Positions 1 to 64,000 of a stretch of 64,000 nt of DNA are shown one piece after another. The stretch is taken from positions 124,001 through 188,000 of the forward strand of contig NZ_QLYX01000009.1 of assembly GCF_003289645.1 (NCBI RefSeq), in the 5' to 3' direction. The number at the start of each line of letters is the position of its first letter. Positions within the stretch are counted from its first letter, which is position 1. The notes beneath the pieces are model-generated. The model had not been told where the DNA came from. It saw only the letters and a program-made list of their open reading frames with translations, and searched no databases. The stretch comes from Actinomadura craniellae. Its GTDB lineage: Bacteria > Actinomycetota > Actinomycetes > Streptosporangiales > Streptosporangiaceae. Position numbers and translations under genes: made by a program.

Positions 1-99
1 GCCGCGCTCGGCGAGGGCCAGCGCCTCGCTGCGCCCCAGTCCGGCGCCCGCCCCGGTGACGACGGCGGTCCGGCCCGCCAGGCTGATGTTCGCGCTCAT
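1..99 (-). CDS. SDR-family oxidoreductase, N-terminal fragment (runs off the left edge)
   Basis: Only the first 33 codons are inside the window, read leftwards from ATG at 97-99. They show the start of a Rossmann fold with the short-chain dehydrogenase cofactor motif TGAGAGLG at about residues 15-22, so NAD(P)(H) binding is secure. The substrate cannot be judged because the catalytic Ser-Tyr-Lys region lies outside. Its promoter must sit in 100-204, where a partial dyad is present. It lies next to two acyl-CoA ligases and another SDR, which suggests a beta-oxidation or steroid-type dehydrogenase, but this is inference. Confidence 0.8.
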   Translation of the reverse strand, partial: MSANISLAGRTAVVTGAGAGLGRSEALALAERG

Positions 100-142
100 C
101 CGTGCTCCCGATGCATGCGGTCTCTGCGGAGGGCCCCGAAGT

Positions 143-156
143 TAGTACGCGTTCGC
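143..156. promoter_or_regulatory. candidate operator, imperfect dyad around ACGCGT
   Basis: TAGTACGCGTTCGC lies about 45 bp upstream of the leftward SDR start in a 105-bp intergenic gap. Its core GnACGCGTnC is an imperfect inverted repeat. It loosely resembles a KstR-type half-site arrangement (AAC-N2-GTT read on the minus strand) but with two mismatches, so assignment to KstR is not supported. Confidence 0.2.
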
Positions 157-204
157 TCTCCGGTCGGGAGAAGTCCCGCTCAGCGGTTTCCGCCCGCCCC
201 GGGA

Positions 205-1854
205 TCAGCCGCCGAGGGGCACCTCGCGGCGGACGACCTTGCCGGTGGCGTTGCGCGGCAGCGGGTCGGCGGTGACGCGCCAGCGGGACGGGACCTTGAA
301 GTAGGCCAGCGCCGCCCGGACGTGCGCCGCCAGCTCCTCTTCGGCGACGGCGGCACCGGGGGCGACGACGACCACCGCCATGACCTCCTGGCCCAGGTCG
401 GCGTGCGGCACGCCGAGCACGATGCACTCGCGCACGGCCGGGTGCTCGGCCAGGACGTTCTCGATCTCGGCGGGGTAGACGTTCTCCCCGCCGCGCAGGA
501 TCAGGTCGGAGCGCCGGGTGGTCAGCCGCAGCCGGCCCTGCTCGATCACGCCGATGTCGCCGGTGTGCAGCCACCGGTCCGCCCGGATCGTGCGCTCGGT
601 GGCGGCCGGGTCGTCCCAGTAGCCGAGCATGTTGAACGGGCTGCGCGCGCAGACCTCGCCCTCCACCCCCTCCGGCAGGGTCGCGCCGTCCGGCCCGCGG
701 ACCTCCACCTGGACGGTCGCGACGGGACGGCCCAGTGTGCCGGGCGCCTCGGCCAGGTCCAGCGGCGACGCCACGGTCACCGCCGTGGCGGTCTCGGTCA
801 GCCCGTAGCTGTCGACCAGCGCCGCCCGGGCCGCCGGGAACGCCGCGCGCAGCCGCTCCTTGAACGCCGGGGAGGACGGCGCGGACGCCAGCGCGAAGTT
901 GGTCAGCGAGGACAGGTCGTAGCCCGACAGGTCGCCGTGCTCGATGAGCCGGTGCGCCATGGTGGGCACCGCGCCCCAGTTGGTGACCCGCTCCTTCTCG
1001 ATCAGCCGCAGCACCCGGTCCACGTCGAAGGCGCCCTGGTAGATGACGTTCGCGCTGCCGGTCGCCAGCCGCGGCACGGCGAGGTTGTGCAGCGCGGCGA
1101 TGTGGAACAGCGGCATCGCCATCAGGTGCCGCCGGTCGGCGGGGTCGGTCGGGTCGCCGAACGCCTGGGCCAGGGCGTCGTTCATCCGGTGGTACTCCAC
1201 CACGGACGTCAGGTTCCGGTGCGAGTGCACCGCCCCCTTCGGCCGCCCGGACGTCCCGCTGGTGTAGAGGATGACCGCGGGGTCGTCCTCGGCCGCGTCG
1301 TGCACCCGCAGGGGCGCGCCGGGGTACGCGCGGGCCAGCCGGGGGACGTCCTCCTCCAGGGTCAGCACGGGCGGGGCACCGGGCCCGGCCAGCGCGGCCC
1401 GGGCGGCGTCCGCGACGAGCAGCCGGGGCGTGGTGTGGCCCAGCGCGTACTCGACCTCGCGCCGCGACCACCAGGCGTTGTAGCCGACGGCGACGGCGCC
1501 GACGGCGACCGCGGCCCAGAACGCGACGACCCAGGCGGGCGAGTTGGCGGCGTTGATCGCGATCCGGTCGCCCGGCCCGACGCCGTGCTCCTCGCGCAGC
1601 GCCGCCGCCAGCGAGGCGACCTGAGCGGCGTGTTCGGTGAAGCTCAGCCGCTCGTCCTCGCTCACCAGGTAGTCGCGGTCGCCGAACCCGACCGACCCGG
1701 CCAGCAGCTCGCCGAGGTTCCGCCGGCGGTGCGCGAAGACCTGCATCGGGACGCCGTGGACCGCCTCCTCGCGCAGCTCGAACGGGCCACCGGGGCCGGT
1801 CAGCGGCGCCACGATCTCGGCCGCCGCGGCTCTCGGGTCCATGGGTGTGGTCAT
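205..1854 (-). CDS. acyl-CoA synthetase (AMP-dependent ligase family)
   Basis: A 549-residue ANL-superfamily ligase that would activate a carboxylic acid as acyl-AMP and then form the CoA thioester. Visible signatures in order: P-loop [11 protein letters not shown] (about 197-207), adenine-pocket YGLTETA, hinge/ribose motif [18 protein letters not shown] near the C-terminal domain, and [12 protein letters not shown] with the catalytic lysine. The frame stays open far upstream, but ATG 1854 (MTTPMDPR) starts where family members start, and it faces the SDR at 2018 across a 163-bp divergent promoter containing two perfect palindromes. The substrate is unknown; context favours a long-chain or steroid-derived acid. 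Confidence 0.88.
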
Positions 1855-1916
1855 CGGGCGCCTTTCGTCCGCGGGGCGCCCATTGTGCGAGGCACGCCGG
1901 CGCGCGACACGCGGCC

Positions 1917-1952
1917 TCCCGGTCACCGGGACGCCGTTCCCGGTGACCGGGA
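1917..1952. promoter_or_regulatory. tandem 15-bp palindromic operators (TCCCGGTSACCGGGA x2)
   Basis: TCCCGGTCACCGGGA (1917-1931) and TCCCGGTGACCGGGA (1938-1952) are each perfect 7+1+7 palindromes. Their centres are 21 bp apart, two helical turns, which suits two dimers binding one DNA face. They lie between the divergent acyl-CoA ligase (start 1854) and SDR (start 2018). Related sites lie at 2785-2815, 10863-10877 and 11993-12007. The regulator is not identifiable in the window. Confidence 0.6.
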
Positions 1953-2017
1953 CCGCACGTCCGGAAAGGGCCCGGATGACCTTCACTGTGTGCCGCGCAG
2001 CGGAAGGGACGGATGCC

Positions 2018-2779
2018 GTGGGAAGTCTCGACGGGAAGATCGCGATCGTGACCGGGGCGGGCCAGGGAGTGGGGCAGGGCATCGCGCTCGCCCTCGCCGG
2101 GGAGGGCGCGGCCGTGGCCGTCCTCGGCCGGACCCCGGCGAAACTGGAGACGACCTGCGAGCTGATCCGCGAGCGCGGCGGGCGGGCCGAGCCGGTCGAG
2201 TTCGACGTGACCGACTTCGAGGGCGCGCCCGGCGTGGCGGCCGGGGTCGCGCAGCGGCTGGGCGGGATCGACATCCTGGTCAACAACGCCTACGCCGGAG
2301 CGTTCGGGCCGCTGCTGTCGCTGAGCGACCGCGCCTTCCAGAAGGGCTTCAAGACCGGCCCCTTCGCGGCGTTCGCCCTGATGAAGGCGTGCCACCCGCA
2401 CCTGAAGGAGCGCGGCGGCGGCAGCATCGTGAACCTGGTGACGTCGGCCATGGTCCGCTGGGACCTCAGCACCTACGGCGCCTACGCCGCCGCCAAGCAG
2501 GCGCTCCGGTCGCTGACCCGCGCCGCCGCGGCCGAGTGGGGCCCGGACGGCATCCGGGTCAACTCCATCGCCCCGCACGCGCTGTCCCCCGGGCTGAAGT
2601 GGTGGATCGAGCAGAACCCCGAGGAGGCCGCGGAGTTCCAGAAGACCATCCCGCTCGGCTACATCGGCGACTGCGAGGAGGACATCGGCCGCGCCGTGGT
2701 GGCGCTCACCGGCCCCGACCTGCGGTACCTCACCGGCGCCACCGTCCCGCTCGACGGCGGGCAGGCCAACTTCGACTGA
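2018..2779 (+). CDS. SDR-family oxidoreductase
   Basis: A 253-residue classical short-chain dehydrogenase. It has the cofactor-binding [10 protein letters not shown] motif near residue 13, the NNAY variant of the NNAG structural motif, and a catalytic YAAAK tetrad element with the upstream Ser in the VTSAM segment. Such enzymes interconvert hydroxyl and keto groups with NAD(P)(H). I chose GTG 2018 because GGAAGGGA lies about 9 nt upstream and the protein then begins directly before the first beta strand; the frame is open further upstream but without family-like sequence. It is divergent from the acyl-CoA ligase and probably shares its operators. Likely a 3-hydroxyacyl-CoA or hydroxysteroid dehydrogenase (inference). 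Confidence 0.87.
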
Positions 2780-2784
2780 CGGCC

Positions 2785-2815
2785 TCCCGGTCAGCGGGAT
2801 TCCCGGCCGCCGGGA
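2785..2815. promoter_or_regulatory. paired palindromic operators upstream of the reductase-fadD17 operon
   Basis: TCCCGGTCAGCGGGA (2785-2799, one mismatch to a perfect palindrome) and TCCCGGCCGCCGGGA (2801-2815, a perfect 7+1+7 palindrome) lie between the SDR stop and the TTG start at 2875. They match the pair at 1917-1952 in length, arm sequence and pairing, though the centres are 16 bp apart here. Confidence 0.5.
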
Positions 2816-2874
2816 ACCGCCTGCCGGACTAGTTTCGACGCTGCCCCGACCAGGTGCGCGGACGGAGGACCTCC

Positions 2875-4056
2875 TTGACCCAGCCGGCACCGCCCGACGT
2901 GCTCGCCCCGGCCCGGCTCGGCCCGGTCGCCCTGCGCAACCGCGTCATCAAGGCCGCCACCTTCGAGGGGGTGAGCCGCAAGGGCCTGGTCACCGACGAG
3001 CTGATCGACTTCCACGTCCGGCACGCGGCCGGCGGGGTGGGGATGACCACGGTGGCCTACTGCGCCGTGGCACCGGAGGGCCGGACGACCCGGCACCAGA
3101 TCCTGTGGCGCCCCGAGGCGCTGCCCGGCCTGCGGCGGCTGACCGAGGCCGTCCACGCCGAGGGCGCCGCGATCTCCGCCCAGATCGGGCACGCCGGCCC
3201 GGTCGGCAACCCCCGGTCCACCGGCCTGCCCGCGCTGGGCCCGGGCCGGCGCCTCAGCGCCCTCTCCGGCGCCCTGATCCGGCGGGCCGGCCGCGCCGAC
3301 CTCACCCGGATCGTCCAGGCCCACGCCGACGCGGCGACGATGGCGATCGAGGCCGGGTTCGACGCCGTCGAGATCCACCTCGGGCACAACTACCTGGCCA
3401 GCGCGTTCCTGAGCCCGCGGCTGAACCACCGCACCGACGAGTACGGCGGCTCGCCGGAGAACCGGGCCCGGTTCGCCCGCGACATCGCCCGCGCGGTGCG
3501 CGACGCGGCGGGCGACCGGCTCGCGATCCTCGCCAAGCTGAACATGGACGACGGGGTGCCCGGCGGGTTCTGGCTGGACGAGGCGATCCAGGTGGCCCGC
3601 TGGCTGGAGGCCGACGGCTCCCTGGACGCCCTGGAACTCACCGCCGGAAGCTCCCTGCTCAACCCGATGTACCTGTTCAAGGGGGACGCCCCGCTGCGCG
3701 AGTTCGCCGCCGCCATGCCGCGGCCGGTCCGGCTCGGCGTCCGGCTGTTCGGCGGGCGCATGCTGCGCAGCTACCCCTACCGGGACGCCTACCTGCTGGA
3801 GCACGCCCGGCAGGTCCGGGCCGCGGTGCGGATGCCGCTCGTCCTGCTGGGCGGGGTGACCGGGAAACCGGTGATGGACCTGGCCATGCGCGAGGGCTTC
3901 CAGTTCGTGGCGATGGCCCGGGCGCTGCTGCGCGAGCCGGACCTGATCAACCGGATCCGGGCGGACGCGGGCGTCACGTCCCTGTGCATCCACTGCAACA
4001 AGTGCATGCCGTCCATCTACCGGGGCACCCGCTGCGTGCTGGTCCCCGCCGGCTGA
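2875..4056 (+). CDS. NADH:flavin oxidoreductase (old yellow enzyme / 2,4-dienoyl-CoA reductase type)
   Basis: A 393-residue FMN TIM-barrel enzyme expected to reduce activated C=C bonds. Family hallmarks are AQIGHAGPVG, the HLGHNYLASAFLSP segment carrying the substrate-binding histidines, and NHRTDEYGGS. The C-terminus carries Cys-x2-Cys-x2-Cys-x9-Cys (CIHCNKCMPSIYRGTRC), reminiscent of the 4Fe-4S motif of dienoyl-CoA reductases, but the protein stops there and lacks their C-terminal FAD/NAD domain. TTG 2875 is chosen because GGAGG ends 6 nt before it. It heads a co-directional run to 9870 and may reduce an enoyl or dienone intermediate of the acyl-CoA pathway. Confidence 0.85.
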   Translation: MTQPAPPDVLAPARLGPVALRNRVIKAATFEGVSRKGLVTDELIDFHVRHAAGGVGMTTVAYCAVAPEGRTTRHQILWRPEALPGLRRLTEAVHAEGAAISAQIGHAGPVGNPRSTGLPALGPGRRLSALSGALIRRAGRADLTRIVQAHADAATMAIEAGFDAVEIHLGHNYLASAFLSPRLNHRTDEYGGSPENRARFARDIARAVRDAAGDRLAILAKLNMDDGVPGGFWLDEAIQVARWLEADGSLDALELTAGSSLLNPMYLFKGDAPLREFAAAMPRPVRLGVRLFGGRMLRSYPYRDAYLLEHARQVRAAVRMPLVLLGGVTGKPVMDLAMREGFQFVAMARALLREPDLINRIRADAGVTSLCIHCNKCMPSIYRGTRCVLVPAG

Positions 4057-4071
4057 GGGGCGGGACCCGAC

Positions 4072-5727
4072 GTGGACGACGCGACGATCGCCGGCCTGCT
4101 GCTCGCCCGCACCGGGGACGACCGGCCCGGGCTGCGCACCCGGGAACGGGTCTGGACCTGGGACGAGGTGGTCCGCGAGAGCGCCGCCCGGGCGGCCCTG
4201 GCCCGGGAGTTGCGCGCCGGCGGGCCCTTCCACATCGGGGTCCTGCTGGACAACGTGCCGGAGTACGTCTTCTGGCTGGGCGCGGCGGCGCTGAGCGGCG
4301 CGTCGATCGTCGGGATCAACCCCACCCGGCGCGGCGCCTACCTGGAGCAGGAGGTCCGGCACACCGACTGCCAGCTTGTCGTCACCGACCGGGCCGGGCT
4401 GGAACTGCTGGCCGACCTCGACATCGGGGTGGCCCGCGACCGCTTCCTGCTCGTGGACGACCCCGGATACCCCGCCCGGGTCGCGGCGCACCCGGACACC
4501 CCGGTGCGGGACCCCGCGGTCACGGCGGCGACGCAGTTCCTGCTGCTGTTCACCTCGGGCACCACCGGCGCGTCCAAGGCGGCCCGCTGCTCCCAGGGCC
4601 GGCTCGTGCAGACCGCCCGCTACGGCAGCGCCAAGTTCGACGTCGGGCGCGAGGACGTCGCCTACTGCTGCATGCCGCTGTTCCACGGCAACGCGCTGAT
4701 GGCCCTGTGGGCGCCGGCACTGGCCGCCGGCGCGTGCGTCGCCCTGACACCACGGTTCTCCGCCACCGGTTTCCTGTCCGACGTGCGCCACCACGGGGTC
4801 ACGTACTTCACCTACGTCGGCAAGGCGATCGCCTACATCCTGGCCACCCCGGAGCTGCCCGGCGACGTGGGCACCACCCTCACCCACGCGTTCGGCACCG
4901 AGGCGTCGCCGGAGGACCGCCGCGCGTTCCTGCGCCGCTTCGGCTGCCGGCTGATCGAGGGCTACGGCTCCAGCGAGAGCGGGGGCATGGTCGAGCTGGC
5001 GCCGGAGGGCCCGGCGAGCGCGCTGGGCCGGCCCGCCCACGCCGGAGTCAAGATCGTTGATCCGGAGACCCGGGAGGTCTGCCCGCCGGCCGTGCTCGAC
5101 GAGCACGGCCGGGTCGCCAACCCCGAGGAGGCCGTCGGCGAGATCGTCGACGTTCACGGCGCGGCCCGGTTCGAGGGCTACTACAAGAACCCGGCCGCGG
5201 ACGCCGAGCGGGTCCGGCACGGCTGGTACTGGACCGGTGACCTCGGCTACCTCGACGCGGCGGGCTACCTGTACTTCGCCGGCCGGTCCGGCGACTGGAT
5301 CCGGGTGGACGGGGAGAACATCTCCGCGCTGCTCACCGAGCGGGTACTGCGCCGGCACCCGCAGATCATGGCCGCCGGGGTGTTCGCCGTCCCCGACCCC
5401 CGGTCCGGCGACGAGGTGATGGCCGCGATCGAGATCCCCGAAGGCGTCGCCTTCGCGGACCTGGACCTGCCGGGCTTCCTGGCCGGGCAGGCGGACCTGG
5501 GCCCCAAGGGCGCGCCCCGCTACGTCCGGGTCTCGCACGCCCTGCCGGCCACCGGCTCCAACAAGCTGCGCAAGAAGGAGATGCGGCTGGTGGGCTGGCG
5601 GACCGGCGACGACGTCCACCGCTGGGCCGGCCGCGGCACGCCGGAGTACACCCGGATGACCGCCGCGGACAAGGCCGCGCTGCGCGCGGAGTTCCACGCC
5701 AACGAGCGTCAGCGGTTCCTGCCCTGA
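4072..5727 (+). CDS. acyl-CoA synthetase, FadD17-like
   Basis: A 551-residue ANL-family acyl-CoA ligase starting at GTG 4072, 15 bp after the reductase. Motifs: P-loop FTSGTTGASKAA, YGSSESGG, hinge WYWTGDLGYLD, then SGDWIRVDGENIS and the C-terminal lysine in SNKLRKKE. The unusual P-loop tail (ASKAARCSQ) and the DWIRVDGEN segment resemble mycobacterial FadD17, whose gene lies beside acyl-CoA dehydrogenase genes in the cholesterol regulon, as here. Function: ATP- and CoA-dependent activation of a lipid or steroid side-chain acid. The FadD17 assignment comes from remembered family features plus context. Confidence 0.82.
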   Translation: MDDATIAGLLLARTGDDRPGLRTRERVWTWDEVVRESAARAALARELRAGGPFHIGVLLDNVPEYVFWLGAAALSGASIVGINPTRRGAYLEQEVRHTDCQLVVTDRAGLELLADLDIGVARDRFLLVDDPGYPARVAAHPDTPVRDPAVTAATQFLLLFTSGTTGASKAARCSQGRLVQTARYGSAKFDVGREDVAYCCMPLFHGNALMALWAPALAAGACVALTPRFSATGFLSDVRHHGVTYFTYVGKAIAYILATPELPGDVGTTLTHAFGTEASPEDRRAFLRRFGCRLIEGYGSSESGGMVELAPEGPASALGRPAHAGVKIVDPETREVCPPAVLDEHGRVANPEEAVGEIVDVHGAARFEGYYKNPAADAERVRHGWYWTGDLGYLDAAGYLYFAGRSGDWIRVDGENISALLTERVLRRHPQIMAAGVFAVPDPRSGDEVMAAIEIPEGVAFADLDLPGFLAGQADLGPKGAPRYVRVSHALPATGSNKLRKKEMRLVGWRTGDDVHRWAGRGTPEYTRMTAADKAALRAEFHANERQRFLP

Positions 5728-5756
5728 CCACCGCACCGAGGGGGAGAGGAGAGCGC

Positions 5757-6920
5757 ATGGACCTACGCGAGACCGCGGAGCAGCGCCGGCTGCGCGAGGA
5801 GTTGCGGGCCTACTTCGCGCGCCTGCTGCCCGAGCACGAGCGCCGCCGGGTGGGCGAGGCCGGGGTCGGCGGCCCCGGCTTCCGCGACGTGGTGCGGCGG
5901 TTCGGCGCCGACGGCTGGCTCGGCATCGGCTGGCCGGTCGAGTACGGCGGGCAGGGCCGGTCGATCGCCGACCAGTACATCTTCTTCGACGAGGTCCAGC
6001 GGGCCGGGCTGCCGTTCCCGTTCGTCACCGTCAACACGGTCGGCCCCACCCTGATGAAATACGGGTCGCCGGAGCAGAAACGGCACTTCCTGCCCGGCAT
6101 CCTGTCCGGCGACATCGTCTTCGCGATCGGCTACACCGAGCCCGGCGCCGGCACCGACCTGGCGTCCCTGACCACCCGGGCGGTCCGTGACGGCGACGGG
6201 TTCGTGGTGGACGGCAGCAAGATCTTCACCAGCGGCGCCAACACCGCCGACCACATCTGGCTCGCCTGCCGGACCGACCCCGACGCCGCCCGGCACCGGG
6301 GCATCTCGATCCTGATCGTCCCCACCGACGCCCCCGGGTTCTCCTGGAGCCCCATCCAGACCGTGGGCGGTATGGCGGTGACCGCCACCTACTACGACGG
6401 CGTGCGGGTGCCCGCCGGCAACCTCGTCGGCGACCTGAACGGCGGCTGGGGGCTGATCACCACCCAGCTCAACCACGAGCGGATCGGCCTGGCCGCGCTC
6501 GGCGGGCGCATGATCCGGCTCTGGGAGGACGTCCTGGAGTGGGCCCGCGACAATGGCGCCATCGAGCTGCCGTGGGTGCGCCGGGACCTCGCCCGCTGCC
6601 ACGCCAGGCTGGAAGCGATGCGCCTGATGAACTGGAAGATGACCTGCGCGGTCGAGGCGGGCACCCTGTCCGGCGCGGACGCCGGCGCCGCCAAGGCGTA
6701 CGGCACCGAGACCCACATCGACGTGCAGCGCACCCTGACCGGCGTCCTCGGCGCGGCCGGCCGGATCCGCCCCGAGTCACCCGGCGCGGTGCTCGCCGGG
6801 CAGATCGAGCAGCTGTCCCGGCAGGGCATCGTGAACACCTTCGGCGGCGGCGTGAACGAGGTCCTCCGCGACATGGTCGCCACCCAGGGCCTGGGCCTGC
6901 CCCGGTCGAGGCGCGCATGA
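5757..6920 (+). CDS. acyl-CoA dehydrogenase, ChsE1/FadE-type subunit
   Basis: A 387-residue FAD acyl-CoA dehydrogenase. It has the N-terminal helical domain, the beta-domain signature YTEPGAGTDLASL near 125-137, and C-terminal helices ending with the FGGGVNEVLRDMVA segment. Steroid-degrading actinobacteria use heteromeric alpha2-beta2 enzymes in which one subunit supplies the base and the other much of the FAD site. The second dehydrogenase gene three positions downstream makes this a likely pair. ATG 5757 follows a GAGGGGGAGAGGA ribosome site. The stop overlaps the next ATG (ATGA, 6917-6920), implying translational coupling. Confidence 0.88.
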   Translation: MDLRETAEQRRLREELRAYFARLLPEHERRRVGEAGVGGPGFRDVVRRFGADGWLGIGWPVEYGGQGRSIADQYIFFDEVQRAGLPFPFVTVNTVGPTLMKYGSPEQKRHFLPGILSGDIVFAIGYTEPGAGTDLASLTTRAVRDGDGFVVDGSKIFTSGANTADHIWLACRTDPDAARHRGISILIVPTDAPGFSWSPIQTVGGMAVTATYYDGVRVPAGNLVGDLNGGWGLITTQLNHERIGLAALGGRMIRLWEDVLEWARDNGAIELPWVRRDLARCHARLEAMRLMNWKMTCAVEAGTLSGADAGAAKAYGTETHIDVQRTLTGVLGAAGRIRPESPGAVLAGQIEQLSRQGIVNTFGGGVNEVLRDMVATQGLGLPRSRRA

Positions 6921-7447
6921 GCGACTACGAGGAACGGCTGCAGGCGTTCGTCGGCCGCGAGCTGGCCGCGCTGCGGCCCGCCCAGGACCCGGTCAACCTG
7001 CCGATGATCCGGCACTGGGTGGAGGCGATGGGCGACACCAACCCGGTCTACCTCGACGCCGCGGCGGCCCGCGCCACCGGGCGGGACGGCGTCGTCGCCC
7101 CCGCCTCGATGGTCCAGGCGTGGACGATGCGCGGCTACGCCGCCACGGTGTCCCCGGACCGGTCGGGCGGCCCCGCGGACGAGCTGCTCGCCCTGCTCGC
7201 CGAGGGCGGCTACACCTCGGTGGTGGCGACGGACTCGGAGCTGGAGTTCCACCGCGAGCTGGTGCCCGGCGACCACGTGAGCGTGCGCGAGGTGGTCGAG
7301 GCGATCTCCGCGGAGAAGAAGACCGCACTGGGCGCGGGCCGTTTCGTGACCACCGTGCGGACCTACCACGACCAGCACGGCGAGCCGGTGGCCGCGCAGC
7401 GCTGGCGCACCCTGCGTTTCCGTCCGGCCGAGCGGGAGGGCACCTGA
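6917..7447 (+). CDS. MaoC/FAS1-like dehydratase domain protein, ChsH2 N-domain-like
   Basis: A 176-residue hot-dog protein with MIRHWVEAMGDTNPVYLD near the N-terminus, then GVVAPASMVQAWTM and SVVATDSELEFHREL. This pattern matches the N-terminal hydratase half of ChsH2, which pairs with ChsH1 to hydrate steroid enoyl-CoAs. Mycobacterial ChsH2 is about 310 residues because it carries a C-terminal DUF35 domain that docks the Ltp2 aldolase; here the protein ends after the hot-dog domain. The start overlaps the preceding stop by 4 nt, and its own stop shares one base with the next ATG at 7447. Confidence 0.83.
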   Translation: MSDYEERLQAFVGRELAALRPAQDPVNLPMIRHWVEAMGDTNPVYLDAAAARATGRDGVVAPASMVQAWTMRGYAATVSPDRSGGPADELLALLAEGGYTSVVATDSELEFHRELVPGDHVSVREVVEAISAEKKTALGAGRFVTTVRTYHDQHGEPVAAQRWRTLRFRPAEREGT

Positions 7448-8541
7448 TGGACTTCACCCTGGACGACGAGCTCGACGCGGTCCGCGGGCTGGCCGGCGAG
7501 ATCTTCACCGACCGTGCCGACCCCGCCCGGATCCGGGAGGTGGAGACCTCCGCGACCCGGATGGACGGGGACCTGTGGGCCGAGCTGGGCAAGGCGGGCC
7601 TGCTGGGCGTCGCGCTGCCCGAGGAGTACGGCGGCGCCGGGCTGGGCCTCGGCGCGCTGTGCGTCCTGCTGGAGGAGCAGGGGCGGCACGTGGCGCCCGT
7701 CCCGATCTGGCCGGCCACCGTGGCGGCGCTCGCGATCGCCGCGCACGGCACGCCGGAACAGCGCGCCGCCCTGCTCCCCGGGGCGGTGGACGGGTCGGTT
7801 CGGCTGACCGCGGCGCTGGAGGAGTTCGGCCCGCACGAGGCGGCCGAACCGGAGTGCGCGGCCCGGCCGGACGGCGACGGCTGGCGGCTGACCGGGGTCA
7901 AGGCGGTCGTCCCGACCCCGGCCGGCGCCGCCTGCGTGCTGGTCTCCGCGCGCGCCCCGGCGGGCCCCGGGCTGTTCCTGGTCGCCGCCGACGCCCCCGG
8001 CGTCGCCTGGGAACCGGCCGAGACCACCGCCCGCGACCTGGCCGGCACCCTGACCCTCACCGACGCCCCGGCCCAGGCGGTCGGCGGCGCTCTCGGCGGC
8101 GTCCTCGATCAGGCCCGGGTGGCGGTGGCCGCGCTCCAGCTCGGCGTCGCCCAGGGCGCGCTGCGGCGGGCCGCGGACTTCCTGGCGGCCCGCGAGCAGT
8201 TCGGCCGCCCGCTGGGCACCTTCCAGGCGGTGCAGCACCAGCTCGCCGACTGCTACATCGAGATCGACGCGCTGCGGGTCACCCTGTGGCAGGCCGTCAC
8301 CGACGTCGAGGACGGCGGGAACGCCGCCGCGTCGGTGCCCGTCGCCCAGTGGTGGGCGGCCGAGGGCGGGCTGAACGTCGTCCACCGGGTGCAGCACCTG
8401 CACGGCGGCATCGGCGTGGACGTCGACTACCCGATCCACCGGTACTTCCTGTGGGGCAAGCAGCTCGCGGGGACGCTGGGCGGGGCGAGCGCCCACCTGG
8501 CCCGGCTCGGCGACGCGCTGGCGGGGGGCGGCGCCCCGTGA
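7447..8541 (+). CDS. acyl-CoA dehydrogenase, second (ChsE2/FadE28-like) subunit
   Basis: A 364-residue acyl-CoA dehydrogenase-family protein with EEYGGAGLGLGALCVLLEEQ near residue 60 and a C-terminal FAD-domain segment around REQFGRPLGTFQAVQHQLAD. The beta-domain substrate signature is degenerate compared with the 5757 paralogue, as expected for the non-catalytic or FAD-site subunit of a heteromeric steroid acyl-CoA dehydrogenase. The start ATG shares a base with the preceding stop (TGATG), and the stop overlaps the next GTG by 4 nt. With the 5757 gene it should form the alpha2-beta2 enzyme (inference from family and synteny). Confidence 0.85.
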   Translation: MDFTLDDELDAVRGLAGEIFTDRADPARIREVETSATRMDGDLWAELGKAGLLGVALPEEYGGAGLGLGALCVLLEEQGRHVAPVPIWPATVAALAIAAHGTPEQRAALLPGAVDGSVRLTAALEEFGPHEAAEPECAARPDGDGWRLTGVKAVVPTPAGAACVLVSARAPAGPGLFLVAADAPGVAWEPAETTARDLAGTLTLTDAPAQAVGGALGGVLDQARVAVAALQLGVAQGALRRAADFLAAREQFGRPLGTFQAVQHQLADCYIEIDALRVTLWQAVTDVEDGGNAAASVPVAQWWAAEGGLNVVHRVQHLHGGIGVDVDYPIHRYFLWGKQLAGTLGGASAHLARLGDALAGGGAP

Positions 8542-8963
8542 AGCCCACCAGGACGTACCCGGAGGTGGCGGTCGGCGATGTCCTGCCGGCGCTGCCGATC
8601 CCGCTGACCCGCACGTTCATCGTCGCCACCGCCATCGCCAGCCGCGACTACCAGGACGTCCACCACGACCCCGCCCTGGCCGTCGAGCGGGGCTCCAAGG
8701 ACATCTTCATGAACATCCTGACCAGCAACGGGCTGGTCGACCGGTACGTCACCGGCTGGGCCGGCCCCGCCGCGGTCGTCCGGTCGATCAAGATCCGGCT
8801 CGGCGCCCCCAACCACCCCGGCGACACCATGGTGCTGACCGGCACTGTGTCCGCCAAGCACGGCGACGGCCGGGTGGAGATCTCCGTGCGCGGCGCCAAC
8901 GGCCTCGGCGACCACGTCACCGGCACCGTCGTCGTCGAGCTTCCCGGGGCCGGTGAGGCATGA
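8538..8963 (+). CDS. MaoC-like hydratase, ChsH1-like
   Basis: A 141-residue single hot-dog protein. The stretch around SRDYQDVHHDPALAVERG, followed by SKDIFMNILTSNGLVDRYV and GDHVTGTV, closely matches what I recall of mycobacterial ChsH1 (Rv3541c), including the catalytic QDVHHD motif. ChsH1 pairs with the ChsH2 hot-dog domain to add water to the C17 side-chain enoyl-CoA. GTG 8538 overlaps the upstream stop (GTGA). The stop at 8961-8963 overlaps an ATG that opens a 34-codon frame where ltp2 would normally follow. Confidence 0.87.
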   Translation: MKPTRTYPEVAVGDVLPALPIPLTRTFIVATAIASRDYQDVHHDPALAVERGSKDIFMNILTSNGLVDRYVTGWAGPAAVVRSIKIRLGAPNHPGDTMVLTGTVSAKHGDGRVEISVRGANGLGDHVTGTVVVELPGAGEA

Positions 8964-9064
8964 ACGCGCCCGGCGGCTTCCCGGAGCCGGCCCGGGGCGC
9001 CCGCCTTGCCGGGCGATGGGTGGACCGGCCCGGGCCGGCCGGCCGCCTGGCCGGTGACCGATGA
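8960..9064 (+). CDS. 34-residue coupled small ORF of unknown function
   Basis: ATG 8960 overlaps the ChsH1-like stop as ATGA, and the TGA at 9062-9064 overlaps the next gene's ATG as ATGA, so ribosomes could pass through all three frames without a gap. The peptide is Gly/Pro/Arg-rich (begins MNAPGGFPEPARG, ends GRLAGDR) with no recognisable domain. It occupies the usual place of ltp2 in steroid side-chain operons and could be a remnant, a coupling leader or a real microprotein. No ribosome site of its own is obvious; translation would depend on the overlap. Confidence 0.4.
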   Translation: MNAPGGFPEPARGARLAGRWVDRPGPAGRLAGDR

Positions 9065-9870
9065 ACGCGGGCGACTGGCAGGGCCGCGACCTGGGCGAGC
9101 GCACCGTCGGCTACGACGAGCGGGACGCGATCCTGTACGCGCTCGCGGTCGGCGCCCGGGCCACCGACCTGGACCTGGTGTACGAGGAGCGGCTGCGGGT
9201 GCTGCCCACGTTCGCGCTCACCCGGGCGCAGTGGGCCCCCGACGCCCTCGGCGCGCTGGGCGCCTTCGACCCCCGCACCGCGGTGCACGGCGCGCAGCGG
9301 CTGCGGGTGCACGCCCCGCTGCCGAGGTCCGGCGAGCTGACGATGGCGGCGCGGGTCGCGGAGGTGTGGGACAAGGGCGCCGCCGCGGTCTTCGAGGTCG
9401 AGGTGGACAGCGACCACTTCACCGCCACCTGGGTGCTGTTCGCCCCCGGCCGCGGCGGCTTCGGCGGCGACCGGGGCCCGTCCGCCCCGAGGCGTCCGGC
9501 GGAGCGGCCCGGCCACGAGCTGCGGCTGGACACCTCGACCGAGCAGGCCGCGCTCTACCGTCTGCTCGGCGACCGGCACGCCATGCACATCGACCCTGCG
9601 GCGGCGAAGGAGACCGGGATGCCCCGCCCCTTCATGCACGGCCTGTGCACCCTGGCCGCGCTGACCCTGCCGCTGGCCGCGGCCGCGGGCGCCCACCCGG
9701 CCGACCTCGCCGAACTGGAAGGCAGGTTCGCCGCCCCGGTGTTCCCCGGCGACCGGCTCCGCACGGACGGTTGGGCCGACGGGGACGCGATCAGGTTCGA
9801 GGCCGCCGCGGACGGCGGCCCGGTGATCTCCGGCGGCCGGCTCCGCTTCCACCCGGCGGGTTCGCCGTAA
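9061..9870 (+). CDS. double hot-dog enoyl-CoA hydratase (MaoC / R-hydratase 2 type)
   Basis: A 269-residue protein with two hot-dog folds. The C-terminal half carries the hydratase-2 motif GDRHAMHIDPAAAKETGMP followed by FMHGLCTLA, with the catalytic Asp-His pair (GD and MH) retained. The N-terminal half is degenerate, as in eukaryotic-type hydratase 2, peroxisomal MFE-2 and the mycobacterial Rv3538 group. The reaction is hydration of trans-2-enoyl-CoA to (R)-3-hydroxyacyl-CoA, often of steroid side chains. ATG 9061 overlaps the stop of the 34-codon frame. It closes the co-directional operon; the next gene is convergent. Confidence 0.86.
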   Translation: MNAGDWQGRDLGERTVGYDERDAILYALAVGARATDLDLVYEERLRVLPTFALTRAQWAPDALGALGAFDPRTAVHGAQRLRVHAPLPRSGELTMAARVAEVWDKGAAAVFEVEVDSDHFTATWVLFAPGRGGFGGDRGPSAPRRPAERPGHELRLDTSTEQAALYRLLGDRHAMHIDPAAAKETGMPRPFMHGLCTLAALTLPLAAAAGAHPADLAELEGRFAAPVFPGDRLRTDGWADGDAIRFEAAADGGPVISGGRLRFHPAGSP

Positions 9871-9987
9871 ATGGGGCGGGGCGGGTTCCCCGGCGGTCCG
9901 AGGGCGTCCCTCCGGCGTCGTGATCCATGGATGCGGGAAGGTTCCGGGGCGTCGGCCCGGCCGGCCGGGTGAAAGCCCGCGAACCCG

Positions 9988-10785
9988 TCAGGGCGAGCGG
10001 TTCCCGTCGTGCTCCGAGACCTGCCCCTGATCGAGGTGCGTCGCGACGTACCGGGCGGGAACCTCGCCCCCGCCGTGCACGGCGAGGTCGGCCCCGGTGA
10101 CGTAGGACGCCAGGTCGCTCGCCAGGTAGAGGCAGGTGTTCGCCACGTCGTCGGGCACCGCCATCCGGCCCATCGGGATCAGCCCGGCGACGGCCGCGCC
10201 CCCGTCCGCGCCGTAGACGTGCGCCGCGGCCTCGGTGCGGATCAGCCCGACGGTGACGTGGTTGACCCGCACCCGGGGCGACCACTCCAGCGCCAGCGCC
10301 CGGGTGAGGGCCAGCAGCCCCGCCTTGGCGGCGGTGTACGCCGCGGTGCCCGGCTGCGGGTCGTGCGCGGAGACGCTGCCGATGTTGATGATCGAGCCGC
10401 CGGTCTCCTGCTCCTGCATCACCGCGTTGGCGGGCTGCGCCACGTAGAACGGGGCGAGCAGGTTCAGCGCCACGATCCGCTCCACGAACCGGGGCGAGAC
10501 CGTTGCCGCGTCCGCGTCGGGCGAGCCGCCGGCGTTGTTGACGAGCACGTCCAGCCGGCCGAGCCGGTCGGCCGCCTCCGCCACCAACCCGGCCGCGGCC
10601 GTGGCGTCCCGGATGTCGGCCGGGACGAAGTGCGCCGTCCGCCCGCCGGCGGCGGGCAGGACCTGCGGCTCGTTGCGCCCGCCGACGGCCACCTCGGCCC
10701 CCGCGGCCAGGAACCGTTCGGCGATCACAAACCCGATGCCCTTGGTCCCACCGGTGATCAGCACCGCCCGGCCGCTGAAGTCCAT
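9988..10785 (-). CDS. SDR-family oxidoreductase
   Basis: A 265-residue classical SDR with TGGTKGIG cofactor loop, NNAGGS, a GSVSAHD segment providing the serine, and YTAAK. ATG 10785 is preceded by GGGAGG at 9 nt spacing; the open frame further upstream has no SDR-like content. A copy of the cluster palindrome (TACCGATCACCGGGA) lies 78-92 bp upstream. NAD(P)-dependent alcohol/ketone oxidoreductase; the substrate is unknown, though acyl-CoA or steroid metabolism is likely from position. Confidence 0.87.
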   Translation of the reverse strand: MDFSGRAVLITGGTKGIGFVIAERFLAAGAEVAVGGRNEPQVLPAAGGRTAHFVPADIRDATAAAGLVAEAADRLGRLDVLVNNAGGSPDADAATVSPRFVERIVALNLLAPFYVAQPANAVMQEQETGGSIINIGSVSAHDPQPGTAAYTAAKAGLLALTRALALEWSPRVRVNHVTVGLIRTEAAAHVYGADGGAAVAGLIPMGRMAVPDDVANTCLYLASDLASYVTGADLAVHGGGEVPARYVATHLDQGQVSEHDGNRSP

Positions 10786-10862
10786 CGCCGCGTTCCTCCC
10801 TGGAGCGGTTCGGTCAGACCCCTCGGAGGGTAGGGACGGGCGCCCCGTCGGCGGGCGGCGAG

Positions 10863-10877
10863 TACCGATCACCGGGA
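10863..10877. promoter_or_regulatory. single degenerate copy of the cluster palindrome
   Basis: TACCGATCACCGGGA matches the 15-bp palindrome at 1917 in 13 of 15 positions. It sits between the SDR start (10785) and the stop of the winged-helix gene (10885), so it would act on the SDR promoter. The 16-mer beginning one base earlier (GTACCGATCACCGGGA) recurs exactly at 11992-12007. Confidence 0.4.
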
Positions 10878-10884
10878 TCGGGGC

Positions 10885-11964
10885 TCAGCCGCCCGCCGGG
10901 TCCGGCGGCCCGACCGCCAGTTCGGTGCGCAGCCCGAGGAAACGGCCCAGGCCGTCGGCCTCGCGGGCGAGCAGGTCGCTGATCTGGTCGGCGAGCGGGG
11001 CGAGCGGCCGCACGGTGATCTCCAGCCGGCCGGCGGTGCGCCGGGGCCGCCAGGTGGCCGCCACCCGCCCGTCGGCGAGCAGCACCGGACGGCTCGAATG
11101 GATCACCGGCCGGTAGGACGCGGGGGCCGCCCACGCCAGGGTGGACGCCCACCCCAGCAGGTACTCGTCCCAGATCGGCAGCAGCCGGACCACCGGCTCG
11201 GCGACCGGGTCCGCCGCGTCGGCACCGGCCGTCCACAGCCCCGGGGAGACCTCGGTGAGCTCCGCGGCGATCGCCCGCCAGCCGGTCTCGGCGTCCCGCA
11301 GCGGCAGCCCCGACCAGGCGGCCAGGTCGCGCGGCCCGGCGGGGGCGTGTGCGCGCAGGTAGCGGCGGGCCAGCTCGGCCAGGGCCCGCTCCCGGTCGGT
11401 CTCGACGGGGACGGGCGAGCCGAGCCAGTCGGCGGCGTGCACGTACGTCGGCCGGTTGGAGCGGTCGGGGCCGAAGACGAGCAACCCCGCCCGGGCCGCG
11501 AGCACCGCCAGATGCACGATCGCCTGCCCTTCGGCGGGCAGCCCCCCGGCGGCCAGCCGCTCGCCCAGTTCCGCCTTGGTCAGCGGGCCCTGCCCGGCCA
11601 GCGCCCGGTCCACCGCCCGCACGGCCTCGGCCTCGCCGATCCGGACGCCCAACTGCCCCAACCGCCGCAGCGAGTCCACAGGACCGGAGCGGATCAGCGG
11701 GAACAGCCACGGCAGGTCCGCGGCGGCGATCAGGTGGATGGTGCCGCGCGGCCCCCAGATCCGGACCACCGACCGCTCGTCGCGGGCGGCCCGGAGATCG
11801 GCGGCGGTGACCGCCGGCATCCGGGCGTGCAGGGCGATCGGGAACGCGGCGATGTCCTGCGCCTGCACGGCGAGCAGCCGCCGGACCGTCTCGGTGACGC
11901 CGCCCGATGCGGGGCGGTGCAGGAGCTGGGCGCGTACCCGGAGGGCGTGGGCGTCATCGGTCAC
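10885..11964 (-). CDS. winged-helix DNA-binding protein, AlkZ/YcaQ (HTH_42) family
   Basis: A 359-residue member of the HTH_42 family, whose studied members AlkZ and YcaQ are DNA glycosylases acting on bulky or crosslinked adducts. VQAQDIAAFPIALHARM near residue 40 holds the Gln-x-Gln motif characteristic of the AlkZ active site, and IWGPRGTIHLIAAADLPWL matches the conserved strand-helix region. I chose GTG 11964 (VTDDAHAL) because upstream sequence is intergenic in character and a TAnnnT element is absent; GGAGG is about 17 nt away, so the start is uncertain. It is divergent from the FadD3-like gene. A repair role in a catabolic cluster is unexpected. Confidence 0.78.
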   Translation of the reverse strand: MTDDAHALRVRAQLLHRPASGGVTETVRRLLAVQAQDIAAFPIALHARMPAVTAADLRAARDERSVVRIWGPRGTIHLIAAADLPWLFPLIRSGPVDSLRRLGQLGVRIGEAEAVRAVDRALAGQGPLTKAELGERLAAGGLPAEGQAIVHLAVLAARAGLLVFGPDRSNRPTYVHAADWLGSPVPVETDRERALAELARRYLRAHAPAGPRDLAAWSGLPLRDAETGWRAIAAELTEVSPGLWTAGADAADPVAEPVVRLLPIWDEYLLGWASTLAWAAPASYRPVIHSSRPVLLADGRVAATWRPRRTAGRLEITVRPLAPLADQISDLLAREADGLGRFLGLRTELAVGPPDPAGG

Positions 11965-11992
11965 CGGCCCAGGGTCCCAGCCCTCCGGCAGG

Positions 11993-12007
11993 TACCGATC
12001 ACCGGGA
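11993..12007. promoter_or_regulatory. degenerate cluster palindrome in the divergent promoter
   Basis: TACCGATCACCGGGA, identical to the site at 10863. It lies 29 bp before the AlkZ-like start (11964, leftward) and 67 bp before the FadD3-like start (12074, rightward), so it could control both. Confidence 0.42.
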
Positions 12008-12073
12008 CGGGCGGGTGCGGTCCGGCATCCCCGGCGGCACCATGGCGGCACCGACCGGCGGCCAGGAGAGCTC

Positions 12074-13636
12074 ATGACCACCAGCGACGCGTTGACGATC
12101 CCCGGCCTGCTGGAGCGGGCCGCCCGCGAGTTCCCGGACCTGGAGGCCGTGGTGGACGGCCCGGTCCGGCTGACCTACGCCGAACTGCACGACCGGGTCC
12201 GGGCGGCGGCGCGGTCCTTCGCCGCGCTCGGCGTCGCGCCCGGGGACCGGATCTCGATCTGGGCGCCGAACGGGCACCGGTGGGTGGTGACCGCGCTGGG
12301 CGCGGTCGGCGCCGGAGCGGCCCTGGTCCCGATCAACACCCGGTACAAGGGCGACGAGGCCCGCTGGGTGCTCGCCCGCGGCGGCGTGCGCGCCCTCTTC
12401 GTCGAGGACGGTTTCCTCGGCAACGACTACCTCGCCATGCTCGACGAGGGGGAGGGGCGCCCGCCGGCGCTGGAGACCGTGGTCGCCTACGACGACGCGG
12501 CCGTCCCCGGCACGACGGGCTGGGCGGACTTCCTCGCCACGGGCGAGCGCGTCCCCGCGGAGCGGGCCGCGGCCCGCTGGGCGGCGGTGACCCCCGGGGA
12601 CGTCGCGGACGTGCTGTTCACCTCCGGCACCACCGGCCGCCCCAAGGGCGTGCTGTGCACCCACGAGCAGGACGTCCGGACCTTCGCGGCCTGGTGCGGC
12701 CGGACCGGCCTGTCCCGCGGCGACCGCTACCTGATCGTCAACCCGCTGTTCCACTCCTTCGGCTACAAGGCCGGGGTGCTCGCCTGCCTGCTCCAGGGGG
12801 CGACCATGGTGCTCCAGCGGGTGTTCGAGCCCGCCGAGACCATGCGCCTGGTGGAGGCCGAGCGGATCACCGTGCTGCCCGGCCCGCCCACCCTCTACAC
12901 CTCGATGCTCGACGCCCCCGAACGCGCCCGGTTCGACCTGTCCTCGCTGCGCCTGGCGGTGACCGGCGCCGCCACCGTCCCCGTGGAACTGGTGCGCCGC
13001 ACCCGGGCCGAACTGTTCCCGCAGGTGGTCACCGCCTACGGCCTCACCGAGTCCTGCGGCACGGTCACCTCCTGCTCGCTGGAGGACGACGACGAGACCG
13101 TGGCGACCACCTCCGGCCGCCCCATCGAGGGGGTCGAGGTCGCGGTGGTGGACGCCTGGGGCGACCCGGTCCCGGCGGGGGAGGACGGCGAGGTCCTGGT
13201 CCGCGGCTACAACGTGATGCTCGGCTACCTCGACGACCCGGCGGCCACGGCCGAGGCGGTCCGCGACGGCTGGCTGGTGACCGGAGACCGCGGCCGGCTC
13301 GACGCCCGCGGCAACCTGACCATCACCGGCCGCTCCAAGGACATGTACGTCGTCGGCGGCTTCAACGTCTACCCCGCCGAGGTCGAGGACACCCTCGCCC
13401 GGCACGATTCGGTCGCCGAAGCGGCCGTCATCGGCGTCCCCGACCCCCGGCTGGGCGAGGTCGGCCGCGCGTACGTGGTGCTGCACCCGGACACGAAGGC
13501 GACGGTCGAGACACTGATCGAGCACTGCCGCGCCCGCCTGGCGAACTTCAAGGTCCCCCGCGAGGTCGTCTTCGTGGAGGGTCTGCCGAGGAACGCCATG
13601 GGCAAGGTCCAGAAGACCGAGCTCCCGTCCCGCTGA
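12074..13636 (+). CDS. fadD3: acyl-CoA synthetase, FadD3-like
   Basis: A 520-residue ANL ligase. P-loop FTSGTTGRPKGVLCTHEQ, then NPLFHSFGYKAGVLACLLQ, VLPGPPTLY, YGLTESCGTVTSC, WLVTGDRG, GGFNVYPAEVED and PRNAMGKVQKTEL follow mycobacterial FadD3 almost segment for segment as I recall it. FadD3 activates the indanedione propanoate HIP left after steroid A/B-ring breakdown. ATG 12074 has GGAGAG about 5 nt upstream. The downstream crotonase has a KstR2-like operator, consistent with a HIP-catabolic assignment, although other HIP genes (ipdAB, fadE30) are not in the window. A different acid substrate remains possible. Confidence 0.8.
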   Translation: MTTSDALTIPGLLERAAREFPDLEAVVDGPVRLTYAELHDRVRAAARSFAALGVAPGDRISIWAPNGHRWVVTALGAVGAGAALVPINTRYKGDEARWVLARGGVRALFVEDGFLGNDYLAMLDEGEGRPPALETVVAYDDAAVPGTTGWADFLATGERVPAERAAARWAAVTPGDVADVLFTSGTTGRPKGVLCTHEQDVRTFAAWCGRTGLSRGDRYLIVNPLFHSFGYKAGVLACLLQGATMVLQRVFEPAETMRLVEAERITVLPGPPTLYTSMLDAPERARFDLSSLRLAVTGAATVPVELVRRTRAELFPQVVTAYGLTESCGTVTSCSLEDDDETVATTSGRPIEGVEVAVVDAWGDPVPAGEDGEVLVRGYNVMLGYLDDPAATAEAVRDGWLVTGDRGRLDARGNLTITGRSKDMYVVGGFNVYPAEVEDTLARHDSVAEAAVIGVPDPRLGEVGRAYVVLHPDTKATVETLIEHCRARLANFKVPREVVFVEGLPRNAMGKVQKTELPSR

Positions 13637-13657
13637 CCCGTGCGCGGGCGGGCTGGT

Positions 13658-14509
13658 TCAGGAGGTGGGGGTGGGTTTTTCGGCGGCGGACTTCATGCTC
13701 TTGGGGTCCATGCCGGCCAGGGAGTCGGTGGAGGTCTCGGCGTTGTGGGCGTGGGCGAGGTGGTGCAGGCCGAAGACCGCGTCCATGCCGGTCTGCATGC
13801 CCTGGAGGTCCTCGGCCTGGTTGACGGCCTTCTTGGTGAGGGCGAGGCCCATCCGCGGCATGGTCGCGATGCGCTCGGCCAGCGCCAGGGTCTCGGTCTC
13901 CAGGTCGGCGCGCGGGACCACCCGGTTGATCATGCCGACCTGGTAGGCGCGTTCGGCGGGCATCCGGTCGCCGGTGTAGAGGAACTCCTTGGCGATCCGC
14001 GGGGGCATCGCCCAGGGGTGGGCGAAGTACTCCACGCCGGGGATGCCCATCCGGACCACCGGGTCGGCGAAGAAGGCGTCGTCGGAGGCGACGATCAGGT
14101 CGCAGATCCAGGCGAGCATCAGCCCGCCGGCGATGCACGCGCCCTGCACCATCGCGACCATCGGCTTGGGGACCTCCCGCCACCGCCGGCACATGCCCAG
14201 GTACACCTCGGACTCGCGGGCGAAGCGGCTCTCGGCGCCGGCCTTGCCCACGTGGTCCCACCACAGGCCGGCCCTGCGGTCGAAGGAGATGTCGGCGTCC
14301 CGGCCGGGGGTGCCGATGTCGTGCCCGGCGGAGAAGTGCTTGCCGGCGCCGGCCAGCACGATCACCTTGACCTCGTCGTCGGCCGCGGCCCGGTAGAAGG
14401 CCTCGTCCAGTGCGTAGGTCATCGCGGAGTTCTGCGCGTTGCGGTACTCCGGGCGGTTCATGGTGACCACCGCCACGGGCCCGCGCCGCTCGTACTGCAC
14501 CACGCTCAT
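13658..14509 (-). CDS. crotonase/enoyl-CoA hydratase-family protein lacking both usual catalytic glutamates
   Basis: A 283-residue crotonase-fold protein. The first oxyanion-hole segment HFSAGHDIG and the second (CIAGGLMLAWICDLIVA) are clear. At the two positions where enoyl-CoA hydratases carry catalytic Glu (GGGCE and FGxPE), this protein has Met (AGGLM) and Val (FADPV), so simple hydratase chemistry is doubtful. The length is slightly above the family norm through a C-terminal tail (HNAETSTDSLAGMDP). ATG 14509 is preceded by AGAGGAG. It is convergent with the FadD3-like gene, and a CTAnCAA-N4-TTGnTAG palindrome lies 17 bp upstream. Confidence 0.84.
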   Translation of the reverse strand: MSVVQYERRGPVAVVTMNRPEYRNAQNSAMTYALDEAFYRAAADDEVKVIVLAGAGKHFSAGHDIGTPGRDADISFDRRAGLWWDHVGKAGAESRFARESEVYLGMCRRWREVPKPMVAMVQGACIAGGLMLAWICDLIVASDDAFFADPVVRMGIPGVEYFAHPWAMPPRIAKEFLYTGDRMPAERAYQVGMINRVVPRADLETETLALAERIATMPRMGLALTKKAVNQAEDLQGMQTGMDAVFGLHHLAHAHNAETSTDSLAGMDPKSMKSAAEKPTPTS

Positions 14510-14525
14510 GGGGACTCCTCTTTTT

Positions 14526-14543
14526 CTAACAAGTGTTTGGTAG
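14526..14543. promoter_or_regulatory. KstR2-like palindromic operator
   Basis: CTAACAAGTGTTTGGTAG is an inverted repeat CTAnCAA-N4-TTGnTAG. Its core AACAAGTGTTTGGT matches the published KstR2 motif AnCAAGnnCTTGnT except one base. It starts 17 bp upstream of the crotonase ATG on its coding strand. KstR2 is the TetR repressor of HIP (late steroid) catabolism. No kstR2 gene is in the window. Confidence 0.5.
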
Positions 14544-14582
14544 GGTAACCCACCCGCGCGCCGCCGGGAAGGCGCCGGGCCG

Positions 14583-14609
14583 GGGAATGGGCGCCCCTCT
14601 ATGCTGGTT
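14583..14609 (+). promoter_or_regulatory. SigR-type promoter (GGGAAT-N18-GTT)
   Basis: GGGAAT at 14583-14588 and GTT at 14607-14609 are separated by exactly 18 bp, the consensus for SigR/SigH thiol-oxidative-stress promoters. It points to the flavin oxidoreductase at 14650, giving a leader of about 35 nt with a GGGGGA ribosome site. A second perfect match in this window lies upstream of the sigR gene itself. Confidence 0.65.
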
Positions 14610-14649
14610 AGATAGTTGAAATTTCCACTACTTGCCAGGGGGACGACAC

Positions 14650-15726
14650 ATGCAGTTCGGGGTCTTCACGGTCGGGGACGTCACCCCCGACCCGACGAAC
14701 GGCCGCACGCCGACCGAGGCCGAGCGCATCAAGGCGATGGTGACGATCGCGCTGAAGGCCGAGGAGGTGGGCCTGGACGTCTTCGCCACCGGCGAGCACC
14801 ACAACCCGCCGTTCGTGCCGTCCTCACCGACCACCATGCTCGGGTACATCGCGGCCCGCACGGAACGGCTCGTCCTGAGCACCGCCACCACGCTGATCAC
14901 CACCAACGACCCGGTGAAGATCGCCGAGGACTACGCGATGCTGCAACACCTGGCCGACGGCCGGGTGGACCTGATGATGGGCCGCGGCAACACCGGACCC
15001 GTCTACCCCTGGTTCGGGCAGGACATCCGCAACGGCATCCCCCTCGCCGTCGAGAACTACGCCCTGCTGCACCGGCTGTGGCGCGAGGACGTCGTGGATT
15101 GGGAAGGCCGTTTCCGCACCCCGCTCCAGTCCTTCACCGCCACACCCCGCCCCCTGGACGGCATCCCGCCGTTCGTCTGGCACGGCTCCATCCGCAGCCC
15201 CGAAATCGCCGAACAGGCCGCCTACTACGGCGACGGGTTCTTCGCGAACCACATCTTCTGGCCCAAAGAGCACTTCATGCGCCTGATCGAGCTGTATCGC
15301 CGGCGCTTCGAGCACTACGGGCACGGCTCGGCCGACCAGGCGATCGTCGGCCTGGGCGGGCAGGTGTTCATGCGGAAGAACTCCCAGGACGCGGTCAAGG
15401 AGTTCCGCCCCTACTTCGACAACGCCCCGGTGTACGGGGGCGGCCCGTCGCTGGAGGAGTTCACCGAGCAGACCCCGCTCACCGTCGGCAGCCCGCAGCA
15501 GGTGATCGACAAGACCCTCACCTTCCGCCAGCACTTCGGCGACTACCAGCGGCAGCTCTTCCTGATGGACCACGCCGGCCTGCCCCTCAAGACCGTCCTG
15601 GAACAGCTCGACATCCTCGGCGAGGAGGTGATCCCGGTGCTGCGCAAGGAGTTCGCCGCGCTGCGCCCGGCCCACGTCCCCGAGGCCCCCACCCACGCCT
15701 CCCTGCGCGCCGCCCGCGCCGGGTAG
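14650..15726 (+). CDS. LLM-class flavin-dependent oxidoreductase, CE1758 family
   Basis: A 358-residue luciferase-like TIM-barrel monooxygenase or reductase. MQFGVFTVGDV, ATGEHHNPPF, SPTTMLGYIAARTERL, then LADGRVDLMMGRGNTGP and IRSPEIAEQAAYYGDGFF follow the CE1758-type family closely. Reduced flavin (FMNH2 or F420H2) is the expected cofactor; the substrate is unknown. ATG 14650 follows GGGGGA at 6 nt. A perfect SigR promoter sits upstream, so it is probably induced by disulfide or electrophile stress. It ends 3 bp before the stop of the convergent 2060-codon gene. Confidence 0.88.
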   Translation: MQFGVFTVGDVTPDPTNGRTPTEAERIKAMVTIALKAEEVGLDVFATGEHHNPPFVPSSPTTMLGYIAARTERLVLSTATTLITTNDPVKIAEDYAMLQHLADGRVDLMMGRGNTGPVYPWFGQDIRNGIPLAVENYALLHRLWREDVVDWEGRFRTPLQSFTATPRPLDGIPPFVWHGSIRSPEIAEQAAYYGDGFFANHIFWPKEHFMRLIELYRRRFEHYGHGSADQAIVGLGGQVFMRKNSQDAVKEFRPYFDNAPVYGGGPSLEEFTEQTPLTVGSPQQVIDKTLTFRQHFGDYQRQLFLMDHAGLPLKTVLEQLDILGEEVIPVLRKEFAALRPAHVPEAPTHASLRAARAG

Positions 15727-15729
15727 CGG

Positions 15730-18700
15730 TCAGCCCCCGTAACGGAAGCAGAGCAGCTCGTCCGGGGTGTCCACGAGGAGGTACCCGGTCCCGGCCGGCC
15801 ACAGACCGAGCACCTCACCGGGCACCTGGAGCGGGTCCGCCCGCCGCCAGGTGGCGACGTCCCAGGTCCACAGGCCGCCCAGGGCGTCACCGGAGACCAC
15901 GACGCTCCGGCCGCCGAACTCGGCGGCGCACAGCGCGGTGACCGCGGCCGGGTGCCCCGGCACGGGGTCGCCGATCGCGTCGCCCGCGGCGAGGTCCAGC
16001 CGGTGCAGCGTCCCGTCGGCGGCCCCGGTCACCTGGACCAGCCGCCCCGCCGCGACGACCACGGCGGCGGGTGACCCGACCGGGGCCTCGGTCACGGGAG
16101 CGCCCGCCCAGCCCTCGGCCGGGACGAGGGCCGGGCGGACCGGATCCCACAGCCATCGCGAACCGTCCCTGCGGCGCAGCGCCGCCAGCGCCCGGCCGCC
16201 GACCCCGACCGGCCGGACCTCGACATAGTGGTCACGGCCCGGCGAGGGGAGGGCGGTGCCGGTGCGGAGTTCGCGGGCCACGCCACGGGACGACGCGTTC
16301 GTCGTCACCACCGTGTACCAGCCGGGGCCCTCCAGCACCGCCACCGACGGGAGCCGGCGGGCCGGGCCCCACCACCACAGGCGTTCCCGGCCCTCCGGAT
16401 CGGCCGTCAGCAGCCGTTCCCGGCTCGGGTCCGCCGCGAGCAGGCGGGTCGCTCCCACATCGCTCACCAGCGGCGCGGCGACCTCGGCCCCGGAGGTGAG
16501 ATCCCACAGTCGGAGGGCGCCGCGCCCGTCGGTCCCGGCGACGGCCGACCGGTCGCCGGCCTCGTGCACGGCCAGGCTCCGCAGCGGCGAACCGGTCTGC
16601 AGCCCGGCCCCCTGCGAGGCTCCGGTGACCGGATCCCAGAACCGGATCATCGCGTCCTCGCCCGCGGTGATCGCGAGGACGCGGTCGCCCACCCGGGCGA
16701 TCGCCGCGGCGGTCACCGGCCCGGCATGGCCGGCGATCGGCTCGCCGAGCGGGATCAGAGTGAACAGGTTCCACAGCCGCACCGACCCGTCGGACTCACC
16801 GGTGACCGCGACGGAGCGGTCGTCGAGGACGCCGGTCGCCAGTGCGGTGGGCTGGCCGAGGACGTTCCCGTAACCGTTCAGCCGGTCGGGGACCGCCGGG
16901 TCCCACCATCCGGCGAGCCCGGATCCGGCGACGACGATCGCCGGGCAGCCCCGGACCCGCCCGATCGCGACCTGGGTGAACGGGATACCAGGTGAGAAGG
17001 AGGCCAGCCGTTCCCCCGTCCGGACGTCGGTCAGCCGGAGCAGGCCGCCCACCGCGGCGGCCATGACCGGGCGCCCCCGGAGGTCGCCGAGCGCGATCGC
17101 GGCGGCCCCTCCGTTCCGGGGCTCCGCCAGCGGGACGGCCGTCAACTCCGCGGCCGGGACGGCTCCGGACGACGGCCGGTCCACGGTCCACACCGGCCGC
17201 CATGGCAGCGGCGGCCCGTGCGGTGGAGCGGCGACCCGCTCGGCGAGTACGGACTGCCCGGCCCGGGCCAGCGCCAGCGCCAGCGCCTCGCGGCGCGCGG
17301 GCGGATCGGCCGCGTCCACCGTCTCGACGAGATCCCGGAAGCGGGTGGCGGCCGGCAGGTCTGCGCCGGCCAGCAGGGCTTGCAGGCCGGGGTCGGCGTG
17401 GATGAGGAACTCCGCGTCGTCCAGGAGGGTTTCCGGTGTTCCCGCGGAGATCGCGTGCTCGATCGCGTGCCGCCGCAGGTAGGGCTCGGCCAGATCCCAG
17501 CGGTGACCGCCGCCCGCGGCGCCCAGGGGCGCGAGCAAAGCGGCGAGCAGCGCCGCCTCGGCGTCCCGCCGGGACGTCCCGGCCTCGCGCCGGTCGCGCA
17601 GGTGCTCGGCGAGCCCCGCGTGGAACAGCCGGTACAGGGTGGTGCCGTCGGTGTCGGTCGAGCGGCGCAGGTAGAAACGGGCGGCGTCCAGCGCGGCGGC
17701 GACCTGCCCCCGGGTGGGGGCGTCCCCGCCGGAGACGGGGACGCAGCGGGCGGCCAGCGCGGCGGGCATCCCCTCCCCGCGGGCGTAGGCGAGGGCGGTG
17801 AGCAGCGGGCGCAGCCACCGGGTGTCGGTGCGGCCGGTGAGGTCCAGCTCGAACACCCCGGGCAGGGTGCGGGGCACCTCGCGGCCGAGTTCGGCGGCGC
17901 GTTCCGGGGACGGCATCGGGTCCCCGGCGGCGGTGGTGACGTGGTGGGTGTACAGCCCCGCCACCAGGAACTCGCCCCACCGCTCCTCCCCGGCCGGCAC
18001 GGGGGCGCCCAGGGTCCGGGCGACCTCGGTGGCGAACGCCCCGCGGACCCCGCCCCGGTCGCGGTAGTCCGGGTGCGGGCGCAGCAGCTTCTGGACGTAG
18101 TCCTCCAACTCGCCGGTGAGCACGGTCCGGTCCACCCCGTCGAGGTCGAGCAGGCCGCCCGCCCGCTCCGCCTCGCGCAGCAGTTCCTCGAACCCCCAGC
18201 GGCGGGTGCCGACGAGCAGCCGGCAGGCGGGCTCCCCGTCCGGGCGGACCGCGCGGGCCAGGGGGAGCAGCAGGGCGTCCATCACCTCGGCGGGGCCGAT
18301 CGCCTCGTCGAGCGCGTCGAGCACGACGACCGGCGGCCGGTCCTGTGCCGCGACGCCCGCGACCAGCGCCGCCGGCTCGGCGTCCAGGCCGAGCTGGCGG
18401 GCCAGGGAGGCGGCGATCTCGGCGAGGTCCCGCTGCCGGGCGTGGACGGCGGCCAGGTGCTCGATCGGCCACGGTGCCATCTCCACGTGCCGCCACACCC
18501 CTTCGGTGGGGGCGCGCAGCCGGGGGTGCGCGGCGCACACCAGCACGCCCAGCAGCGCCGACTTGCCCACCCCCGGGCTGCCGGTCACCATCCGGATCGC
18601 GCCGGGTTCGAAGCCGTGCATCCAGGGGACCAGGCTCCGCAGCTCGTCGCGGCGCCCGCTGAAGCACCCCAGGGCCGCCTGGTCGCCCAACCGGCGGTGG

Positions 18701-21700
18701 CCCACCGCGCGCTCGTAGAAGTGGGCGGCGTCCAGCGCCTCGTCGACGTCGTCGAGGAAGGGGCCGACCCCCGTGTCCACCTCCGCTCGGGCCCGGCGGG
18801 CGGGGTTCGGCGCGTAGCCGGGGTTACGGAAGAACGGCTGCTCGGGGAGGTCGGAGGTGAGGTCGATCAGGCTGCCGGTGACCTGCTGCGGGTCCCCGTC
18901 GGACTCCTCGCCCAGCCGCTTGACCTCCTGCCCGATGGTGCGGGCGATCGTGGTGAAGGGCGCGTGCTCCAGCGACGGGTCGATGTCGAGCGTGCCCGCC
19001 GCCAGCGCCCCGAGCACGTCGGCCGCCGCCCGGGTCAGCCGCCCGTCGAAGGCCGCCCGGTCGGGCGCGCACGCCGCGATCACCCAGGCCCGGGCCCCGC
19101 CCGCCGCCACCCGGGCCTGCCAGGGCAGCCGGGCGGCGGTACCCGCGTAGCACAGGTCCAGGAGGAACAGGGTCGGTGTCCGCGCGCCGTCCTGCACCGA
19201 CACCAGCCAGTCCTCCACCTGGGCGAGGCGGTGGGTCTGGCCGTCGGCGCCCACGACGTAGAGCTTGCCGGTCTCGTTCGAGCGCTCGCCGTGCGCGATC
19301 ACGTGCACGACCAGTACTTCGCCGGGCGCCGCCGCGTCGATGTGCTCGTGCACCGCCGTGCCCAGCGCCGCGGCGGACGGCTCGGCCTCCGGGGCCGGGG
19401 CGCACTCGTACCCCAGGCCGGTCAGCGCGGTGCGCAGCCGGTCCGCCAGTTCCGCCGCATAGGGGAGTTCCCGGCCGGGATCGGGGGCGGAGCCCACCCC
19501 GACGCAGAGCGCCCGGCCGACGCCGGGCGGGGCACCGGGCTCCGGCGCCGGCACGGGGGCGGACCGCACGGTCGCCGGGTTCTCCCAGTCCGAGCGGTTC
19601 GGCGCGGGCCGGTCGGGAATCGCCGCCGGGCCGGTGGGGGCGTCCGGCGAGGCCGGCTCCGCGGCCGGGACACCCCGGGTCCCCGCGACGATTTCGAGTA
19701 TCAGATTCTCGGTGACCAGGTCCGGGGAGTCCGGGCCGGGCGCGGTGGACCGGGCCCGCTGGACGGTCGCGAGGGCCGTGTCGAGCAGGGCGAAGGCCGA
19801 CCCCGGCAGGTTGCGGTCGGCGAACCGGGCGGCGGCGGTCAGCGCGTCGTCGGTGATCGAGATCCCGTGGTGCTCCTCGTACCGGGGGCGGGCGGCGCGC
19901 AGCATCTCCGCGACCAGCGTGGGGTCGGGCGGCGCGACCTTGACCACGAAGAACCGGGAGTCGAGACCGGTGCTCACCCGGAGCCGTTCGTACGCGGCCG
20001 GCGTGGTGGCCCGGACGAGCCGTACCCGGGCGTCGTCCAGCAGTCGCCGGAGGCCCGGATCGTCGGGCGGGTCCTCGTCGCCGGGGTGCTCGATCTCGTC
20101 CTCGATGAAGAGCCGGAGTATTTTGCTGGGGCGGAGACCGGCGACGATGCGGTGGACGTCGTCCCACCGCCCGGCCCCGGGAGCAGCCTCTCCGGCCGCG
20201 AACCGGTACACCCCGCCTGACACCCGGCCGGCGGCGATCTGGTGTGCCAGCCCCTCGACCACCGCGGTCCGTCCGGTGCCGCGCTCGCCGACCAGGATGA
20301 TGGGGGCACCCGCCTGGAGGACGAGCTGATCGATCTCGTCGTGCCGTCCGATGACGGGCCAGAGCCGCCCCTCCCGGGCGGCCTGGACGAGGTCACCCGT
20401 CGGCCGGGCGGGCGGCCCGGCCGGGGCTGTCCAGTCGGGAACGTGCTCGGGCCGGTGCCAATACATCATGCTGTGGGTTCGCGAGCGGATCCGGTCGAGG
20501 TCGGTGCCCAGTCGCACCAGGATCTGGGCGGCCACGCCCTCGCCCTCGCGGACCAGTCCCAGCAGCAGATGCACGGGTTCGACGTGGCCGTGGCCGAGCC
20601 GTTGCGCTTCCGACTGTGACAGTTCCACCAGCTTCTTGGCCCGGGGAGTGAACGAGAGGTGTCCCGTGGGCGCCTGCTGCCCCAGGCCGATGATCTCTTT
20701 GACCTGCCGGCGCACGGCCTCCAGGCCGATGTCCAGGCTCTCCAGGGCCCTGGCCGCGACCCCCTCGCCCTCGCGGATCAGGCCCAGGAGGATGTGTTCG
20801 GTGCCGACGTAGTTGTGCTGGAGAGCCCTGGCCTCCTCCTGGGCCAGGGCGGACACGTGCAGCGCACGGTCGGTGAACCGCCCGGCGGGATCCGCCGCCG
20901 GTGCGGGCGGCGGGAAGACGGCGGTGGGCGCCGTCCTGGTCGTCGTGCCACCGGCGTGCGCGGAGGATTCCGACGGCCTGCCCACCGCGGCCGGCTCCCC
21001 GCCCTGGTGATCGTGGAGTAGCCGGACGACCTGCTGGCGGACCCGGTCGAGGCCGGCGCCCAGCTTCACCAGGATCTGGGCGGCCACGCCCTCGCCCTCG
21101 CGGACCAGGCCCAGCAGGACGTGCTCGGTGCCGATGCGGTCGTGGCCGAGCAGCTGTGCCTCGTGCACGGAGAGCTCCAGCACCTTCTTGGCCCGGGGAG
21201 TGAACGGGATGTGTCCCGTGGGCGCCTGCTGCCCCGGGCCGATGATCTCTTCGATCTGCCGGCGCACGGCCTCCAGGCTGATGTCCAGGCTCTCCAGGGC
21301 CCTGGCCGCGACCCCCTCGCCCTCGCGGATCAGGCCCAGGAGGACGTGCTCGGTGCCGATGTAGTCGTGATTGAAAGGCCTGGCCTCCTCCTGGGCCAGG
21401 ACGACGGCGCGCCGCGCGCGGTCGGTGAACCGCTCGAAGGGGACTGCGGCCGAGCGGCCCGTCGCCCCGGTCGCCTGCTTGCCGGAGATCAGACGCATCA
21501 CCTGCTGCCGGACCTGGTCGAGCCGGAAGCCCAGGTTCGCCAGGATCTGTACGGCGCCGCCCTCGCCCTCGCGGAGCAACCCCAGCAGGATGTGCTCGGT
21601 GCCGATGTAGTTGTGGCCGAGCAACTGTGCCTCGCGCGGGGAGAGCTCCAGCACCTTCTTGGCCCGGGGAGTGAACGGGATGTGTCCCGAGGCCTTCTGC

Positions 21701-21912
21701 CGGTCTTGGCCGCCGACCTGCGCGACCTGCCGGCGCACGGTCTCCAGGTCGATGCCCAGGCTTCCCAGGGCGGTGGCCGCGATTCCCTCGCCCTCGCGGA
21801 TCAGCCCCAGCAGGAGGTGTTCGGTGCCCATGAGCCCGTGGCCGAGCGCCTTGGTTTCCTCCTGGGTCAGGGAGACCACGCGCCGTGCGCGGTCGGTGAA
21901 CCTCTCGAACAC
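15730..21912 (-). CDS. giant multidomain Clp_N - AAA+ - caspase-like - NACHT/STAND - WD40 protein
   Basis: A 2060-residue protein. Domains in order: three double Clp_N modules (about 1-145, 158-303, 344-480), each half carrying a GTEH helix; a ClpC-type AAA+ module (about 505-745) whose Walker A is GERGTGRT, Lys replaced by Arg548, with no second AAA; a caspase-like peptidase C14 domain (about 798-1015) with His874 (IAHGE) and Cys921 (LDLCYAG); a NACHT/STAND-type NTPase with Walker A GSPGVGKS (1111-1118) and Walker B VVVLDALDEA (1195-1204); a helical arm; and a C-terminal propeller (about 1650-2060) with WD40-like units such as SDGSVRLWNL and DAMIRFWDP. Starts at GTG 21912. Caspase-STAND-WD40 fusions are known in bacterial conflict systems. 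I infer a sensor-gated protease whose Clp_N array selects substrates or detects phosphoarginine. It is intact and in frame, and no partner gene is adjacent. Confidence 0.9.
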   Translation of the reverse strand: MFERFTDRARRVVSLTQEETKALGHGLMGTEHLLLGLIREGEGIAATALGSLGIDLETVRRQVAQVGGQDRQKASGHIPFTPRAKKVLELSPREAQLLGHNYIGTEHILLGLLREGEGGAVQILANLGFRLDQVRQQVMRLISGKQATGATGRSAAVPFERFTDRARRAVVLAQEEARPFNHDYIGTEHVLLGLIREGEGVAARALESLDISLEAVRRQIEEIIGPGQQAPTGHIPFTPRAKKVLELSVHEAQLLGHDRIGTEHVLLGLVREGEGVAAQILVKLGAGLDRVRQQVVRLLHDHQGGEPAAVGRPSESSAHAGGTTTRTAPTAVFPPPAPAADPAGRFTDRALHVSALAQEEARALQHNYVGTEHILLGLIREGEGVAARALESLDIGLEAVRRQVKEIIGLGQQAPTGHLSFTPRAKKLVELSQSEAQRLGHGHVEPVHLLLGLVREGEGVAAQILVRLGTDLDRIRSRTHSMMYWHRPEHVPDWTAPAGPPARPTGDLVQAAREGRLWPVIGRHDEIDQLVLQAGAPIILVGERGTGRTAVVEGLAHQIAAGRVSGGVYRFAAGEAAPGAGRWDDVHRIVAGLRPSKILRLFIEDEIEHPGDEDPPDDPGLRRLLDDARVRLVRATTPAAYERLRVSTGLDSRFFVVKVAPPDPTLVAEMLRAARPRYEEHHGISITDDALTAAARFADRNLPGSAFALLDTALATVQRARSTAPGPDSPDLVTENLILEIVAGTRGVPAAEPASPDAPTGPAAIPDRPAPNRSDWENPATVRSAPVPAPEPGAPPGVGRALCVGVGSAPDPGRELPYAAELADRLRTALTGLGYECAPAPEAEPSAAALGTAVHEHIDAAAPGEVLVVHVIAHGERSNETGKLYVVGADGQTHRLAQVEDWLVSVQDGARTPTLFLLDLCYAGTAARLPWQARVAAGGARAWVIAACAPDRAAFDGRLTRAAADVLGALAAGTLDIDPSLEHAPFTTIARTIGQEVKRLGEESDGDPQQVTGSLIDLTSDLPEQPFFRNPGYAPNPARRARAEVDTGVGPFLDDVDEALDAAHFYERAVGHRRLGDQAALGCFSGRRDELRSLVPWMHGFEPGAIRMVTGSPGVGKSALLGVLVCAAHPRLRAPTEGVWRHVEMAPWPIEHLAAVHARQRDLAEIAASLARQLGLDAEPAALVAGVAAQDRPPVVVLDALDEAIGPAEVMDALLLPLARAVRPDGEPACRLLVGTRRWGFEELLREAERAGGLLDLDGVDRTVLTGELEDYVQKLLRPHPDYRDRGGVRGAFATEVARTLGAPVPAGEERWGEFLVAGLYTHHVTTAAGDPMPSPERAAELGREVPRTLPGVFELDLTGRTDTRWLRPLLTALAYARGEGMPAALAARCVPVSGGDAPTRGQVAAALDAARFYLRRSTDTDGTTLYRLFHAGLAEHLRDRREAGTSRRDAEAALLAALLAPLGAAGGGHRWDLAEPYLRRHAIEHAISAGTPETLLDDAEFLIHADPGLQALLAGADLPAATRFRDLVETVDAADPPARREALALALARAGQSVLAERVAAPPHGPPLPWRPVWTVDRPSSGAVPAAELTAVPLAEPRNGGAAAIALGDLRGRPVMAAAVGGLLRLTDVRTGERLASFSPGIPFTQVAIGRVRGCPAIVVAGSGLAGWWDPAVPDRLNGYGNVLGQPTALATGVLDDRSVAVTGESDGSVRLWNLFTLIPLGEPIAGHAGPVTAAAIARVGDRVLAITAGEDAMIRFWDPVTGASQGAGLQTGSPLRSLAVHEAGDRSAVAGTDGRGALRLWDLTSGAEVAAPLVSDVGATRLLAADPSRERLLTADPEGRERLWWWGPARRLPSVAVLEGPGWYTVVTTNASSRGVARELRTGTALPSPGRDHYVEVRPVGVGGRALAALRRRDGSRWLWDPVRPALVPAEGWAGAPVTEAPVGSPAAVVVAAGRLVQVTGAADGTLHRLDLAAGDAIGDPVPGHPAAVTALCAAEFGGRSVVVSGDALGGLWTWDVATWRRADPLQVPGEVLGLWPAGTGYLLVDTPDELLCFRYGG
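20473..21912 (-). repeat. three tandem Clp_N-encoding units within the giant gene
   Basis: Units at about 21478-21912, 21004-21441 and 20473-20883 encode residues 1-145, 158-303 and 344-480. Units 2 and 3 are the most alike, sharing blocks such as REGEGVAARALESLDI and IIG.GQQAPTGH, and also match at DNA level, so one duplication looks recent. A Thr/Pro-rich linker (residues about 304-343) separates units 2 and 3. Confidence 0.85.
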
Positions 21913-22108
21913 GTCGCCACCCGAGAAAGTCAGGAGAAACAGAACGCCCCACCGACACGGTAGCCGCGATCACCGCCCGCGGTGCCGGCTCGCCGCCGGA
22001 TGCGCGCACAATTACTCACACGGCGGTGGAATGGCTTTTCTGCCGCACGAAATCCGAATTCCGGGGGATTTCAAACCGGAATAACGGCGCCTCCCGAACG
22101 CGGCGTTC

Positions 22109-23812
22109 TCACGGCCGGTGCAGCAGGGCGCGGACGCGGTCGGCGGCCTCGGCGACCGGGACGGTGACGGTCTCGCGGGTGGCGCGGTCGGTGAGCTCGA
22201 CCGTGCCGGCGGCCAGGCCGCGCCGGCTGACGGTGACGCGGCAGGGGATGCCGACGAGCTCGGCGTCCTTGAACTTGGCGCCGGGGCGCTCGTCACGGTC
22301 GTCCAGCAGGACGTCCACGCCGCCGGCGGCCAGCCCGGCGTAGAGCTCCTCGGCGGTGCCGCGGACCTGGTCGTCGTCGGCGTTGAGCAGCACCACCACC
22401 GCCTCGAACGGGGCGACGGCGACCGGCCAGACGATGCCGGCGTCGTCGTGGTGCGTCTCGACGATCGCGGCCATCGCGCGCTCGACGCCGATGCCGTAGC
22501 TGCCCATGATCGGGGCGACTTCGGCGCCGTCCGGGCCGAGCACCCGCACCCCCAGGGCCTCGGTGTACCGGGTGCCGAGCTTGAAGATGTGCCCGACTTC
22601 GACGGCGCGCACCACCTCCAGCGGGGTGCCGCAGCACGGGCAGGGCTCGCCCGCCGTCACCTCGCGCAGGTCCGCCCACCGGCCGACGGCGATGTCGCGG
22701 GCGACGTCCACCCCGCGCAGGTGCACGCCGTCGGTGTTGGCGCCCGTTGTCATGGCGTGGCGGTCGCGCAGCGCCTCGTCGGCCAGCACGGGCAGGCCGG
22801 TGACGCCGACCGCGCCGAGGCTGCCGGGGCGCGCGCCGAGCGCTTCGACGATCTCCTCGGGGTGCGCCGGACGCGCCGCGACGGCCCCGGTGGCGTCGGT
22901 GAGCTTCTGCTCGACCAGGGCGTGGTCGCCGCGCATCAGCACCAGCGTGAGCCGGCCGTCCACCACGTACACCAGGGTCTTGATCTGCCGGTCGGCGGGC
23001 ACCCCGTGCTGGACGGCCAGTTCCTCGATGGTGCGGGCGTCGGGGGTGTCGAACCGTTCGGGGGCGGGCAGCCCCGGCCCGTCCTCGACCGGCGCGAGGC
23101 GGGCGGTCGCCTTCTCCACGTTGGCCGCGTAGTCGCCGGCAGGGCAGCGGACCACCAGGTCCTCGCCGGCGTCCGTCGGGCACATGAACTCCACCGACGC
23201 GCTGCCGCCCATGCTGCCGCTGGACGCCTGCACCGCGACCACCGGGACGCCGAGCCGGGCGAAGATCCGCTCGTAGGCCGCGCGGTGCAGCTCGAACGAC
23301 CGGTCCAGCCCCTCCGGGGCGAGGTCGAAGCTGTAGGAGTCCTTCATGGTGAACTCCCGGACCCGCAGCAGCCCGGACTTCGGCCGGGGCTCGTCCCGGA
23401 ACTTGGTCTGGAACTGGTACCACAGCTGCGGCAGCCGCCGGTAGGAGCCGAGTTCCCGGGCCAGCGTCGCGAAGATCTCCTCGTGGGTCATGCCCAGGGC
23501 GAGGTCGGCGCCCCGGCGGTCCCTGAGCCGGAACATCTCCTCGCCCATGACCTCCCAGCGGCCGCTGCGCCGCCAGATCTCCGCCGGGTGCAGGGCGGGC
23601 AGGCTGAACTCCTGCGCCCCGATCCGGGTCATCTCCTCCCGGATCACCTCGATCACCCGCGCCCGCACCCGGACGGCCAGTGGCAGCAGCGAGTAGTGCC
23701 CGGCCATCAGCTGCCGGACGAACCCGGCCCGGACCAGCAGCCGGTGGCTGGCCGCGTCCGCGTCGGCGGGGTCCTCGCGCAGCGTCGGCGCGTACAACTG
23801 GGACCAGCGCAT
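22109..23812 (-). CDS. proS: prolyl-tRNA synthetase (bacterial type with editing insertion)
   Basis: A 567-residue class II aminoacyl-tRNA synthetase. Motif 1 region [14 protein letters not shown], motif 2 [17 protein letters not shown] with the MKDSYSF proline-pocket segment, the INS editing domain between motifs 2 and 3 (about 225-400), motif 3 [13 protein letters not shown] and a short anticodon-binding domain are all present; the length fits the bacterial ProS type. It charges tRNA-Pro in the cytoplasm and edits mischarged Ala. ATG 23812 is the only start fitting the conserved [13 protein letters not shown] beginning. No T-box is seen in the short upstream gap; the divergent neighbour is a nitroreductase. 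Confidence 0.95.
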
Positions 23813-23907
23813 GGGCGGTGACCTCGCATGTCGTGGGGCGGCAACAGAGTGAGCAGTTTAGGGCGCCGGCAGCGAGCGCCCGGCACGGGTGCGCGACAAT
23901 GCGTGGA

Positions 23908-24591
23908 ATGGAACTGAAAGAGGCGTTGCGCACCACCGGAGCCGTCCGGGAGTTCACCGGCGAACCCGTGGCCGACGAGGTGCTGTACGAGATCCTGGAC
24001 ACCGCCCGGTTCGCCCCCAGCGGCGGCAACCGGCAGGGCTGGCGGGCGATCGTCGTCCGGGATCCGGGGCTGCGCCGGGAACTGCGCGATTTGTATTTGC
24101 CGGGCTGGTACGACTACCTGGCGATGGGCCGGGCGGGGCTGGTCCCCTGGGCGCCGCTCACCGACCGGGAGGCCGAGCGCGCGGCGCTGGCGGGCGCCCC
24201 CGCGATCGCGGCCGCGGCCGACGGGACGGGTTTCGCCGAACGGCTGCACGAGGTGCCCGCGCTGGTGGTCGTGCTGGCCGACCTGCGCGCCCTCGCCGCG
24301 GTGGACCGGGACCACGACCGCTACACCCTCGTCGGCGGCGCCTCGATCTACCCGTTCGTGTGGAGCCTCCTGCTGGCCGCCCACGACGCGGGGCTGGGCG
24401 GGGTGATGACGACCATGCTCGTGCAGCGGGAGAAGGAAGTGCGCACCCTGCTGGGCGTGCCGGACGAGTTCGCCGTCGGCGCGGTGGTGGCCCTCGGCCA
24501 TCCCGTCCGGCGCCCCACCCGGCTCAGGCGGTCCGAGGTGGCGGAGTTCGCGACGGTCGACCGCTTCGACGGGCCGGCCGTCGCGCCCTGA
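23908..24591 (+). CDS. nitroreductase-family FMN oxidoreductase
   Basis: A 227-residue nitroreductase-fold protein starting MELKEALRTTGAVREFTGEPV, with the FMN-binding RFAPSGGNRQGWR segment near residue 35 and a C-terminal GHPVRRPTRLRR stretch. Such enzymes reduce nitro, quinone or enone groups using NAD(P)H. An in-frame ATG lies 9 bp upstream, but ATG 23908 fits homologues and has a GACAAT -10-like element ending 8 bp before it, suggesting a leaderless mRNA. It is divergent from proS. Confidence 0.85.
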   Translation: MELKEALRTTGAVREFTGEPVADEVLYEILDTARFAPSGGNRQGWRAIVVRDPGLRRELRDLYLPGWYDYLAMGRAGLVPWAPLTDREAERAALAGAPAIAAAADGTGFAERLHEVPALVVVLADLRALAAVDRDHDRYTLVGGASIYPFVWSLLLAAHDAGLGGVMTTMLVQREKEVRTLLGVPDEFAVGAVVALGHPVRRPTRLRRSEVAEFATVDRFDGPAVAP

Positions 24592-24646
24592 GCGCCCGCC
24601 TCGCCGGGGGCCGCCGCCAATCCACGGCCGGTCCGGAAACGGGCCC

Positions 24647-24652
24647 TAGACT
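24647..24652 (+). promoter_or_regulatory. -10 element (TAGACT) for a leaderless gene
   Basis: TAGACT fits TAnnnT and ends 7 bp before ATG 24659, so transcription would start at or next to the A of the start codon. No ribosome site precedes this ATG. Confidence 0.45.
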
Positions 24653-24658
24653 CCCGGC

Positions 24659-24928
24659 ATGAACCTCACGGACGCTGCGCGCATGCTGCTCACCGAGTCG
24701 GCTGCGCACCCGGAGTTGCTACGGGACGCGCGGCTGGCCTACGACGAGTTCGCCGGCGGCCGCCAGGTGCCGCACACGCTGCTCTCCCGGATGCTGGGCG
24801 AGGCGGGCCGCAAGGGTGTCTTCCCGGCGCTCCGTGAGCGGCACGGCGAGCGTGCGGTCAACGACATGATCACGGTCCTGGCCCGCGAGATCGACCGGCA
24901 GGCCCCGGTCGCCCCCCGGGCGCGCTGA
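24659..24928 (+). CDS. conserved-looking small protein of unknown function
   Basis: An 89-residue, soluble, mostly helical protein (begins MNLTDAARMLLTESAAHPEL; contains LLSRMLGEAGRKGVFPAL). I do not recognise the family. Codon use and GC3 match neighbours, and a TAnnnT element 7 bp upstream of ATG supports leaderless expression. It stands between two nitroreductase-family genes on the same strand. Confidence 0.65.
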   Translation: MNLTDAARMLLTESAAHPELLRDARLAYDEFAGGRQVPHTLLSRMLGEAGRKGVFPALRERHGERAVNDMITVLAREIDRQAPVAPRAR

Positions 24929-24988
24929 GGCCCGCCCGGCCCCCGATCAGGAGGACTTCTCCCGCCGCCCCACCCCGCACCCGCCGGA

Positions 24989-25026
24989 CCGGACTCCGGG
25001 ACGACAGATGACGTCCCGGAGTCCGG
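24989..25026. promoter_or_regulatory. 15-bp perfect inverted repeat just upstream of an Acg-like gene
   Basis: CCGGACTCCGGGACG (24989-25003) and its exact complement (25012-25026) flank an 8-nt spacer; the right arm ends 2 nt before the AAGGGGGG ribosome site of the gene at 25040. As RNA this is a very stable hairpin that could terminate the upstream gene or gate initiation at 25040; as DNA it could be an operator. It contains the words GGGAC and GTCCC, 10 bp apart, whereas a DosR box has them 4 bp apart. Confidence 0.6.
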
Positions 25027-25039
25027 GAAGGGGGGATGC

Positions 25040-25987
25040 ATGGAGTTCATGCCGTCCCCCGCCGGGGCGGCCGAGCAGGTCGCCCGGCAGGCGATCGACG
25101 CCGCCCGCTGGGCTCCGTCGGTGCTCAACACCCAGCCGTGGTGGTTCGGCCTGCACGGCGCGCGGATCAGCCTGCACGAGGACATCGAGCGGCGGATGCC
25201 GGTGGCCGATCCGACCGGCCGGGAGGCGGTGATCAGCTGTGGGGCCGCGCTGCTCACGCTGCGCGTGGCCCTGTGCCGGCTGGGCCGTACGCCCGAGGTG
25301 GACCTGCTGCCCGACCCCGACCGGCCGGCGCTGCTCGCCGATGTGTCGCCGGGCCGCCCGTGCCGGTCGGAGGAGGACACCGACCGGATGTACGAGCAGA
25401 TCCGGCTGCGGCGCTCCCACCGGGGCGGCTTCCGCGCCCCGCTCGGCCCGCCGGACCTGCCGGACCGCCTCCGGGTGGAGGCCCGGCAGGAAGGCGCGGT
25501 GCTCCTGCTGGTCGCCGACTCCCACACCCGGGACGCGCTGGCCGCGCTGACCCAGGCCGCCGAGCACGTCCAGCGGCTGGACCCCCGGTACGTCGCGGAG
25601 GCGGCCCTGCGATCGTACGGTCCGCCCGGCCCGGCCGGGCCCGAGAACGTCGAGCCGTACTTCCCGGGCCGAGGCCGGAGCGCCGTGCCCGGGACCGGCA
25701 CGGCCGAACTCGGCACCGTGGCGCTCGTCGTCACCGAGGGAGACGCCCGCGCCGACTGGCTGCGGGCGGGGCAGGCACTGCAGCGGGTGCTGCTGCGCGC
25801 CGCCGTGGCGGGGGTGTCGGCCGCGTTCCACACCCAGCCGCTGGAGGTCCCGGAGCTGCGGGAGTTCGTCCGGACCAGGTTCTGCGCCGGCCGGTATCCC
25901 CAGGTGCTCCTGCGGCTGGGGGTGGCCGACCGGCCGCCGCCCGGCACCCGCCGCCCGGCCGAGGAGGTCGTGGCACCGGAACCCTGA
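25040..25987 (+). CDS. Acg-like nitroreductase-family protein
   Basis: A 315-residue protein of the double nitroreductase-fold Acg group. [18 protein letters not shown] near residue 20 is the characteristic start, followed by [15 protein letters not shown] and [13 protein letters not shown]. Mycobacterial Acg (Rv2032) is a DosR-regulon protein proposed to sequester flavin rather than act as a true reductase. ATG 25040 is preceded by AAGGGGGG and a strong hairpin. It lies 71 bp ahead of phosphoketolase and is likely co-transcribed with it and the universal-stress gene. Confidence 0.85.
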
Positions 25988-26058
25988 CCGGTGATTGTCC
26001 GCCCCCGTCCCGGGAAGGGCGGCAACGGTCCCGTCCACCAGCGCGAGGGAATCCCGTC

Positions 26059-28440
26059 ATGACACAGACCGTCACTCCCGCCGGCCGGCCCACCGGCGAG
26101 GAGGAACTCCAGGTGCTCGACGCCTACTGGCGGGCCGCCAACTACCTGTCCGTGGGCCAGATCTACCTGCGGGCCAACCCGCTGCTGCACGAGCCGCTGC
26201 GCCCGGAGCACGTCAAGCCCCGGCTGCTGGGCCACTGGGGCACGTCCCCCGGGCTGAACTTCTGCTACGCGCACCTGAACCGGGTGATCACGGCGCGGGA
26301 CCAGGACATGATCTACATCATGGGGCCCGGGCACGGCGGCCCGGCCGCGGTGGCCAACGCCTGGCTGGAGGGCACCTACAGCGAGATCTACCCGCACGTC
26401 TCCCAGGACACCGCGGGCATGGCCCGGCTGTTCCGGCAGTTCTCCTACCCGGGCGGGATCCCCAGCCACGTCGCGCCGGAGACGCCCGGCTCGATCCACG
26501 AGGGCGGCGAGCTCGGCTACGCCCTGACGCACGCCTACGGGGCGGCCTTCGACAACCCCGACCTGGTGGTGGCCTGCATCGTCGGCGACGGCGAGGCCGA
26601 GACCGGGCCGCTGGCCGCGAGCTGGCACTCCAACAAGTTCCTCGACCCGGTCTCCGACGGGGCGGTGCTGCCGATCCTGCACCTGAACGGGTACAAGATC
26701 GCCAGCGCCACCGTGCTGGCCCGGATCCCCGAGCACGAGCTGATCTCGCTGCTGGAGGGGTACGGGCACCGGCCCTACCTGGTCGGCGGGGACGACCCCG
26801 CCAAGATGCACCGGGCGATGGCGGCCGCCCTCGATGCGGCCTTCGACGACATCGAGGGCATCCAGGCGGCGGCCCGCACCGGCGGCACGACCACGGACCG
26901 GCCCCGCTGGCCGATGATCGTCCTGCGCACGCCCAAGGGCTGGACGGGCCCCCGGGAGGTCGACGGCGTGCCGGTGGAGGGCACCTGGCGGTCGCACCAG
27001 GTGCCGCTGCCAGGGGTCCGTGACGACCCCGCCCACCTGGAGCAGCTGGCGGGCTGGCTGCGCTCGTACCGGCCGGAGGAACTGTTCGACCCCGGCGGCC
27101 GTCCGGTCGCCGAGCTGCGGGCCCTGGCGCCGCAGGGCGACCGGCGGATGAGCGCCAACCCGCACGCCAACGGCGGCGTGCTGCTGCGCGAACTGATCCT
27201 GCCGGACTTCCGCGACTTCGGGATCGAGGTCGAGCGGCCGGGCACCACGTCCACCTCGCCCACCCGGGCGCTCGGCGCGTACCTGCGCGAGGTCGTCCGG
27301 GCCAACCCGCACAACTTCCGGATCATGGGGCCGGACGAGACCGCCTCCAACCGGCTGGACGCGGTGTTCGAGGTCACCGACCGGGTGCTGCGGGCCAGGC
27401 TGCTGGACACCGACGAGCACCTGGCGCCCGCCGGCAGGGTGATGGAGGTGCTCAGCGAGCACCTGTGCGAGGGCTGGCTGGAGGGGTACCTGCTGACCGG
27501 CCGGCACGGCCTGTTCAACAGCTACGAGGCGTTCGTCCACATCGTGGACAGCATGTTCAACCAGCACGCCAAGTGGCTGAAGGTCACCCGGCACCTGCCC
27601 TGGCGGCGGCCCATCGCCTCGCTGAACTACCTGCTCAGCTCGCACGTCTGGCGGCAGGACCACAACGGTTTCACCCATCAGGACCCCGGCTTCCTGGACG
27701 TGGTCATGAACAAGAAGCCGGAGATCGTCCGGGTCTATCTGCCGCCGGACGCCAACACCCTGCTGTCGGTGGGCGACCACTGCCTGCGCTCCCGGGACTA
27801 CATCAACGTGGTCGTCGCTGGCAAGCAGCCCGCGCTGAACTGGCTGCCGATGCCCGAAGCGGTCCTGCACTGCACCCGGGGCATCGGGATCTGGGAGTGG
27901 GCGAGCACCGACGGCGGCGCCGACCCCGACGTGGTGCTCGCCTGCGCCGGTGACGTCCCGACCCTGGAGACGCTGGCCGCCGCCGACCTGCTCCGGCAGT
28001 ACTTCCCCGAACTGCGCGTCCGGGTGATCAACGTGGTGGACCTGATGCGGCTGCAACCCGACACCGAGCACCCGCACGGCCTCACCGACCCGGAGTTCGA
28101 CGCGCTGTTCACCACCGACCGGCCGGTCATCTTCGCCTTCCACGGCTACCCGTACCTGATCCACCGGCTCGCCTACCGGCGGAACAACCACGCGAACCTG
28201 CACGTGCGCGGGTACCAGGAGGAGGGCACCACCACCACGCCCTTCGACATGGTGATGCTCAACAACCTGGACCGTTTCCATCTGGTGATGGACGTCATCG
28301 ACCGGGTTCCGGGGCTGGGCGGCCGGGTCGCCCACGTCCGGCAGCGGATGGCCGACTCCCGGGTCGCCCACCGCGCCTACACCCGCGAGCACGGCGAGGA
28401 CTCCCCGGAGATCCGCGACTGGGTCTGGCCGCACCACTAG
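26059..28440 (+). CDS. xfp: phosphoketolase (xylulose-5-phosphate/fructose-6-phosphate)
   Basis: A 793-residue ThDP enzyme cleaving xylulose-5-P or fructose-6-P with phosphate to acetyl phosphate plus a C3 or C4 sugar phosphate. Both phosphoketolase signatures are visible: [14 protein letters not shown] (about 150) and [11 protein letters not shown] (about 177). The C-terminal XFP domain includes [20 protein letters not shown]. The length is typical. ATG 26059 follows GCGAGGGA; the frame is open upstream but that region belongs to another gene. It gives an oxygen-independent route to acetyl-P/ATP and fits the stress genes on either side. Confidence 0.95.
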
Positions 28441-28510
28441 CCGGTACGACGCCCGCCCGCCGGGAAGGGACGCTGTGGGGGCTTCGGGGACTTCGTCGGG
28501 GAGGCGGAAG

Positions 28511-29362
28511 ATGGCCCGGTACTCGCACGTACTGGTCGGCTACGACGGCGCCGAGGAGAGCGAGCGGGCGCTGCGCTGGGCCGCCGAGGAGGCGGCGCTG
28601 CGGCGGCTCGCGCTGTCCGTCTGCCACGCCTGGCACCGGCCGGTCCGAATCGGCCCGCTGCATGCCGACGTCACCGAGATCTCCGAGCGGATGGGCCGGC
28701 ACGTCCTGGAACACGGGATCTACCTCGCCGAGGAGGTCGCCCCCCGGTTGCAGGTGTGCGGCCGGCTGCTGACCGGGCCGGCGTCCTCGGCGCTGCTGCA
28801 CTGCGCCGGGGACGCCGCGCTCATCGTGATCGGGCTGCACGGCCCGGAGGAGCTTCCGCTGGGCGCGACCGCCCTCCAGGTGGCCTCGCGCGCGGACCGG
28901 CCGGTCGTCGGCATCCGGCCCGGGCGGGCGCCGGCCGAGGGGCGGGCGGTGGTCGGCGTGGACGGCTCGGCGGGCGGTCACGCCGCGCTGGCGTTCGCCT
29001 TCGAGGAGGCGATGCTGCGGGGCTGGGCGGTGCAGGCGGTGCACGGCGCCTGGGAGCCGGCGTTGACGGCGGGGGAGTCCGAACTGTCCCGGTACGCCGA
29101 CGCCGATCTCGTGGAACGGGAGGCGGGCGCCCGGTTGCAGCGCGCGGTGGCGCCCTGGCGGGAGAAGTACCCGCAGATCGAGGTCTGGACGTCGCTGTGG
29201 CTGAAGGACCCGCGCCGGGCGCTGCTGGAGGCGGCGGAGGGCGCCGACATGGTGGTGGTCGGCGCCCGGGGGGCCGGCGATGTGCGCCCGCTGCTGCTCG
29301 GCTCGACCAGCCAGACCGTGCTCCAGCACGCCCCCTGCCCGGTCACGATCGTCCATCGCTGA
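28511..29362 (+). CDS. universal stress protein with two UspA domains
   Basis: A 283-residue tandem UspA protein. Domain 1 begins VLVGYDGAEESERAL; domain 2 begins VVGVDGSAGGHAALAF. The second domain has a complete ATP-binding motif G-x2-G-x9-G-S (GARGAGDVRPLLLGS, about 256-270), while the first is shortened and probably does not bind ATP. ATG 28511 is preceded by GAGGCGGAAG; an alternative GTG at 28475 with GGGAAGGGA would add 12 residues. It lies 70 bp after phosphoketolase on the same strand. Confidence 0.88.
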   Translation: MARYSHVLVGYDGAEESERALRWAAEEAALRRLALSVCHAWHRPVRIGPLHADVTEISERMGRHVLEHGIYLAEEVAPRLQVCGRLLTGPASSALLHCAGDAALIVIGLHGPEELPLGATALQVASRADRPVVGIRPGRAPAEGRAVVGVDGSAGGHAALAFAFEEAMLRGWAVQAVHGAWEPALTAGESELSRYADADLVEREAGARLQRAVAPWREKYPQIEVWTSLWLKDPRRALLEAAEGADMVVVGARGAGDVRPLLLGSTSQTVLQHAPCPVTIVHR

Positions 29363-29490
29363 GGCGGGTGCTTCCTTGCTCGCGGTAATCGCCTGGTTCA
29401 TTCATGCATTTCTCAAGCTATGGTCTGGTTTGTCATGGTGATGCAGGTCATGTCCCTCGTGAAGGGGTGATGCGTGTTTTGATGGGCCGC

Positions 29491-31149
29491 ATGGCGAATC
29501 CGGCGATCCTGACCGTCGATGACGATCCGGCCGTCTCCCGGGCGGTGGCCCGGGACGTGCGGCGCCGGTACGGCGACCGGTACCGGGTGGTCCGGGCCGA
29601 ATCCGGCCGGGCGGCTCTGGAGGCGCTGCGCGAGATCAAGCTGCGCGGCGAGCGCGTCGCCCTGCTGCTGGCCGACCACCGGATGCCGGAGATGAACGGC
29701 ATCGAGTTCCTCGAAGCCGCGATGGACCTGTTCCCGGCAGCCCGCAGGGTCCTGCTCACCGCGTACGCCGACACCGGCGCGGCCATCGACGCGATCAACC
29801 TCGTCGACCTCGACCACTACCTGCTCAAGCCGTGGAACCCGCCGGAGGAGAACCTCTACCCGGTGCTCGACGCGCTGCTGGAGGCCTGGCTCGCCGCCCC
29901 CGACCCGGCGGTGGGCGAGACCCGGGTGGTCGGGCACCGCTGGTCCGCGCCGTCCTTCAAGACCCGTGACTTCCTGGCCCGGAACCTGGTGCCCTACCGC
30001 TGGCTGACCACCGACGAGCCGGAGGGCCGCCGGCTGCTCGCCGCCGCCGGGGTCGGCCCCGACGACGTGCCGCTGGTCGTCACGCCCGACGGGAAGTCGC
30101 TGGTCAAGCCGTCCGCGGCCGAACTGGCCCAGCACGTCGGGCTGATCACCTCTCCCGCGGCCGACTTCTACGACGTAGTGATCGTCGGGGCGGGGCCCGC
30201 CGGGCTGGGCGCGGCGGTCTACGCGGCGTCCGAAGGGCTGCGCACGGTGCTCGTGGAGCAGCGGGCCACCGGCGGGCAGGCCGGCCAGAGCAGCCGGATC
30301 GAGAACTACCTGGGCTTCCCCGACGGGGTCTCGGGGGCGCAACTCGCCGAGCGCGCCCGCCGGCAGTCCCTGAAGTTCGGCGCCGAACTGATCACCGCCC
30401 GCGAGGTCGTCGAGCTGGAACCCGCCGGGTCGGCCCGGCTGCTGCGGTTCTCCGACGGCACGTCCGTCTCCTCGCACTCCGTGGTGCTGGCCACCGGCGT
30501 CTCCTACCGCAAGCTCACCGCGCCCGGCCTGGCGGAGCTGACCGGGCGCGGCGTGTTCTACGGCTCGGCGGCCACCGAGGCGCCGTCCTGCGCGGACCAG
30601 GAGGTGTACATCGTGGGCGGCGCCAACTCCGCCGGGCAGGCGGCGGTCTACTTCTCCCGGTACGCCCGGCGGGTCCACCTGCTGGTCCGCGGCGACGGGC
30701 TGACCCACTCGATGTCGCAGTACCTGATCGACCAGATCGAAGACATCGAGACCATCGAGGTGCACCCGCACACCGTGGTGGCGGGGGCCGCCGGGGACAC
30801 CCACCTGCGCGAGCTGACCCTGTGCGACTCCCGGACGGGCCAGGCCCACACGGTCGAGACCTCCTGGCTGTTCGTCTTCATCGGCGCCGAGCCGCGGACC
30901 GACTGGCTCCACCCGGTGGTCACCCGGGACCCGCGCGGCTTCGTCGTCACCGGCTCCGACCTGCTCGTCGAGGGGCGGCGCCCGGCCGGCTGGTCGTTGC
31001 CCCGCGACCCGTACCACCTGGAGAGCAGCGTGCCCGGGGTCTTCGCGGCCGGCGACGTGCGCGCCGCCTCGATGAAACGGGTCGCCTCCGCCGTGGGCGA
31101 GGGCGCGATGGCGGTCTCGCTCGTGCACCGCTACCTGGAGGCCCAGTGA
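29491..31149 (+). CDS. response-regulator receiver fused to thioredoxin-reductase-like FAD oxidoreductase
   Basis: A 552-residue fusion. Residues 1-125 are a CheY-like receiver with phosphoacceptor Asp62 (LLLADHRMP), switch Thr90 and Lys113 (LLKPW). Residues about 225-550 are a thioredoxin-reductase-type flavoprotein with FAD motif VGAGPAGLG (about 232-240) and NAD(P) motif VGGANSAGQAA. The CxxC redox pair is missing: the corresponding stretch reads ATEAPSC, one Cys only. Several in-frame starts exist (29470, 29479, 29482, 29491); MANPAILTVDDD at 29491 fits homologues best, though the nearest GAAGGGG is 24 nt away. It overlaps the next gene by 4 nt. Probably a redox-state signalling protein partnered by the next kinase. 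Confidence 0.85.
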   Translation: MANPAILTVDDDPAVSRAVARDVRRRYGDRYRVVRAESGRAALEALREIKLRGERVALLLADHRMPEMNGIEFLEAAMDLFPAARRVLLTAYADTGAAIDAINLVDLDHYLLKPWNPPEENLYPVLDALLEAWLAAPDPAVGETRVVGHRWSAPSFKTRDFLARNLVPYRWLTTDEPEGRRLLAAAGVGPDDVPLVVTPDGKSLVKPSAAELAQHVGLITSPAADFYDVVIVGAGPAGLGAAVYAASEGLRTVLVEQRATGGQAGQSSRIENYLGFPDGVSGAQLAERARRQSLKFGAELITAREVVELEPAGSARLLRFSDGTSVSSHSVVLATGVSYRKLTAPGLAELTGRGVFYGSAATEAPSCADQEVYIVGGANSAGQAAVYFSRYARRVHLLVRGDGLTHSMSQYLIDQIEDIETIEVHPHTVVAGAAGDTHLRELTLCDSRTGQAHTVETSWLFVFIGAEPRTDWLHPVVTRDPRGFVVTGSDLLVEGRRPAGWSLPRDPYHLESSVPGVFAAGDVRAASMKRVASAVGEGAMAVSLVHRYLEAQ

Positions 31150-32582
31150 CCGACGACCGGCTGACCCCCGACGAACTGCGCACCCTCTTCCTGTTCGAGT
31201 CGCTCGACGACGACCAGCTCGCCCTGCTGGCCGAGCACGGCCGGGTGACGAACATCCCCGCCAAGACCGACGTCTTCACCGTCGGTGAGCCGGCGACCTG
31301 CTTCTACGTCCTGCTGAGCGGCACGATCTCACTGAGCATCCGGGTGCGCGGCACCGACGTCGAGACCGTCCGTACCGACCATCGCGGCGTCTACGCGGGC
31401 CTGACCGAGGGGTACTTCGCCGGCGGCGACCTCCAGGACCCGCAGCGCTACCCCAACACGCTGCGCGCGGTCACCGACGTGGAGATGTACGAGCTGCCCG
31501 CCGACCTGGTCGGCGAGTCGATCCGCACCTGGTTCCCGATGGCCACCCACCTGCTGGAGGGCCTGTACCTCAACATGCGCAACAACCAGGCGCTGGCGGG
31601 CGAGCGGGAGCGGCTGGTCGCGCTGGGCCAGTTGTCGGCCGGGCTGACCCACGAGCTGAACAACCCGGCCGCCGCCGCCGTCCGGGCCACCTCGGTGCTG
31701 CGCGAGCGGGTCGCCGGGATGCGCCACAAGCTCGCCATGATCGCGGACGGCCGGCTGGACGGCCGCCAGCTGCACCGACTGGTGGAACTGCAGGACGAGG
31801 CCGTTAAGCGGACCGCCGGCACCGAGCGGCTGTCGGCGCTGGCCGCCTCCGACGCCGAGGACGAGATCGCCGACTGGCTCGACGACCACGGCGTCACCGG
31901 TGGCTGGGAGATCGCCCCCACCCTGGTCGCCGGCGGCGTCGACGTGTCCTGGCTGGCGGGGATCGGCGAGGCGGTGCGCGAGGAGGACCTGGAACCCGCC
32001 GTCCGGTGGCTCACCTACACGATCGACACCGAGCTGCTGATGACCGAGATCGACGACGCGGTGACCCGGATCTCCAGCCTGGTCATGGCGGCCAAGCAGT
32101 ACTCCCAGCTCGGCCGGGCCCCGCACCAGACCATCGACGTGCACGACCTGCTCGACGCCACGCTGACCATGTTCCAGGGGAAGATCCCCACCGGGGTGCG
32201 GACGGTCCGGGAGTACGACCGGACGCTGCCGCCGGTCCCGGCGTACGCCGCCGAGCTCAACCAGGTGTGGACCAACCTGATCGACAACGCGCTGGGCGCG
32301 ATGGGCCCCGAGGGGACCCTGACGCTGCGCACCGGGCGGGACGGCGACATGCTCACGGTGGAGGTGGCCGACACCGGGCCGGGCATCGCCCCGGAGATCC
32401 GGTCACGCATCTTCGAGCCCTTCTTCACCACCAAGCCGGTCGGGGAGGGTACCGGGCTGGGGCTGGACATCTCCTACCGGATCGTGGTGAAGAAGCATCA
32501 CGGCGACATCCGGGTGCGTTCGGCGCCCGGCGCCACCGCGTTCTGCGTCCTGCTGCCGCTCGCCGCGGCCCCCGCCCCCTGA
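31146..32582 (+). CDS. cyclic-nucleotide-binding-domain histidine kinase
   Basis: A 478-residue soluble sensor kinase. Residues about 15-130 are a CRP-like cNMP fold (FYVLLSGTISLSIRV). A helical linker leads to LSAGLTHELNNPAAAA with phosphoacceptor His169, and the C-terminal HATPase shows the N box (WTNLIDNALGAM), G1 (ADTGPGI) and G2 (GEGTGLGLDIS). The H-box type is NtrB-like. GTG 31146 overlaps the receiver-flavoprotein stop (GTGA), so the two form a coupled pair and the natural phosphotransfer target is that receiver. No transmembrane segment is present. Confidence 0.87.
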   Translation: MTDDRLTPDELRTLFLFESLDDDQLALLAEHGRVTNIPAKTDVFTVGEPATCFYVLLSGTISLSIRVRGTDVETVRTDHRGVYAGLTEGYFAGGDLQDPQRYPNTLRAVTDVEMYELPADLVGESIRTWFPMATHLLEGLYLNMRNNQALAGERERLVALGQLSAGLTHELNNPAAAAVRATSVLRERVAGMRHKLAMIADGRLDGRQLHRLVELQDEAVKRTAGTERLSALAASDAEDEIADWLDDHGVTGGWEIAPTLVAGGVDVSWLAGIGEAVREEDLEPAVRWLTYTIDTELLMTEIDDAVTRISSLVMAAKQYSQLGRAPHQTIDVHDLLDATLTMFQGKIPTGVRTVREYDRTLPPVPAYAAELNQVWTNLIDNALGAMGPEGTLTLRTGRDGDMLTVEVADTGPGIAPEIRSRIFEPFFTTKPVGEGTGLGLDISYRIVVKKHHGDIRVRSAPGATAFCVLLPLAAAPAP

Positions 32583-32601
32583 CCGGCGGCTTCGCGTTCC
32601 G

Positions 32602-32625
32602 CCGGATGAGAGAGCTCTCATCCGG
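32602..32625. promoter_or_regulatory. 24-bp inverted-repeat operator, copy 1
   Basis: CCGGATGAGA - GAGC - TCTCATCCGG: two 10-bp arms perfectly complementary around 4 bp. It lies 42 bp before the ATG at 32667 and covers the -35 area for the TACGGT -10 element. The same pattern recurs at 35015-35038 ahead of the poly-Asp/sortase pair. Confidence 0.6.
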
Positions 32626-32654
32626 CGCGCGTTCCTTCGGCGGCCCGCGCCGCC

Positions 32655-32660
32655 TACGGT
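32655..32660 (+). promoter_or_regulatory. -10 element (TACGGT)
   Basis: TACGGT ends 7 bp before ATG 32667, consistent with a leaderless start, although GGGGGG also sits directly before the ATG. Confidence 0.45.
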
Positions 32661-32666
32661 GGGGGG

Positions 32667-32972
32667 ATGATCCCCCGCCTGTCCGCGCTCGGCCTGATCG
32701 GCGCGGTGTTCGCCGCCGCGGTCGCCACGGCCGGGCTGGTGTGGGCGGCGCGCTCCGAACCCCCTTCGCTGGGCCCGTCCGTCGTGGTGTCCGGACCGCC
32801 AGGGCCCGTCGGTGACCCCACCGCCGCGCCGACCGGCCCGCCCTCGGCCCGGCCCACCCCGTCCGGGCCGCCCTCCGCCCCGGCGGGACCGGTCCGGCCG
32901 CCGCCGCCCCGGGAGGGCGGGGACGATGACGACGGCGGGGACGACGGGGGCGACGATGGCGATGACGACTGA
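32667..32972 (+). CDS. small membrane-anchored Pro-rich protein with acidic Asp/Gly tail
   Basis: 101 residues: an N-terminal hydrophobic segment (about 6-27, ALGLIGAVFAAAVATAGLVW), a Pro/Ser/Thr-rich linker, and a tail of Asp and Gly (GGDDDDGGDDGGDDGDDD). It resembles an uncleaved signal anchor presenting an acidic, possibly cation-binding tail outside the membrane. It immediately precedes the sensor-kinase gene (9-bp gap) and its tail is compositionally similar to the poly-Asp tract of the protein at 35124, so it may be a sensor accessory. No known family recognised. Confidence 0.65.
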   Translation: MIPRLSALGLIGAVFAAAVATAGLVWAARSEPPSLGPSVVVSGPPGPVGDPTAAPTGPPSARPTPSGPPSAPAGPVRPPPPREGGDDDDGGDDGGDDGDDD

Positions 32973-32981
32973 GCGCGCCCG

Positions 32982-34346
32982 TTGAGCGCACGGGCCCGGA
33001 TCGTCGGCTGGGTGATGCTCGTGGCGACGCTGGCGCTGTCGGTCTCCGGGGTGGCGACCTGGTCGATCCTGCTCGCCCGGCTGGAGGACCGGGTCAACGC
33101 GGAGCTGGCGAACGAGACCGAGAAGCTGCGCGCCTACGCCACCCGCGGCCCCGGCCGGTTCGCACCGACCGTGGCGGACCTGCTCACCGGCTATCTCGAG
33201 GTCACCGTCCCCGACGGCAACGAGACGTACTTCTCCCTGGTGGACGGGCGGGCGGCCCGGCGCAGCGGGGTGGAGCCGCCGGCCCGGCTGGACGACGACC
33301 GGGCGCTGGTGGCCCGGCTCGCCGTGGCCCGGACGCCCGTTGCGGGCTGGACCGACAGCGCCGTGGGCCGGGTGCGGTACGCGGTCGTCCCGGTCCGGGT
33401 CACCGGTGACTCCCGGCGCGGCGCGCTGGTCGTCGCGGTCTTCTACGACCGGCAGCGCGACGAGGTCGATGACGCGATCATGGTGCTGGCCGGGACGGCT
33501 TTCCTGGCCCTGTGCGTGGCGGGGCTGGCGGGCTGGCTGGTCGCCGGCCGGGTGCTGGCCCCCGTCCGGCTGGTGCGGCTGACGGCCGAGCGGATCGGCG
33601 GCTCCTCGGACCTGTCCCGGCGGCTGGCCGTCACCGGCGACGACGACATCGCGGCGCTGGCCGGCACCTTCAACCGGATGCTCGACCGGCTGGACCGGGC
33701 CTTCACCTCCCAGCGCCAGTTCCTCGACGACGTCGGCCACGAGCTGCGCACGCCGATCACCGTGGTCCGGGGGCATCTGGAGCTGATGGGCGACGCCGAC
33801 CGGGAGGAGACGCTCGCCCTGGTCACCGACGAGCTCGACCGGATGAAGCGGATGGTCGACGACCTGATGCTGCTGGCCCGGTCCGGGCAGCCGGGGTTCC
33901 TGGCCCTGGGGCAGGTCGTCCTGGCCGACCTCACCGTGGACGTCCTCGCCAAGGCACGGGCGCTGGGGGAGCGGACCTGGCGGCTGGACGAGGTGGCCGA
34001 GGGCGTCGTCGTCGCCGACGGGCAGCGGCTCACCCAGGCGCTGATGCAGCTCATCGCCAACGCCGTCCGGCACACCGGCGCCGGGGACGTGATCGCGGTG
34101 GGCTCGGCCGTCCGCGCCGGCGAGGTGGTGCTGTGGGTCCGCGACGGCGGGCCCGGCGTCCCGGCGGCCGAACGGGAACGGATCTTCGACCGGTTCGCCC
34201 GGGGCGACACGGCCGGTGCCGGGCTCGGGCTGGCCATCGTCGGCTCCATCGCCGAGGCGCACGGCGGCCGGGCCGCGGTGCGCGACGCCCCGGGCGGCGG
34301 GGCGCTGTTCGAACTCTTCCTGCGGGTGCCCTGGAGGGCGGAGTGA
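32982..34346 (+). CDS. membrane sensor histidine kinase (EnvZ/CutS-like)
   Basis: 454 residues: TM1 (about 7-31), an extracytoplasmic domain (about 32-165), TM2 (about 167-190), HAMP (about 190-240), HisKA with FLDDVGHELRTPITVVRGHL (His253), and HATPase with LMQLIANAVRHTG, DGGPGV and GAGLGLAIVGS. TTG 32982 is chosen because it precedes the basic RARAR cytoplasmic anchor before TM1; later GTG or ATG codons would cut into the helix. It overlaps the response regulator by 4 nt (GTGA). The ligand is unknown; the acidic neighbours hint at cations or envelope charge. Confidence 0.87.
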   Translation: MSARARIVGWVMLVATLALSVSGVATWSILLARLEDRVNAELANETEKLRAYATRGPGRFAPTVADLLTGYLEVTVPDGNETYFSLVDGRAARRSGVEPPARLDDDRALVARLAVARTPVAGWTDSAVGRVRYAVVPVRVTGDSRRGALVVAVFYDRQRDEVDDAIMVLAGTAFLALCVAGLAGWLVAGRVLAPVRLVRLTAERIGGSSDLSRRLAVTGDDDIAALAGTFNRMLDRLDRAFTSQRQFLDDVGHELRTPITVVRGHLELMGDADREETLALVTDELDRMKRMVDDLMLLARSGQPGFLALGQVVLADLTVDVLAKARALGERTWRLDEVAEGVVVADGQRLTQALMQLIANAVRHTGAGDVIAVGSAVRAGEVVLWVRDGGPGVPAAERERIFDRFARGDTAGAGLGLAIVGSIAEAHGGRAAVRDAPGGGALFELFLRVPWRAE

Positions 34347-35002
34347 ACCGGATCCTGATCGCCGAGGACGAGACGCGGATCGCCTCCTTCCTGGACAAGG
34401 GGCTGCGCCGGCACGGCTTCGTGACGACGGTGGCGGCCGATGGGGCGCTGGCCTACGAGCTGGCCCGGACGGGGGAGTTCGACCTGCTGGTGCTCGACCT
34501 GGGGCTGCCCGTCCGCGACGGGTTCACGGTGTTGCGGCAGTTGCGCGAGGCACGGGTGACGATGCCTGTGATCATCCTCACCGCCCGCGACAGCGTCGCC
34601 GACACCGTCGCCGGGCTGGAGGGCGGCGCCGACGACTACATCGCCAAGCCGTTCGCGTTCGAGGAACTGCTGGCCCGGGTGCGGCTGCGGCTGCGCCCGG
34701 AGCGGGTGCCCGAGGCGACCGTGCTGAAGGTCGGTGACCTCTCGCTGGACCTGCGCACCCGGCGGGCCCGGGTGCGCGACCGGACGGTGGACCTGTCGGC
34801 CCGGGAGTTCGCGCTGGCCGAGTTTTTTTGCCGGAACCCCGACCGCGTCCTCACCCGCGAGCAACTGCTCGGCCACGTGTGGGGGTTCGACTTCGACCCG
34901 GGCTCCAACGTGGTGGACGTGTACGTGCGCTACCTGCGCCGCAAGCTCGGCGCCGCCCGGATCGAGACGGTACGCGGCACCGGCTACCGGATGCGGGCCT
35001 GA
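34343..35002 (+). CDS. OmpR-family response regulator
   Basis: 219 residues: receiver with Asp52 (LLVLDLGLP), Thr80 and Lys102 (IAKPF), and an OmpR/PhoB winged helix (about 125-217) ending VRYLRRKLGAARIETVRGTGYRMRA in pieces typical of the family. GTG 34343 overlaps the kinase stop. The operator pair at 32602 and 35015, flanking this operon and heading the next, is the best candidate for its binding sites. Confidence 0.92.
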   Translation: MNRILIAEDETRIASFLDKGLRRHGFVTTVAADGALAYELARTGEFDLLVLDLGLPVRDGFTVLRQLREARVTMPVIILTARDSVADTVAGLEGGADDYIAKPFAFEELLARVRLRLRPERVPEATVLKVGDLSLDLRTRRARVRDRTVDLSAREFALAEFFCRNPDRVLTREQLLGHVWGFDFDPGSNVVDVYVRYLRRKLGAARIETVRGTGYRMRA

Positions 35003-35014
35003 TATCCGGAAATG

Positions 35015-35038
35015 CCGGATGTGAGCCCTCTCATCCGG
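35015..35038. promoter_or_regulatory. 24-bp inverted-repeat operator, copy 2
   Basis: CCGGATGTGA - GCCC - TCTCATCCGG, matching copy 1 at 32602 in arm sequence and spacing with one arm mismatch. It lies between the response-regulator stop and the poly-Asp gene start at 35124. Confidence 0.6.
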
Positions 35039-35123
35039 GCCTCATGGTGGCGCCACGCCGCACCGACAGCCTGGAGACATCGCACCGCGGACCGGCCGCG
35101 GGGCGGTCACCAGGGAGGTTGCG

Positions 35124-35654
<531 letters not shown>

Positions 35655-35656
35655 CG

Positions 35657-36307
35657 ATGACCCCGTTCCCCTCGGGACGAGGCGGTCGCGTGGGCCCTGC
35701 CCTCGCGGCCGTCCTCGGCCTCGCGCTCACCGGCGCCGCGTGCGCCGACCCCGCTCCGGCCGCCCGCCCGGCCGGCGAGCCGCCGGCCCGGTCCGCCGCG
35801 CCCGCGACCTCGGCTCCCTCCCAGGCCCCTTCCCCGGCCCGCTCGCGGGCCCCCGCCGCGGACGCCCAGGTCCCCGACCCGGTCCGGGTGCGCATCCCGG
35901 CCATCCGGGTCTCGGCCCCGGTCGTCCCGCTCCCGCTGGACCGGAACGGCACCCTGGTGGCGCCCAAGGGATTCACCGAGACGGGCTGGAACCAGGCCGG
36001 GCCCGAACCCGGCGAGCAGGGCACCGCAGTGATCGCCGGACATGTCGACTCGCACTCGGGGCCGGCGGTCTTCTACCGGCTGCGTGAACTGCGGGCGGGG
36101 GACCGGATCCTGGTCGACCACCGCGGCGGCACGGTTGAGTTCACGGTGCGGCGGCTCGCCCGCCACCCCAAGAACCGGATCCCGAACGAGGCGGTCTACG
36201 GCGCCACGGGAAACGCCGAACTCCGCCTCATCACCTGCGGCGGATCGTTCGACCGCTCCCGCCGCAGCTACCGCGACAACATCATCGTCTTCGCCCGGGC
36301 GACCTGA
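35657..36307 (+). CDS. class F sortase
   Basis: 216 residues: N-terminal hydrophobic segment (about 11-29, lipobox-like GAAC at 26-29), a Pro/Ala/Ser-rich linker, then the sortase beta-barrel. The catalytic triad is visible: His129 (IAGHVDS), Cys194 (LITCGG) and Arg206 (SYRDN). Class F sortases are actinobacterial and their substrates often lack clear motifs. It starts 2 bp after the poly-Asp gene, which supports an enzyme-substrate pair. Confidence 0.88.
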   Translation: MTPFPSGRGGRVGPALAAVLGLALTGAACADPAPAARPAGEPPARSAAPATSAPSQAPSPARSRAPAADAQVPDPVRVRIPAIRVSAPVVPLPLDRNGTLVAPKGFTETGWNQAGPEPGEQGTAVIAGHVDSHSGPAVFYRLRELRAGDRILVDHRGGTVEFTVRRLARHPKNRIPNEAVYGATGNAELRLITCGGSFDRSRRSYRDNIIVFARAT

Positions 36308-36321
36308 GTTCCCGGGCGGCT

Positions 36322-36355
36322 CCCGGCGCCCGCCCCGCCGCGGGCGGGCGCCGGG
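36322..36355. terminator. strong bidirectional terminator hairpin
   Basis: A 14-bp perfect GC stem (CCCGGCGCCCGCCC and its complement) around a 6-nt loop fills the gap between the convergent sortase and patatin genes. There is no T tract, as is usual in actinobacteria. Confidence 0.7.
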
Positions 36356-37213
36356 TCACCGCGAGGTCTCCCAGACCTCCGCGACCCGGGGGGCCACCGA
36401 CTCGGCCTGGGCCTGCCCGGCCCGGAAGGCGGGCCGCCACAGCGCCGGGTTCATGACGTTGACGCCGAACACCTCGACGGTCGCCTGGTCGGGGCCGATC
36501 GCGACCACCGGGACGCCGCCGAGCTCGGCGATCTCCCGCTTCAGGGTGGTGCGCGGCAGCAGGTGGGCGAGGGGGTCGAACACGACGACGGCGGTGGCCC
36601 CCCGGGCCAGGTCGGCGTTGGTGGTCGCGCGGATTCCGCCGTCCATGTAGTGCCGCCCGCCGATCTCCACCGGAGGGAACACCGTGGGCACCGCGCAGCT
36701 CGACGCCACGGCCAGGGGCAGGGGGACGCCCGAGGACTTCTCCCAGATGACGAAGGCGCCGTCCGCGGCGTCCACCGCGGTGATCAGCAACCGCCGGTCG
36801 GGCCACTCGTGGCTGGGCAGCCGCCGCCCGATCTCGGTCAGCCGTGCGGGGGCGTTCGCCGCGGTCCGCGTCTCCAGCGCGATCCGGCCGACCCTGGCCC
36901 GCGCCTCCTGCGGGTCGAGGGAGGGGTCGAACAGGACCGCGAACGTCTCCATCACCGTGTTCATGTCGACCTCTTCGGCCTGGGTCGGCGCGGTGTCGGA
37001 GTCGGCCGCGATGCCCTCGATCGTCTCCTCCAGGTCGGCGCCCTGGGAGAGGAAGGTGCTGACCACCGAACCGGCGGACGTGCCGACGAACAGATCGGCG
37101 GTGGTGAGGTCCGTCCCGGCCGCCTGCAGCCCGGCGATCAGCCCGGCCTCCCACGCGATGCCGGCGATCCCGCCGCCGCCGAGGACCAGCGCGCGTCCGA
37201 CTTTCTCCGCCAT
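36356..37213 (-). CDS. patatin-like phospholipase
   Basis: A 285-residue patatin-fold acyl hydrolase. The oxyanion loop LGGGGIAG (about 11-18), nucleophile Ser46 in GTSAG, and catalytic Asp190 in YMDGG are all present. No signal peptide, so a cytoplasmic or peripheral membrane lipase is likely, cleaving acyl esters of phospholipids. ATG 37213 follows GGAAGGG at 8 nt. Confidence 0.9.
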   Translation of the reverse strand: MAEKVGRALVLGGGGIAGIAWEAGLIAGLQAAGTDLTTADLFVGTSAGSVVSTFLSQGADLEETIEGIAADSDTAPTQAEEVDMNTVMETFAVLFDPSLDPQEARARVGRIALETRTAANAPARLTEIGRRLPSHEWPDRRLLITAVDAADGAFVIWEKSSGVPLPLAVASSCAVPTVFPPVEIGGRHYMDGGIRATTNADLARGATAVVVFDPLAHLLPRTTLKREIAELGGVPVVAIGPDQATVEVFGVNVMNPALWRPAFRAGQAQAESVAPRVAEVWETSR

Positions 37214-37345
37214 TCCCGTTCCCTTCCGTCGAGATCGTGCTTCCCCCATGGCATCACGCCGGTCCGCGCCGCTGGACGGCACCTCCCCGCGCAGCCCCTG
37301 GTGCAAGGGCGCGAGCCGGACCTCGACGGTGCCCGGAAGTCGAAC

Positions 37346-37374
37346 GGCCCCCGCCGCGGAGCGCGGCGGGGGCC
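37346..37374 (-). terminator. terminator hairpin downstream of the PSES-repeat protein
   Basis: GGCCCCCGCCGC and its exact complement flank a 5-nt loop (GGAGC), 25 bp beyond the stop at 37399 on the minus strand. Confidence 0.65.
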
Positions 37375-37398
37375 GATCTGTGCACGGGAGGCCGTGCC

Positions 37399-38805
37399 CT
37401 AGTCCTTGGGCGTGAGCTTCACCGAGAGGGTGTTGCCGGGGCCGGACGTCAGCAGGCTGACGAGGCCGCCCAGGAAGCCGCAGCCCTTGAGACCGGGCAG
37501 CGCGTACTTACCGGACAGGGTGCCGCCGCCCAGCGGGTCGAAGCCAGCGCCGGACTTCAGCGTGATGTCCGCCGGGGTGACGGTCTGGCACTTCTCGCCG
37601 CCGGCGATGCCGAGCCCGAACACCTTGACCGAGGTCAGCTTGACCGTGGTCTTGGACTTCGAGGTCAGCGCACCGTCCTTGAGGGTGCCGGTGGTCTTGC
37701 CCTTCTGGGCGAAGGCGACGTCGGCCGTGGCGGGCAGGAACCCGAAGACCTTGAAGCTGCCCGAGGTCGGGTCGAGCGCCAGGTCGGCGGTGAACTTGCC
37801 GGTGGCCAGGGTGAGCTTGGCGTCGATCGAACCGGAGACCGGCAGCGAGCTCTTCAGCTTCTTGATGGTCGTCGTCCCGTCCAGGGTGTACCCGTAGTCG
37901 ACGGTGCCCGGGTTCGTCGGGCTGGCCGTCGGGCTCGGGCTCTCACTGGGGGTCGGGCTCTCGCTCGGGCTGGGGCTTTCACTCGGAGTGGGGCTCTCAC
38001 TGGGCGTGGGGCTCTCGCTCGGAGTGGGGCTTTCGCTCGGGCTCGGGCTTTCGCTCGGAGTCGGGCTCTCGCTCGGGCTCGGGCTCTCACTGGGCGTGGG
38101 GCTTTCGCTCGGGCTGGGGCTCTCACTGGGGGTGGGGCTTTCGCTCGGGCTGGGGCTTTCGCTCGGGCTCGGGCTCGTGGTCGGGCTGGGGTCCCCGCCG
38201 GTGATCTCGAAGGTGGCGAGCGTGGTGTTCTGGCCGGGGACCAGGGTGCACTGCGACTCGAACTCGCCGAGACCGGTCAGGTTGCCGTTGGCGTCCTTGG
38301 GGGCCAGCGTCAGCAGGATGTTGCCCACGGTGACCGTGGCGGTGCCCGGCTGGGTGAAGGTCAGGCTGGGGGCGTTGCCGGTGGCCGGCACCTGGAAGGC
38401 ACCGGAGGCGGGGACGGGGGTGGAGGGGATCGGGGCCGGGACCTTGACCGGCAGGGTGATGCCGGGGGCGGCCACCTGCGAGTCGGCCAGGGCGCTGCCC
38501 TCGACGGTCTTGGCGCCGACCAGCGTCAGGCCCTGGGTGGCGGTCTCGGGCACCGTCGACGACGTGTTGATCACGATCGCCGGGGTGGCCTGACCGACGG
38601 GGATCGACGTCGGGAAGTCCGAGTCGATCTTCACCGTCACCTGCTGCACTCCGATCAGCGGGAACGGGCAGGTGTAGTTCAGCGTCAGCGACACCGGGTC
38701 GGCCGCAGCGGTACCGGCACCGAGTACGCCGATCCCGCCCGCCGTGAGCCCGGCGGCGGCGGCCGCCACCAGGGCAGTTTTGATCTTGCCTGTCTTGGTT
38801 CTCAC
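37399..38805 (-). CDS. secreted DUF6801-like protein with PSES hexapeptide repeats
   Basis: 468 residues. A Sec-type signal peptide ends near Ala35-Ala36 (GTAAADPV). The N-terminal domain starts LTLNYTCPFPLIGVQQV, as in DUF6801-type exported actinobacterial proteins. Residues 211-296 are a (S/T)PSESP repeat with 13 PSES units, an extended and perhaps glycosylated linker. The C-terminal domain (about 300-468) is a second beta-rich module with Cys pairs (EKCQ, GCGFLGG). Starts at GTG 38805 with GAGAGG upstream. Probably a surface or matrix protein; no sorting signal is seen. Confidence 0.8.
   Translation of the reverse strand: MRTKTGKIKTALVAAAAAGLTAGGIGVLGAGTAAADPVSLTLNYTCPFPLIGVQQVTVKIDSDFPTSIPVGQATPAIVINTSSTVPETATQGLTLVGAKTVEGSALADSQVAAPGITLPVKVPAPIPSTPVPASGAFQVPATGNAPSLTFTQPGTATVTVGNILLTLAPKDANGNLTGLGEFESQCTLVPGQNTTLATFEITGGDPSPTTSPSPSESPSPSESPTPSESPSPSESPTPSESPSPSESPTPSESPSPSESPTPSESPTPSESPTPSESPSPSESPTPSESPSPTASPTNPGTVDYGYTLDGTTTIKKLKSSLPVSGSIDAKLTLATGKFTADLALDPTSGSFKVFGFLPATADVAFAQKGKTTGTLKDGALTSKSKTTVKLTSVKVFGLGIAGGEKCQTVTPADITLKSGAGFDPLGGGTLSGKYALPGLKGCGFLGGLVSLLTSGPGNTLSVKLTPKD
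37918..38175 (-). repeat. 18-bp tandem repeat encoding PSES hexapeptides
   Basis: Thirteen in-frame near-identical 18-bp units (type CTCGGGCTNTCACTNGGG on the + strand) encode alternating SPSPSE and SPTPSE. Length variation between strains is expected. It is a coding minisatellite, not a CRISPR. Confidence 0.85.
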
Positions 38806-39101
38806 CGTTTACCTCTCGTGTTACGGAACCGGGGTCCTGGCGCATCACGGCCGGTGCCAGTGCCGCAGCCACTTCCAGAAAATTGCGGTCACCTCCGGAA
38901 TGGTTCTTCTGGTGGTGTTCCAGAAATGCCTGGGTGGGTGCGCTGGTGTGAAACCGCGATCGCCTGCACGGATGGACTGGCCGGTATCACCGCCGGTCAG
39001 AGGAGCTATCGACTATGTTTCGGTGCCGTAAACTACTCACCAGTATCCCTAGGGTCAAGGCTCTGCTCTAACATTAGACGAGCGTGCGGAGGGTGTGTTT
39101 T

Positions 39102-39124
39102 TTCTTATCACTCGATGATAAGAA
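39102..39124. promoter_or_regulatory. palindrome TTCTTATCA-N5-TGATAAGAA
   Basis: A 9-bp perfect inverted repeat around CTCGA. T residues precede the stem on the + strand rather than follow it, so it is not a terminator on either strand; an operator is more likely. Confidence 0.5.
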
Positions 39125-39239
39125 CCGTTGGAATCAAGAAGTGTCGACCGGGTGTCATGAATTGCGGTCGGGTGACAAATTCCAGGGGGCTTCTCGTCCG
39201 GTGGCGCCAAGGATCCGGGCCGTCTGGGGTGGTCGGGGC

Positions 39240-39267
39240 GCGCCTTGTCAACGCTGTGACAAGGCGC
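39240..39267. promoter_or_regulatory. palindrome GCGCCTTGTCA-N6-TGACAAGGCGC
   Basis: An 11-bp perfect inverted repeat with 6-bp spacer, centred about 205 bp before the FAAL-like start. The TTGTCA/TGACAA arms look like a dimeric repressor site; a hairpin role is possible. Confidence 0.5.
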
Positions 39268-39457
39268 CGGTCCGTACCGTGTGTTCCACTGCGAAGATCG
39301 GCCCGTTGTCCGGAATCGGCCAAAAGCGCTGGCCATTGTTGTATGAAACGTCCAGTTGACGTAGTCACGCCTTCGCTGGTGAAGTTACTCATCAGTCACG
39401 TACGCGCGGTGAACGCTTCTTCGCGCATACATCCGGCCGGCGGTGAAGGGACGGGCG

Positions 39458-41107
39458 ATGACATCTGGACTGCGGGACTGGCTCGACAAGCCACGGGCGG
39501 GCCGCGGAATCCACCTGGCCGGAGACGACGGCGGCTGGGAATTCCGCGAGTACACCGACCTGGCCGCGGCCGCGCGCCGCACCGCCGGAGCGCTGGTGGC
39601 CGAGGGGATCGAGCCGGGCGACGTCGTCTGCATGGTCCTGCCCACCGACTTCACCCTCGCCGAGACCTACTTCGGGGTCTGGGCCGCGGGCGCCACCACC
39701 TGCCTGATCACCCCGCCGCTCTTCCAGGACGGCGACGACTACGTGGCGCACGTCGCCGCCATCCTGCGGCAGGCCCGGCCCAAGCTGACCATCGCCTCCG
39801 CGGATCTGGCGGACCTGACGTCCCGGGCGCTGGCCGCCGCGGGCCTGCCCGACCGGCCCTGGCTGCCCCGCCAGGCCGACGAGGAGATCGAGGTACGCCC
39901 GGCCGGTGAACTGGCGCTGCTCCAGTTCACCTCCGGTTCCAGCGGCGACCCGCGCGGGGTCATGGTGACCTGGCCGAACCTGGCGGCCAACGCGGACCTG
40001 ATCGCCCGCAGCGCCGGCTTCGAGGAGGGCGAGGAGATCGCCACCTGGCTGCCGCTCTACCACGACATGGGGCTGATCGGAACGTTCCTCACCCCGGCCT
40101 CCCGGCAGACCGACATCCGGCTGATGCGCCCCGACCAGTTCATCCGGAACCCCGCCCGGTGGATCCGGTGCTTCGACACCGCCCGGCACACCGCCGCCCC
40201 GCCGTTCGCGTACGCCTACACCGCGCGCCGGGTCAAGCCCGAGCAACTCGACGGGCTCGACCTGTCGGGGTGGAAGACCGCGCTGGTCGGCGCCGAGCCG
40301 ATCGACCCGCGCTCGCTCGAACAGTTCGCCCGGCTGCTGGAGCCGTTCGGGTTCTCCCGGCACGCCTTCAAACCCGCCTTCGGGATGGCCGAGACCACCC
40401 TGCTGGTCACCATGGACCAGGTGGCCCGCGACCCGCTCGCCGTCCAGCCCGACAACGAGTCGCTGTCCTTCGGTGAACCCGTCCGCATCCTGGAGCAGCG
40501 CCCGCTGGGCCCGGAGGCGCTGGACGTCAAGACCGGCTGGGTGGTCGGCACCGGCACCCCCGAGGACGACGTGCCGGTGACGATCGTCGACGACGGCGGC
40601 CGGGAACTGCCCGCGGGGCACCTCGGCGAGATCGTCGTCGGCGGCGAGTCCTGCTGCCCCGGTTACTACGCCGGGGCCGAGGCCAAGTCCACCCGCTTCA
40701 TCGACGGCAAGGTCTACACCGGCGACGCCGGGTTCTTCCACGACGGGCAGCTGTTCGTACTCGGCCGGATGGGCGACAGCATCAAGGTCCGCGGCCGCAG
40801 CGTGTACGTGGAGGACCTGGAGTCGAAGATCGCCGAGGTCACCCGGCTGGGCAGGGGCCGCATCGTGGTCGTCAGCGTGCCGGGTGTCGGCTCCCGGGGG
40901 ATCGCGCTGTTCGCCGAGACCGGCGACGCGCCCTGGGCCGGCGACGTCCGGCGGGTGCTTGGGCGGCGGCTCGGCCAGGATGTCGCGGTCACGATCGTCG
41001 TCGGCAGCGGGCTGATCCAGCGGACCTCCAGCGGCAAGCCCCGCCGCCGCTACATGTGGGAGCTGCTCCAGGCCGGCCGGATGCCGGGCGCCACGATCGT
41101 GGAGTGA
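39458..41107 (+). CDS. fatty acyl-AMP ligase (FAAL)-like adenylating enzyme
   Basis: A 549-residue ANL enzyme. FTSGSSGDPRGVMVTWPNL (about 165-183) and WLPLYHDMGLIGTFLTP are typical of FAALs, which make acyl-adenylates for loading onto carrier proteins instead of CoA. Further segments are GMAETTLLVT, GESCCPGYY and TSSGKPRRRYMWE with the C-terminal lysine. ATG 39458 has GAAGGG at 7 nt. No acyl carrier protein, PKS or NRPS lies nearby, so its acceptor is unknown; a true acyl-CoA ligase is the alternative. Confidence 0.8.
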   Translation: MTSGLRDWLDKPRAGRGIHLAGDDGGWEFREYTDLAAAARRTAGALVAEGIEPGDVVCMVLPTDFTLAETYFGVWAAGATTCLITPPLFQDGDDYVAHVAAILRQARPKLTIASADLADLTSRALAAAGLPDRPWLPRQADEEIEVRPAGELALLQFTSGSSGDPRGVMVTWPNLAANADLIARSAGFEEGEEIATWLPLYHDMGLIGTFLTPASRQTDIRLMRPDQFIRNPARWIRCFDTARHTAAPPFAYAYTARRVKPEQLDGLDLSGWKTALVGAEPIDPRSLEQFARLLEPFGFSRHAFKPAFGMAETTLLVTMDQVARDPLAVQPDNESLSFGEPVRILEQRPLGPEALDVKTGWVVGTGTPEDDVPVTIVDDGGRELPAGHLGEIVVGGESCCPGYYAGAEAKSTRFIDGKVYTGDAGFFHDGQLFVLGRMGDSIKVRGRSVYVEDLESKIAEVTRLGRGRIVVVSVPGVGSRGIALFAETGDAPWAGDVRRVLGRRLGQDVAVTIVVGSGLIQRTSSGKPRRRYMWELLQAGRMPGATIVE

Positions 41108-41161
41108 CCGGTTTTGCCCCCCGCTGGGGTTGTCGTCCCGGCGGCGGGGAAGCGTTCGACC

Positions 41162-41722
41162 ATGTTCGATCAGCTCGGCCGGCACTGGTGGGTCCTCGCG
41201 CTGCGCGGGGCGCTCGCCATCCTCTTCGGCCTCGTCGCCTGGATCTGGCCCGGCATCACGGTGCTGGCGCTGGTCATCGTGTTCGGCCTGTACGCACTGG
41301 TCGACGGGGTGTTCGCGCTGGTCATGGCCATCCGTGGCGGGACCCGGCAGTCCCGGCCGTGGCTGGCGGTCACCGGGGCGGCGGGGGTGCTGCTGGGGGT
41401 GCTCGCGCTGGTCTGGCCGGGCGTCACCGCGCTGGTGCTGCTCTTCCTGATCGCCATCTGGGCGGTGATCACCGGCGTCTTCGAGATCGCCGCCGGGATC
41501 TACCTGCGCCAGGAGATCACCGACGAGTGGCTGTGGATCCTGGGCGGCGCGCTCTCCGTGCTGCTCGGCTTCCTGCTGTTCGTCTGGCCGGTCAGCGGGG
41601 CGATCGCGGTGGTCTGGATGATCGGCTTCTTCTCGATCGTGTACGGGGCGGTGCTGCTCGCCAGCGCGTTCCGGCTACGCCGGCTCGCGTCCACCGTTGG
41701 TCCGGCCGGGCCCGCCGGGTGA
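41162..41722 (+). CDS. HdeD-family membrane protein (DUF308)
   Basis: 186 residues with six predicted membrane helices in three repeated pairs (e.g. LALRGALAILFGLVAWIWPG, GAAGVLLGVLALVWPG, LGGALSVLLGFLLFVWP), the HdeD/DUF308 hallmark. E. coli HdeD supports acid resistance; the molecular function is unclear. ATG 41162 follows GGCGGGGAA. It is convergent with the M28 peptidase across a strong hairpin. Confidence 0.87.
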   Translation: MFDQLGRHWWVLALRGALAILFGLVAWIWPGITVLALVIVFGLYALVDGVFALVMAIRGGTRQSRPWLAVTGAAGVLLGVLALVWPGVTALVLLFLIAIWAVITGVFEIAAGIYLRQEITDEWLWILGGALSVLLGFLLFVWPVSGAIAVVWMIGFFSIVYGAVLLASAFRLRRLASTVGPAGPAG

Positions 41723-41755
41723 CCCCGCGCCCGCACGGGTGCGGACGCGGGGTCA
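41720..41755. terminator. bidirectional terminator between hdeD-like and M28 peptidase genes
   Basis: TGACCCCGCG and CGCGGGGTCA pair exactly, then a single C/A mismatch, then CCGCA/TGCGG around a CGGG loop. It begins at the hdeD-like stop codon. Confidence 0.7.
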
Positions 41756-41767
41756 TGGCCGTTCGGC

Positions 41768-43276
41768 TCAGCGGGCGGCCGTGGTGGCCGTCCGGCCCGA
41801 CCCGGTGGTGCGGGGCGGGATCTGGGCGGTGTTGAAGGCGAAGGTGACCGTCGCGGTGGCGATCGCATCCGCGTTCACGTCCAGGGCCGTGGTGTTGACG
41901 TTGGCGAGCGTGTCGCACGCCAGGTGGTAGCAGACGTCGTAGGCCACGCCCGCCTGGCCGCCGAACAGCTGGGCCTCCGCGGGGGTCTTCAGGCCCTCGG
42001 CGCCGGTGAACAGCCCGCCGGCGGGGATACCGATGGCGATGAACGGGCCGTAGTCGGAGCGCCCGTCGAAGTCGGTGCCGACGTGCCCCAGCGAGCGCTG
42101 GTCGTAGAACTTCTCGAAGACCTTCTCGATCTGCGCGGAGCCGGGCGGCCCGGCGGGGGAGCCGGTGGCGTCGGAGTCGTCACCGTCGTAGATCTTGTAC
42201 GCGTAGTTCGGCGAGCCGACCATGTCGAAGTTCAGGTAGAGCCTGATCTTGTTGCGTTCGGCGGTGGGCAGGCCCTCCACGTACTGCGTGGAGCCGAGCA
42301 GCCCGGCCTCCTCCGCGCCCCAGAACGCGAACCGCACCCGGTTGCGCACCGGGAACTTGGCGATCTTGAGTGCGGTTTCCAGGATCGCGGCGCTGCCGGT
42401 GGCGTTGTCGTTGAGGCCCGGGCCCTCCGGCACGCTGTCGAGGTGGGCGCCGACCATCACGACATTGTCCGGGCGGCCCCGGGGCGAGTCGGCGATCACA
42501 TTGCGGGTGGTGCCGACCTCGGTGCGGGCGTCCACCTTGAGCCGGACGGTCGTGCCCGCCGGGTCGGCCAGGTCCAGCCCGGTCGCCGTGCTCGCGAACA
42601 CCACCGGGAAGCCCAGCCGCCACTCGCCGATGTCGAAGGCGAACGGGTCCGTCCGGCCCGGCTGCCCCTCGTTGAAGAAGATCACTCCGGCCGCGCCGGC
42701 GGCCTTGGCGTTGCGCGCCTTGTCGATGAACGGGCAGGTGCCGCGCTGGATCAGCGCGATCCGGCCCGCGACGAACCCGTCGAAGTCGGCGGTCTGGCAG
42801 CCGCTGGTGGAGGTGTTGGGCGTGGGCGCGGGCGGGATCACCAGGTCCACGCCCTGGACCTGCGCGGTGACGTCACCCGAGCCCGACGAGACCACTGTGA
42901 CGTAGTCGGCCGGGTTCGTGTAGGTCGTGGCCTCCGGAGCGGTCTGGCTGAGCACCGGCGGGGACAGCTCCGTCCAGTTCTGCGGGAACTCCACGGCGGT
43001 GGTGCGCACCCGGTAGCCGGCCTTGCGCAGCTTTCCGGCCACGTAGTCCACGGAGGCGTCGTATCCCGGGGTGCCCCGGGACCGGGTGCCGCCGTGGGCG
43101 TCCGCGATCTGCTGGAAGCGCTTCAGGTGTTCGGTGAGGTTCTTCCCGTTGACCGCGTGGACGGCCTTGCGGACGAAGAGGTCGCCCAGTGGAGTGGCCT
43201 GGGCCGGGGTGGCGAGGGTGAGCGGCAGGATCACGGCCGCCGCCAGGGCGACGCCCCGGCGAGGGATTCCGCGCAT
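41768..43276 (-). CDS. secreted M28-family aminopeptidase with PA domain
   Basis: 502 residues with a signal peptide (about 1-28, ending ATPAQA), a PA (protease-associated) insert around FIDKARNAKAAGAAGVIFF, and the M28 zinc domain. Metal and catalytic residues are visible in VGAHLDSVPEGPGLNDN (His, Asp), WGAEEAGLLGS (Glu), NFDMVGS (Asp) and the C-terminal CYHLACDT (His). It is a co-catalytic di-zinc exported aminopeptidase of the Streptomyces type. ATG 43276 is chosen for GGAGG at 5 nt; an ATG 12 bp upstream lacks this site. Confidence 0.9.
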   Translation of the reverse strand: MRGIPRRGVALAAAVILPLTLATPAQATPLGDLFVRKAVHAVNGKNLTEHLKRFQQIADAHGGTRSRGTPGYDASVDYVAGKLRKAGYRVRTTAVEFPQNWTELSPPVLSQTAPEATTYTNPADYVTVVSSGSGDVTAQVQGVDLVIPPAPTPNTSTSGCQTADFDGFVAGRIALIQRGTCPFIDKARNAKAAGAAGVIFFNEGQPGRTDPFAFDIGEWRLGFPVVFASTATGLDLADPAGTTVRLKVDARTEVGTTRNVIADSPRGRPDNVVMVGAHLDSVPEGPGLNDNATGSAAILETALKIAKFPVRNRVRFAFWGAEEAGLLGSTQYVEGLPTAERNKIRLYLNFDMVGSPNYAYKIYDGDDSDATGSPAGPPGSAQIEKVFEKFYDQRSLGHVGTDFDGRSDYGPFIAIGIPAGGLFTGAEGLKTPAEAQLFGGQAGVAYDVCYHLACDTLANVNTTALDVNADAIATATVTFAFNTAQIPPRTTGSGRTATTAAR

Positions 43277-43502
43277 CTGTACCTCCATCGAGCCGGGTGG
43301 AATGAGCCTTTCTGGGATTGTGCGAGGTTCTGTCCTGATTCCCTCCCGGGGCAACCCGGGTGGCCGCTAACGGACATCCCGTCAGCCGGTTTTCGCAATG
43401 GTTACTGTCCCGGCGAACAGGATCGCGGGCCGTGCGGACGGGATCGGGTGTGCGATCGCCCCGTTCGGCGGCGGGCGTCTGTTCCGGCGCGGAGACGCGC
43501 CC

Positions 43503-43508
43503 TACGCT
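43503..43508 (+). promoter_or_regulatory. -10 element (TACGCT)
   Basis: TACGCT fits TAnnnT and ends 8 bp before ATG 43517, compatible with a leaderless or nearly leaderless lipoprotein mRNA. Confidence 0.4.
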
Positions 43509-43516
43509 GCGGCCTC

Positions 43517-43909
43517 ATGTCTCCCAAGATGCCGTTGATCATCCTGTCCCTCGCGTTGCTGGCGGGTTGCTCGTCCGAGGGCGACCCGTCGTCCGCCGCC
43601 TCCTCCCCACCGCCTCCGCCCACCACGCTGGCGCCGCCGTCCCCCGGCACCCAGCCGGAGGTCAAGCCGGAAGACCAGACCAAGTTCATCCAGGCGCTGA
43701 CCCAGGTGGATAAGAAGCTGGCGGCCGACGGCGGGATGATGCTCATCAAGGCGGTCGAGACCTGCACCGACATCCAGCAGGGGAAGTCCGGCGCCGAACT
43801 GCTGGACCGGGTGAAGCGGAGCTACGCGGTCACCGAGGACGCCAAGGCCCAGCAGATCCTCAAGGCCACCCAGACCTACATCTGCCCGGGGCTCATCAAG
43901 CAGTCGTGA
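43517..43909 (+). CDS. small lipoprotein, DUF732-like
   Basis: 130 residues. Signal peptide II with lipobox LLAGC (Cys about 18), a Ser/Pro-rich linker, then a helical domain with two cysteines (AVETCTDIQQGKS and TYICPGL) spaced as in DUF732, a short exported actinobacterial domain of unknown role. Expected on the outer face of the membrane. It is followed by the phytase gene on the same strand with a 79-bp gap. Confidence 0.75.
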   Translation: MSPKMPLIILSLALLAGCSSEGDPSSAASSPPPPPTTLAPPSPGTQPEVKPEDQTKFIQALTQVDKKLAADGGMMLIKAVETCTDIQQGKSGAELLDRVKRSYAVTEDAKAQQILKATQTYICPGLIKQS

Positions 43910-43988
43910 GCCCGTTCCCGGCCCGTCACCCGGTCGCCGCCCACCAGCGGTGAGATCGGGCCGGTACCCCACCTCCAGGAGCCGCCCG

Positions 43989-45236
43989 ATGCCCCGCGCC
44001 CTGCCCCTGACCCTCCTCGCGGCCTGCCTCGCCGCCGGCCTCACGGTTCCGGCCCGGGCCGGAACCGCGCCCTCCGTTCCGTCCGCCGCCCCGGCGGTGG
44101 AGACCCCGGCGCTCTTCGACGACGACGCGGGCGGCAACGCCGACGGCGACGACCCCGCCGTCTGGCGGCACCCCGGCGACCCGGCGCGCAGCCTGGTGCT
44201 CGGCACGGCCAAGGAGGGCGGGCTGCACGTGTACGCGCTGGACGGCCGGGTGATCCAGCACGTGCCCGCACCCCCGGCCCCCGGGCCGGACGACGAGAGC
44301 GGGCGGTTCAACAACGTCGACCTGGTGCCCGGACGGGACCTCGCCGTCGTCACCGACCGGGGCCGCGACACGCTCCGCTTCTACCGGGTCTCCGGCACGG
44401 GCGTGACCGACGTGACCGACCCCGCGGTGCCGCTGCTGTTCAACCGCACCCAGGACGAGGTCAACGAGCAGCGCACCCCCTACGGCCTGGCCGTCTTCAC
44501 CCGCGAGGGCCGGGCGTACGCGGTGGTCAGCCGCGCCGGCACCAGCACCCTCGCGCTGGTGGAACTGCTCGGGACCCGTGCCGGGTACACCTACCGGACC
44601 GTCCGCACGATCGAGCTGCCGACCGCGTTCCGGCTGCCCGACGGCACCTCCTGGACGCCCTGCCTGGAGCCTGGCGAGGACCCGCAGGTCGAGGGCATGG
44701 TCGTCGACGCCCGCACGGGCGTGCTGTACGCCGCCCAGGAGACCGTGGGCATCTGGCGGCTGCCGGCCACCCTGCGGGGCGAGCCGAAGCTGGTCGACCG
44801 GGTCCGCGAGTTCGGGGTGCCGGGCGTCTACGACCCCGGCACCGAGGAGTGCGTCCCCGGCGCCGACCCCGGCTTCGGCGGCCGGCGGCTGGCGGCCGAC
44901 GTGGAGGGGCTGACCATCCACTACGGCGGCGGCTACCTGATCGCCTCCGGCCAGGGCGACGACACGTTCGTGATCTACGACCGGCGCGACGGCCGCTACC
45001 TGCGCAGCTTCAAGATCGGGGCGGGCAACGGCCTGGACGGCGTCCAGGAGAGCGACGGCGCCGCCGTGTTCGACGGCCCGCTCGGCCCCGCCTTCCCCCG
45101 CGGCCTGCTGGTCGTCCACGACGGGGACAACACCCCCGTGGTGACCGACCCGTCGGGCGAACCCCGCGAGAACACGAACTTCAAGTTCGTGCGCTGGGAC
45201 GCGGTGGCCCGCCCGCTGGGCCTGGTCGTGCGGTGA
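43989..45236 (+). CDS. secreted beta-propeller phytase
   Basis: A 415-residue exported protein with signal peptide (about 1-23) and a six-bladed beta-propeller phytase domain. Early motifs DDPAVWRHPGDPARSLVLG and TAKEGGLHVYALDG, followed by NNVDLVPG and VTDRGRDTLRFYRV, then DVEGLTIHYGGGYLIASGQGD (split here as DVEGLTIHYGG and YLIASGQGD), are the calcium- and phosphate-binding signatures. It hydrolyses phytate to release phosphate. ATG 43989 follows CAGGAG. Confidence 0.92.
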   Translation: MPRALPLTLLAACLAAGLTVPARAGTAPSVPSAAPAVETPALFDDDAGGNADGDDPAVWRHPGDPARSLVLGTAKEGGLHVYALDGRVIQHVPAPPAPGPDDESGRFNNVDLVPGRDLAVVTDRGRDTLRFYRVSGTGVTDVTDPAVPLLFNRTQDEVNEQRTPYGLAVFTREGRAYAVVSRAGTSTLALVELLGTRAGYTYRTVRTIELPTAFRLPDGTSWTPCLEPGEDPQVEGMVVDARTGVLYAAQETVGIWRLPATLRGEPKLVDRVREFGVPGVYDPGTEECVPGADPGFGGRRLAADVEGLTIHYGGGYLIASGQGDDTFVIYDRRDGRYLRSFKIGAGNGLDGVQESDGAAVFDGPLGPAFPRGLLVVHDGDNTPVVTDPSGEPRENTNFKFVRWDAVARPLGLVVR

Positions 45237-45237
45237 C

Positions 45238-45276
45238 CCTGCCAGTAACTAGGCTGGTTGCCTAGCGCCGGGCAGG
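45238..45276. terminator. two-tier hairpin between phytase and lhgO genes
   Basis: CCTGCC/GGCAGG form the outer stem and CTAGGC/GCCTAG the inner stem. It lies between convergent genes and probably terminates both. Confidence 0.55.
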
Positions 45277-45282
45277 TCGCGC

Positions 45283-46455
45283 TCAGTCGAGCGCGGCCTG
45301 CTCGGCCAGGTGCTCGGCGATCGCCAGGGAGGACGTGGCGGCCGGTGAGGGAGCGTTGCGGACGGTGATCACCGGCCCGATCCGGCCGATGCGGAAGTCG
45401 TCGACCAGCGAGCCGTCCAGGTCGACCGCCTGGGCGCGCACCCCGGCCGGTGCGGGCGTCACGTCGGCGACCCGCAGCTCCGGGACGAACGAGCGGGCCT
45501 CGGCCACGAAGGCGCGCCTGACCGCCGAGCCGTACATTTCCCGCAGCCCGGTCCGCCAGTGCCGCGCGGCCAGCCGCCGGAACCCCGGCCAGCGCAGCGT
45601 CTCCCACAGCTCGGCCGGGCGCACGTCGCGGCGCCGGTAGCCCTCCCGGGCCAGCGCCAGCACCGCGTTGGGCCCCACGTCGACCCCGCCGTCCACCCGC
45701 CGGGTGAAGTGCACCCCGAGGAACGGGTAGCGCGGGTCGGGCACCGGGTAGATCAGCCCCCGTACCAGGTCGGTGCGCCCGGGCACCAGCCGGTGGTACT
45801 CGCCCCGGAACGGGACGATCGCCGGCCCCGGCGAGTCGCCCGCCAGCCGGGCCACCCGGTCGGACCACAGCCCGGCGCAGACCACCAGCCGGTCGAACGC
45901 GAACTCCTCGTTGACCACCACCTCGTCGCCGGACCGGCGGATCCGGGTCACCGCCGTCCCGGTGCGCACCGCGCCGTCCAACTCGGCGGCCATCGCCCGG
46001 GCCACCGCGGCGAAGTCCACGATCGCGGTCCGCGGCGAGTGCAGGGCGGCGACCCCCGCGGCGTGCGGTTCGACCTCGCGCAGCCCGTCCGCCGTCAGCC
46101 GCCGCAGCCCCGGCACCCCGTTGGCCCGCGCCCGCCGCTCGATCTCGGCCAGCCGGTCGAGCTCGGCGGGGTTCCGCGCCACCACGACCTTGCCGCACTC
46201 GACGTACGGCAGCCCGCGCTCGGCGCAGTACTCCCGGAGCAGGCCCAGCCCGCGGCGGCACAGCCGGGCCTTCAGCGAGCCCGGCGGGTAGTACAGCCCG
46301 GCGTGCGCCACACCGCTGTTGTGGCCGGTCTGGTGCGCGGCGACCCGATCTTCCTTCTCCAGGACGGTCACCCGGGCGCCGGAGCCGGCCAGTTGCCGGG
46401 CCACCGCCAGTCCGAGGATGCCGGCTCCCACCACGCCGACCCGAAGCCCGTTCAC
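45283..46455 (-). CDS. lhgO: L-2-hydroxyglutarate oxidase
   Basis: A 390-residue DAO-family flavoprotein: FAD motif VVGAGILGLAVARQL (about 8-22), then EKEDRVAAHQTGHNSGVAHAG in the LhgO pattern (HQTGHNSGV), LYYPPGSLKARLC, FLGVHFTRR and VDVGPNAVLALAREG. It oxidises L-2-hydroxyglutarate to 2-oxoglutarate, feeding electrons to the membrane pool. GTG 46455 is the apparent start; no strong ribosome site is seen. Confidence 0.93.
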   Translation of the reverse strand: MNGLRVGVVGAGILGLAVARQLAGSGARVTVLEKEDRVAAHQTGHNSGVAHAGLYYPPGSLKARLCRRGLGLLREYCAERGLPYVECGKVVVARNPAELDRLAEIERRARANGVPGLRRLTADGLREVEPHAAGVAALHSPRTAIVDFAAVARAMAAELDGAVRTGTAVTRIRRSGDEVVVNEEFAFDRLVVCAGLWSDRVARLAGDSPGPAIVPFRGEYHRLVPGRTDLVRGLIYPVPDPRYPFLGVHFTRRVDGGVDVGPNAVLALAREGYRRRDVRPAELWETLRWPGFRRLAARHWRTGLREMYGSAVRRAFVAEARSFVPELRVADVTPAPAGVRAQAVDLDGSLVDDFRIGRIGPVITVRNAPSPAATSSLAIAEHLAEQAALD

Positions 46456-46468
46456 CTGGGGAAAGGTA

Positions 46469-46660
46469 CTAGCTCCCCAGGCGCTTGCGTCCCTGGGCCC
46501 GCACCCGGCGGCGCTGCGACGGGTCGAGCATCAGGTAGCCGGCCACCGGTATCGCGATGACACCGAGAACGATCAGCTTGAGGATGAACGTGGGGATCAG
46601 TATCAGCGCGAGGATCGCCACGACGACGCCGCCGACGGCGACCTTGGCCTGACTGGACAT
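46469..46660 (-). CDS. small two-helix membrane protein
   Basis: 63 residues: two adjacent hydrophobic helices (about 7-24 VAVGGVVVAILALILIP and 26-44) and a basic tail QRRRVRAQGRKRLGS. Family not recognised. ATG 46660 has GGAGG 10 nt upstream; a TTG at 46663 would give better spacing. It lies 13 bp upstream of lhgO on the same strand and may be co-transcribed. Confidence 0.65.
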   Translation of the reverse strand: MSSQAKVAVGGVVVAILALILIPTFILKLIVLGVIAIPVAGYLMLDPSQRRRVRAQGRKRLGS

Positions 46661-46737
46661 CAACGACCACCTCCACTACCTGGAAAACGGCCGCTCGGGA
46701 CGAGTGGTTCCGTAACACCACGATATATCGCGAAAAT

Positions 46738-47520
46738 CTAGCCACCCAGCGTGTGGAGCACCTCATCGTGCAGCGCGCCGTTGGTGCAGACCACGCTGCC
46801 CCCGTCGGCCCGGTGCTCGCCGGACAGGTCGGTGAACGACCCGCCGGCCTCCTCCACGATCACCTGGAGCGCGGCCAGGTCCCACAGCGAGACCTCCGGC
46901 TCGGCCGAGATGTCGGCGGCCCCTTCGGCGACCAGCATGTGCGACCAGAAGTCGCCGAACGCCCGGGTGCGCCAGACGGCCCGGGTCAGGTCGAGGAAGG
47001 CGTCGAGCCGGTCGCGTTCCTCCCACCCGCTGAGGCTGGAGAACGACAGCGAGGCATCGGTCAGCCTGGCGACCGACGAGACCTGGCAGCGGGTGGCCTT
47101 GGCCAGGCTGCGGCCGGTCCACGCCCCGCCGTCGCGCGCCGCCCACCAGCGCCGTTGCAGCGCGGGGGCCGACACCAGCCCAACCACCACCCGGTCGTAC
47201 TCCATCAGCGAGATCAGCGTGGCCCAGACGGGCACCCCGCGGACGAAGTTCTTGGTGCCGTCGATCGGGTCGATCACCCAGCGGCGCGCGCCGGAGCCGC
47301 TCAGGCCGTACTCCTCGCCCAGCACGGCGTCGCGGGGCCGGGCGCGCTTGAGGGTGCCGCGGATCTGCTCCTCGACCGCCCGGTCGGCGTCGCTCACCGG
47401 GGTGAGGTCGGGCTTGGTCTCGACCCGCAGGTCGAGGGCCCGGAACCGCTGGGTGGTGATGCCGTCGGCCGCGTCGGCCAGCACGTGTGCCAGCCGCAGG
47501 TCATCCGAATAGTCCGCCAC
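46738..47520 (-). CDS. hisN: histidinol-phosphatase (inositol-monophosphatase fold)
   Basis: 260 residues. ADYSDDLRLAHVLADAAD, LRVETKPDLTPVSDADRAVEE, GEEYG, the IMPase metal motif WVIDPIDGTKNFVRG and the second signature WDLAALQVIVEEAGG match actinobacterial HisN. It dephosphorylates histidinol-phosphate in histidine synthesis. GTG 47520 fits this family's length; TAGCGT ends 8 bp before it, suggesting a leaderless mRNA. It is divergent from the HxlR regulator. Confidence 0.9.
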   Translation of the reverse strand: MADYSDDLRLAHVLADAADGITTQRFRALDLRVETKPDLTPVSDADRAVEEQIRGTLKRARPRDAVLGEEYGLSGSGARRWVIDPIDGTKNFVRGVPVWATLISLMEYDRVVVGLVSAPALQRRWWAARDGGAWTGRSLAKATRCQVSSVARLTDASLSFSSLSGWEERDRLDAFLDLTRAVWRTRAFGDFWSHMLVAEGAADISAEPEVSLWDLAALQVIVEEAGGSFTDLSGEHRADGGSVVCTNGALHDEVLHTLGG

Positions 47521-47527
47521 GGCCTGC

Positions 47528-47533
47528 ACGCTA
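47528..47533 (-). promoter_or_regulatory. -10 element (TAGCGT) for hisN
   Basis: Read on the minus strand, TAGCGT is followed by 7 nt and the GTG start of hisN; no ribosome site intervenes. Confidence 0.4.
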
Positions 47534-47622
47534 CCGCGACCGGGCCGGGTCCGGGGGCCATGCCGGAGTGACACCGCTATGACCGGGTCCGGGGGTATGG
47601 GCATATCCAGGCCCCGGATAAC

Positions 47623-47628
47623 TAGGCT
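47623..47628 (+). promoter_or_regulatory. -10 element (TAGGCT) for the HxlR gene
   Basis: TAGGCT ends 7 bp before ATG 47635. Direct repeats GGGTCCGGGGG at about 47547 and 47585 lie just upstream and could be regulator sites. Confidence 0.45.
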
Positions 47629-47634
47629 GTGCGC

Positions 47635-48081
47635 ATGCCCAAGGATGCGAACCCGCGGCCGTGCTCGGTGGCCGACACCCTCGACGTGGTGGGCGAGCGC
47701 TGGACGCTGCTGGTGATCCGCGAACTGTTCCACGGGGTCCATCGTTTCGACGGGATCGCCTACAACACCGGGGCGTCCCGCGACCTCCTGACGATCCGGC
47801 TGCGCAAGCTGGAGGACGCCGGGATCCTGTCGCGCACCCGCTACAGCGACCGGCCGCCCCGCTACGAGTACCACCTCACCCGCGCGGGCCGGGAACTCGG
47901 TGACGTGCTCCTCGCCCTGGCCAGATGGGGTGACACCCACCTCAACCCGGAGGATCCGCCGGTGCGCTGGCTGCACTCCTGCGGCGAGCATCTGGAGGCG
48001 GTGGTGACCTGCCGGCACTGCGGCGAACCGACCCGTGATCGGGTGCACTCGCCGACCGGTCGGGGCGTTGCGGGCCGCTGA
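47635..48081 (+). CDS. HxlR-family transcriptional regulator
   Basis: 148 residues with the HxlR winged helix: CSVADTLDVVGERWTLLVIRE (split at VVGERWTLL), RFDGIAYNTGASRDLLTIRLRKLE in two parts, and SDRPPRYEYHLT wing. The conserved N-terminal Cys of the family is present at about 11. A Zn-ribbon-like C-terminus (CGEHLEAVVTCRHCG) adds possible metal or redox sensing. It is divergent from hisN and may autoregulate through direct repeats in the shared promoter. Confidence 0.88.
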   Translation: MPKDANPRPCSVADTLDVVGERWTLLVIRELFHGVHRFDGIAYNTGASRDLLTIRLRKLEDAGILSRTRYSDRPPRYEYHLTRAGRELGDVLLALARWGDTHLNPEDPPVRWLHSCGEHLEAVVTCRHCGEPTRDRVHSPTGRGVAGR

Positions 48082-48107
48082 GGGACCTTGGGTGGGAATA
48101 TGGCCCC

Positions 48108-48950
48108 ATGCCGCAAGAGCTTCCCGGGTGGGTCGCCGAACTCACCGATCCTCGACGCGCGCGGACGACCGATGAGCTGGCCGACCGGCTCGTCCCGCTG
48201 GCCGAGCACGCCATCGACGTGTCCAGGCGGTTGCAGGCCGTGCTGCACGAGATCAACGAACCCTTCAAGCGCGAGGCGCTGTACGACCGGGTGGAACGGC
48301 TGAAAGCCCGGTCGAACGAGGCGCTGGGAGAGATTACCGGCGAGATCGAGGCCTCTGGCCGGCAGCGCATCGAGCGCATCTGGGCGAACTGGTGCGAGCG
48401 AGGCGCGGGCGACGAGCTCGACGCAGAGCTGCGCCGCCGGCTGGGCGACGACGTGGTGCCGGAGCTGCGCCGCCAGGAACGGGCGGTGGCCGAGCAGGTC
48501 GCCGACCGTACCTCCGGCGCGCTCGACACGGCGACCGAGACGCTGCTGACCCGGGTCGAGGAGCTGGCCACGGTGGTCACCGACCTGATCCACGAGGTGC
48601 TGCCGCGGGCCCGGGAGGGGCTGGAGCTCGCCGGGCGCATCTCCGGGCTGTCGGGCCGGGCGCGCAAGGCCGGCCACGACGAGATCCCGGCCGACCTGCG
48701 GGCCGAGTCCTATGCCACGGCCGCCGCGTTCGACGAGGCGATGGGCCGGCTGGAACTGGAGTGGGCGGCGTTCGGCGGCCGGTCGGCGACCGTGCGGGCG
48801 GCGCTGCGCGGTGCCGAGGAGACCGCGTTCAGCCAGGTCACCGCCGAGATGACCCGATGCGTGGCGGATCTGGCTCCGGTGCACGTCAAGATGCTGGACG
48901 ACGCCGAGGCGCGGGCGATGGCCCTGATCGACCGGATCGGGGGCGGATGA
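48108..48950 (+). CDS. helical protein of unknown function
   Basis: 280 residues, almost entirely charged amphipathic helix (e.g. LPGWVAELTDPRRA, RLKARSNEALGEITGEIEA, LTRVEELATVVTDLIHEVLP); no membrane segment, signal peptide or known motif. Coiled-coil assembly is plausible. It starts 27 bp after the HxlR gene; GAATAT sits 6 bp before ATG, so it may have its own leaderless transcript. Confidence 0.65.
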   Translation: MPQELPGWVAELTDPRRARTTDELADRLVPLAEHAIDVSRRLQAVLHEINEPFKREALYDRVERLKARSNEALGEITGEIEASGRQRIERIWANWCERGAGDELDAELRRRLGDDVVPELRRQERAVAEQVADRTSGALDTATETLLTRVEELATVVTDLIHEVLPRAREGLELAGRISGLSGRARKAGHDEIPADLRAESYATAAAFDEAMGRLELEWAAFGGRSATVRAALRGAEETAFSQVTAEMTRCVADLAPVHVKMLDDAEARAMALIDRIGGG

Positions 48951-49144
48951 TCATTTGCCGTAGGCATGATCGGCAGAAAACATTCTTTACCTGAGAATCG
49001 CTCCTGCGCAGGGTTGGCGAATCAGGGTATATGTGCTGTTCTCACCATCTTCTGGGAGAACCCCAGACTTCGGGGGATGGACGGCACCTCCCACACCAAG
49101 GCGAGCGTCGTTCACCTCCCCGTCTCGACGAGGAGGCGATCCAT

Positions 49145-50041
49145 ATGTTCGAGGAAGGGCAGTACTTCGCGCCCGTCCGCCGCGACGCACAGGGGCGGGT
49201 CACCGTCGAACTGGCCCGGAACCATCCGGGCTTCGCCGATCCCGTCTACCGGTCCCGGCGTGACGAGATCGCCCGGCTGGCCCTCGACCACCACCGCGGC
49301 GACCCCATCCCCGAGGTCGGCTACACCGAGGAGGAGCACGAGGTCTGGCGGGTGGTCAGCCGCGAGCTCGACCGCAAGCACGAGCGGTACGCGATCACCG
49401 AGTTCCTGACCGCCAAGGCCCGCCTCGGGCTACCCGCCGACCGCATCCCGCAGCTCGAAGAGGTCTCCGGGATGCTCCGGCCGCTGACCGGGTTCCGCTA
49501 CCTGCCCGCCGCCGGGCTCGTCCCGCTGCGCGAGTTCTACGGGTCGCTGGCCGACTCCTACTTCCACTCCACCCAGTACATCCGGCACCACAGCACGCCC
49601 TTCTACACGCCCGAGCCGGACGTGATCCACGAGGTGGTCGGGCATGGCAACACGCTCGCCTCCGACCGCCTCGCCGCGCTGTACCGGGCCGCCGGGCAGG
49701 CCGCCCGCCGGGTGGAGAGCACCGAGGCGCTGGAGTTCGTCTCCAAGGTCTTCTGGTTCACCCTGGAGTTCGGCGTGATGCAGGAGGGCGGCGAGCTCAA
49801 GGCGTACGGCGCCGGCATCCTGTCCTCCTACGGGGAGATCGAGGAGTTCCGGCACATGGACATCCGGCCGCTGGACCTGGCGGTGATGGGCACCACCCAC
49901 TACGACATCACCCAGTACCAGGACGTGCTGTTCCGGGCCGAGTCCCTGAACCACCTGGAGGACGTCGCCGGGGTCTTCTGGTCCACCTGCGACGACGACT
50001 CCATCCTGGAGCTCATCGGCGTCGCCGGCCGGGCCGGCTAG
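49145..50041 (+). CDS. phhA: phenylalanine 4-monooxygenase
   Basis: A 298-residue pterin-dependent aromatic amino acid hydroxylase, catalytic domain only. The iron facial triad is His162 and His167 in HEVVGHG plus Glu208 in WFTLEFGV; FRYLPAAGLVPLREFYGSLAD (seen as GLVPLREFYGSLAD) and STPFYTPEPDVIHE flank it. It converts phenylalanine to tyrosine using O2 and a tetrahydropterin. ATG 49145 follows GAGGAGG. The 194-bp leader may hold regulation. Its TAG stop overlaps the rsgA TAG in the palindrome CTAG. Confidence 0.93.
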   Translation: MFEEGQYFAPVRRDAQGRVTVELARNHPGFADPVYRSRRDEIARLALDHHRGDPIPEVGYTEEEHEVWRVVSRELDRKHERYAITEFLTAKARLGLPADRIPQLEEVSGMLRPLTGFRYLPAAGLVPLREFYGSLADSYFHSTQYIRHHSTPFYTPEPDVIHEVVGHGNTLASDRLAALYRAAGQAARRVESTEALEFVSKVFWFTLEFGVMQEGGELKAYGAGILSSYGEIEEFRHMDIRPLDLAVMGTTHYDITQYQDVLFRAESLNHLEDVAGVFWSTCDDDSILELIGVAGRAG

Positions 50042-51033
50042 CCGGCCGGGTCCTCGTCCCGGCCCGCCAGCAGCCGGCGCAGCGAGTCCAGGCGGCCGGG
50101 CGAGGCGTGCCCCTGGGCCACCCAGTTGTCGAGCGCGCAGTCGGGCTGGAGGTGGTCGCAGTTGGGCGGGCAGTGCACCGCGCCCTCGGCGAGTTCGGGG
50201 AAGGCGGCCACCAGCCCGTCCGGCGGCACATGGGCCAGCCCGAAGCTGCGCACGCCCGGGGTGTCGATGATCCAGCCGCCGTCGGGCAGTTCCAGGGCGA
50301 TCGCCGACGAGGAGGTGTGCCGGCCCCGCCCGGTGACGGCGTTGACCTGGCTGACGGCCCGGGACGCCTCCGGCACCAGCGCGTTGACCAGCGTGGACTT
50401 GCCCACCCCGGAGTGGCCGACCAGCACGCTGACCTGGCCGGCCAGCAGCTTGCGCAGCTCGGCGGGGTCCTCGCCGCGCCGGGTCACGGTGGAGGGCACC
50501 TCCAGCGGCGCGTAGACCGCCAGCAGGTCGCCCGGAGCGGCCAGGTCGGCCTTGGTCAGGCAGAGCAGCGGCGCCATGCCGGCGTCGTGGGCGGCGACCA
50601 GGCAGCGGTCGATCATCCGGGGGCGGGGCTCGGGGTCGGCCAGCGCGGTCACGATGACGAGCCGGTCGGCGTTGGCCACGACGATGCGCTCGAACGGGTC
50701 GGTGTCGTCGGCGGTCCGCCGCAGCGCGGAGCGGCGCGGCTCGACCCGGACGATCCGGGCCAGCGCGTCGGGCTCGCCGGAGATGTCGCCGACGAGGGCC
50801 ACCCGGTCGCCCACCACCACGCCCTTGCGGCCCAGTTCGCGGGCCCGCATCGCGGTCACCTGGTGGCCGTCCACCAGGCACCGGTAGCGGCCCCGGTCGA
50901 CCGCGGTCACGAATCCGGCGGCCGCGCTCTCGTGCGCCGGCCGCCGCCGGGTCCGGGGGCGGGAGCCGCGGCGCCCGGGGCGGACCCGGACGTCGTCCTC
51001 GTCGTAGTCGTGCCTGCTGCGGGCCAGGGTCAT
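50038..51033 (-). CDS. rsgA: ribosome small-subunit biogenesis GTPase RsgA
   Basis: 331 residues: N-terminal OB fold, circularly permuted GTPase with G4 (LTKAD), G1 (GHSGVGKST) and G3 (DTPGVRSF) in that order, and a C-terminal zinc site ([12 protein letters not shown]). It matures the 30S subunit. ATG 51033 overlaps the aroA stop (ATGA on the minus strand, 51030-51033), so it is translationally coupled to aroA. The basic Arg-rich N-terminus ([13 protein letters not shown]) is typical of actinobacterial members. Confidence 0.94.
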
Positions 51034-52301
51034 CCCTCCAACATCGCGGTCCACAGACCGGTGAACCCTGGGAGGGTTTTGCCCACGGTTGCTACGTTTT
51101 CTACCTCAATGCCGGGAACTGCTAGGCCGAGCACCGCCGCGGCCATCACCATCCGGTGGTCGTCATAGGTGCGGAACACCCCGCCGCGCAGCGGGCGCGG
51201 CCGGATCTCCAGCCCGTCGGGCAGCTCCCGGGCGTCGCCGCCGAGCGCGTTGAGCTCGGCGACCAGCGCGGCCAGCCGGTCGGTCTCGTGCCCGCGCAGG
51301 TGCGCGATGCCCGTCAGCCGGGACGGGGAATCGGCCAGCGCGGCGAGAGCCGCCAGCACCGGCGTCAGCTCGCCCACCTCCCGCAGGTCCGCGTCGATGC
51401 CCCGGAACCCGCCGGTGCCCCGCACGGTCAGCCCCGCGGGACCGTCGGTCACCTCGGCGCCCATCGAGGCCAGCAGCCCGCGCAGCGCGTCGCCCGGCTG
51501 GGTCGTCTCGGCCGGCCAGCCCGGCACCGTCACCCGGCCGCCGGTCACCAGCGCGGCGCCCAGGAACTGGGCCGCGTTGGACAGGTCGGGCTCGATCGCC
51601 GTCACCCCGCCGCGCACCGGTCCGGACGCCACCCGCCACAGGTCCGTGCCCGTCTCGACCGAGGCTCCGGCGGCCCGCAGCATCGCCACGGTCATCGCCA
51701 GGTGCGGCGCCGAGGGCACCGGCGGGCCCTCGTGCCGGACCTCCACGCCCTTCTCGAAGCGGGGCGCGGCCAGCAGCAGCCCGGACACCAGCTGGGAGGA
51801 ACCGGAGGCGTCGATGGTGACGGGGCCGCCCGCCAGCCCGCCCCGGCCGCGCACGGTGAAGGGCAGCGCGCCCCGGCCGCCGTCGTTGATCTCGGCGCCC
51901 AGCCGGTGCAGCGCGGTCAGCAGCGGGCCCATCGGCCGCTCCCGGGCCCGGGGGTCGCCGTCGATCGTCACCTCGCCGTCGGCCAGCGCGGCCACCGGCG
52001 GCAGGAACCGCATGACCGTGCCGGCCAGGCCCACGTCCACCGCGGCCGGGCCGCGCAGCGCGCCCGGCCGCACCCGCCAGTCGGCGCCCTCGTCCTCGAC
52101 GTCCACGCCCAGCGCCCGCAGCGCCGCCGCCATCAGCAGCGTGTCGCGGCTGCGCAGCGGGGCCTCGACCAGGGTGGGCCCATCGGCCAGGGCGGCCAGG
52201 ATCAGCGCCCGGTTCGTCATCGACTTGGAGCCCGGCAGGGCCACGGTGGCATCGACCGGTCCGGCGGCGACGGGAGCCGGCCAGGTCTGGGTGGACGTCA
52301 T
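51030..52301 (-). CDS. aroA: 3-phosphoshikimate 1-carboxyvinyltransferase (EPSP synthase)
   Basis: 423 residues with [20 protein letters not shown] (seen as [18 protein letters not shown]) at the N-terminus, the [15 protein letters not shown] phosphate-binding region, [17 protein letters not shown], and the C-terminal [14 protein letters not shown]. It catalyses the sixth shikimate step, joining PEP to shikimate-3-phosphate. Here the usual N-G-T-A/G glyphosate loop reads GLAGT. ATG 52301 is the natural start. Operon with rsgA. Confidence 0.95.
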
Positions 52302-52386
52302 GCCCGCAAGGCTATCGAGGAACGCGCAGCCGGGCGCCGGTCAGCGGCGCTCACCACGCTCATCCCGGCACGTCCACTCCCGCGGC

Positions 52387-52968
52387 TCAGTGGGCGACGC
52401 GGCGGCGGGTCCGCTCCGCGCGCCGGCCGATCTCGCTGCGGGCGCCACGCGACTGCAGCGCGGCCTCCCGCCGGGCGTGCCGCAGCTCGGACTTGAGGTG
52501 CTTGGCCTCGGCGTTCGTCCGCAGCTTGGTCTCCCGCATCTGCCGGCGCAGCGCCTCGGCGTGCGGGTGCCGGCGCGGCTCGGTCGCCGTCAGCAGCAGC
52601 GCGCCGAACAGCCCGGCGTTCTTCAGCAGGTGCGCGCGCTCGCTCGGCCGCCGGTCCGGGTCGTCCTCGGACCAGTAGCGGTTCTCGGCGAGCAGGGTCG
52701 GGACGAGCTGGGCGGCGAGCAGCAGCGAGGTGAGCCGGGGGAGCCGGCCGATCGCCAGCAGGGCTCCGGCGCCGACGCCAAGGGCGCCCTGGAGCCGGAC
52801 CAGGGTCTCGGGGTCCTTGGCGGGCAGCCAGTCGAGCCGGTCGGCCGCCGTCTTGAGGGTGGGGCCGACCTTCTCGGCCCGGACGCGGGGGTCACGCAGC
52901 GCCTCCAGGCCGTGGACCACGAACGGGGCGGCCACGAGCGGGCGAGCGAGGAATCTGATGGGTCGCAT
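52387..52968 (-). CDS. DoxX-like membrane protein
   Basis: 193 residues. RFLARPLVAAPFVVHGLEALRD at the N-terminus (VVHGLEALRDP), three to four hydrophobic helices and LLKNAGLFGALLL match the DoxX/SURF4-like group. The C-terminal 55 residues are highly charged and probably cytoplasmic (KLRTNAEAKHLKSELRHARRE). ATG 52968 has GAGGG 5 nt upstream. Function uncertain. Confidence 0.78.
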   Translation of the reverse strand: MRPIRFLARPLVAAPFVVHGLEALRDPRVRAEKVGPTLKTAADRLDWLPAKDPETLVRLQGALGVGAGALLAIGRLPRLTSLLLAAQLVPTLLAENRYWSEDDPDRRPSERAHLLKNAGLFGALLLTATEPRRHPHAEALRRQMRETKLRTNAEAKHLKSELRHARREAALQSRGARSEIGRRAERTRRRVAH

Positions 52969-53015
52969 GCAGCCCTCATGCCCACCGGAAGGAAGGTCAC
53001 GCAAGGATGGGAGGC

Positions 53016-53783
53016 ATGTGCGGTAGATATGCGACGGCGCGCGCTCGCCAGGAACTGCTGGACGCGTTCCAGGTCCAGATCGACGCGACCGAAGGCGTCC
53101 TGGAACCCGACTACAACGTCGCGCCCACCAAGCAGGTGCCGGTGGTGCTGGAGCACCGGCCCAAGGAGGAACCCAAGGAAGAAGAGGCGGCCGGGGAAGC
53201 CCAGGAGCCCGCCCGCGAGCTGCGGACGGTGCGCTGGGGGCTGGTGCCCTCGTGGGCCAAGGACCCCGGGATCGGCAGCCGGCTGATCAACGCCCGGGTC
53301 GAGACGGTGCACGAGAAGCCGTCCTTCCGCCGGGCCTTCAAACGGCGGCGCTGCCTGCTCCCCGCGGACGGCTTCTACGAGTGGTACAAGCTGGAGACCG
53401 AAGAGGGCCGCAAGCCCCGCAAGCAGCCCTACTTCATCCATCCCGCCGACGGCTCCCTCATGGCCATGGCGGGCCTGTACGAGCTGTGGCGGGAGCCCGA
53501 CGGAGAGTGGCTGTGGACCTGCACGGTGATCACCACCGAGGCCAGCGACGACGTCGGCCGGATCCACGACCGGATGCCCATGGTGGTCGAGCCCTCCCGC
53601 TGGGACGCCTGGCTCGACCCGGGCCTGACCGACCCCGACGAGGTGCGGTCACTGCTGGTGCCCGCGATGGCGGGCACCATGGAGGCACACCCCGTCTCGC
53701 CGGCCGTGGGCAACGTTCGCAACAACGGCCCCGAGCTGATTCGCCCGCTGCCCACAGACGACGATCCGGCCGCCCTGTTCTGA
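53016..53783 (+). CDS. SRAP-domain protein (HMCES/YedK family)
   Basis: 255 residues. The protein must begin Met-Cys so that Cys2 becomes the N-terminal nucleophile; ATG 53016 gives MCGRYATARARQ, fixing the start. Other active-site residues are visible: YNVAPTKQ, NARVETV, Glu122 (DGFYEWY) and His184 (RIHDRMPMVV). HMCES/YedK crosslinks covalently to abasic sites in single-stranded DNA to shield them. Divergent from the DoxX-like gene with 47 bp between. Confidence 0.94.
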   Translation: MCGRYATARARQELLDAFQVQIDATEGVLEPDYNVAPTKQVPVVLEHRPKEEPKEEEAAGEAQEPARELRTVRWGLVPSWAKDPGIGSRLINARVETVHEKPSFRRAFKRRRCLLPADGFYEWYKLETEEGRKPRKQPYFIHPADGSLMAMAGLYELWREPDGEWLWTCTVITTEASDDVGRIHDRMPMVVEPSRWDAWLDPGLTDPDEVRSLLVPAMAGTMEAHPVSPAVGNVRNNGPELIRPLPTDDDPAALF

Positions 53784-53806
53784 GCCCGTTCCGAGAGGTC
53801 CGGGCC

Positions 53807-54637
53807 TCAGGTCCGGCAGGCGCTGGCGAGCAGGTGGATGCCCAGCGAGTCGTCATGCACCGGGGCCGACAGCTCGGTGGAGACGAGGTGGGGCAGCGCG
53901 CGCGGGTCCTCGGCGAGCACGTGCTCGATCGTCGAGGGTGAGAGCACGGTGCGCGGCCTGATCCACTCCACCTCCAGGCCCACGTCGGAGAGCACCTCGC
54001 GCAGCTGGTCGGTCCAGAAGCAGCGGGTGATGACCCCGTCCGGCCAGGGGACCAGCACGACCTCGGCGCTGGGCACGTCGGACAGGTGGGCCCAGAACTT
54101 CTGCTCCGCCAGGATCGCCATGCCGAGCGTCAGCGAGTCGACGCACAGCAGCACCCGCCCGCCGGGCCGCAGCACCCGCGCGATCTCGGCGATGGTCGTC
54201 TCGGTCACCAGCTGCCGGGAGAGCACCCGGTCCTCGGCGATCACCGCGTCGACGCATCCGTCGGCCAGGAAGCCGAGCGAGGCGGGGTCGGCGACGACCC
54301 GGCGCACGGAGCGGTGCACGGGTGACGCCGCGGCCCCCGGGCCGACCACCTCCAGGACGGTGTGCCCCGCCGCGGCGGCCTGGGCGGCGCTGTGCGTGCG
54401 CCCGCCGGAGATGTCCAGTACCCGGGCCGAGCGGCGGGGCAGCCAGCGTTCGAGCTGGGCGGCCGCGACGGCCCAGTAGAAGGTCCAGTAGGTGGCTAGT
54501 TCGTCCTCGCCGTCGTTTCCGCAATCGCGGTTGAGGCTGGCGACGGAGGGCGTCGGGGGTCTTGCCGGCAGCGGCAGCAACGGTGGCTCCTGTTCTGGCC
54601 GTGTAGGGGGGTACTTTCCCCGTTCAGACCCGTGCAT
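53807..54637 (-). CDS. class I SAM-dependent methyltransferase-like protein
   Basis: 276 residues with a Rossmann methyltransferase core: motif I-like [20 protein letters not shown] (about 71-90), an acidic motif II and [17 protein letters not shown] typical of motif IV-V in class I enzymes. The N-terminal 45 residues are Pro-rich and disordered. The substrate is unknown. GGAGG lies only 3 nt before ATG 54637, so the true start is uncertain. Divergent from sigR. Confidence 0.7.
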
Positions 54638-54723
54638 CACCCTCCGTCCGGGTTGTCATATTCAATCGACGCCCCCGGTAGAGAGCGCCCGGCATGCTTA
54701 CCTCACTTCGCGCCTCGCGGTCA

Positions 54724-54750
54724 GGGAATCGACGGGGGTGTCGCGCTGTT
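54724..54750 (+). promoter_or_regulatory. SigR-type autoregulatory promoter (GGGAAT-N18-GTT)
   Basis: GGGAAT (54724-54729) and GTT (54748-54750) are exactly 18 bp apart. It lies 68 bp upstream of the first sigR start (54818), matching the autoregulated p2 promoter of Streptomyces sigR. Confidence 0.7.
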
Positions 54751-54817
54751 GCACCGTTTTGTTCGCTGGTTTCGGCCGGCCGCGATCGGCGTGATCGCGG
54801 AGAAAGAGGTGCCCCAC

Positions 54818-55534
54818 ATGACGACAGCCGTTGTCGCGGACCGTTCCTCGGCCCCGGGTCAGGGCGCCGTCATCGTCCGTCCCCGCGGCCCGATATCGTC
54901 GGAGTCATACGACACCGGTCTTGAAGGGGGTCGCGAGGAGGTGAGTCGGGTCACGGGCACGACGGAGACGGTCGAGCAGCGCACGGAGCGGTTCCAGCGC
55001 GATGTGCTCCCGTTCCTGGATCAGCTCTACTCCGCCGCGCTGCGCATGACACGCAACCCGGCGGACGCCGAAGACCTCGTCCAGGAGACCTTCGCCAAGG
55101 CCTTCGGGTCCTTCCACCAGTTCCGGGAGGGCACCAACCTCAAGGCCTGGCTGTACCGGATCCTGACCAACACGTTCATCAACTCGTACCGCAAGAAGCA
55201 GCGCGAGCCGAAGCAGTCCGGCACCGAGGAGATCGAGGACTGGCAGCTCGCCCGGGCCGAGTCGCACACCTCGAGCGGGCTGAAGTCCGCCGAGGCCGAG
55301 GCACTGGAGCACCTGCCCGACTCGGACGTCAAGCGCGCGCTGCAGGATCTGCCCGAAGAGTTCCGCATCGCCGTGTACCTGGCCGATGTCGAGGGGTTCG
55401 CCTATAAGGAGATCGCCGACATCATGGGCACTCCGATCGGTACGGTGATGTCACGCCTGCACCGGGGGCGCAGGCAGCTACGGACCATGCTGGAGGATTA
55501 CGCTCGCGAGCGCGGCCTGACGGGGTCGGCATGA
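54818..55534 (+). CDS. sigR: ECF sigma factor SigR/SigH (thiol-oxidative stress)
   Basis: 238 residues from ATG 54818 (AAGAGG upstream), or 197 from GTG 54941 (GAGGAG directly before). Region 2 [20 protein letters not shown] and [20 protein letters not shown], and region 4 [20 protein letters not shown], match SigR/SigH. It directs transcription of thioredoxin, mycothiol and repair genes when RsrA is oxidised. The short form begins [18 protein letters not shown], close to Streptomyces SigR; the 41-residue extension would be a SigR-prime-type isoform. rsrA follows 58 bp downstream. Confidence 0.93.
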
Positions 55535-55592
55535 ACCGGCGGCGATGCCGCCGCACCCCGTTCGTGCGGCGAGTGGAGAGGGTGAGCGGGCG

Positions 55593-55892
55593 ATGAGTTG
55601 CGGCAACCCGCACAAGACTCCCTGCGGCGAGGTGCTCGCGCGGGTCTACACCTACCTGGACGGCGAGCTCGACGCGGGCCACTGCGCCGAGATCCGGGAG
55701 CACCTCGACGAGTGCGGCCCCTGCCTGGAGGAGTACGGGCTCGACGAGGTCGTCAAGAAGCTGGTCGGCAAGTCGTGCGGCTGCGAGCCGGTCCCCGGCG
55801 ACCTGCGGGCCAAGGTGCTCGACCGGATCCAGGAGATCTGCGCCGAGGTCGGCGAGACCGAACAGGTGACCCAGCCCGGCCCGGCCGGCTGA
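55593..55892 (+). CDS. rsrA: redox-sensing anti-sigma factor RsrA
   Basis: 99 residues, a zinc-associated anti-sigma (ZAS) protein. Cys3, Cys11, Cys31, His37, Cys41 and Cys44 are present (HLDECGPC is the H-x3-C-x2-C core), at the same positions as in Streptomyces RsrA, where Cys11, His37, Cys41 and Cys44 handle zinc and the disulfide switch. Reduced RsrA binds SigR; oxidation releases it. ATG 55593 keeps this numbering. An additional CGC pair is at 62-64. Confidence 0.94.
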   Translation: MSCGNPHKTPCGEVLARVYTYLDGELDAGHCAEIREHLDECGPCLEEYGLDEVVKKLVGKSCGCEPVPGDLRAKVLDRIQEICAEVGETEQVTQPGPAG

Positions 55893-56158
55893 CCCCCCGG
55901 ATCTTCACGGCGGTTTCGGGCATCCGCCCGGCCGCGTTCCGCGCTTGGCTGTGGTGGCCAGGTGTTCCACGTTACTCTGGTGCCCGTCACGCAGCGGCGG
56001 GGAGCCGGGGGGCCTCCGTCGGTCCGGAGAACTCCTGATGACGGCCGGGAGCCGCCCCGTGCGTCCGGCGGCGCCGCTGGTGACACGTCCGAGGGCGTGT
56101 CCCGGGCCCGAACCTTGAACCGGCCCGCCCGTTTTCGTCGACTCCCAAGGGGGCGGCA

Positions 56159-57532
56159 ATGCGTGGTGGGCTGCGTGGCGGACTACGTGGTGGACTACCC
56201 CTCGCCGCATGGGCGTACGTGGGCGGGGTCGTCGCGGTGGCGACGGCCCTGATCGTCACGGGGTCCTTCGCGAGCCTCGACTGGCGGGCGCTGGCCGTGC
56301 TGGCCGTGCTCTTCCTGGTCTGCGACTCGGCGCCCGCCCTGCTCAACGTCGAGCGCGCGCGGGTGACCCTCAGCTTCTCGGCCAGCCTCGCCTCGGTGGT
56401 GCTGCTCGGCCCGCTCGGCGCGGCGCTGATCGGGGCGTGCGCCGTGGTCACCGGGCAGCGCATCCTGGCGCCGGTCAAGCGGCTGTTCAACGGGGCGCAG
56501 TTCGCGCTCAGCGGTTACGCCGCCGGGATGGTGTTCGAGTGCTTCGGCGGCGACCGGGTCCGCCCGGGGCACTCCGACTGGGTCGAGCAGTCCATCGGCC
56601 CGTTCGTCGGCGCGCTGGTCACGTTCGTGGTGGTGAACCTGCTGCTGATCACCGGGGTGCTGCTGCTCAGCCGGCAGGCCACCTGGCGCGAGATGCTGCG
56701 CGAGGGCGCCCAGCTCGCCCCGGGCTTCCTGGGGTACGGCATGTTCGGCCTGCTGATCGCCGGGCTCTGGCCGGCGGTGAACGGGTTCGCCGCGGTGCTG
56801 GTGCTGCTGCCGCTGTTCGTCGCCCGCTGGGCGTTCGAGCAGACCCGGGCCCAGCAGCAGGCGCACGGCGCCACGCTGGCGGCGCTCTGCCAGGCGGTGG
56901 AGACCAAGGACTACTACACCCGGGGGCACAGCGAGCGGGTCTCCCGCGGCTCGGTGATGATCGCGCAGGAGATCGGGATGCGCTCGGACCGGGTCGAGGC
57001 CATCCGGTACGCCGGGATGCTCCACGACGTCGGCAAGCTCGGGGTGCCCACCAAGGTGCTGCAGAAGTCCGGGCCGCTGACCGAGGAGGAGCTCGCCGCG
57101 ATCCAGCTGCACCCCATGCGGGGGCTGGAGATCGTGCGTGAGATCGGCTTCCTCGACGAGGCGCTGGCCGGGATCATGCACCATCACGAGAGGATGAGCG
57201 GCCGCGGCTACCCGATGGGCCTGGCCGGCGAGGAGATCCCCGAGTTCGCCCGGGTGATCTCGGTGGCCGACGCCTTCGACGCCATGACCTCCGACCGCTC
57301 CTACCGGGGCGCCCGGTCGATCGAGGAGGCCGTCGCCGAGCTGCGCCGCTGCGCGGGCGAGGACTTCGACCCGATGATGGTCGAGGCCTTCGTGCGCGCG
57401 CTGGACTCCGTCGGCTGGGATCCCCCCAAGCCCGTCACCCTGCCCGAGGACGACGTCGTCGAGACCACCCAGCAGGACCACGACGACCCGACCGTGCCGC
57501 TCCGCGTCGCCGGCGAGGTGGGGCGGGCGTGA
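56159..57532 (+). CDS. membrane HD-GYP domain protein (putative c-di-GMP phosphodiesterase)
   Basis: 457 residues: about six N-terminal transmembrane helices (about 14-230) and a C-terminal HD-GYP domain. The metal/catalytic motifs are LHDVGKLG, HHHERMSGRGYP and SVADAFDAMTSDRSY, the full active set. Expected to hydrolyse cyclic di-GMP in response to a membrane signal. ATG 56159 follows CAAGGGGGCGG. A TACTCT element at 55973-55978 in the 266-bp leader could be its -10. The last codons overlap the next GTG by 4 nt. Confidence 0.88.
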   Translation: MRGGLRGGLRGGLPLAAWAYVGGVVAVATALIVTGSFASLDWRALAVLAVLFLVCDSAPALLNVERARVTLSFSASLASVVLLGPLGAALIGACAVVTGQRILAPVKRLFNGAQFALSGYAAGMVFECFGGDRVRPGHSDWVEQSIGPFVGALVTFVVVNLLLITGVLLLSRQATWREMLREGAQLAPGFLGYGMFGLLIAGLWPAVNGFAAVLVLLPLFVARWAFEQTRAQQQAHGATLAALCQAVETKDYYTRGHSERVSRGSVMIAQEIGMRSDRVEAIRYAGMLHDVGKLGVPTKVLQKSGPLTEEELAAIQLHPMRGLEIVREIGFLDEALAGIMHHHERMSGRGYPMGLAGEEIPEFARVISVADAFDAMTSDRSYRGARSIEEAVAELRRCAGEDFDPMMVEAFVRALDSVGWDPPKPVTLPEDDVVETTQQDHDDPTVPLRVAGEVGRA

Positions 57533-58812
57533 ACTCCCTGGAGGAGCGGCCCGCGCACCGGCACCCGGGAAACCTCTGGCAGGGCCTCGACACGCTCCAG
57601 TTGCTGCTCGTCGCCCTGGCGGGGCTGGTCGTGCTGGTCGCGGTCACCCGGATGACGACGGCGAGCCCGGCCGACCCCGAGGCGGCGGTCGTCTTCGGGG
57701 TGTTGGTCGCGCTGGGCGAGCTGTTCCGCATGGTGATGCCCGGCAACCGCGAGGTCGCCCCGATCGCCACCGCGGGGGCGCTGGGCTATGCGCTGCTCGA
57801 CACGGTCGGCGGCGTCCCGGCGCACCAGTCGCCGCTCCAGGTGGTGGCGGTGGTCGCGATCGGCATGTTCGCCGGCTCGCTGCCGCACTTCGCCGTCGGC
57901 GGGGCACCGCGGCTCGACGAGATGGCCCGGCGGCTGCTGATCATCGCCCTGGTGGCGCTCTGCTTCCGGCCGGTGGCCGACTCCGGGCTCGGCTGGGGGC
58001 CCGTGCTGGTGCTGATGGGCTGCGCCGTGGTGGCGTCCTGCTTCCTGGACGTGACGGTCGCCGCGGTGATCCGGTCCGGCGCGGTGCGGGCCCGGTTCGG
58101 CATCGTGCTCCGGGACGAGATCGGTGCCAAGCTCCCGCTCTGCGCGGCGACCGGCGCGACGGCCATGCTGATCGCGGTGGCGACGTCGGTGATGGGGCTG
58201 GCCGCGCTGCTGATCTTCACCGCACCGATCCTGGTGACCCAGTTCGCGTTCCGCCGGTACGCCGGGATCCGCGCGACCTACCTGCAGACCGTGCGCGCGC
58301 TGTCGCGGGTCACCGAGGTCGGCGGCTACGTCGAGACGGGGCACTCGCGGCGTGTCTCCGGGCTGTCGGTGGCGATGGGCCGCGAGCTCGGCATGTCCGA
58401 GGAGGAACTGCTGGAGCTGGAGTACGCGGCGCTGATGCACGACATCGGGCAGCTCTCGCTGGGCGATCCCATTCCGGGCGGCGCCACCGTGCTCGCCTCC
58501 CCGCGCGAGCAGCGGCGGATCGCCGAGCTGGGCGCCGAGGTGATCAAACAGACGGGGGTGCTCGACCGGGTGGCCTACATCGTCGAGCGGCAGTGCGACC
58601 CCTACCGGTCGGCCGACCAGCCGGCCCCGCCGCTGGCCAGCCGCATCATCAAGGCGGCCAACGCCTACGACGACCTGGTCGGCGACTCCACCGACCGCGA
58701 CCGGGGCGCCGCCGTGCTGGAGCGGCTGCGGCTCGACTCGGCGGCCGAGTACGACCCGACCGTGGTCGAGGCGCTGGGCCGCGCGGTGGACCGGCATCCT
58801 GTCCGGTTCTAG
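57529..58812 (+). CDS. membrane HD-domain protein with degenerate GYP motif
   Basis: 427 residues, same plan as the preceding protein: several N-terminal helices, then an HD domain with TGHSRRVSGLS and LMHDIGQLSLGD. The HHE...GxGYP segment has become VERQCDPYRS, so c-di-GMP hydrolysis is doubtful. GTG 57529 overlaps the preceding stop (GTGA). The pair probably arose by tandem duplication; this copy may be a regulatory partner of the active one. Confidence 0.82.
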   Translation: MNSLEERPAHRHPGNLWQGLDTLQLLLVALAGLVVLVAVTRMTTASPADPEAAVVFGVLVALGELFRMVMPGNREVAPIATAGALGYALLDTVGGVPAHQSPLQVVAVVAIGMFAGSLPHFAVGGAPRLDEMARRLLIIALVALCFRPVADSGLGWGPVLVLMGCAVVASCFLDVTVAAVIRSGAVRARFGIVLRDEIGAKLPLCAATGATAMLIAVATSVMGLAALLIFTAPILVTQFAFRRYAGIRATYLQTVRALSRVTEVGGYVETGHSRRVSGLSVAMGRELGMSEEELLELEYAALMHDIGQLSLGDPIPGGATVLASPREQRRIAELGAEVIKQTGVLDRVAYIVERQCDPYRSADQPAPPLASRIIKAANAYDDLVGDSTDRDRGAAVLERLRLDSAAEYDPTVVEALGRAVDRHPVRF

Positions 58813-58962
58813 CCGGGCTTGAGGCCCGCGGGCTACGTTCCGGTTCCCGTCCGCACAAATCTACGGTTCGGTATTTGTCGTTCAAGAGATCGGTGCGGGT
58901 GGGACGCTCCCACTAGTGTCGGCGGCATTCGGTCACCGCATTCCTACAGGAGGGCCCGTAGC

Positions 58963-60300
58963 GTGTTCGAGTCCGTGCTGGTGGCGAACCGGGGCGAGAT
59001 CGCCAGCAGGGTGATCCACACCGTCCGGGCGATGGGGCTCAAGGCCATCGCCGTCTACTCGGAGGCCGACGCCGAGCTGCCGTTCGTCGCCGAGGCGGAC
59101 GAGGCGATCCTGCTCGGTCCGGCCCAGCCCGCCAAGAGCTATCTCGACCAGGCCCGCGTTCTGGAGGCCGCGCGGCGGACCAACGCCCAGGCCGTGCACC
59201 CGGGCTACGGGTTCCTGGCCGAGAACGCCGAGTTCGCCCAGCGAGTGATCGACGCAGGGTTGCTCTGGATCGGTCCCGACCCGCTGGCCATCGCCCGGAT
59301 GGGCGACAAGATCAATGCCCGGAACCTGATGATCGAGGCGGGTGTGCCCGTCTCGCCCGGGGTCTGGGAGCCGGTGCCCGACGCCGACACCGCCGTCGAG
59401 GAGGCCGCCCGCATCGGCTACCCGGTGATGGTCAAGGCCGCGGGCGGGGGCGGCGGCATCGGGATGAGCGCGGCCCACGACGAGGCCGCGGTGCGCAAGG
59501 CCTACGAGACCGCCCGGACCCGCGCCGAACGCTTCTTCGGCAACCCCGACATCCTGCTGGAGCGCTATGTCGAGCGGGCCCGGCATGTGGAGATCCAGAT
59601 CCTCGGGCTGGCCGACGGCTCCGTGATCGCCCTCGGCGAGCGCGACTGCTCGGTGCAGCGGCGGCACCAGAAGATCGTCGAGGAGACCCCCTCTCCGGGG
59701 GTGGGCGCCGAACTGCGGGAACGCATGCTGGCCGCGGCCGTCCGCGCCGGCGAGGCGGTCGGCTACCGCGGGGCCGGTACCGTCGAGTGCCTGGTCGACC
59801 CGGCGGCGCAGGACTTCGTGTTCCTGGAGATGAACACCCGGCTCCAGGTCGAGCACCCGATCACCGAACTGGTCACCGGCATCGACCTGGTGGAGCAGCA
59901 GCTACGGATCGCGGCCGGCGAGCCGGTGTCGTTCACTTCGGCCGAGCCGCGCGGCCACGCGATCGAGTTCCGGGTGTACGCCGAGGACCCCCAGCGCTTC
60001 CTGCCCAGCCCGGGCGAGATCAAGGTCTGGGAGGAGCCGGTCGGCGAGGGCGTCCGCATCGACGCCGGCTATGCCGAGGGCAACACGGTGACCCCGTTCT
60101 ACGACCCGCTGCTGGCGAAGCTCTGTGTGTACGGCGCCGACCGGCCCGCCGCGCTGCGCCACGCCCAGGCGGCGATCGACAACTTCCGGATCGAGGGTCT
60201 GAAGACCAACCTCCCGTTCTTCACCGAGCTGCTCGGCGACGCCGAGTTCACGGCGGGCACCTACGACACCGGTCTGGTCGACCGGATGCGGGCCCGCTGA
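58963..60300 (+). CDS. accC: biotin carboxylase subunit (acetyl/acyl-CoA carboxylase)
   Basis: 445 residues: biotin-carboxylase N-domain VLVANRGEIASRVIHTVRAM (VLVANRGEIASRV), ATP-grasp with VMVKAAGGGGGIGM, CSVQRRHQKIVEE, EMNTRLQVEHPITE and the C-domain EDPQRFLPSPGEI. It carboxylates biotin on the carrier protein with ATP and bicarbonate. GTG 58963 has CAGGAGGG at 9 nt. The carrier gene follows 51 bp downstream; the carboxyltransferase is not in the window. Confidence 0.94.
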   Translation: MFESVLVANRGEIASRVIHTVRAMGLKAIAVYSEADAELPFVAEADEAILLGPAQPAKSYLDQARVLEAARRTNAQAVHPGYGFLAENAEFAQRVIDAGLLWIGPDPLAIARMGDKINARNLMIEAGVPVSPGVWEPVPDADTAVEEAARIGYPVMVKAAGGGGGIGMSAAHDEAAVRKAYETARTRAERFFGNPDILLERYVERARHVEIQILGLADGSVIALGERDCSVQRRHQKIVEETPSPGVGAELRERMLAAAVRAGEAVGYRGAGTVECLVDPAAQDFVFLEMNTRLQVEHPITELVTGIDLVEQQLRIAAGEPVSFTSAEPRGHAIEFRVYAEDPQRFLPSPGEIKVWEEPVGEGVRIDAGYAEGNTVTPFYDPLLAKLCVYGADRPAALRHAQAAIDNFRIEGLKTNLPFFTELLGDAEFTAGTYDTGLVDRMRAR

Positions 60301-60351
60301 CCAGGCACGGGGAACGGGCGAGGCAGAACAGTACAAGAGAGGAATACCGCC

Positions 60352-60564
60352 ATGGCCGAGGTCCGCGCGGAGATGGTCGCGAACGTGTGGAAGGTCGTCG
60401 TCGCCGAGGGCGACCAGGTCGAGGACGGTGACACCCTCGTGATCCTGGAGTCCATGAAGATGGAGATCCCGGTGCTGGCCGAAGACGACGGTGTGGTCGC
60501 CCGGCTCGACGTGTCCGAGGGCGACGTCGTCCAGGAGGGCGACCTGATCGCCGTCATCGAGTAG
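60352..60564 (+). CDS. biotin carboxyl carrier protein
   Basis: A 70-residue single-domain biotinyl/lipoyl carrier. Biotin site ESMKMEIP with Lys36, flanked by the [17 protein letters not shown] and [17 protein letters not shown] hairpins. Biotinylated by BirA and used by the upstream carboxylase. ATG 60352 has GAGAGG 9 nt upstream. Confidence 0.94.
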
Positions 60565-60598
60565 GGCGTCCCGAGGGCCGGCCCCGTACCGACAGGAG

Positions 60599-60604
60599 TA
60601 CTCT
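60599..60604 (+). promoter_or_regulatory. -10 element (TACTCT)
   Basis: TACTCT ends 7 bp before GTG 60611, consistent with leaderless transcription of the Cys-rich gene. Confidence 0.45.
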
Positions 60605-60610
60605 TCCGCC

Positions 60611-60796
60611 GTGGACACCTACTGCGACCGCTGCGGGGAACCGGCCGCCGCGACCGACCACCAGGCATGCCGGGCGGCCCGGCGGATGGAACCGCCGCGT
60701 TACTGCACGCGGTGCCGCCGCCGGATGGTCGTCCAGGTCAGCCCCCTGGGCTGGACCGCCCGGTGCGTCGAGCACGGCGTGCTGACCTCCGCATGA
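60611..60796 (+). CDS. small Cys-rich protein, BsaP-like (biotin synthase auxiliary)
   Basis: 61 residues: [16 protein letters not shown] (Cys5, Cys8, Cys20), then [17 protein letters not shown] (Cys32, Cys35) and [10 protein letters not shown] (Cys52, His55). This arrangement, with PPRYC and RRMVVQV, resembles BsaP, the mycobacterial protein that assists biotin synthase BioB, from memory. No bioB is in the window; it follows the biotin-dependent carboxylase genes instead. A general zinc-ribbon protein is the alternative. The stop overlaps the next ATG by 4 nt. Confidence 0.65.
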
Positions 60797-61182
60797 CCGC
60801 CACGGTCGAGACCGGCCTGTGCGCCGAGTCCGTACTGGTGGTGGGGGAGGGCGACACCGCGATCGCCCTCGGCAGCGGCGACGTTCCCGTGCTGGGTACG
60901 CCCAGGTTGCTGGCCCTGGTGGAGGCCGCGACCGTGGCGGCGCTCGGTGACCGGCTCGGCCCCGGCCAGACCTCCGTCGGCACCTCGGTGGCCCTAGTGC
61001 ACCAGGCTGCCAGCCCGATCGGGGCCGAGGTCGTCGCGGCCGCCGAGCTGACCGAGGCCGACGGCCGGCGGCTGGTCTTCACCGTCGAGGCCCAGCACCG
61101 GGCCGACGGGACGGTGGTCGCCACCGGCTGGGTGGAACGCGTGGTCGTCGACCGGGAGAAGTTCCTCGCCCGGCTGGTCTGA
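60793..61182 (+). CDS. hot-dog thioesterase, FlK-like
   Basis: 129 residues. [18 protein letters not shown] on the central helix and [20 protein letters not shown] follow the FlK-type (fluoroacetyl-CoA thioesterase-like) pattern. Expected to hydrolyse a small acyl-CoA. ATG 60793 overlaps the Cys-rich gene stop (ATGA), so the two are coupled. Confidence 0.82.
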
Positions 61183-61190
61183 CCCCGAGG

Positions 61191-61682
61191 TCACAGCTTC
61201 AGCACATAGGTGATCAGCTCGGTGTCGGGCTCGGGGAACCAATCCCGTTCGGGGGTGCGGACGAAACCCAGCCGCTCGTACAGCCGGTGCGCGGCGAGCA
61301 TGTCGGGCTGGGTCGACAGCCGGACCGCGCTCATCCCGGTGGCCTCCGCCCGGTTCAGGCACGCCAGCACCAGCGCCCGGCCGATCCCGCCGCCCCGGGC
61401 GGGCGGATCCACGGCCAGCATCCGGAACTCGCCCTCGCCGGGCCCGGTCAGCTCCGCGTACGGGCTGTCGGGCGGGCAGTAGGCCACCGCCCCCACGACC
61501 TCGCCGCCGACCTCGGCGACCAGCAGTTCGGCCCGGGCCGCGCGGTCGGCGGCGTCCCGCAGCCGGGCGACGTAGTCGGAGTCCGGCGATATCAGCCCGC
61601 CCGCCACGTAGGCCGCCACGGTCAGCTCGCCGACCCGCTCGTACTCCGCGGGCCGCACCGCCCGCACGATGATCTCCGGCAT
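61191..61682 (-). CDS. GNAT-family N-acetyltransferase
   Basis: 163 residues with the acetyl-CoA-binding motif A, FRMLAVDPPARGGGIGRAL (RGGGIGRA), and a C-terminal LYERLGFVRTPERDWF. It acetylates an unknown amine or N-terminus. ATG 61682 lies 4 bp after the upstream stop; a GTG at 61694 would overlap it by 8 nt. Neither has a clear ribosome site. Confidence 0.85.
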   Translation of the reverse strand: MPEIIVRAVRPAEYERVGELTVAAYVAGGLISPDSDYVARLRDAADRAARAELLVAEVGGEVVGAVAYCPPDSPYAELTGPGEGEFRMLAVDPPARGGGIGRALVLACLNRAEATGMSAVRLSTQPDMLAAHRLYERLGFVRTPERDWFPEPDTELITYVLKL

Positions 61683-61686
61683 GGTC

Positions 61687-63336
61687 TCAGACACCGGTGG
61701 TGGCCCGGGGGTAGGCGACCTCGGGGTCGGTCATGACGTTCACCAGGTAGGGCACGTTCGCGTCGAACGCCCGGCGCAGTGCCGGGCCGAGCTCGCCGGG
61801 CCGGGTGACCAGCTCGCCGGCACCGCCCAGCGCCCGGACCACCTCGTCGTAGCGGCACTGCGGCTGGAGTTCGGCGGCCACGTCGTAGCCGTAGAGCATC
61901 TGCATGGGGTGCTTCTCCAGCCCCCACATGCCGTTGTTGCCGCAGACCATCACGACCGGAAGGCCGTGCCGGACGAGTGTGTCGACGTCCATCAGCGAGA
62001 AGCCGGCCGCGCCGTCGCCGAGCAGCAGCACCACCTGCGCCGCCGGCCGGGCCAGCCGGGCGGCGATGGCGTAGCCCAGCCCGGTGCCCAAGCAGCCGTA
62101 CGGGCCCGGGTCGAGCCAGCAGCCGGGCCGCCGGGGCTCGACGTACTTGCCCGCGTACGACACGAAGTCGCCGCCGTCGCCGATCACCACGGCGTCGTCG
62201 TCGAGCACCCGGGCCAGCTCGCCGTAGATCCGCATCGGGTGGATCGGGTCGGCGTCGGCGGCCAGCAGGGCGGCGTCCCCGGCGATCGCGGCGGTGGCGG
62301 CCTCGGCCAGCTCGCCCGTCCAGCCGGCGTACGCGGTGGGGGAGACGCCGGCCTTGGCGGCGGCGGCCGCCAGCTCCCGGAAGACGGTGGAGAGGTCGCC
62401 CGCGGCGGCTCCGGCGGTGCCGACGTGCGCGGCGAGCTGGGACGGGGCGTCCGCCAGATGGACGACCTTGGCAAGGGGCGCCCCCTCCTTCCCACCGAAC
62501 ATGCCGTAGCCGAGCCGGAAGTCCAGCGGGGTGCCCGCCACGACGACCAGGTCGGCGCGGCTGAAGGCCAGTCCCCGCGCCCGGGTGACCAGCAGTTCGT
62601 GACCGGCGGGCAGGATGCCCCGGCCCTGGCCGTTGGGGATCACCGGCAGCCGCAGTTCCTCGGCGAAGGCGCGGGCGGCCTCCTCGGCGCCGTCGGTCCA
62701 CACGTCCGAGCCGAGCACCAGCACCGGCCGCCGGGCCCCGGCCAGCAGGCCCGCGATCGCGGCCAGCGCCTCGGAGTCGGGCTCGACCGGCGCGGCCGGT
62801 GCGGCCGCGGGCCGGTCGGCCGGTGCCGGGCCGAACAGGTGGTCCATGAAGAAGTCGATGAAGACCGGGCCACGGTGCGGCGCGGTGGCCACCTCGAAGG
62901 CATGGGCCACGTCCCGGGCGACGGTGTCGGGCCCGGTCGAGGTGGTCGCCAGCTTGGTGATCGTCTCGAACAGCGGGGGGTGGTCCATCTCCTGGAGGGC
63001 GCCGCTGCCCCAGCGCGAGTGCGGGGCACGGCCGCCCATCACGACCACCGGGGAGCCGTTGAAGTGCGCGGTGGCGACGCCGCTGACGCCGTTGGTGATC
63101 CCGGGTCCGGCGGTCAGCACCGCCAGCCCGGGCCGCCGGGTGAGCCGGGCGGTCGCCTCGGCGGCGAAGACGGCGGTCTGCTCGTGGCGCACGTCGAGGA
63201 TCCGCATCGGCGGATCGGCCTTGACCGCCCCGTCGTACAGGGGGAAGACATGCCCTCCCGACAGCGTGAACATCGTGTCGACGGAGTGCTCCCGGGCGAC
63301 GGCGACCGCGACGTCGCCGGCGTGCTGCTGTTCCAT
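61687..63336 (-). CDS. ThDP-dependent acetolactate-synthase-family enzyme, IlvG-like
   Basis: 549 residues. TLSGGHVFPLYDGA, catalytic Glu52 in RHEQTAVFAAEA, GPGITNGVSGVATA and the ThDP motif GDGAAGFSLMDVDTLVRHG followed by GNNGMWGLEKHPMQMLYG closely follow mycobacterial IlvG (Rv1820) as I remember it. The physiological role of that group is unsettled; acetolactate synthesis or a decarboxylase/lyase reaction is possible. ATG 63336. It is read together with the GNAT gene. Confidence 0.87.
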   Translation of the reverse strand: MEQQHAGDVAVAVAREHSVDTMFTLSGGHVFPLYDGAVKADPPMRILDVRHEQTAVFAAEATARLTRRPGLAVLTAGPGITNGVSGVATAHFNGSPVVVMGGRAPHSRWGSGALQEMDHPPLFETITKLATTSTGPDTVARDVAHAFEVATAPHRGPVFIDFFMDHLFGPAPADRPAAAPAAPVEPDSEALAAIAGLLAGARRPVLVLGSDVWTDGAEEAARAFAEELRLPVIPNGQGRGILPAGHELLVTRARGLAFSRADLVVVAGTPLDFRLGYGMFGGKEGAPLAKVVHLADAPSQLAAHVGTAGAAAGDLSTVFRELAAAAAKAGVSPTAYAGWTGELAEAATAAIAGDAALLAADADPIHPMRIYGELARVLDDDAVVIGDGGDFVSYAGKYVEPRRPGCWLDPGPYGCLGTGLGYAIAARLARPAAQVVLLLGDGAAGFSLMDVDTLVRHGLPVVMVCGNNGMWGLEKHPMQMLYGYDVAAELQPQCRYDEVVRALGGAGELVTRPGELGPALRRAFDANVPYLVNVMTDPEVAYPRATTGV

Positions 63337-63391
63337 GCCCGAACGTTACCAACGGGTCATATGCGGTGTGCAGCTCTGTTCCGGGCGAGGA

Positions 63392-64000
63392 TCACCGGCG
63401 GCCCAGGTCGGCGCAGGTGGTCTCGCCGGGGAGCATGGGCCGCCAGCGCACCGAGTAGGTCCTCCCCTCGCTGCGCCACCGGGTTTCGGGTGCGGCGGTG
63501 CGGGCCAGCGCGACGGCCCGGGGCAGGTCGCGGCCGGTGACCACGGAGCACAGCCCGCCCGGCAGCCGGGTGCCCGCGCCCAGCGGGACGAGTGGCCAGG
63601 ACCGGCCGCCCTCGTCCGCGGTCTCACCGGACAGGATCGCCAATCGGGGGAAGGCGTACGGCTGCGGCGGGGCGGCCTGGTCGCCGGCGGCCCAGCCGGC
63701 CGGGGCCAGCCGCTTCCAGAACCGGACGGCCGGGTCGCCGGGCGAGTCCTCGGGGTGCTCCACGCGGGTGACGGCCCGGCCGAAGGTGATCTCCAGGGTG
63801 AACGCGTCGGCGACGTCGTCGCGCTCCGCCGTGCGTGACCGGCCCAGCCCGGCCGCGCGGGCGCCGTCCAGCAGCCCGCGCAGCGCCGGGGGTGTCAGCC
63901 GGTATTCGCGCGGTTCGATCGGGTCGTCGCCCGGCACGATCGCCCGGCCGTCCCCGTACAGGGAGAAGTCGGGCATCTCGCCGCCGTGGCCCCGCCCGGC
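63392..64000 (-). CDS. conserved actinobacterial protein of unknown function (N-terminus off the right edge)
   Basis: The frame is open to the window edge. Before the first in-window ATG (63976) it reads HGGE, followed by FSLYGDGRAIVPG, a stretch that in related proteins lies well inside the chain, so the real start is beyond 64000. The C-terminus VRWRPMLPGETTC is also characteristic. Related proteins are often lipoproteins. Function unknown. Confidence 0.7.
   Translation of the reverse strand, partial: AGRGHGGEMPDFSLYGDGRAIVPGDDPIEPREYRLTPPALRGLLDGARAAGLGRSRTAERDDVADAFTLEITFGRAVTRVEHPEDSPGDPAVRFWKRLAPAGWAAGDQAAPPQPYAFPRLAILSGETADEGGRSWPLVPLGAGTRLPGGLCSVVTGRDLPRAVALARTAAPETRWRSEGRTYSVRWRPMLPGETTCADLGRR

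What the first reader, a model, noticed from the sequence alone, without database searches (positions are those of the whole stretch)
15730..21912. A single 2060-codon gene fuses three Clp_N pairs, a ClpC-type AAA+, a caspase-like protease, a NACHT/STAND NTPase and a WD40-like propeller
All domains are in one uninterrupted frame with an intact caspase His874/Cys921 dyad and intact Walker A/B in the NACHT-type NTPase. Caspase-STAND-WD40 proteins are known from bacterial conflict and programmed-death systems, but I do not recall this ClpC-derived front end. The design suggests a protease that is switched on when the propeller or Clp_N array senses damage, infection or marked proteins.
Basis: partly seen in the sequence, partly recalled or inferred. 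Interest (0 to 1): 0.9.

Follow-up and report, generated by a model that had tools for sequence, protein, structure and literature searches.

The report
Bacterial death-protease carrying ClpC bait
One actinobacterium-type genome has a giant protein that joins a caspase-like protease switch, resembling animal and plant cell-death sensors, to three copies of the docking domain of its own protein-recycling machine ClpC1 plus a ruined piece of its motor, which looks like a built-in bait for something that attacks ClpC1, although this is untested and the fusion was seen in only one genome.

Summary
The gene lies on the minus strand (21912 to 15730): 2060 codons, GTG start, TGA stop. It holds three ClpC-type N-terminal domains, a ClpC D1 segment, a caspase domain with H874/C921, a STAND-type NTPase and a propeller. 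One correction matters: the AAA+ part is not a working ClpC motor. Only D1 remains, and 5 of 9 checked positions that are invariant in 14 of 14 ClpC1 proteins are changed; M-domain and D2 are gone. Caspase-NACHT-WD40 is a known bacterial architecture (PMC3501461). What is unusual is the ClpC front end: 0 of 61 other caspase loci scanned carry Clp_N in the same frame. The Clp_N copies are closest to this lineage's own clpC1, while the motor decayed much further. My best reading is a ClpC1-mimicking bait fused to a caspase/NLR-like switch, like an integrated decoy of plant NLRs. Against a maintained sensor: one genome only, relaxed-looking substitutions in much of the front end, and no clear enrichment of kept ligand residues. 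Passenger fusion and a substrate-recruiting role remain open.

The parts
15730..21912 (-). whole gene: 2060 codons, GTG start at 21912, stop TGA at 15730-15732
   Evidence: the ORF listing and translation; GC3 85-99% throughout; the GTG aligns with the ATG of the genome's own clpC1
21472..21912 (-). Clp_N pair 1 (residues 1-147), 69% identical to own ClpC1 NTD
   Evidence: Pfam Clp_N; identity
21001..21441 (-). Clp_N pair 2 (residues 158-304), 81% identical to own ClpC1 NTD
   Evidence: best solved relatives are ClpC1/ClpC N-terminal domains
20452..20886 (-). Clp_N pair 3 (residues 343-487), 66% identical to own ClpC1 NTD; second GTEH motif and F2 lost
19708..20397 (-). degenerate ClpC D1 AAA+ segment (residues 506-735), 39% identical to own ClpC1 D1; Walker A K to R, Walker B DE to ED, pore-loop Y and first Arg finger lost
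19522..19707 (-). Pro/Ala-rich linker (residues 736-797); several homologous caspase frames begin at about its end
   Evidence: stop-to-stop frames of L040, L043, L051, L052 and L055 begin within 8 residues of the match
18814..19530 (-). caspase-fold protease domain (residues about 795-1033)
   Evidence: AlphaFold2 plus Foldseek/VIA; Peptidase_C14 18.5 bits, just under its cut-off 21.4
19291..19293 (-). catalytic His874 codon
   Evidence: invariant in 24 of 24
19150..19152 (-). catalytic Cys921 codon
   Evidence: invariant in 24 of 24
17320..18675 (-). STAND-type NTPase with helical region (residues about 1080-1531); Walker A at 1111-1118, Walker B at 1197-1204
   Evidence: alignment A1, model and fold search
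15733..17085 (-). C-terminal WD40-like propeller (residues about 1610-2060)
   Evidence: Pfam WD40 and propeller matches, WD40 25.7 bits against a cut-off of 27; C-terminus matched by own C5 and C34 paralogues; not modelled

Best explanation
It is a single-chain caspase/STAND cell-death or defence switch that has captured a mimic of the cell's own ClpC1. SHOWN: a caspase fold with its dyad, a STAND-type NTPase with intact nucleotide motifs, a propeller by sequence, and in front three ClpC1-type N-terminal domains plus a ruined ClpC D1. SUPPORTED: the NTD copies derive from this lineage's own clpC1, the join lies at the ancestral caspase start, and the ClpC part cannot be a working unfoldase. 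INFERRED mechanism: in the resting protein the STAND module is ADP-bound and holds the caspase off. The three Clp_N domains act as bait for a molecule that targets ClpC1 (a phage protein, a ClpC-binding cyclic peptide, or pArg-marked or adaptor proteins that pile up when ClpC1 is blocked). Ligand on the bait, possibly together with a ligand on the propeller, releases the STAND module, which exchanges nucleotide and oligomerises, clustering and activating the caspases, which then cleave host proteins and stop or kill the cell. This is the logic of an integrated decoy in a plant NLR.
For: Anatomy. Broken motor: 5 of 9 checked positions that are invariant in 14 of 14 ClpC1 proteins are changed, and M-domain and D2 are missing. 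Origin from own clpC1: fraction of differing synonymous codons 0.21-0.30 to own ClpC1 NTD versus 0.31-0.50 to the 13 other ClpC1 NTDs compared; unrooted codon tree split 'pairs + own ClpC1' against 13 others, support 95. Uneven decay: Clp_N pairs are 66-81% identical to own ClpC1 while D1 is 39%, although among ClpC1 proteins both parts are 88-100%. Cyclomarin contacts F80 and E89 (PMC10030653) and K85 (PMC12583610) are kept in 3 of 3 pairs and F2 in 2 of 3; pArg-site Glu is kept in 5 of 6 motifs. Frame kept open: in a neutral-drift simulation only 4% of 300 runs (D1) and 2.5% of 200 runs (three NTDs) had no stop. Precedent: mycobacterial ClpC2, a free ClpC1-NTD mimic, sequesters cyclomarin (PMC10030653, passages).
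Against: The fusion was found in one genome only (0 of 61 other caspase loci; 0 of 20 relatives matched the caspase part). Substitutions between pairs look nearly unconstrained (pN/pS 0.82-1.08) and D1 is at 1.03, as expected of a decaying passenger; synonymous sites near GC saturation make these ratios rough. Kept ligand residues are not clearly enriched: the seven positions named in the two papers are kept in 19 of 21 cells against 72% overall (one-sided P 0.04), but adding the three contact positions I had recalled and also looked at (V13, H77, L92) gives 24 of 30, P 0.22. The origin dating is not sharp: own ClpC1 differs from that of the nearest other genus (L023) by 0.29, about as much as pair 1 does from own ClpC1 (0.30), and for D1 the own gene is not the closest. 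Neighbouring genes give no defence island. No expression or activity data. pArg sensing has no support from the genome: no arginine-kinase hit, but no control genome rang either, so inconclusive.
Confidence: 0.37

Rival explanations
1. Passenger fusion: a duplicated clpC1 fragment landed in frame in front of a caspase-STAND-WD40 gene and is drifting; the working part is the ordinary caspase switch, and the front end has no dedicated role beyond being tolerated.
For: Seen in one genome only; pN/pS about 1 between pairs and in D1; D1 clearly ruined; kept ligand residues not clearly enriched when all ten positions looked at are counted (24 of 30, P 0.22).
Against: No stop in about 735 front-end codons, although neutral drift to the observed amino-acid divergence left a stop-free D1 in 4% and stop-free NTDs in 2.5% of runs (about 700 of those codons simulated, base composition assumed). 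The eight internal length changes in the D1 alignment all keep the frame. Three tandem NTD copies imply duplication and retention. The caspase-STAND part itself evolves fast (pN/pS 0.50-0.63), so rapid change is not proof of decay.
Confidence: 0.3
2. Substrate-recruiting protease: the Clp_N array is an adaptor-docking head that brings ClpC clients (damaged, pArg-marked or adaptor-bound proteins) to the fused caspase, making a ClpP-independent quality-control or regulatory protease.
For: Three NTDs with most pArg-site Glu and groove residues kept; ClpC NTDs recruit pArg substrates and adaptors (PMC12583610, passages).
Against: Caspase-fold proteases cut at specific residues and do not thread (recalled); the motor needed to unfold clients is broken. 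The STAND-propeller half implies a triggered switch. No arginine-kinase hit, inconclusive.
Confidence: 0.18
3. Antibiotic sponge or sensor in the manner of ClpC2: the NTD array chiefly binds ClpC1-directed cyclic peptides made by competing actinobacteria, either soaking them up or triggering the switch.
For: F80, E89 and K85 kept in 3 of 3 pairs and F2 in 2 of 3; ClpC2 precedent (PMC10030653, passages). This is one concrete case of the bait model.
Against: A sponge must be abundant, and a 2060-residue protease is a costly one; L92, recalled as a contact of related peptides, is changed in 3 of 3 pairs; none of the nine neighbours scanned is a resistance or peptide-synthesis gene by its Pfam names.
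Confidence: 0.1
4. Assembly or gene-call artefact joining clpC1 to a caspase gene.
For: Draft genome of 41 contigs.
Against: The gene is interior to a 309,660-base contig; its ClpC part is 39-81% identical to the genome's clpC1, so it is not a copy of those reads; one GC3-consistent frame.
Confidence: 0.02

Closest known systems
Prokaryotic metacaspase-NACHT-WD40 proteins (PMC3501461, passages read)
   Same: caspase, then NACHT/STAND, then WD40, in one chain; NACHT-bearing ones include Actinobacteria
   Different: no word beginning with 'Clp' in that paper's main text; here a 735-residue ClpC front end precedes the caspase
Caspase plus alpha/beta-hydrolase gene pairs of VMAP conflict systems (PMC7159879, passages read)
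   Same: 19 of 25 named homologous loci, and the stretch around the own C40 paralogue, hold a related gene that looks like an alpha/beta-hydrolase (Pfam hydrolase matches of the two scanned are below cut-off)
   Different: no such gene in the 64-kb window and no vWA or MoxR gene among the nine neighbours scanned
ClpN repeats fused to vWA in FtsH ternary systems, and EACC1-caspase proteins with Clp-like protease domains behind the caspase (PMC7159879, passages read)
   Same: ClpN repeats or Clp-like protease domains in conflict systems that hold a caspase-like peptidase
   Different: there ClpN is on a vWA protein with the caspase in another gene, or a Clp-like protease follows the caspase; here ClpN and a dead ClpC D1 precede the caspase in one chain with STAND and propeller
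[quoted passage not shown]
   Same: a Clp-type AAA+ attached to a cell-death type module
   Different: no caspase, STAND or Clp_N array is mentioned for it in the passage
Mycobacterial ClpC2 (PMC10030653, passages read)
   Same: a ClpC1-NTD mimic keeping F2, F80 and E89
   Different: a separate partial homologue of ClpC1; here fused to a protease switch and in three copies
Apaf-1/Dark apoptosome and plant NLRs with integrated decoys (fold matches; decoy concept recalled)
   Same: STAND NTPase with a sensor part gating a death effector; host-target mimic fused to the receptor
   Different: bacterial; protease fused in cis; sensing role not shown

Membership tests
Caspase-fold (C14-like) peptidases | caspase fold | tested here: met
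   Z 20.6, rmsd 2.9, 200 residues to MALT1; many caspases and metacaspases
Caspase-fold (C14-like) peptidases | His/Cys dyad | tested here: met
   H874 and C921 invariant in 24 of 24
Caspase-fold (C14-like) peptidases | Pfam Peptidase_C14 gathering score | tested here: inconclusive
   window segment 18.5 bits, cut-off 21.4; own C5 paralogue 24.7, above it
Caspase-fold (C14-like) peptidases | proteolytic activity | not testable with these tools
   no experiment
STAND NTPases | Walker A and hydrophobic-DxxDE Walker B | tested here: met
   GSPGVGKS and VLDALDEA, conserved with three paralogues
STAND NTPases | NTPase plus winged-helix/helical arrangement | tested here: inconclusive
   long alignments to Apaf-1 (430 residues, Z 13.2, rmsd 6.0), NRC2 (309, Z 14.8, rmsd 5.3) and STAND 6mfv (332, Z 13.9, rmsd 5.9), but Cdc6 ranks first (237, Z 15.6, rmsd 4.2) and such Z values are in the range warned of for helical models
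STAND NTPases | curated STAND profile (Pfam nSTAND1) | tested here: inconclusive
   21.6-21.9 bits, cut-off 27.1
NACHT clade | NACHT profile | tested here: inconclusive
   no Pfam NACHT match to the STAND part of the window protein (the one weak NACHT row lies in the ClpC D1); 15.4 bits in the C5 paralogue, cut-off 26.7
ClpC unfoldase | ClpC N-terminal domain | tested here: met
   three copies, 66-81% to own ClpC1
ClpC unfoldase | functional D1 motifs | tested here: not met
   Walker A K, Walker B D and E, pore-loop Y and Arg finger 1 changed; invariant in 14 of 14 ClpC1
ClpC unfoldase | M-domain, D2 and ClpP loop | tested here: not met
   ClpC homology stops in the D1 lid, about residue 725-750
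ClpC2-type mimic | cyclomarin-contact residues F2, F80, E89 | tested here: met
   all three in pairs 1 and 2; F2 lost in pair 3
ClpC2-type mimic | binding to and induction by the compound | not testable with these tools
   needs protein and RNA assays
VMAP or FtsH ternary systems | vWA and MoxR partner genes | tested here: not met
   none among the nine neighbouring genes scanned with Pfam, about 9-31 kb of the window
Caspase plus alpha/beta-hydrolase pair | hydrolase gene next door | tested here: not met
   no tblastn hit in the 64-kb window; the only match in the genome lies beside the C40 paralogue

The most novel reading that the evidence does not exclude
A bacterial integrated-decoy receptor: an NLR-like caspase switch that guards the protease machine ClpC1 by wearing three copies of its docking domain on a dead motor stub, so that any phage protein or rival's antibiotic that engages ClpC1 triggers cell death or dormancy.
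Probability: 0.28. Interest if true: 0.86.

Novelty: new variant of a known kind. Interest (0 to 1): 0.57.

Why it matters
Integrated decoys are a central idea in plant immunity; a bacterial NLR-like caspase carrying a dead mimic of a host machine would show the same solution in prokaryotes and would point to ClpC1 as something invaders or competitors attack. ClpC1 is also an antibiotic target, so a natural fused ClpC1 mimic is a testable lead on who attacks it and how cells notice. Even if the front end is a passenger, it is a clean example of a new N-terminal part arising by in-frame fusion at the old start of a caspase-STAND gene.

Tried and rejected
A viral-contig search with the caspase-STAND region found no relative. 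A plasmid search found many ClpC and caspase-STAND-WD40 genes but 0 of 1558 matching records in which one place covers at least 80% of the protein. PADLOC on this protein gave three weak partial P-loop hits; on nine neighbours one weak oxidoreductase hit. Arginine kinase in the own genome: no hit, but no control genome rang either, so inconclusive. Shared promoter with clpC1: only two 8-base chance matches between the two upstream regions. The 278-aa and 289-aa neighbours of the C5 and C34 paralogues, which I first took for hydrolases by size, are an NAD-binding protein and an HhH-GPD glycosylase. I considered and rejected an assembly chimera (the ClpC part is not identical to clpC1) and a working ClpC-caspase machine (dead motor). 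JC-corrected dS values were not used for dating because third positions are near GC saturation. Mobile elements around the gene were not searched for.

What was only partly looked at: of the places outside the own genome I fetched and scanned 25 of 37 (the 12 left out all have E of 2e-5 or weaker); of the 20 further places (of the 12 left out, three have E below 1e-10, with frames of 744-796 aa, too short for this front end plus caspase and STAND). Of 13 frames listed with an N-terminal extension (one a duplicate), 10 were scanned with Pfam. In the ClpC1 comparison 6 of 20 loci tried gave no usable ClpC1 frame and were dropped, and one kept frame is partial. pN/pS among ClpC1 proteins was computed against 4 of the 13 others. 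The script labelled two pArg positions in Bacillus numbering, off by one in this protein; those residues were read from the alignment instead.


Full report
WHAT IS THERE. The gene is on the minus strand, window 21912 to 15730, 2060 codons with a GTG start. The GTG falls exactly where the genome's own clpC1 has its ATG, and third-position GC is 85-99% in every block, so the fusion is one coding frame. Residues 1-147, 158-304 and 343-487 are complete ClpC-type N-terminal domains (Clp_N pairs) with 69, 81 and 66% identity to the own ClpC1. Residues about 506-735 match ClpC D1 at 39%. Residues about 795-1033 are a caspase domain, about 1080-1531 a STAND-type NTPase, and the C-terminal 450 a WD40-like propeller by sequence.

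THE CASPASE IS REAL, THE STAND LIKELY. Pfam does not quite reach its Peptidase_C14 cut-off for this protein (18.5 of 21.4 bits), but the closest own paralogue does (24.7). An AlphaFold2 model from a 24-sequence alignment (pLDDT 83.3, pTM 0.80) matches MALT1 (Z 20.6, rmsd 2.9, 200 residues), animal caspases and metacaspases. H874 and C921 are invariant in 24 of 24. The NTPase has intact Walker motifs. Its model (pLDDT 85.9) matches plant NLRs, bacterial STAND proteins, Apaf-1 and Dark (Apaf-1: Z 13.2, rmsd 6.0, 430 residues) alongside Cdc6/ORC AAA+ proteins, which rank as high or higher (Cdc6 Z 15.6, rmsd 4.2, 237 residues). Curated nSTAND1, AAA_16 and NACHT profiles stay below cut-off or absent. 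So STAND is likely from motifs, long NLR-type alignments and context; the NACHT label is not settled.

THE ClpC PART IS A DEAD MIMIC. Against 14 ClpC1 proteins (own plus 13 from other genomes), nine catalytic or pore positions were compared: all nine are invariant in 14 of 14, and the fused protein differs at five (Walker A Lys to Arg, pore-loop Tyr to Arg, Walker B Asp-Glu to Glu-Asp, first Arg finger to Ser) and keeps four. M-domain and D2 are absent. Without pore loop and D2 it should neither thread substrates nor dock ClpP (inference). The NTDs keep many residues known to bind ligands: the glutamates of the two pArg sites (PMC12583610, passages) in 5 of 6, cyclomarin contacts F80 and E89 (PMC10030653, passages) and K85 (PMC12583610) in 3 of 3, F2 in 2 of 3. 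Whether that is more than chance is unclear: the seven positions named in the papers (F2, T7, E32, F80, K85, E89, E106) are kept in 19 of 21 cells against 72% overall, one-sided P 0.04, but with V13, H77 and L92, which I recalled as contacts and also looked at, it is 24 of 30, P 0.22.

WHERE IT CAME FROM. Synonymous differences of the three pairs are lowest to the own ClpC1 (0.21-0.30 against 0.31-0.50 for 13 others), and an unrooted codon tree splits pairs plus own ClpC1 from the 13 others with support 95, with the three pairs also set apart from all ClpC1 (support 98). So the NTD copies most likely arose from clpC1 within this lineage, or were kept alike by conversion. This is not sharp: own ClpC1 differs from the nearest other genus by 0.29, and for D1 the own gene is not the closest (0.32 to own, 0.27-0.46 to others). 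The genome has three further caspase-STAND genes without Clp_N: C5 (64% identical over 798-1420, WD40), C34 (WD40, about 4 kb from the end of clpC1, beside an HhH-GPD glycosylase gene and disA) and C40 (with a C-terminal protein-kinase-like domain, recognised by eye from the translation, and a hydrolase-like neighbour). The nearest gene in a named genome is in Actinomadura sp. HBU206391 (65%, frame of 1404 residues, no Clp_N). In that and several other homologues the open frame itself starts within 8 residues of the match, so the ClpC piece was joined at the old start of a caspase gene.

HOW COMMON. The caspase part matched in 31 of 297 genomes of the order and 22 of 394 of the class, own genome included in both and some genomes in both; in 20 near relatives it matched in none. 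I scanned 61 loci with a caspase frame (25 named, 3 own paralogue stretches, 33 from other genomes, at least three fetched twice) for Clp_N in the same frame: 0 of 61; the only Clp_N hit was clpC1 itself near the C34 paralogue. Not every match was fetched (see Tried and rejected). Of 10 N-terminal extensions of other caspase proteins scanned, 3 hold a TIR domain, 1 a PNP_UDP_1 domain and 6 nothing known. So the N-terminal slot can take other parts, but the ClpC piece is so far private to this genome.

SELECTION. pN/pS is 0.36-0.59 between pairs and own ClpC1, 0.82-1.08 among the pairs, 1.03 for D1, and 0.50-0.63 for the caspase-STAND part between this protein, the C5 paralogue and the Actinomadura gene; ClpC1 itself shows 0.006-0.19 against the four other genera tried. 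The front end therefore changes fast, D1 as if unconstrained. Against simple decay: neutral drift to the observed depth left no stop in only 4% (D1, 300 runs) and 2.5% (NTDs, 200 runs) of simulations, and the eight internal length differences in D1 keep frame. Synonymous sites are close to GC saturation, so all ratios are rough.

CONTEXT. In the homologous loci, 19 of 25 hold a related gene that looks like an alpha/beta-hydrolase. Its Pfam hydrolase matches are below cut-off (best 20.1 of 26.3 bits), so the name is tentative; it fits the caspase-hydrolase pairing reported for VMAP systems (PMC7159879, passages). The window has no such gene and the own genome has one, beside C40. The nine neighbours scanned are a MaoC-type and an enoyl-CoA hydratase, a short-chain dehydrogenase, an AMP-binding enzyme, a luciferase-like monooxygenase, a class II aminoacyl-tRNA synthetase with editing domain, a phosphoketolase, a universal stress protein and a receiver-oxidoreductase.

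READING. I favour a bait or decoy: NTDs kept as ClpC1 look-alikes, motor dead, fused to a switch whose relatives in animals and plants turn target binding into oligomerisation and death (recalled). The nearest precedent for the bait half is mycobacterial ClpC2, which sequesters cyclomarin (PMC10030653, passages); for the general idea that inactive enzyme copies in such systems act as decoys, PMC7159879 (passages). That paper also reports ClpN repeats on vWA proteins of a ternary system whose effector is typically a caspase-like peptidase, and Clp-like protease domains behind the caspase of EACC1 systems; [quoted passage not shown] So Clp parts and death modules do meet elsewhere, in other arrangements. 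Rivals are a drifting passenger (0.30) and a substrate-recruiting head (0.18). Nothing here shows a ligand, protease activity or a phenotype.

NOVELTY. Searches for Clp_N with caspase, NACHT and STAND (1 paper, PMC7159879), Clp N-terminal domain with caspase and STAND NTPase, caspase/NACHT/WD40 in actinobacteria, Clp_N with Peptidase_C14 (0 papers) and ClpC with caspase-like, NLR, decoy and Streptomyces listed no description of this architecture; of the papers listed I read passages of three (PMC7159879, PMC3501461, PMC8195603). Only open-licence papers are held, so this is not proof. The core is a known kind (metacaspase-NACHT-WD40, PMC3501461); the ClpC front end makes it a new variant.

Noticed in passing
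L076 (own genome C40:282000-297000), about 5199-8888 minus: Caspase-STAND paralogue whose C-terminus looks like a Ser/Thr protein kinase instead of WD40 (by eye from the translation), with a hydrolase-like gene nearby and two Lsr2 genes next to it.
   Followed up: partly
L077 (own genome C34:400000-419000): A caspase-STAND-WD40 paralogue sits between an HhH-GPD glycosylase/disA pair and clpC1 (about 4 kb from the end of clpC1).
   Followed up: partly
L040-L064: A gene that looks like an alpha/beta-hydrolase (sub-cut-off Pfam matches) lies in the same locus as the caspase-STAND gene in 19 of 25 named loci, like the pairing reported for VMAP caspases in PMC7159879.
   Followed up: partly
L083, L084, L085: Very long frames (2232-2491 aa) with a TIR domain in front of a distant caspase-like domain.
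   Followed up: no
L062 5009-6970: A PNP_UDP_1 (phosphorylase superfamily) domain in front of a distant caspase-like domain in Streptomyces sp. TBY4.
   Followed up: no
L015 1273-1827: A free-standing diverged Clp_N pair (184 aa) in the same genome (C13), of the size and kind of a ClpC2-like small protein.
   Followed up: no
window 25036-28440 +: Phosphoketolase frame with about 350 residues before the XFP domain; the true start is probably further in.
   Followed up: no
window 29404-31149 +: Response-regulator receiver domain fused to a pyridine-nucleotide-disulphide oxidoreductase.
   Followed up: no
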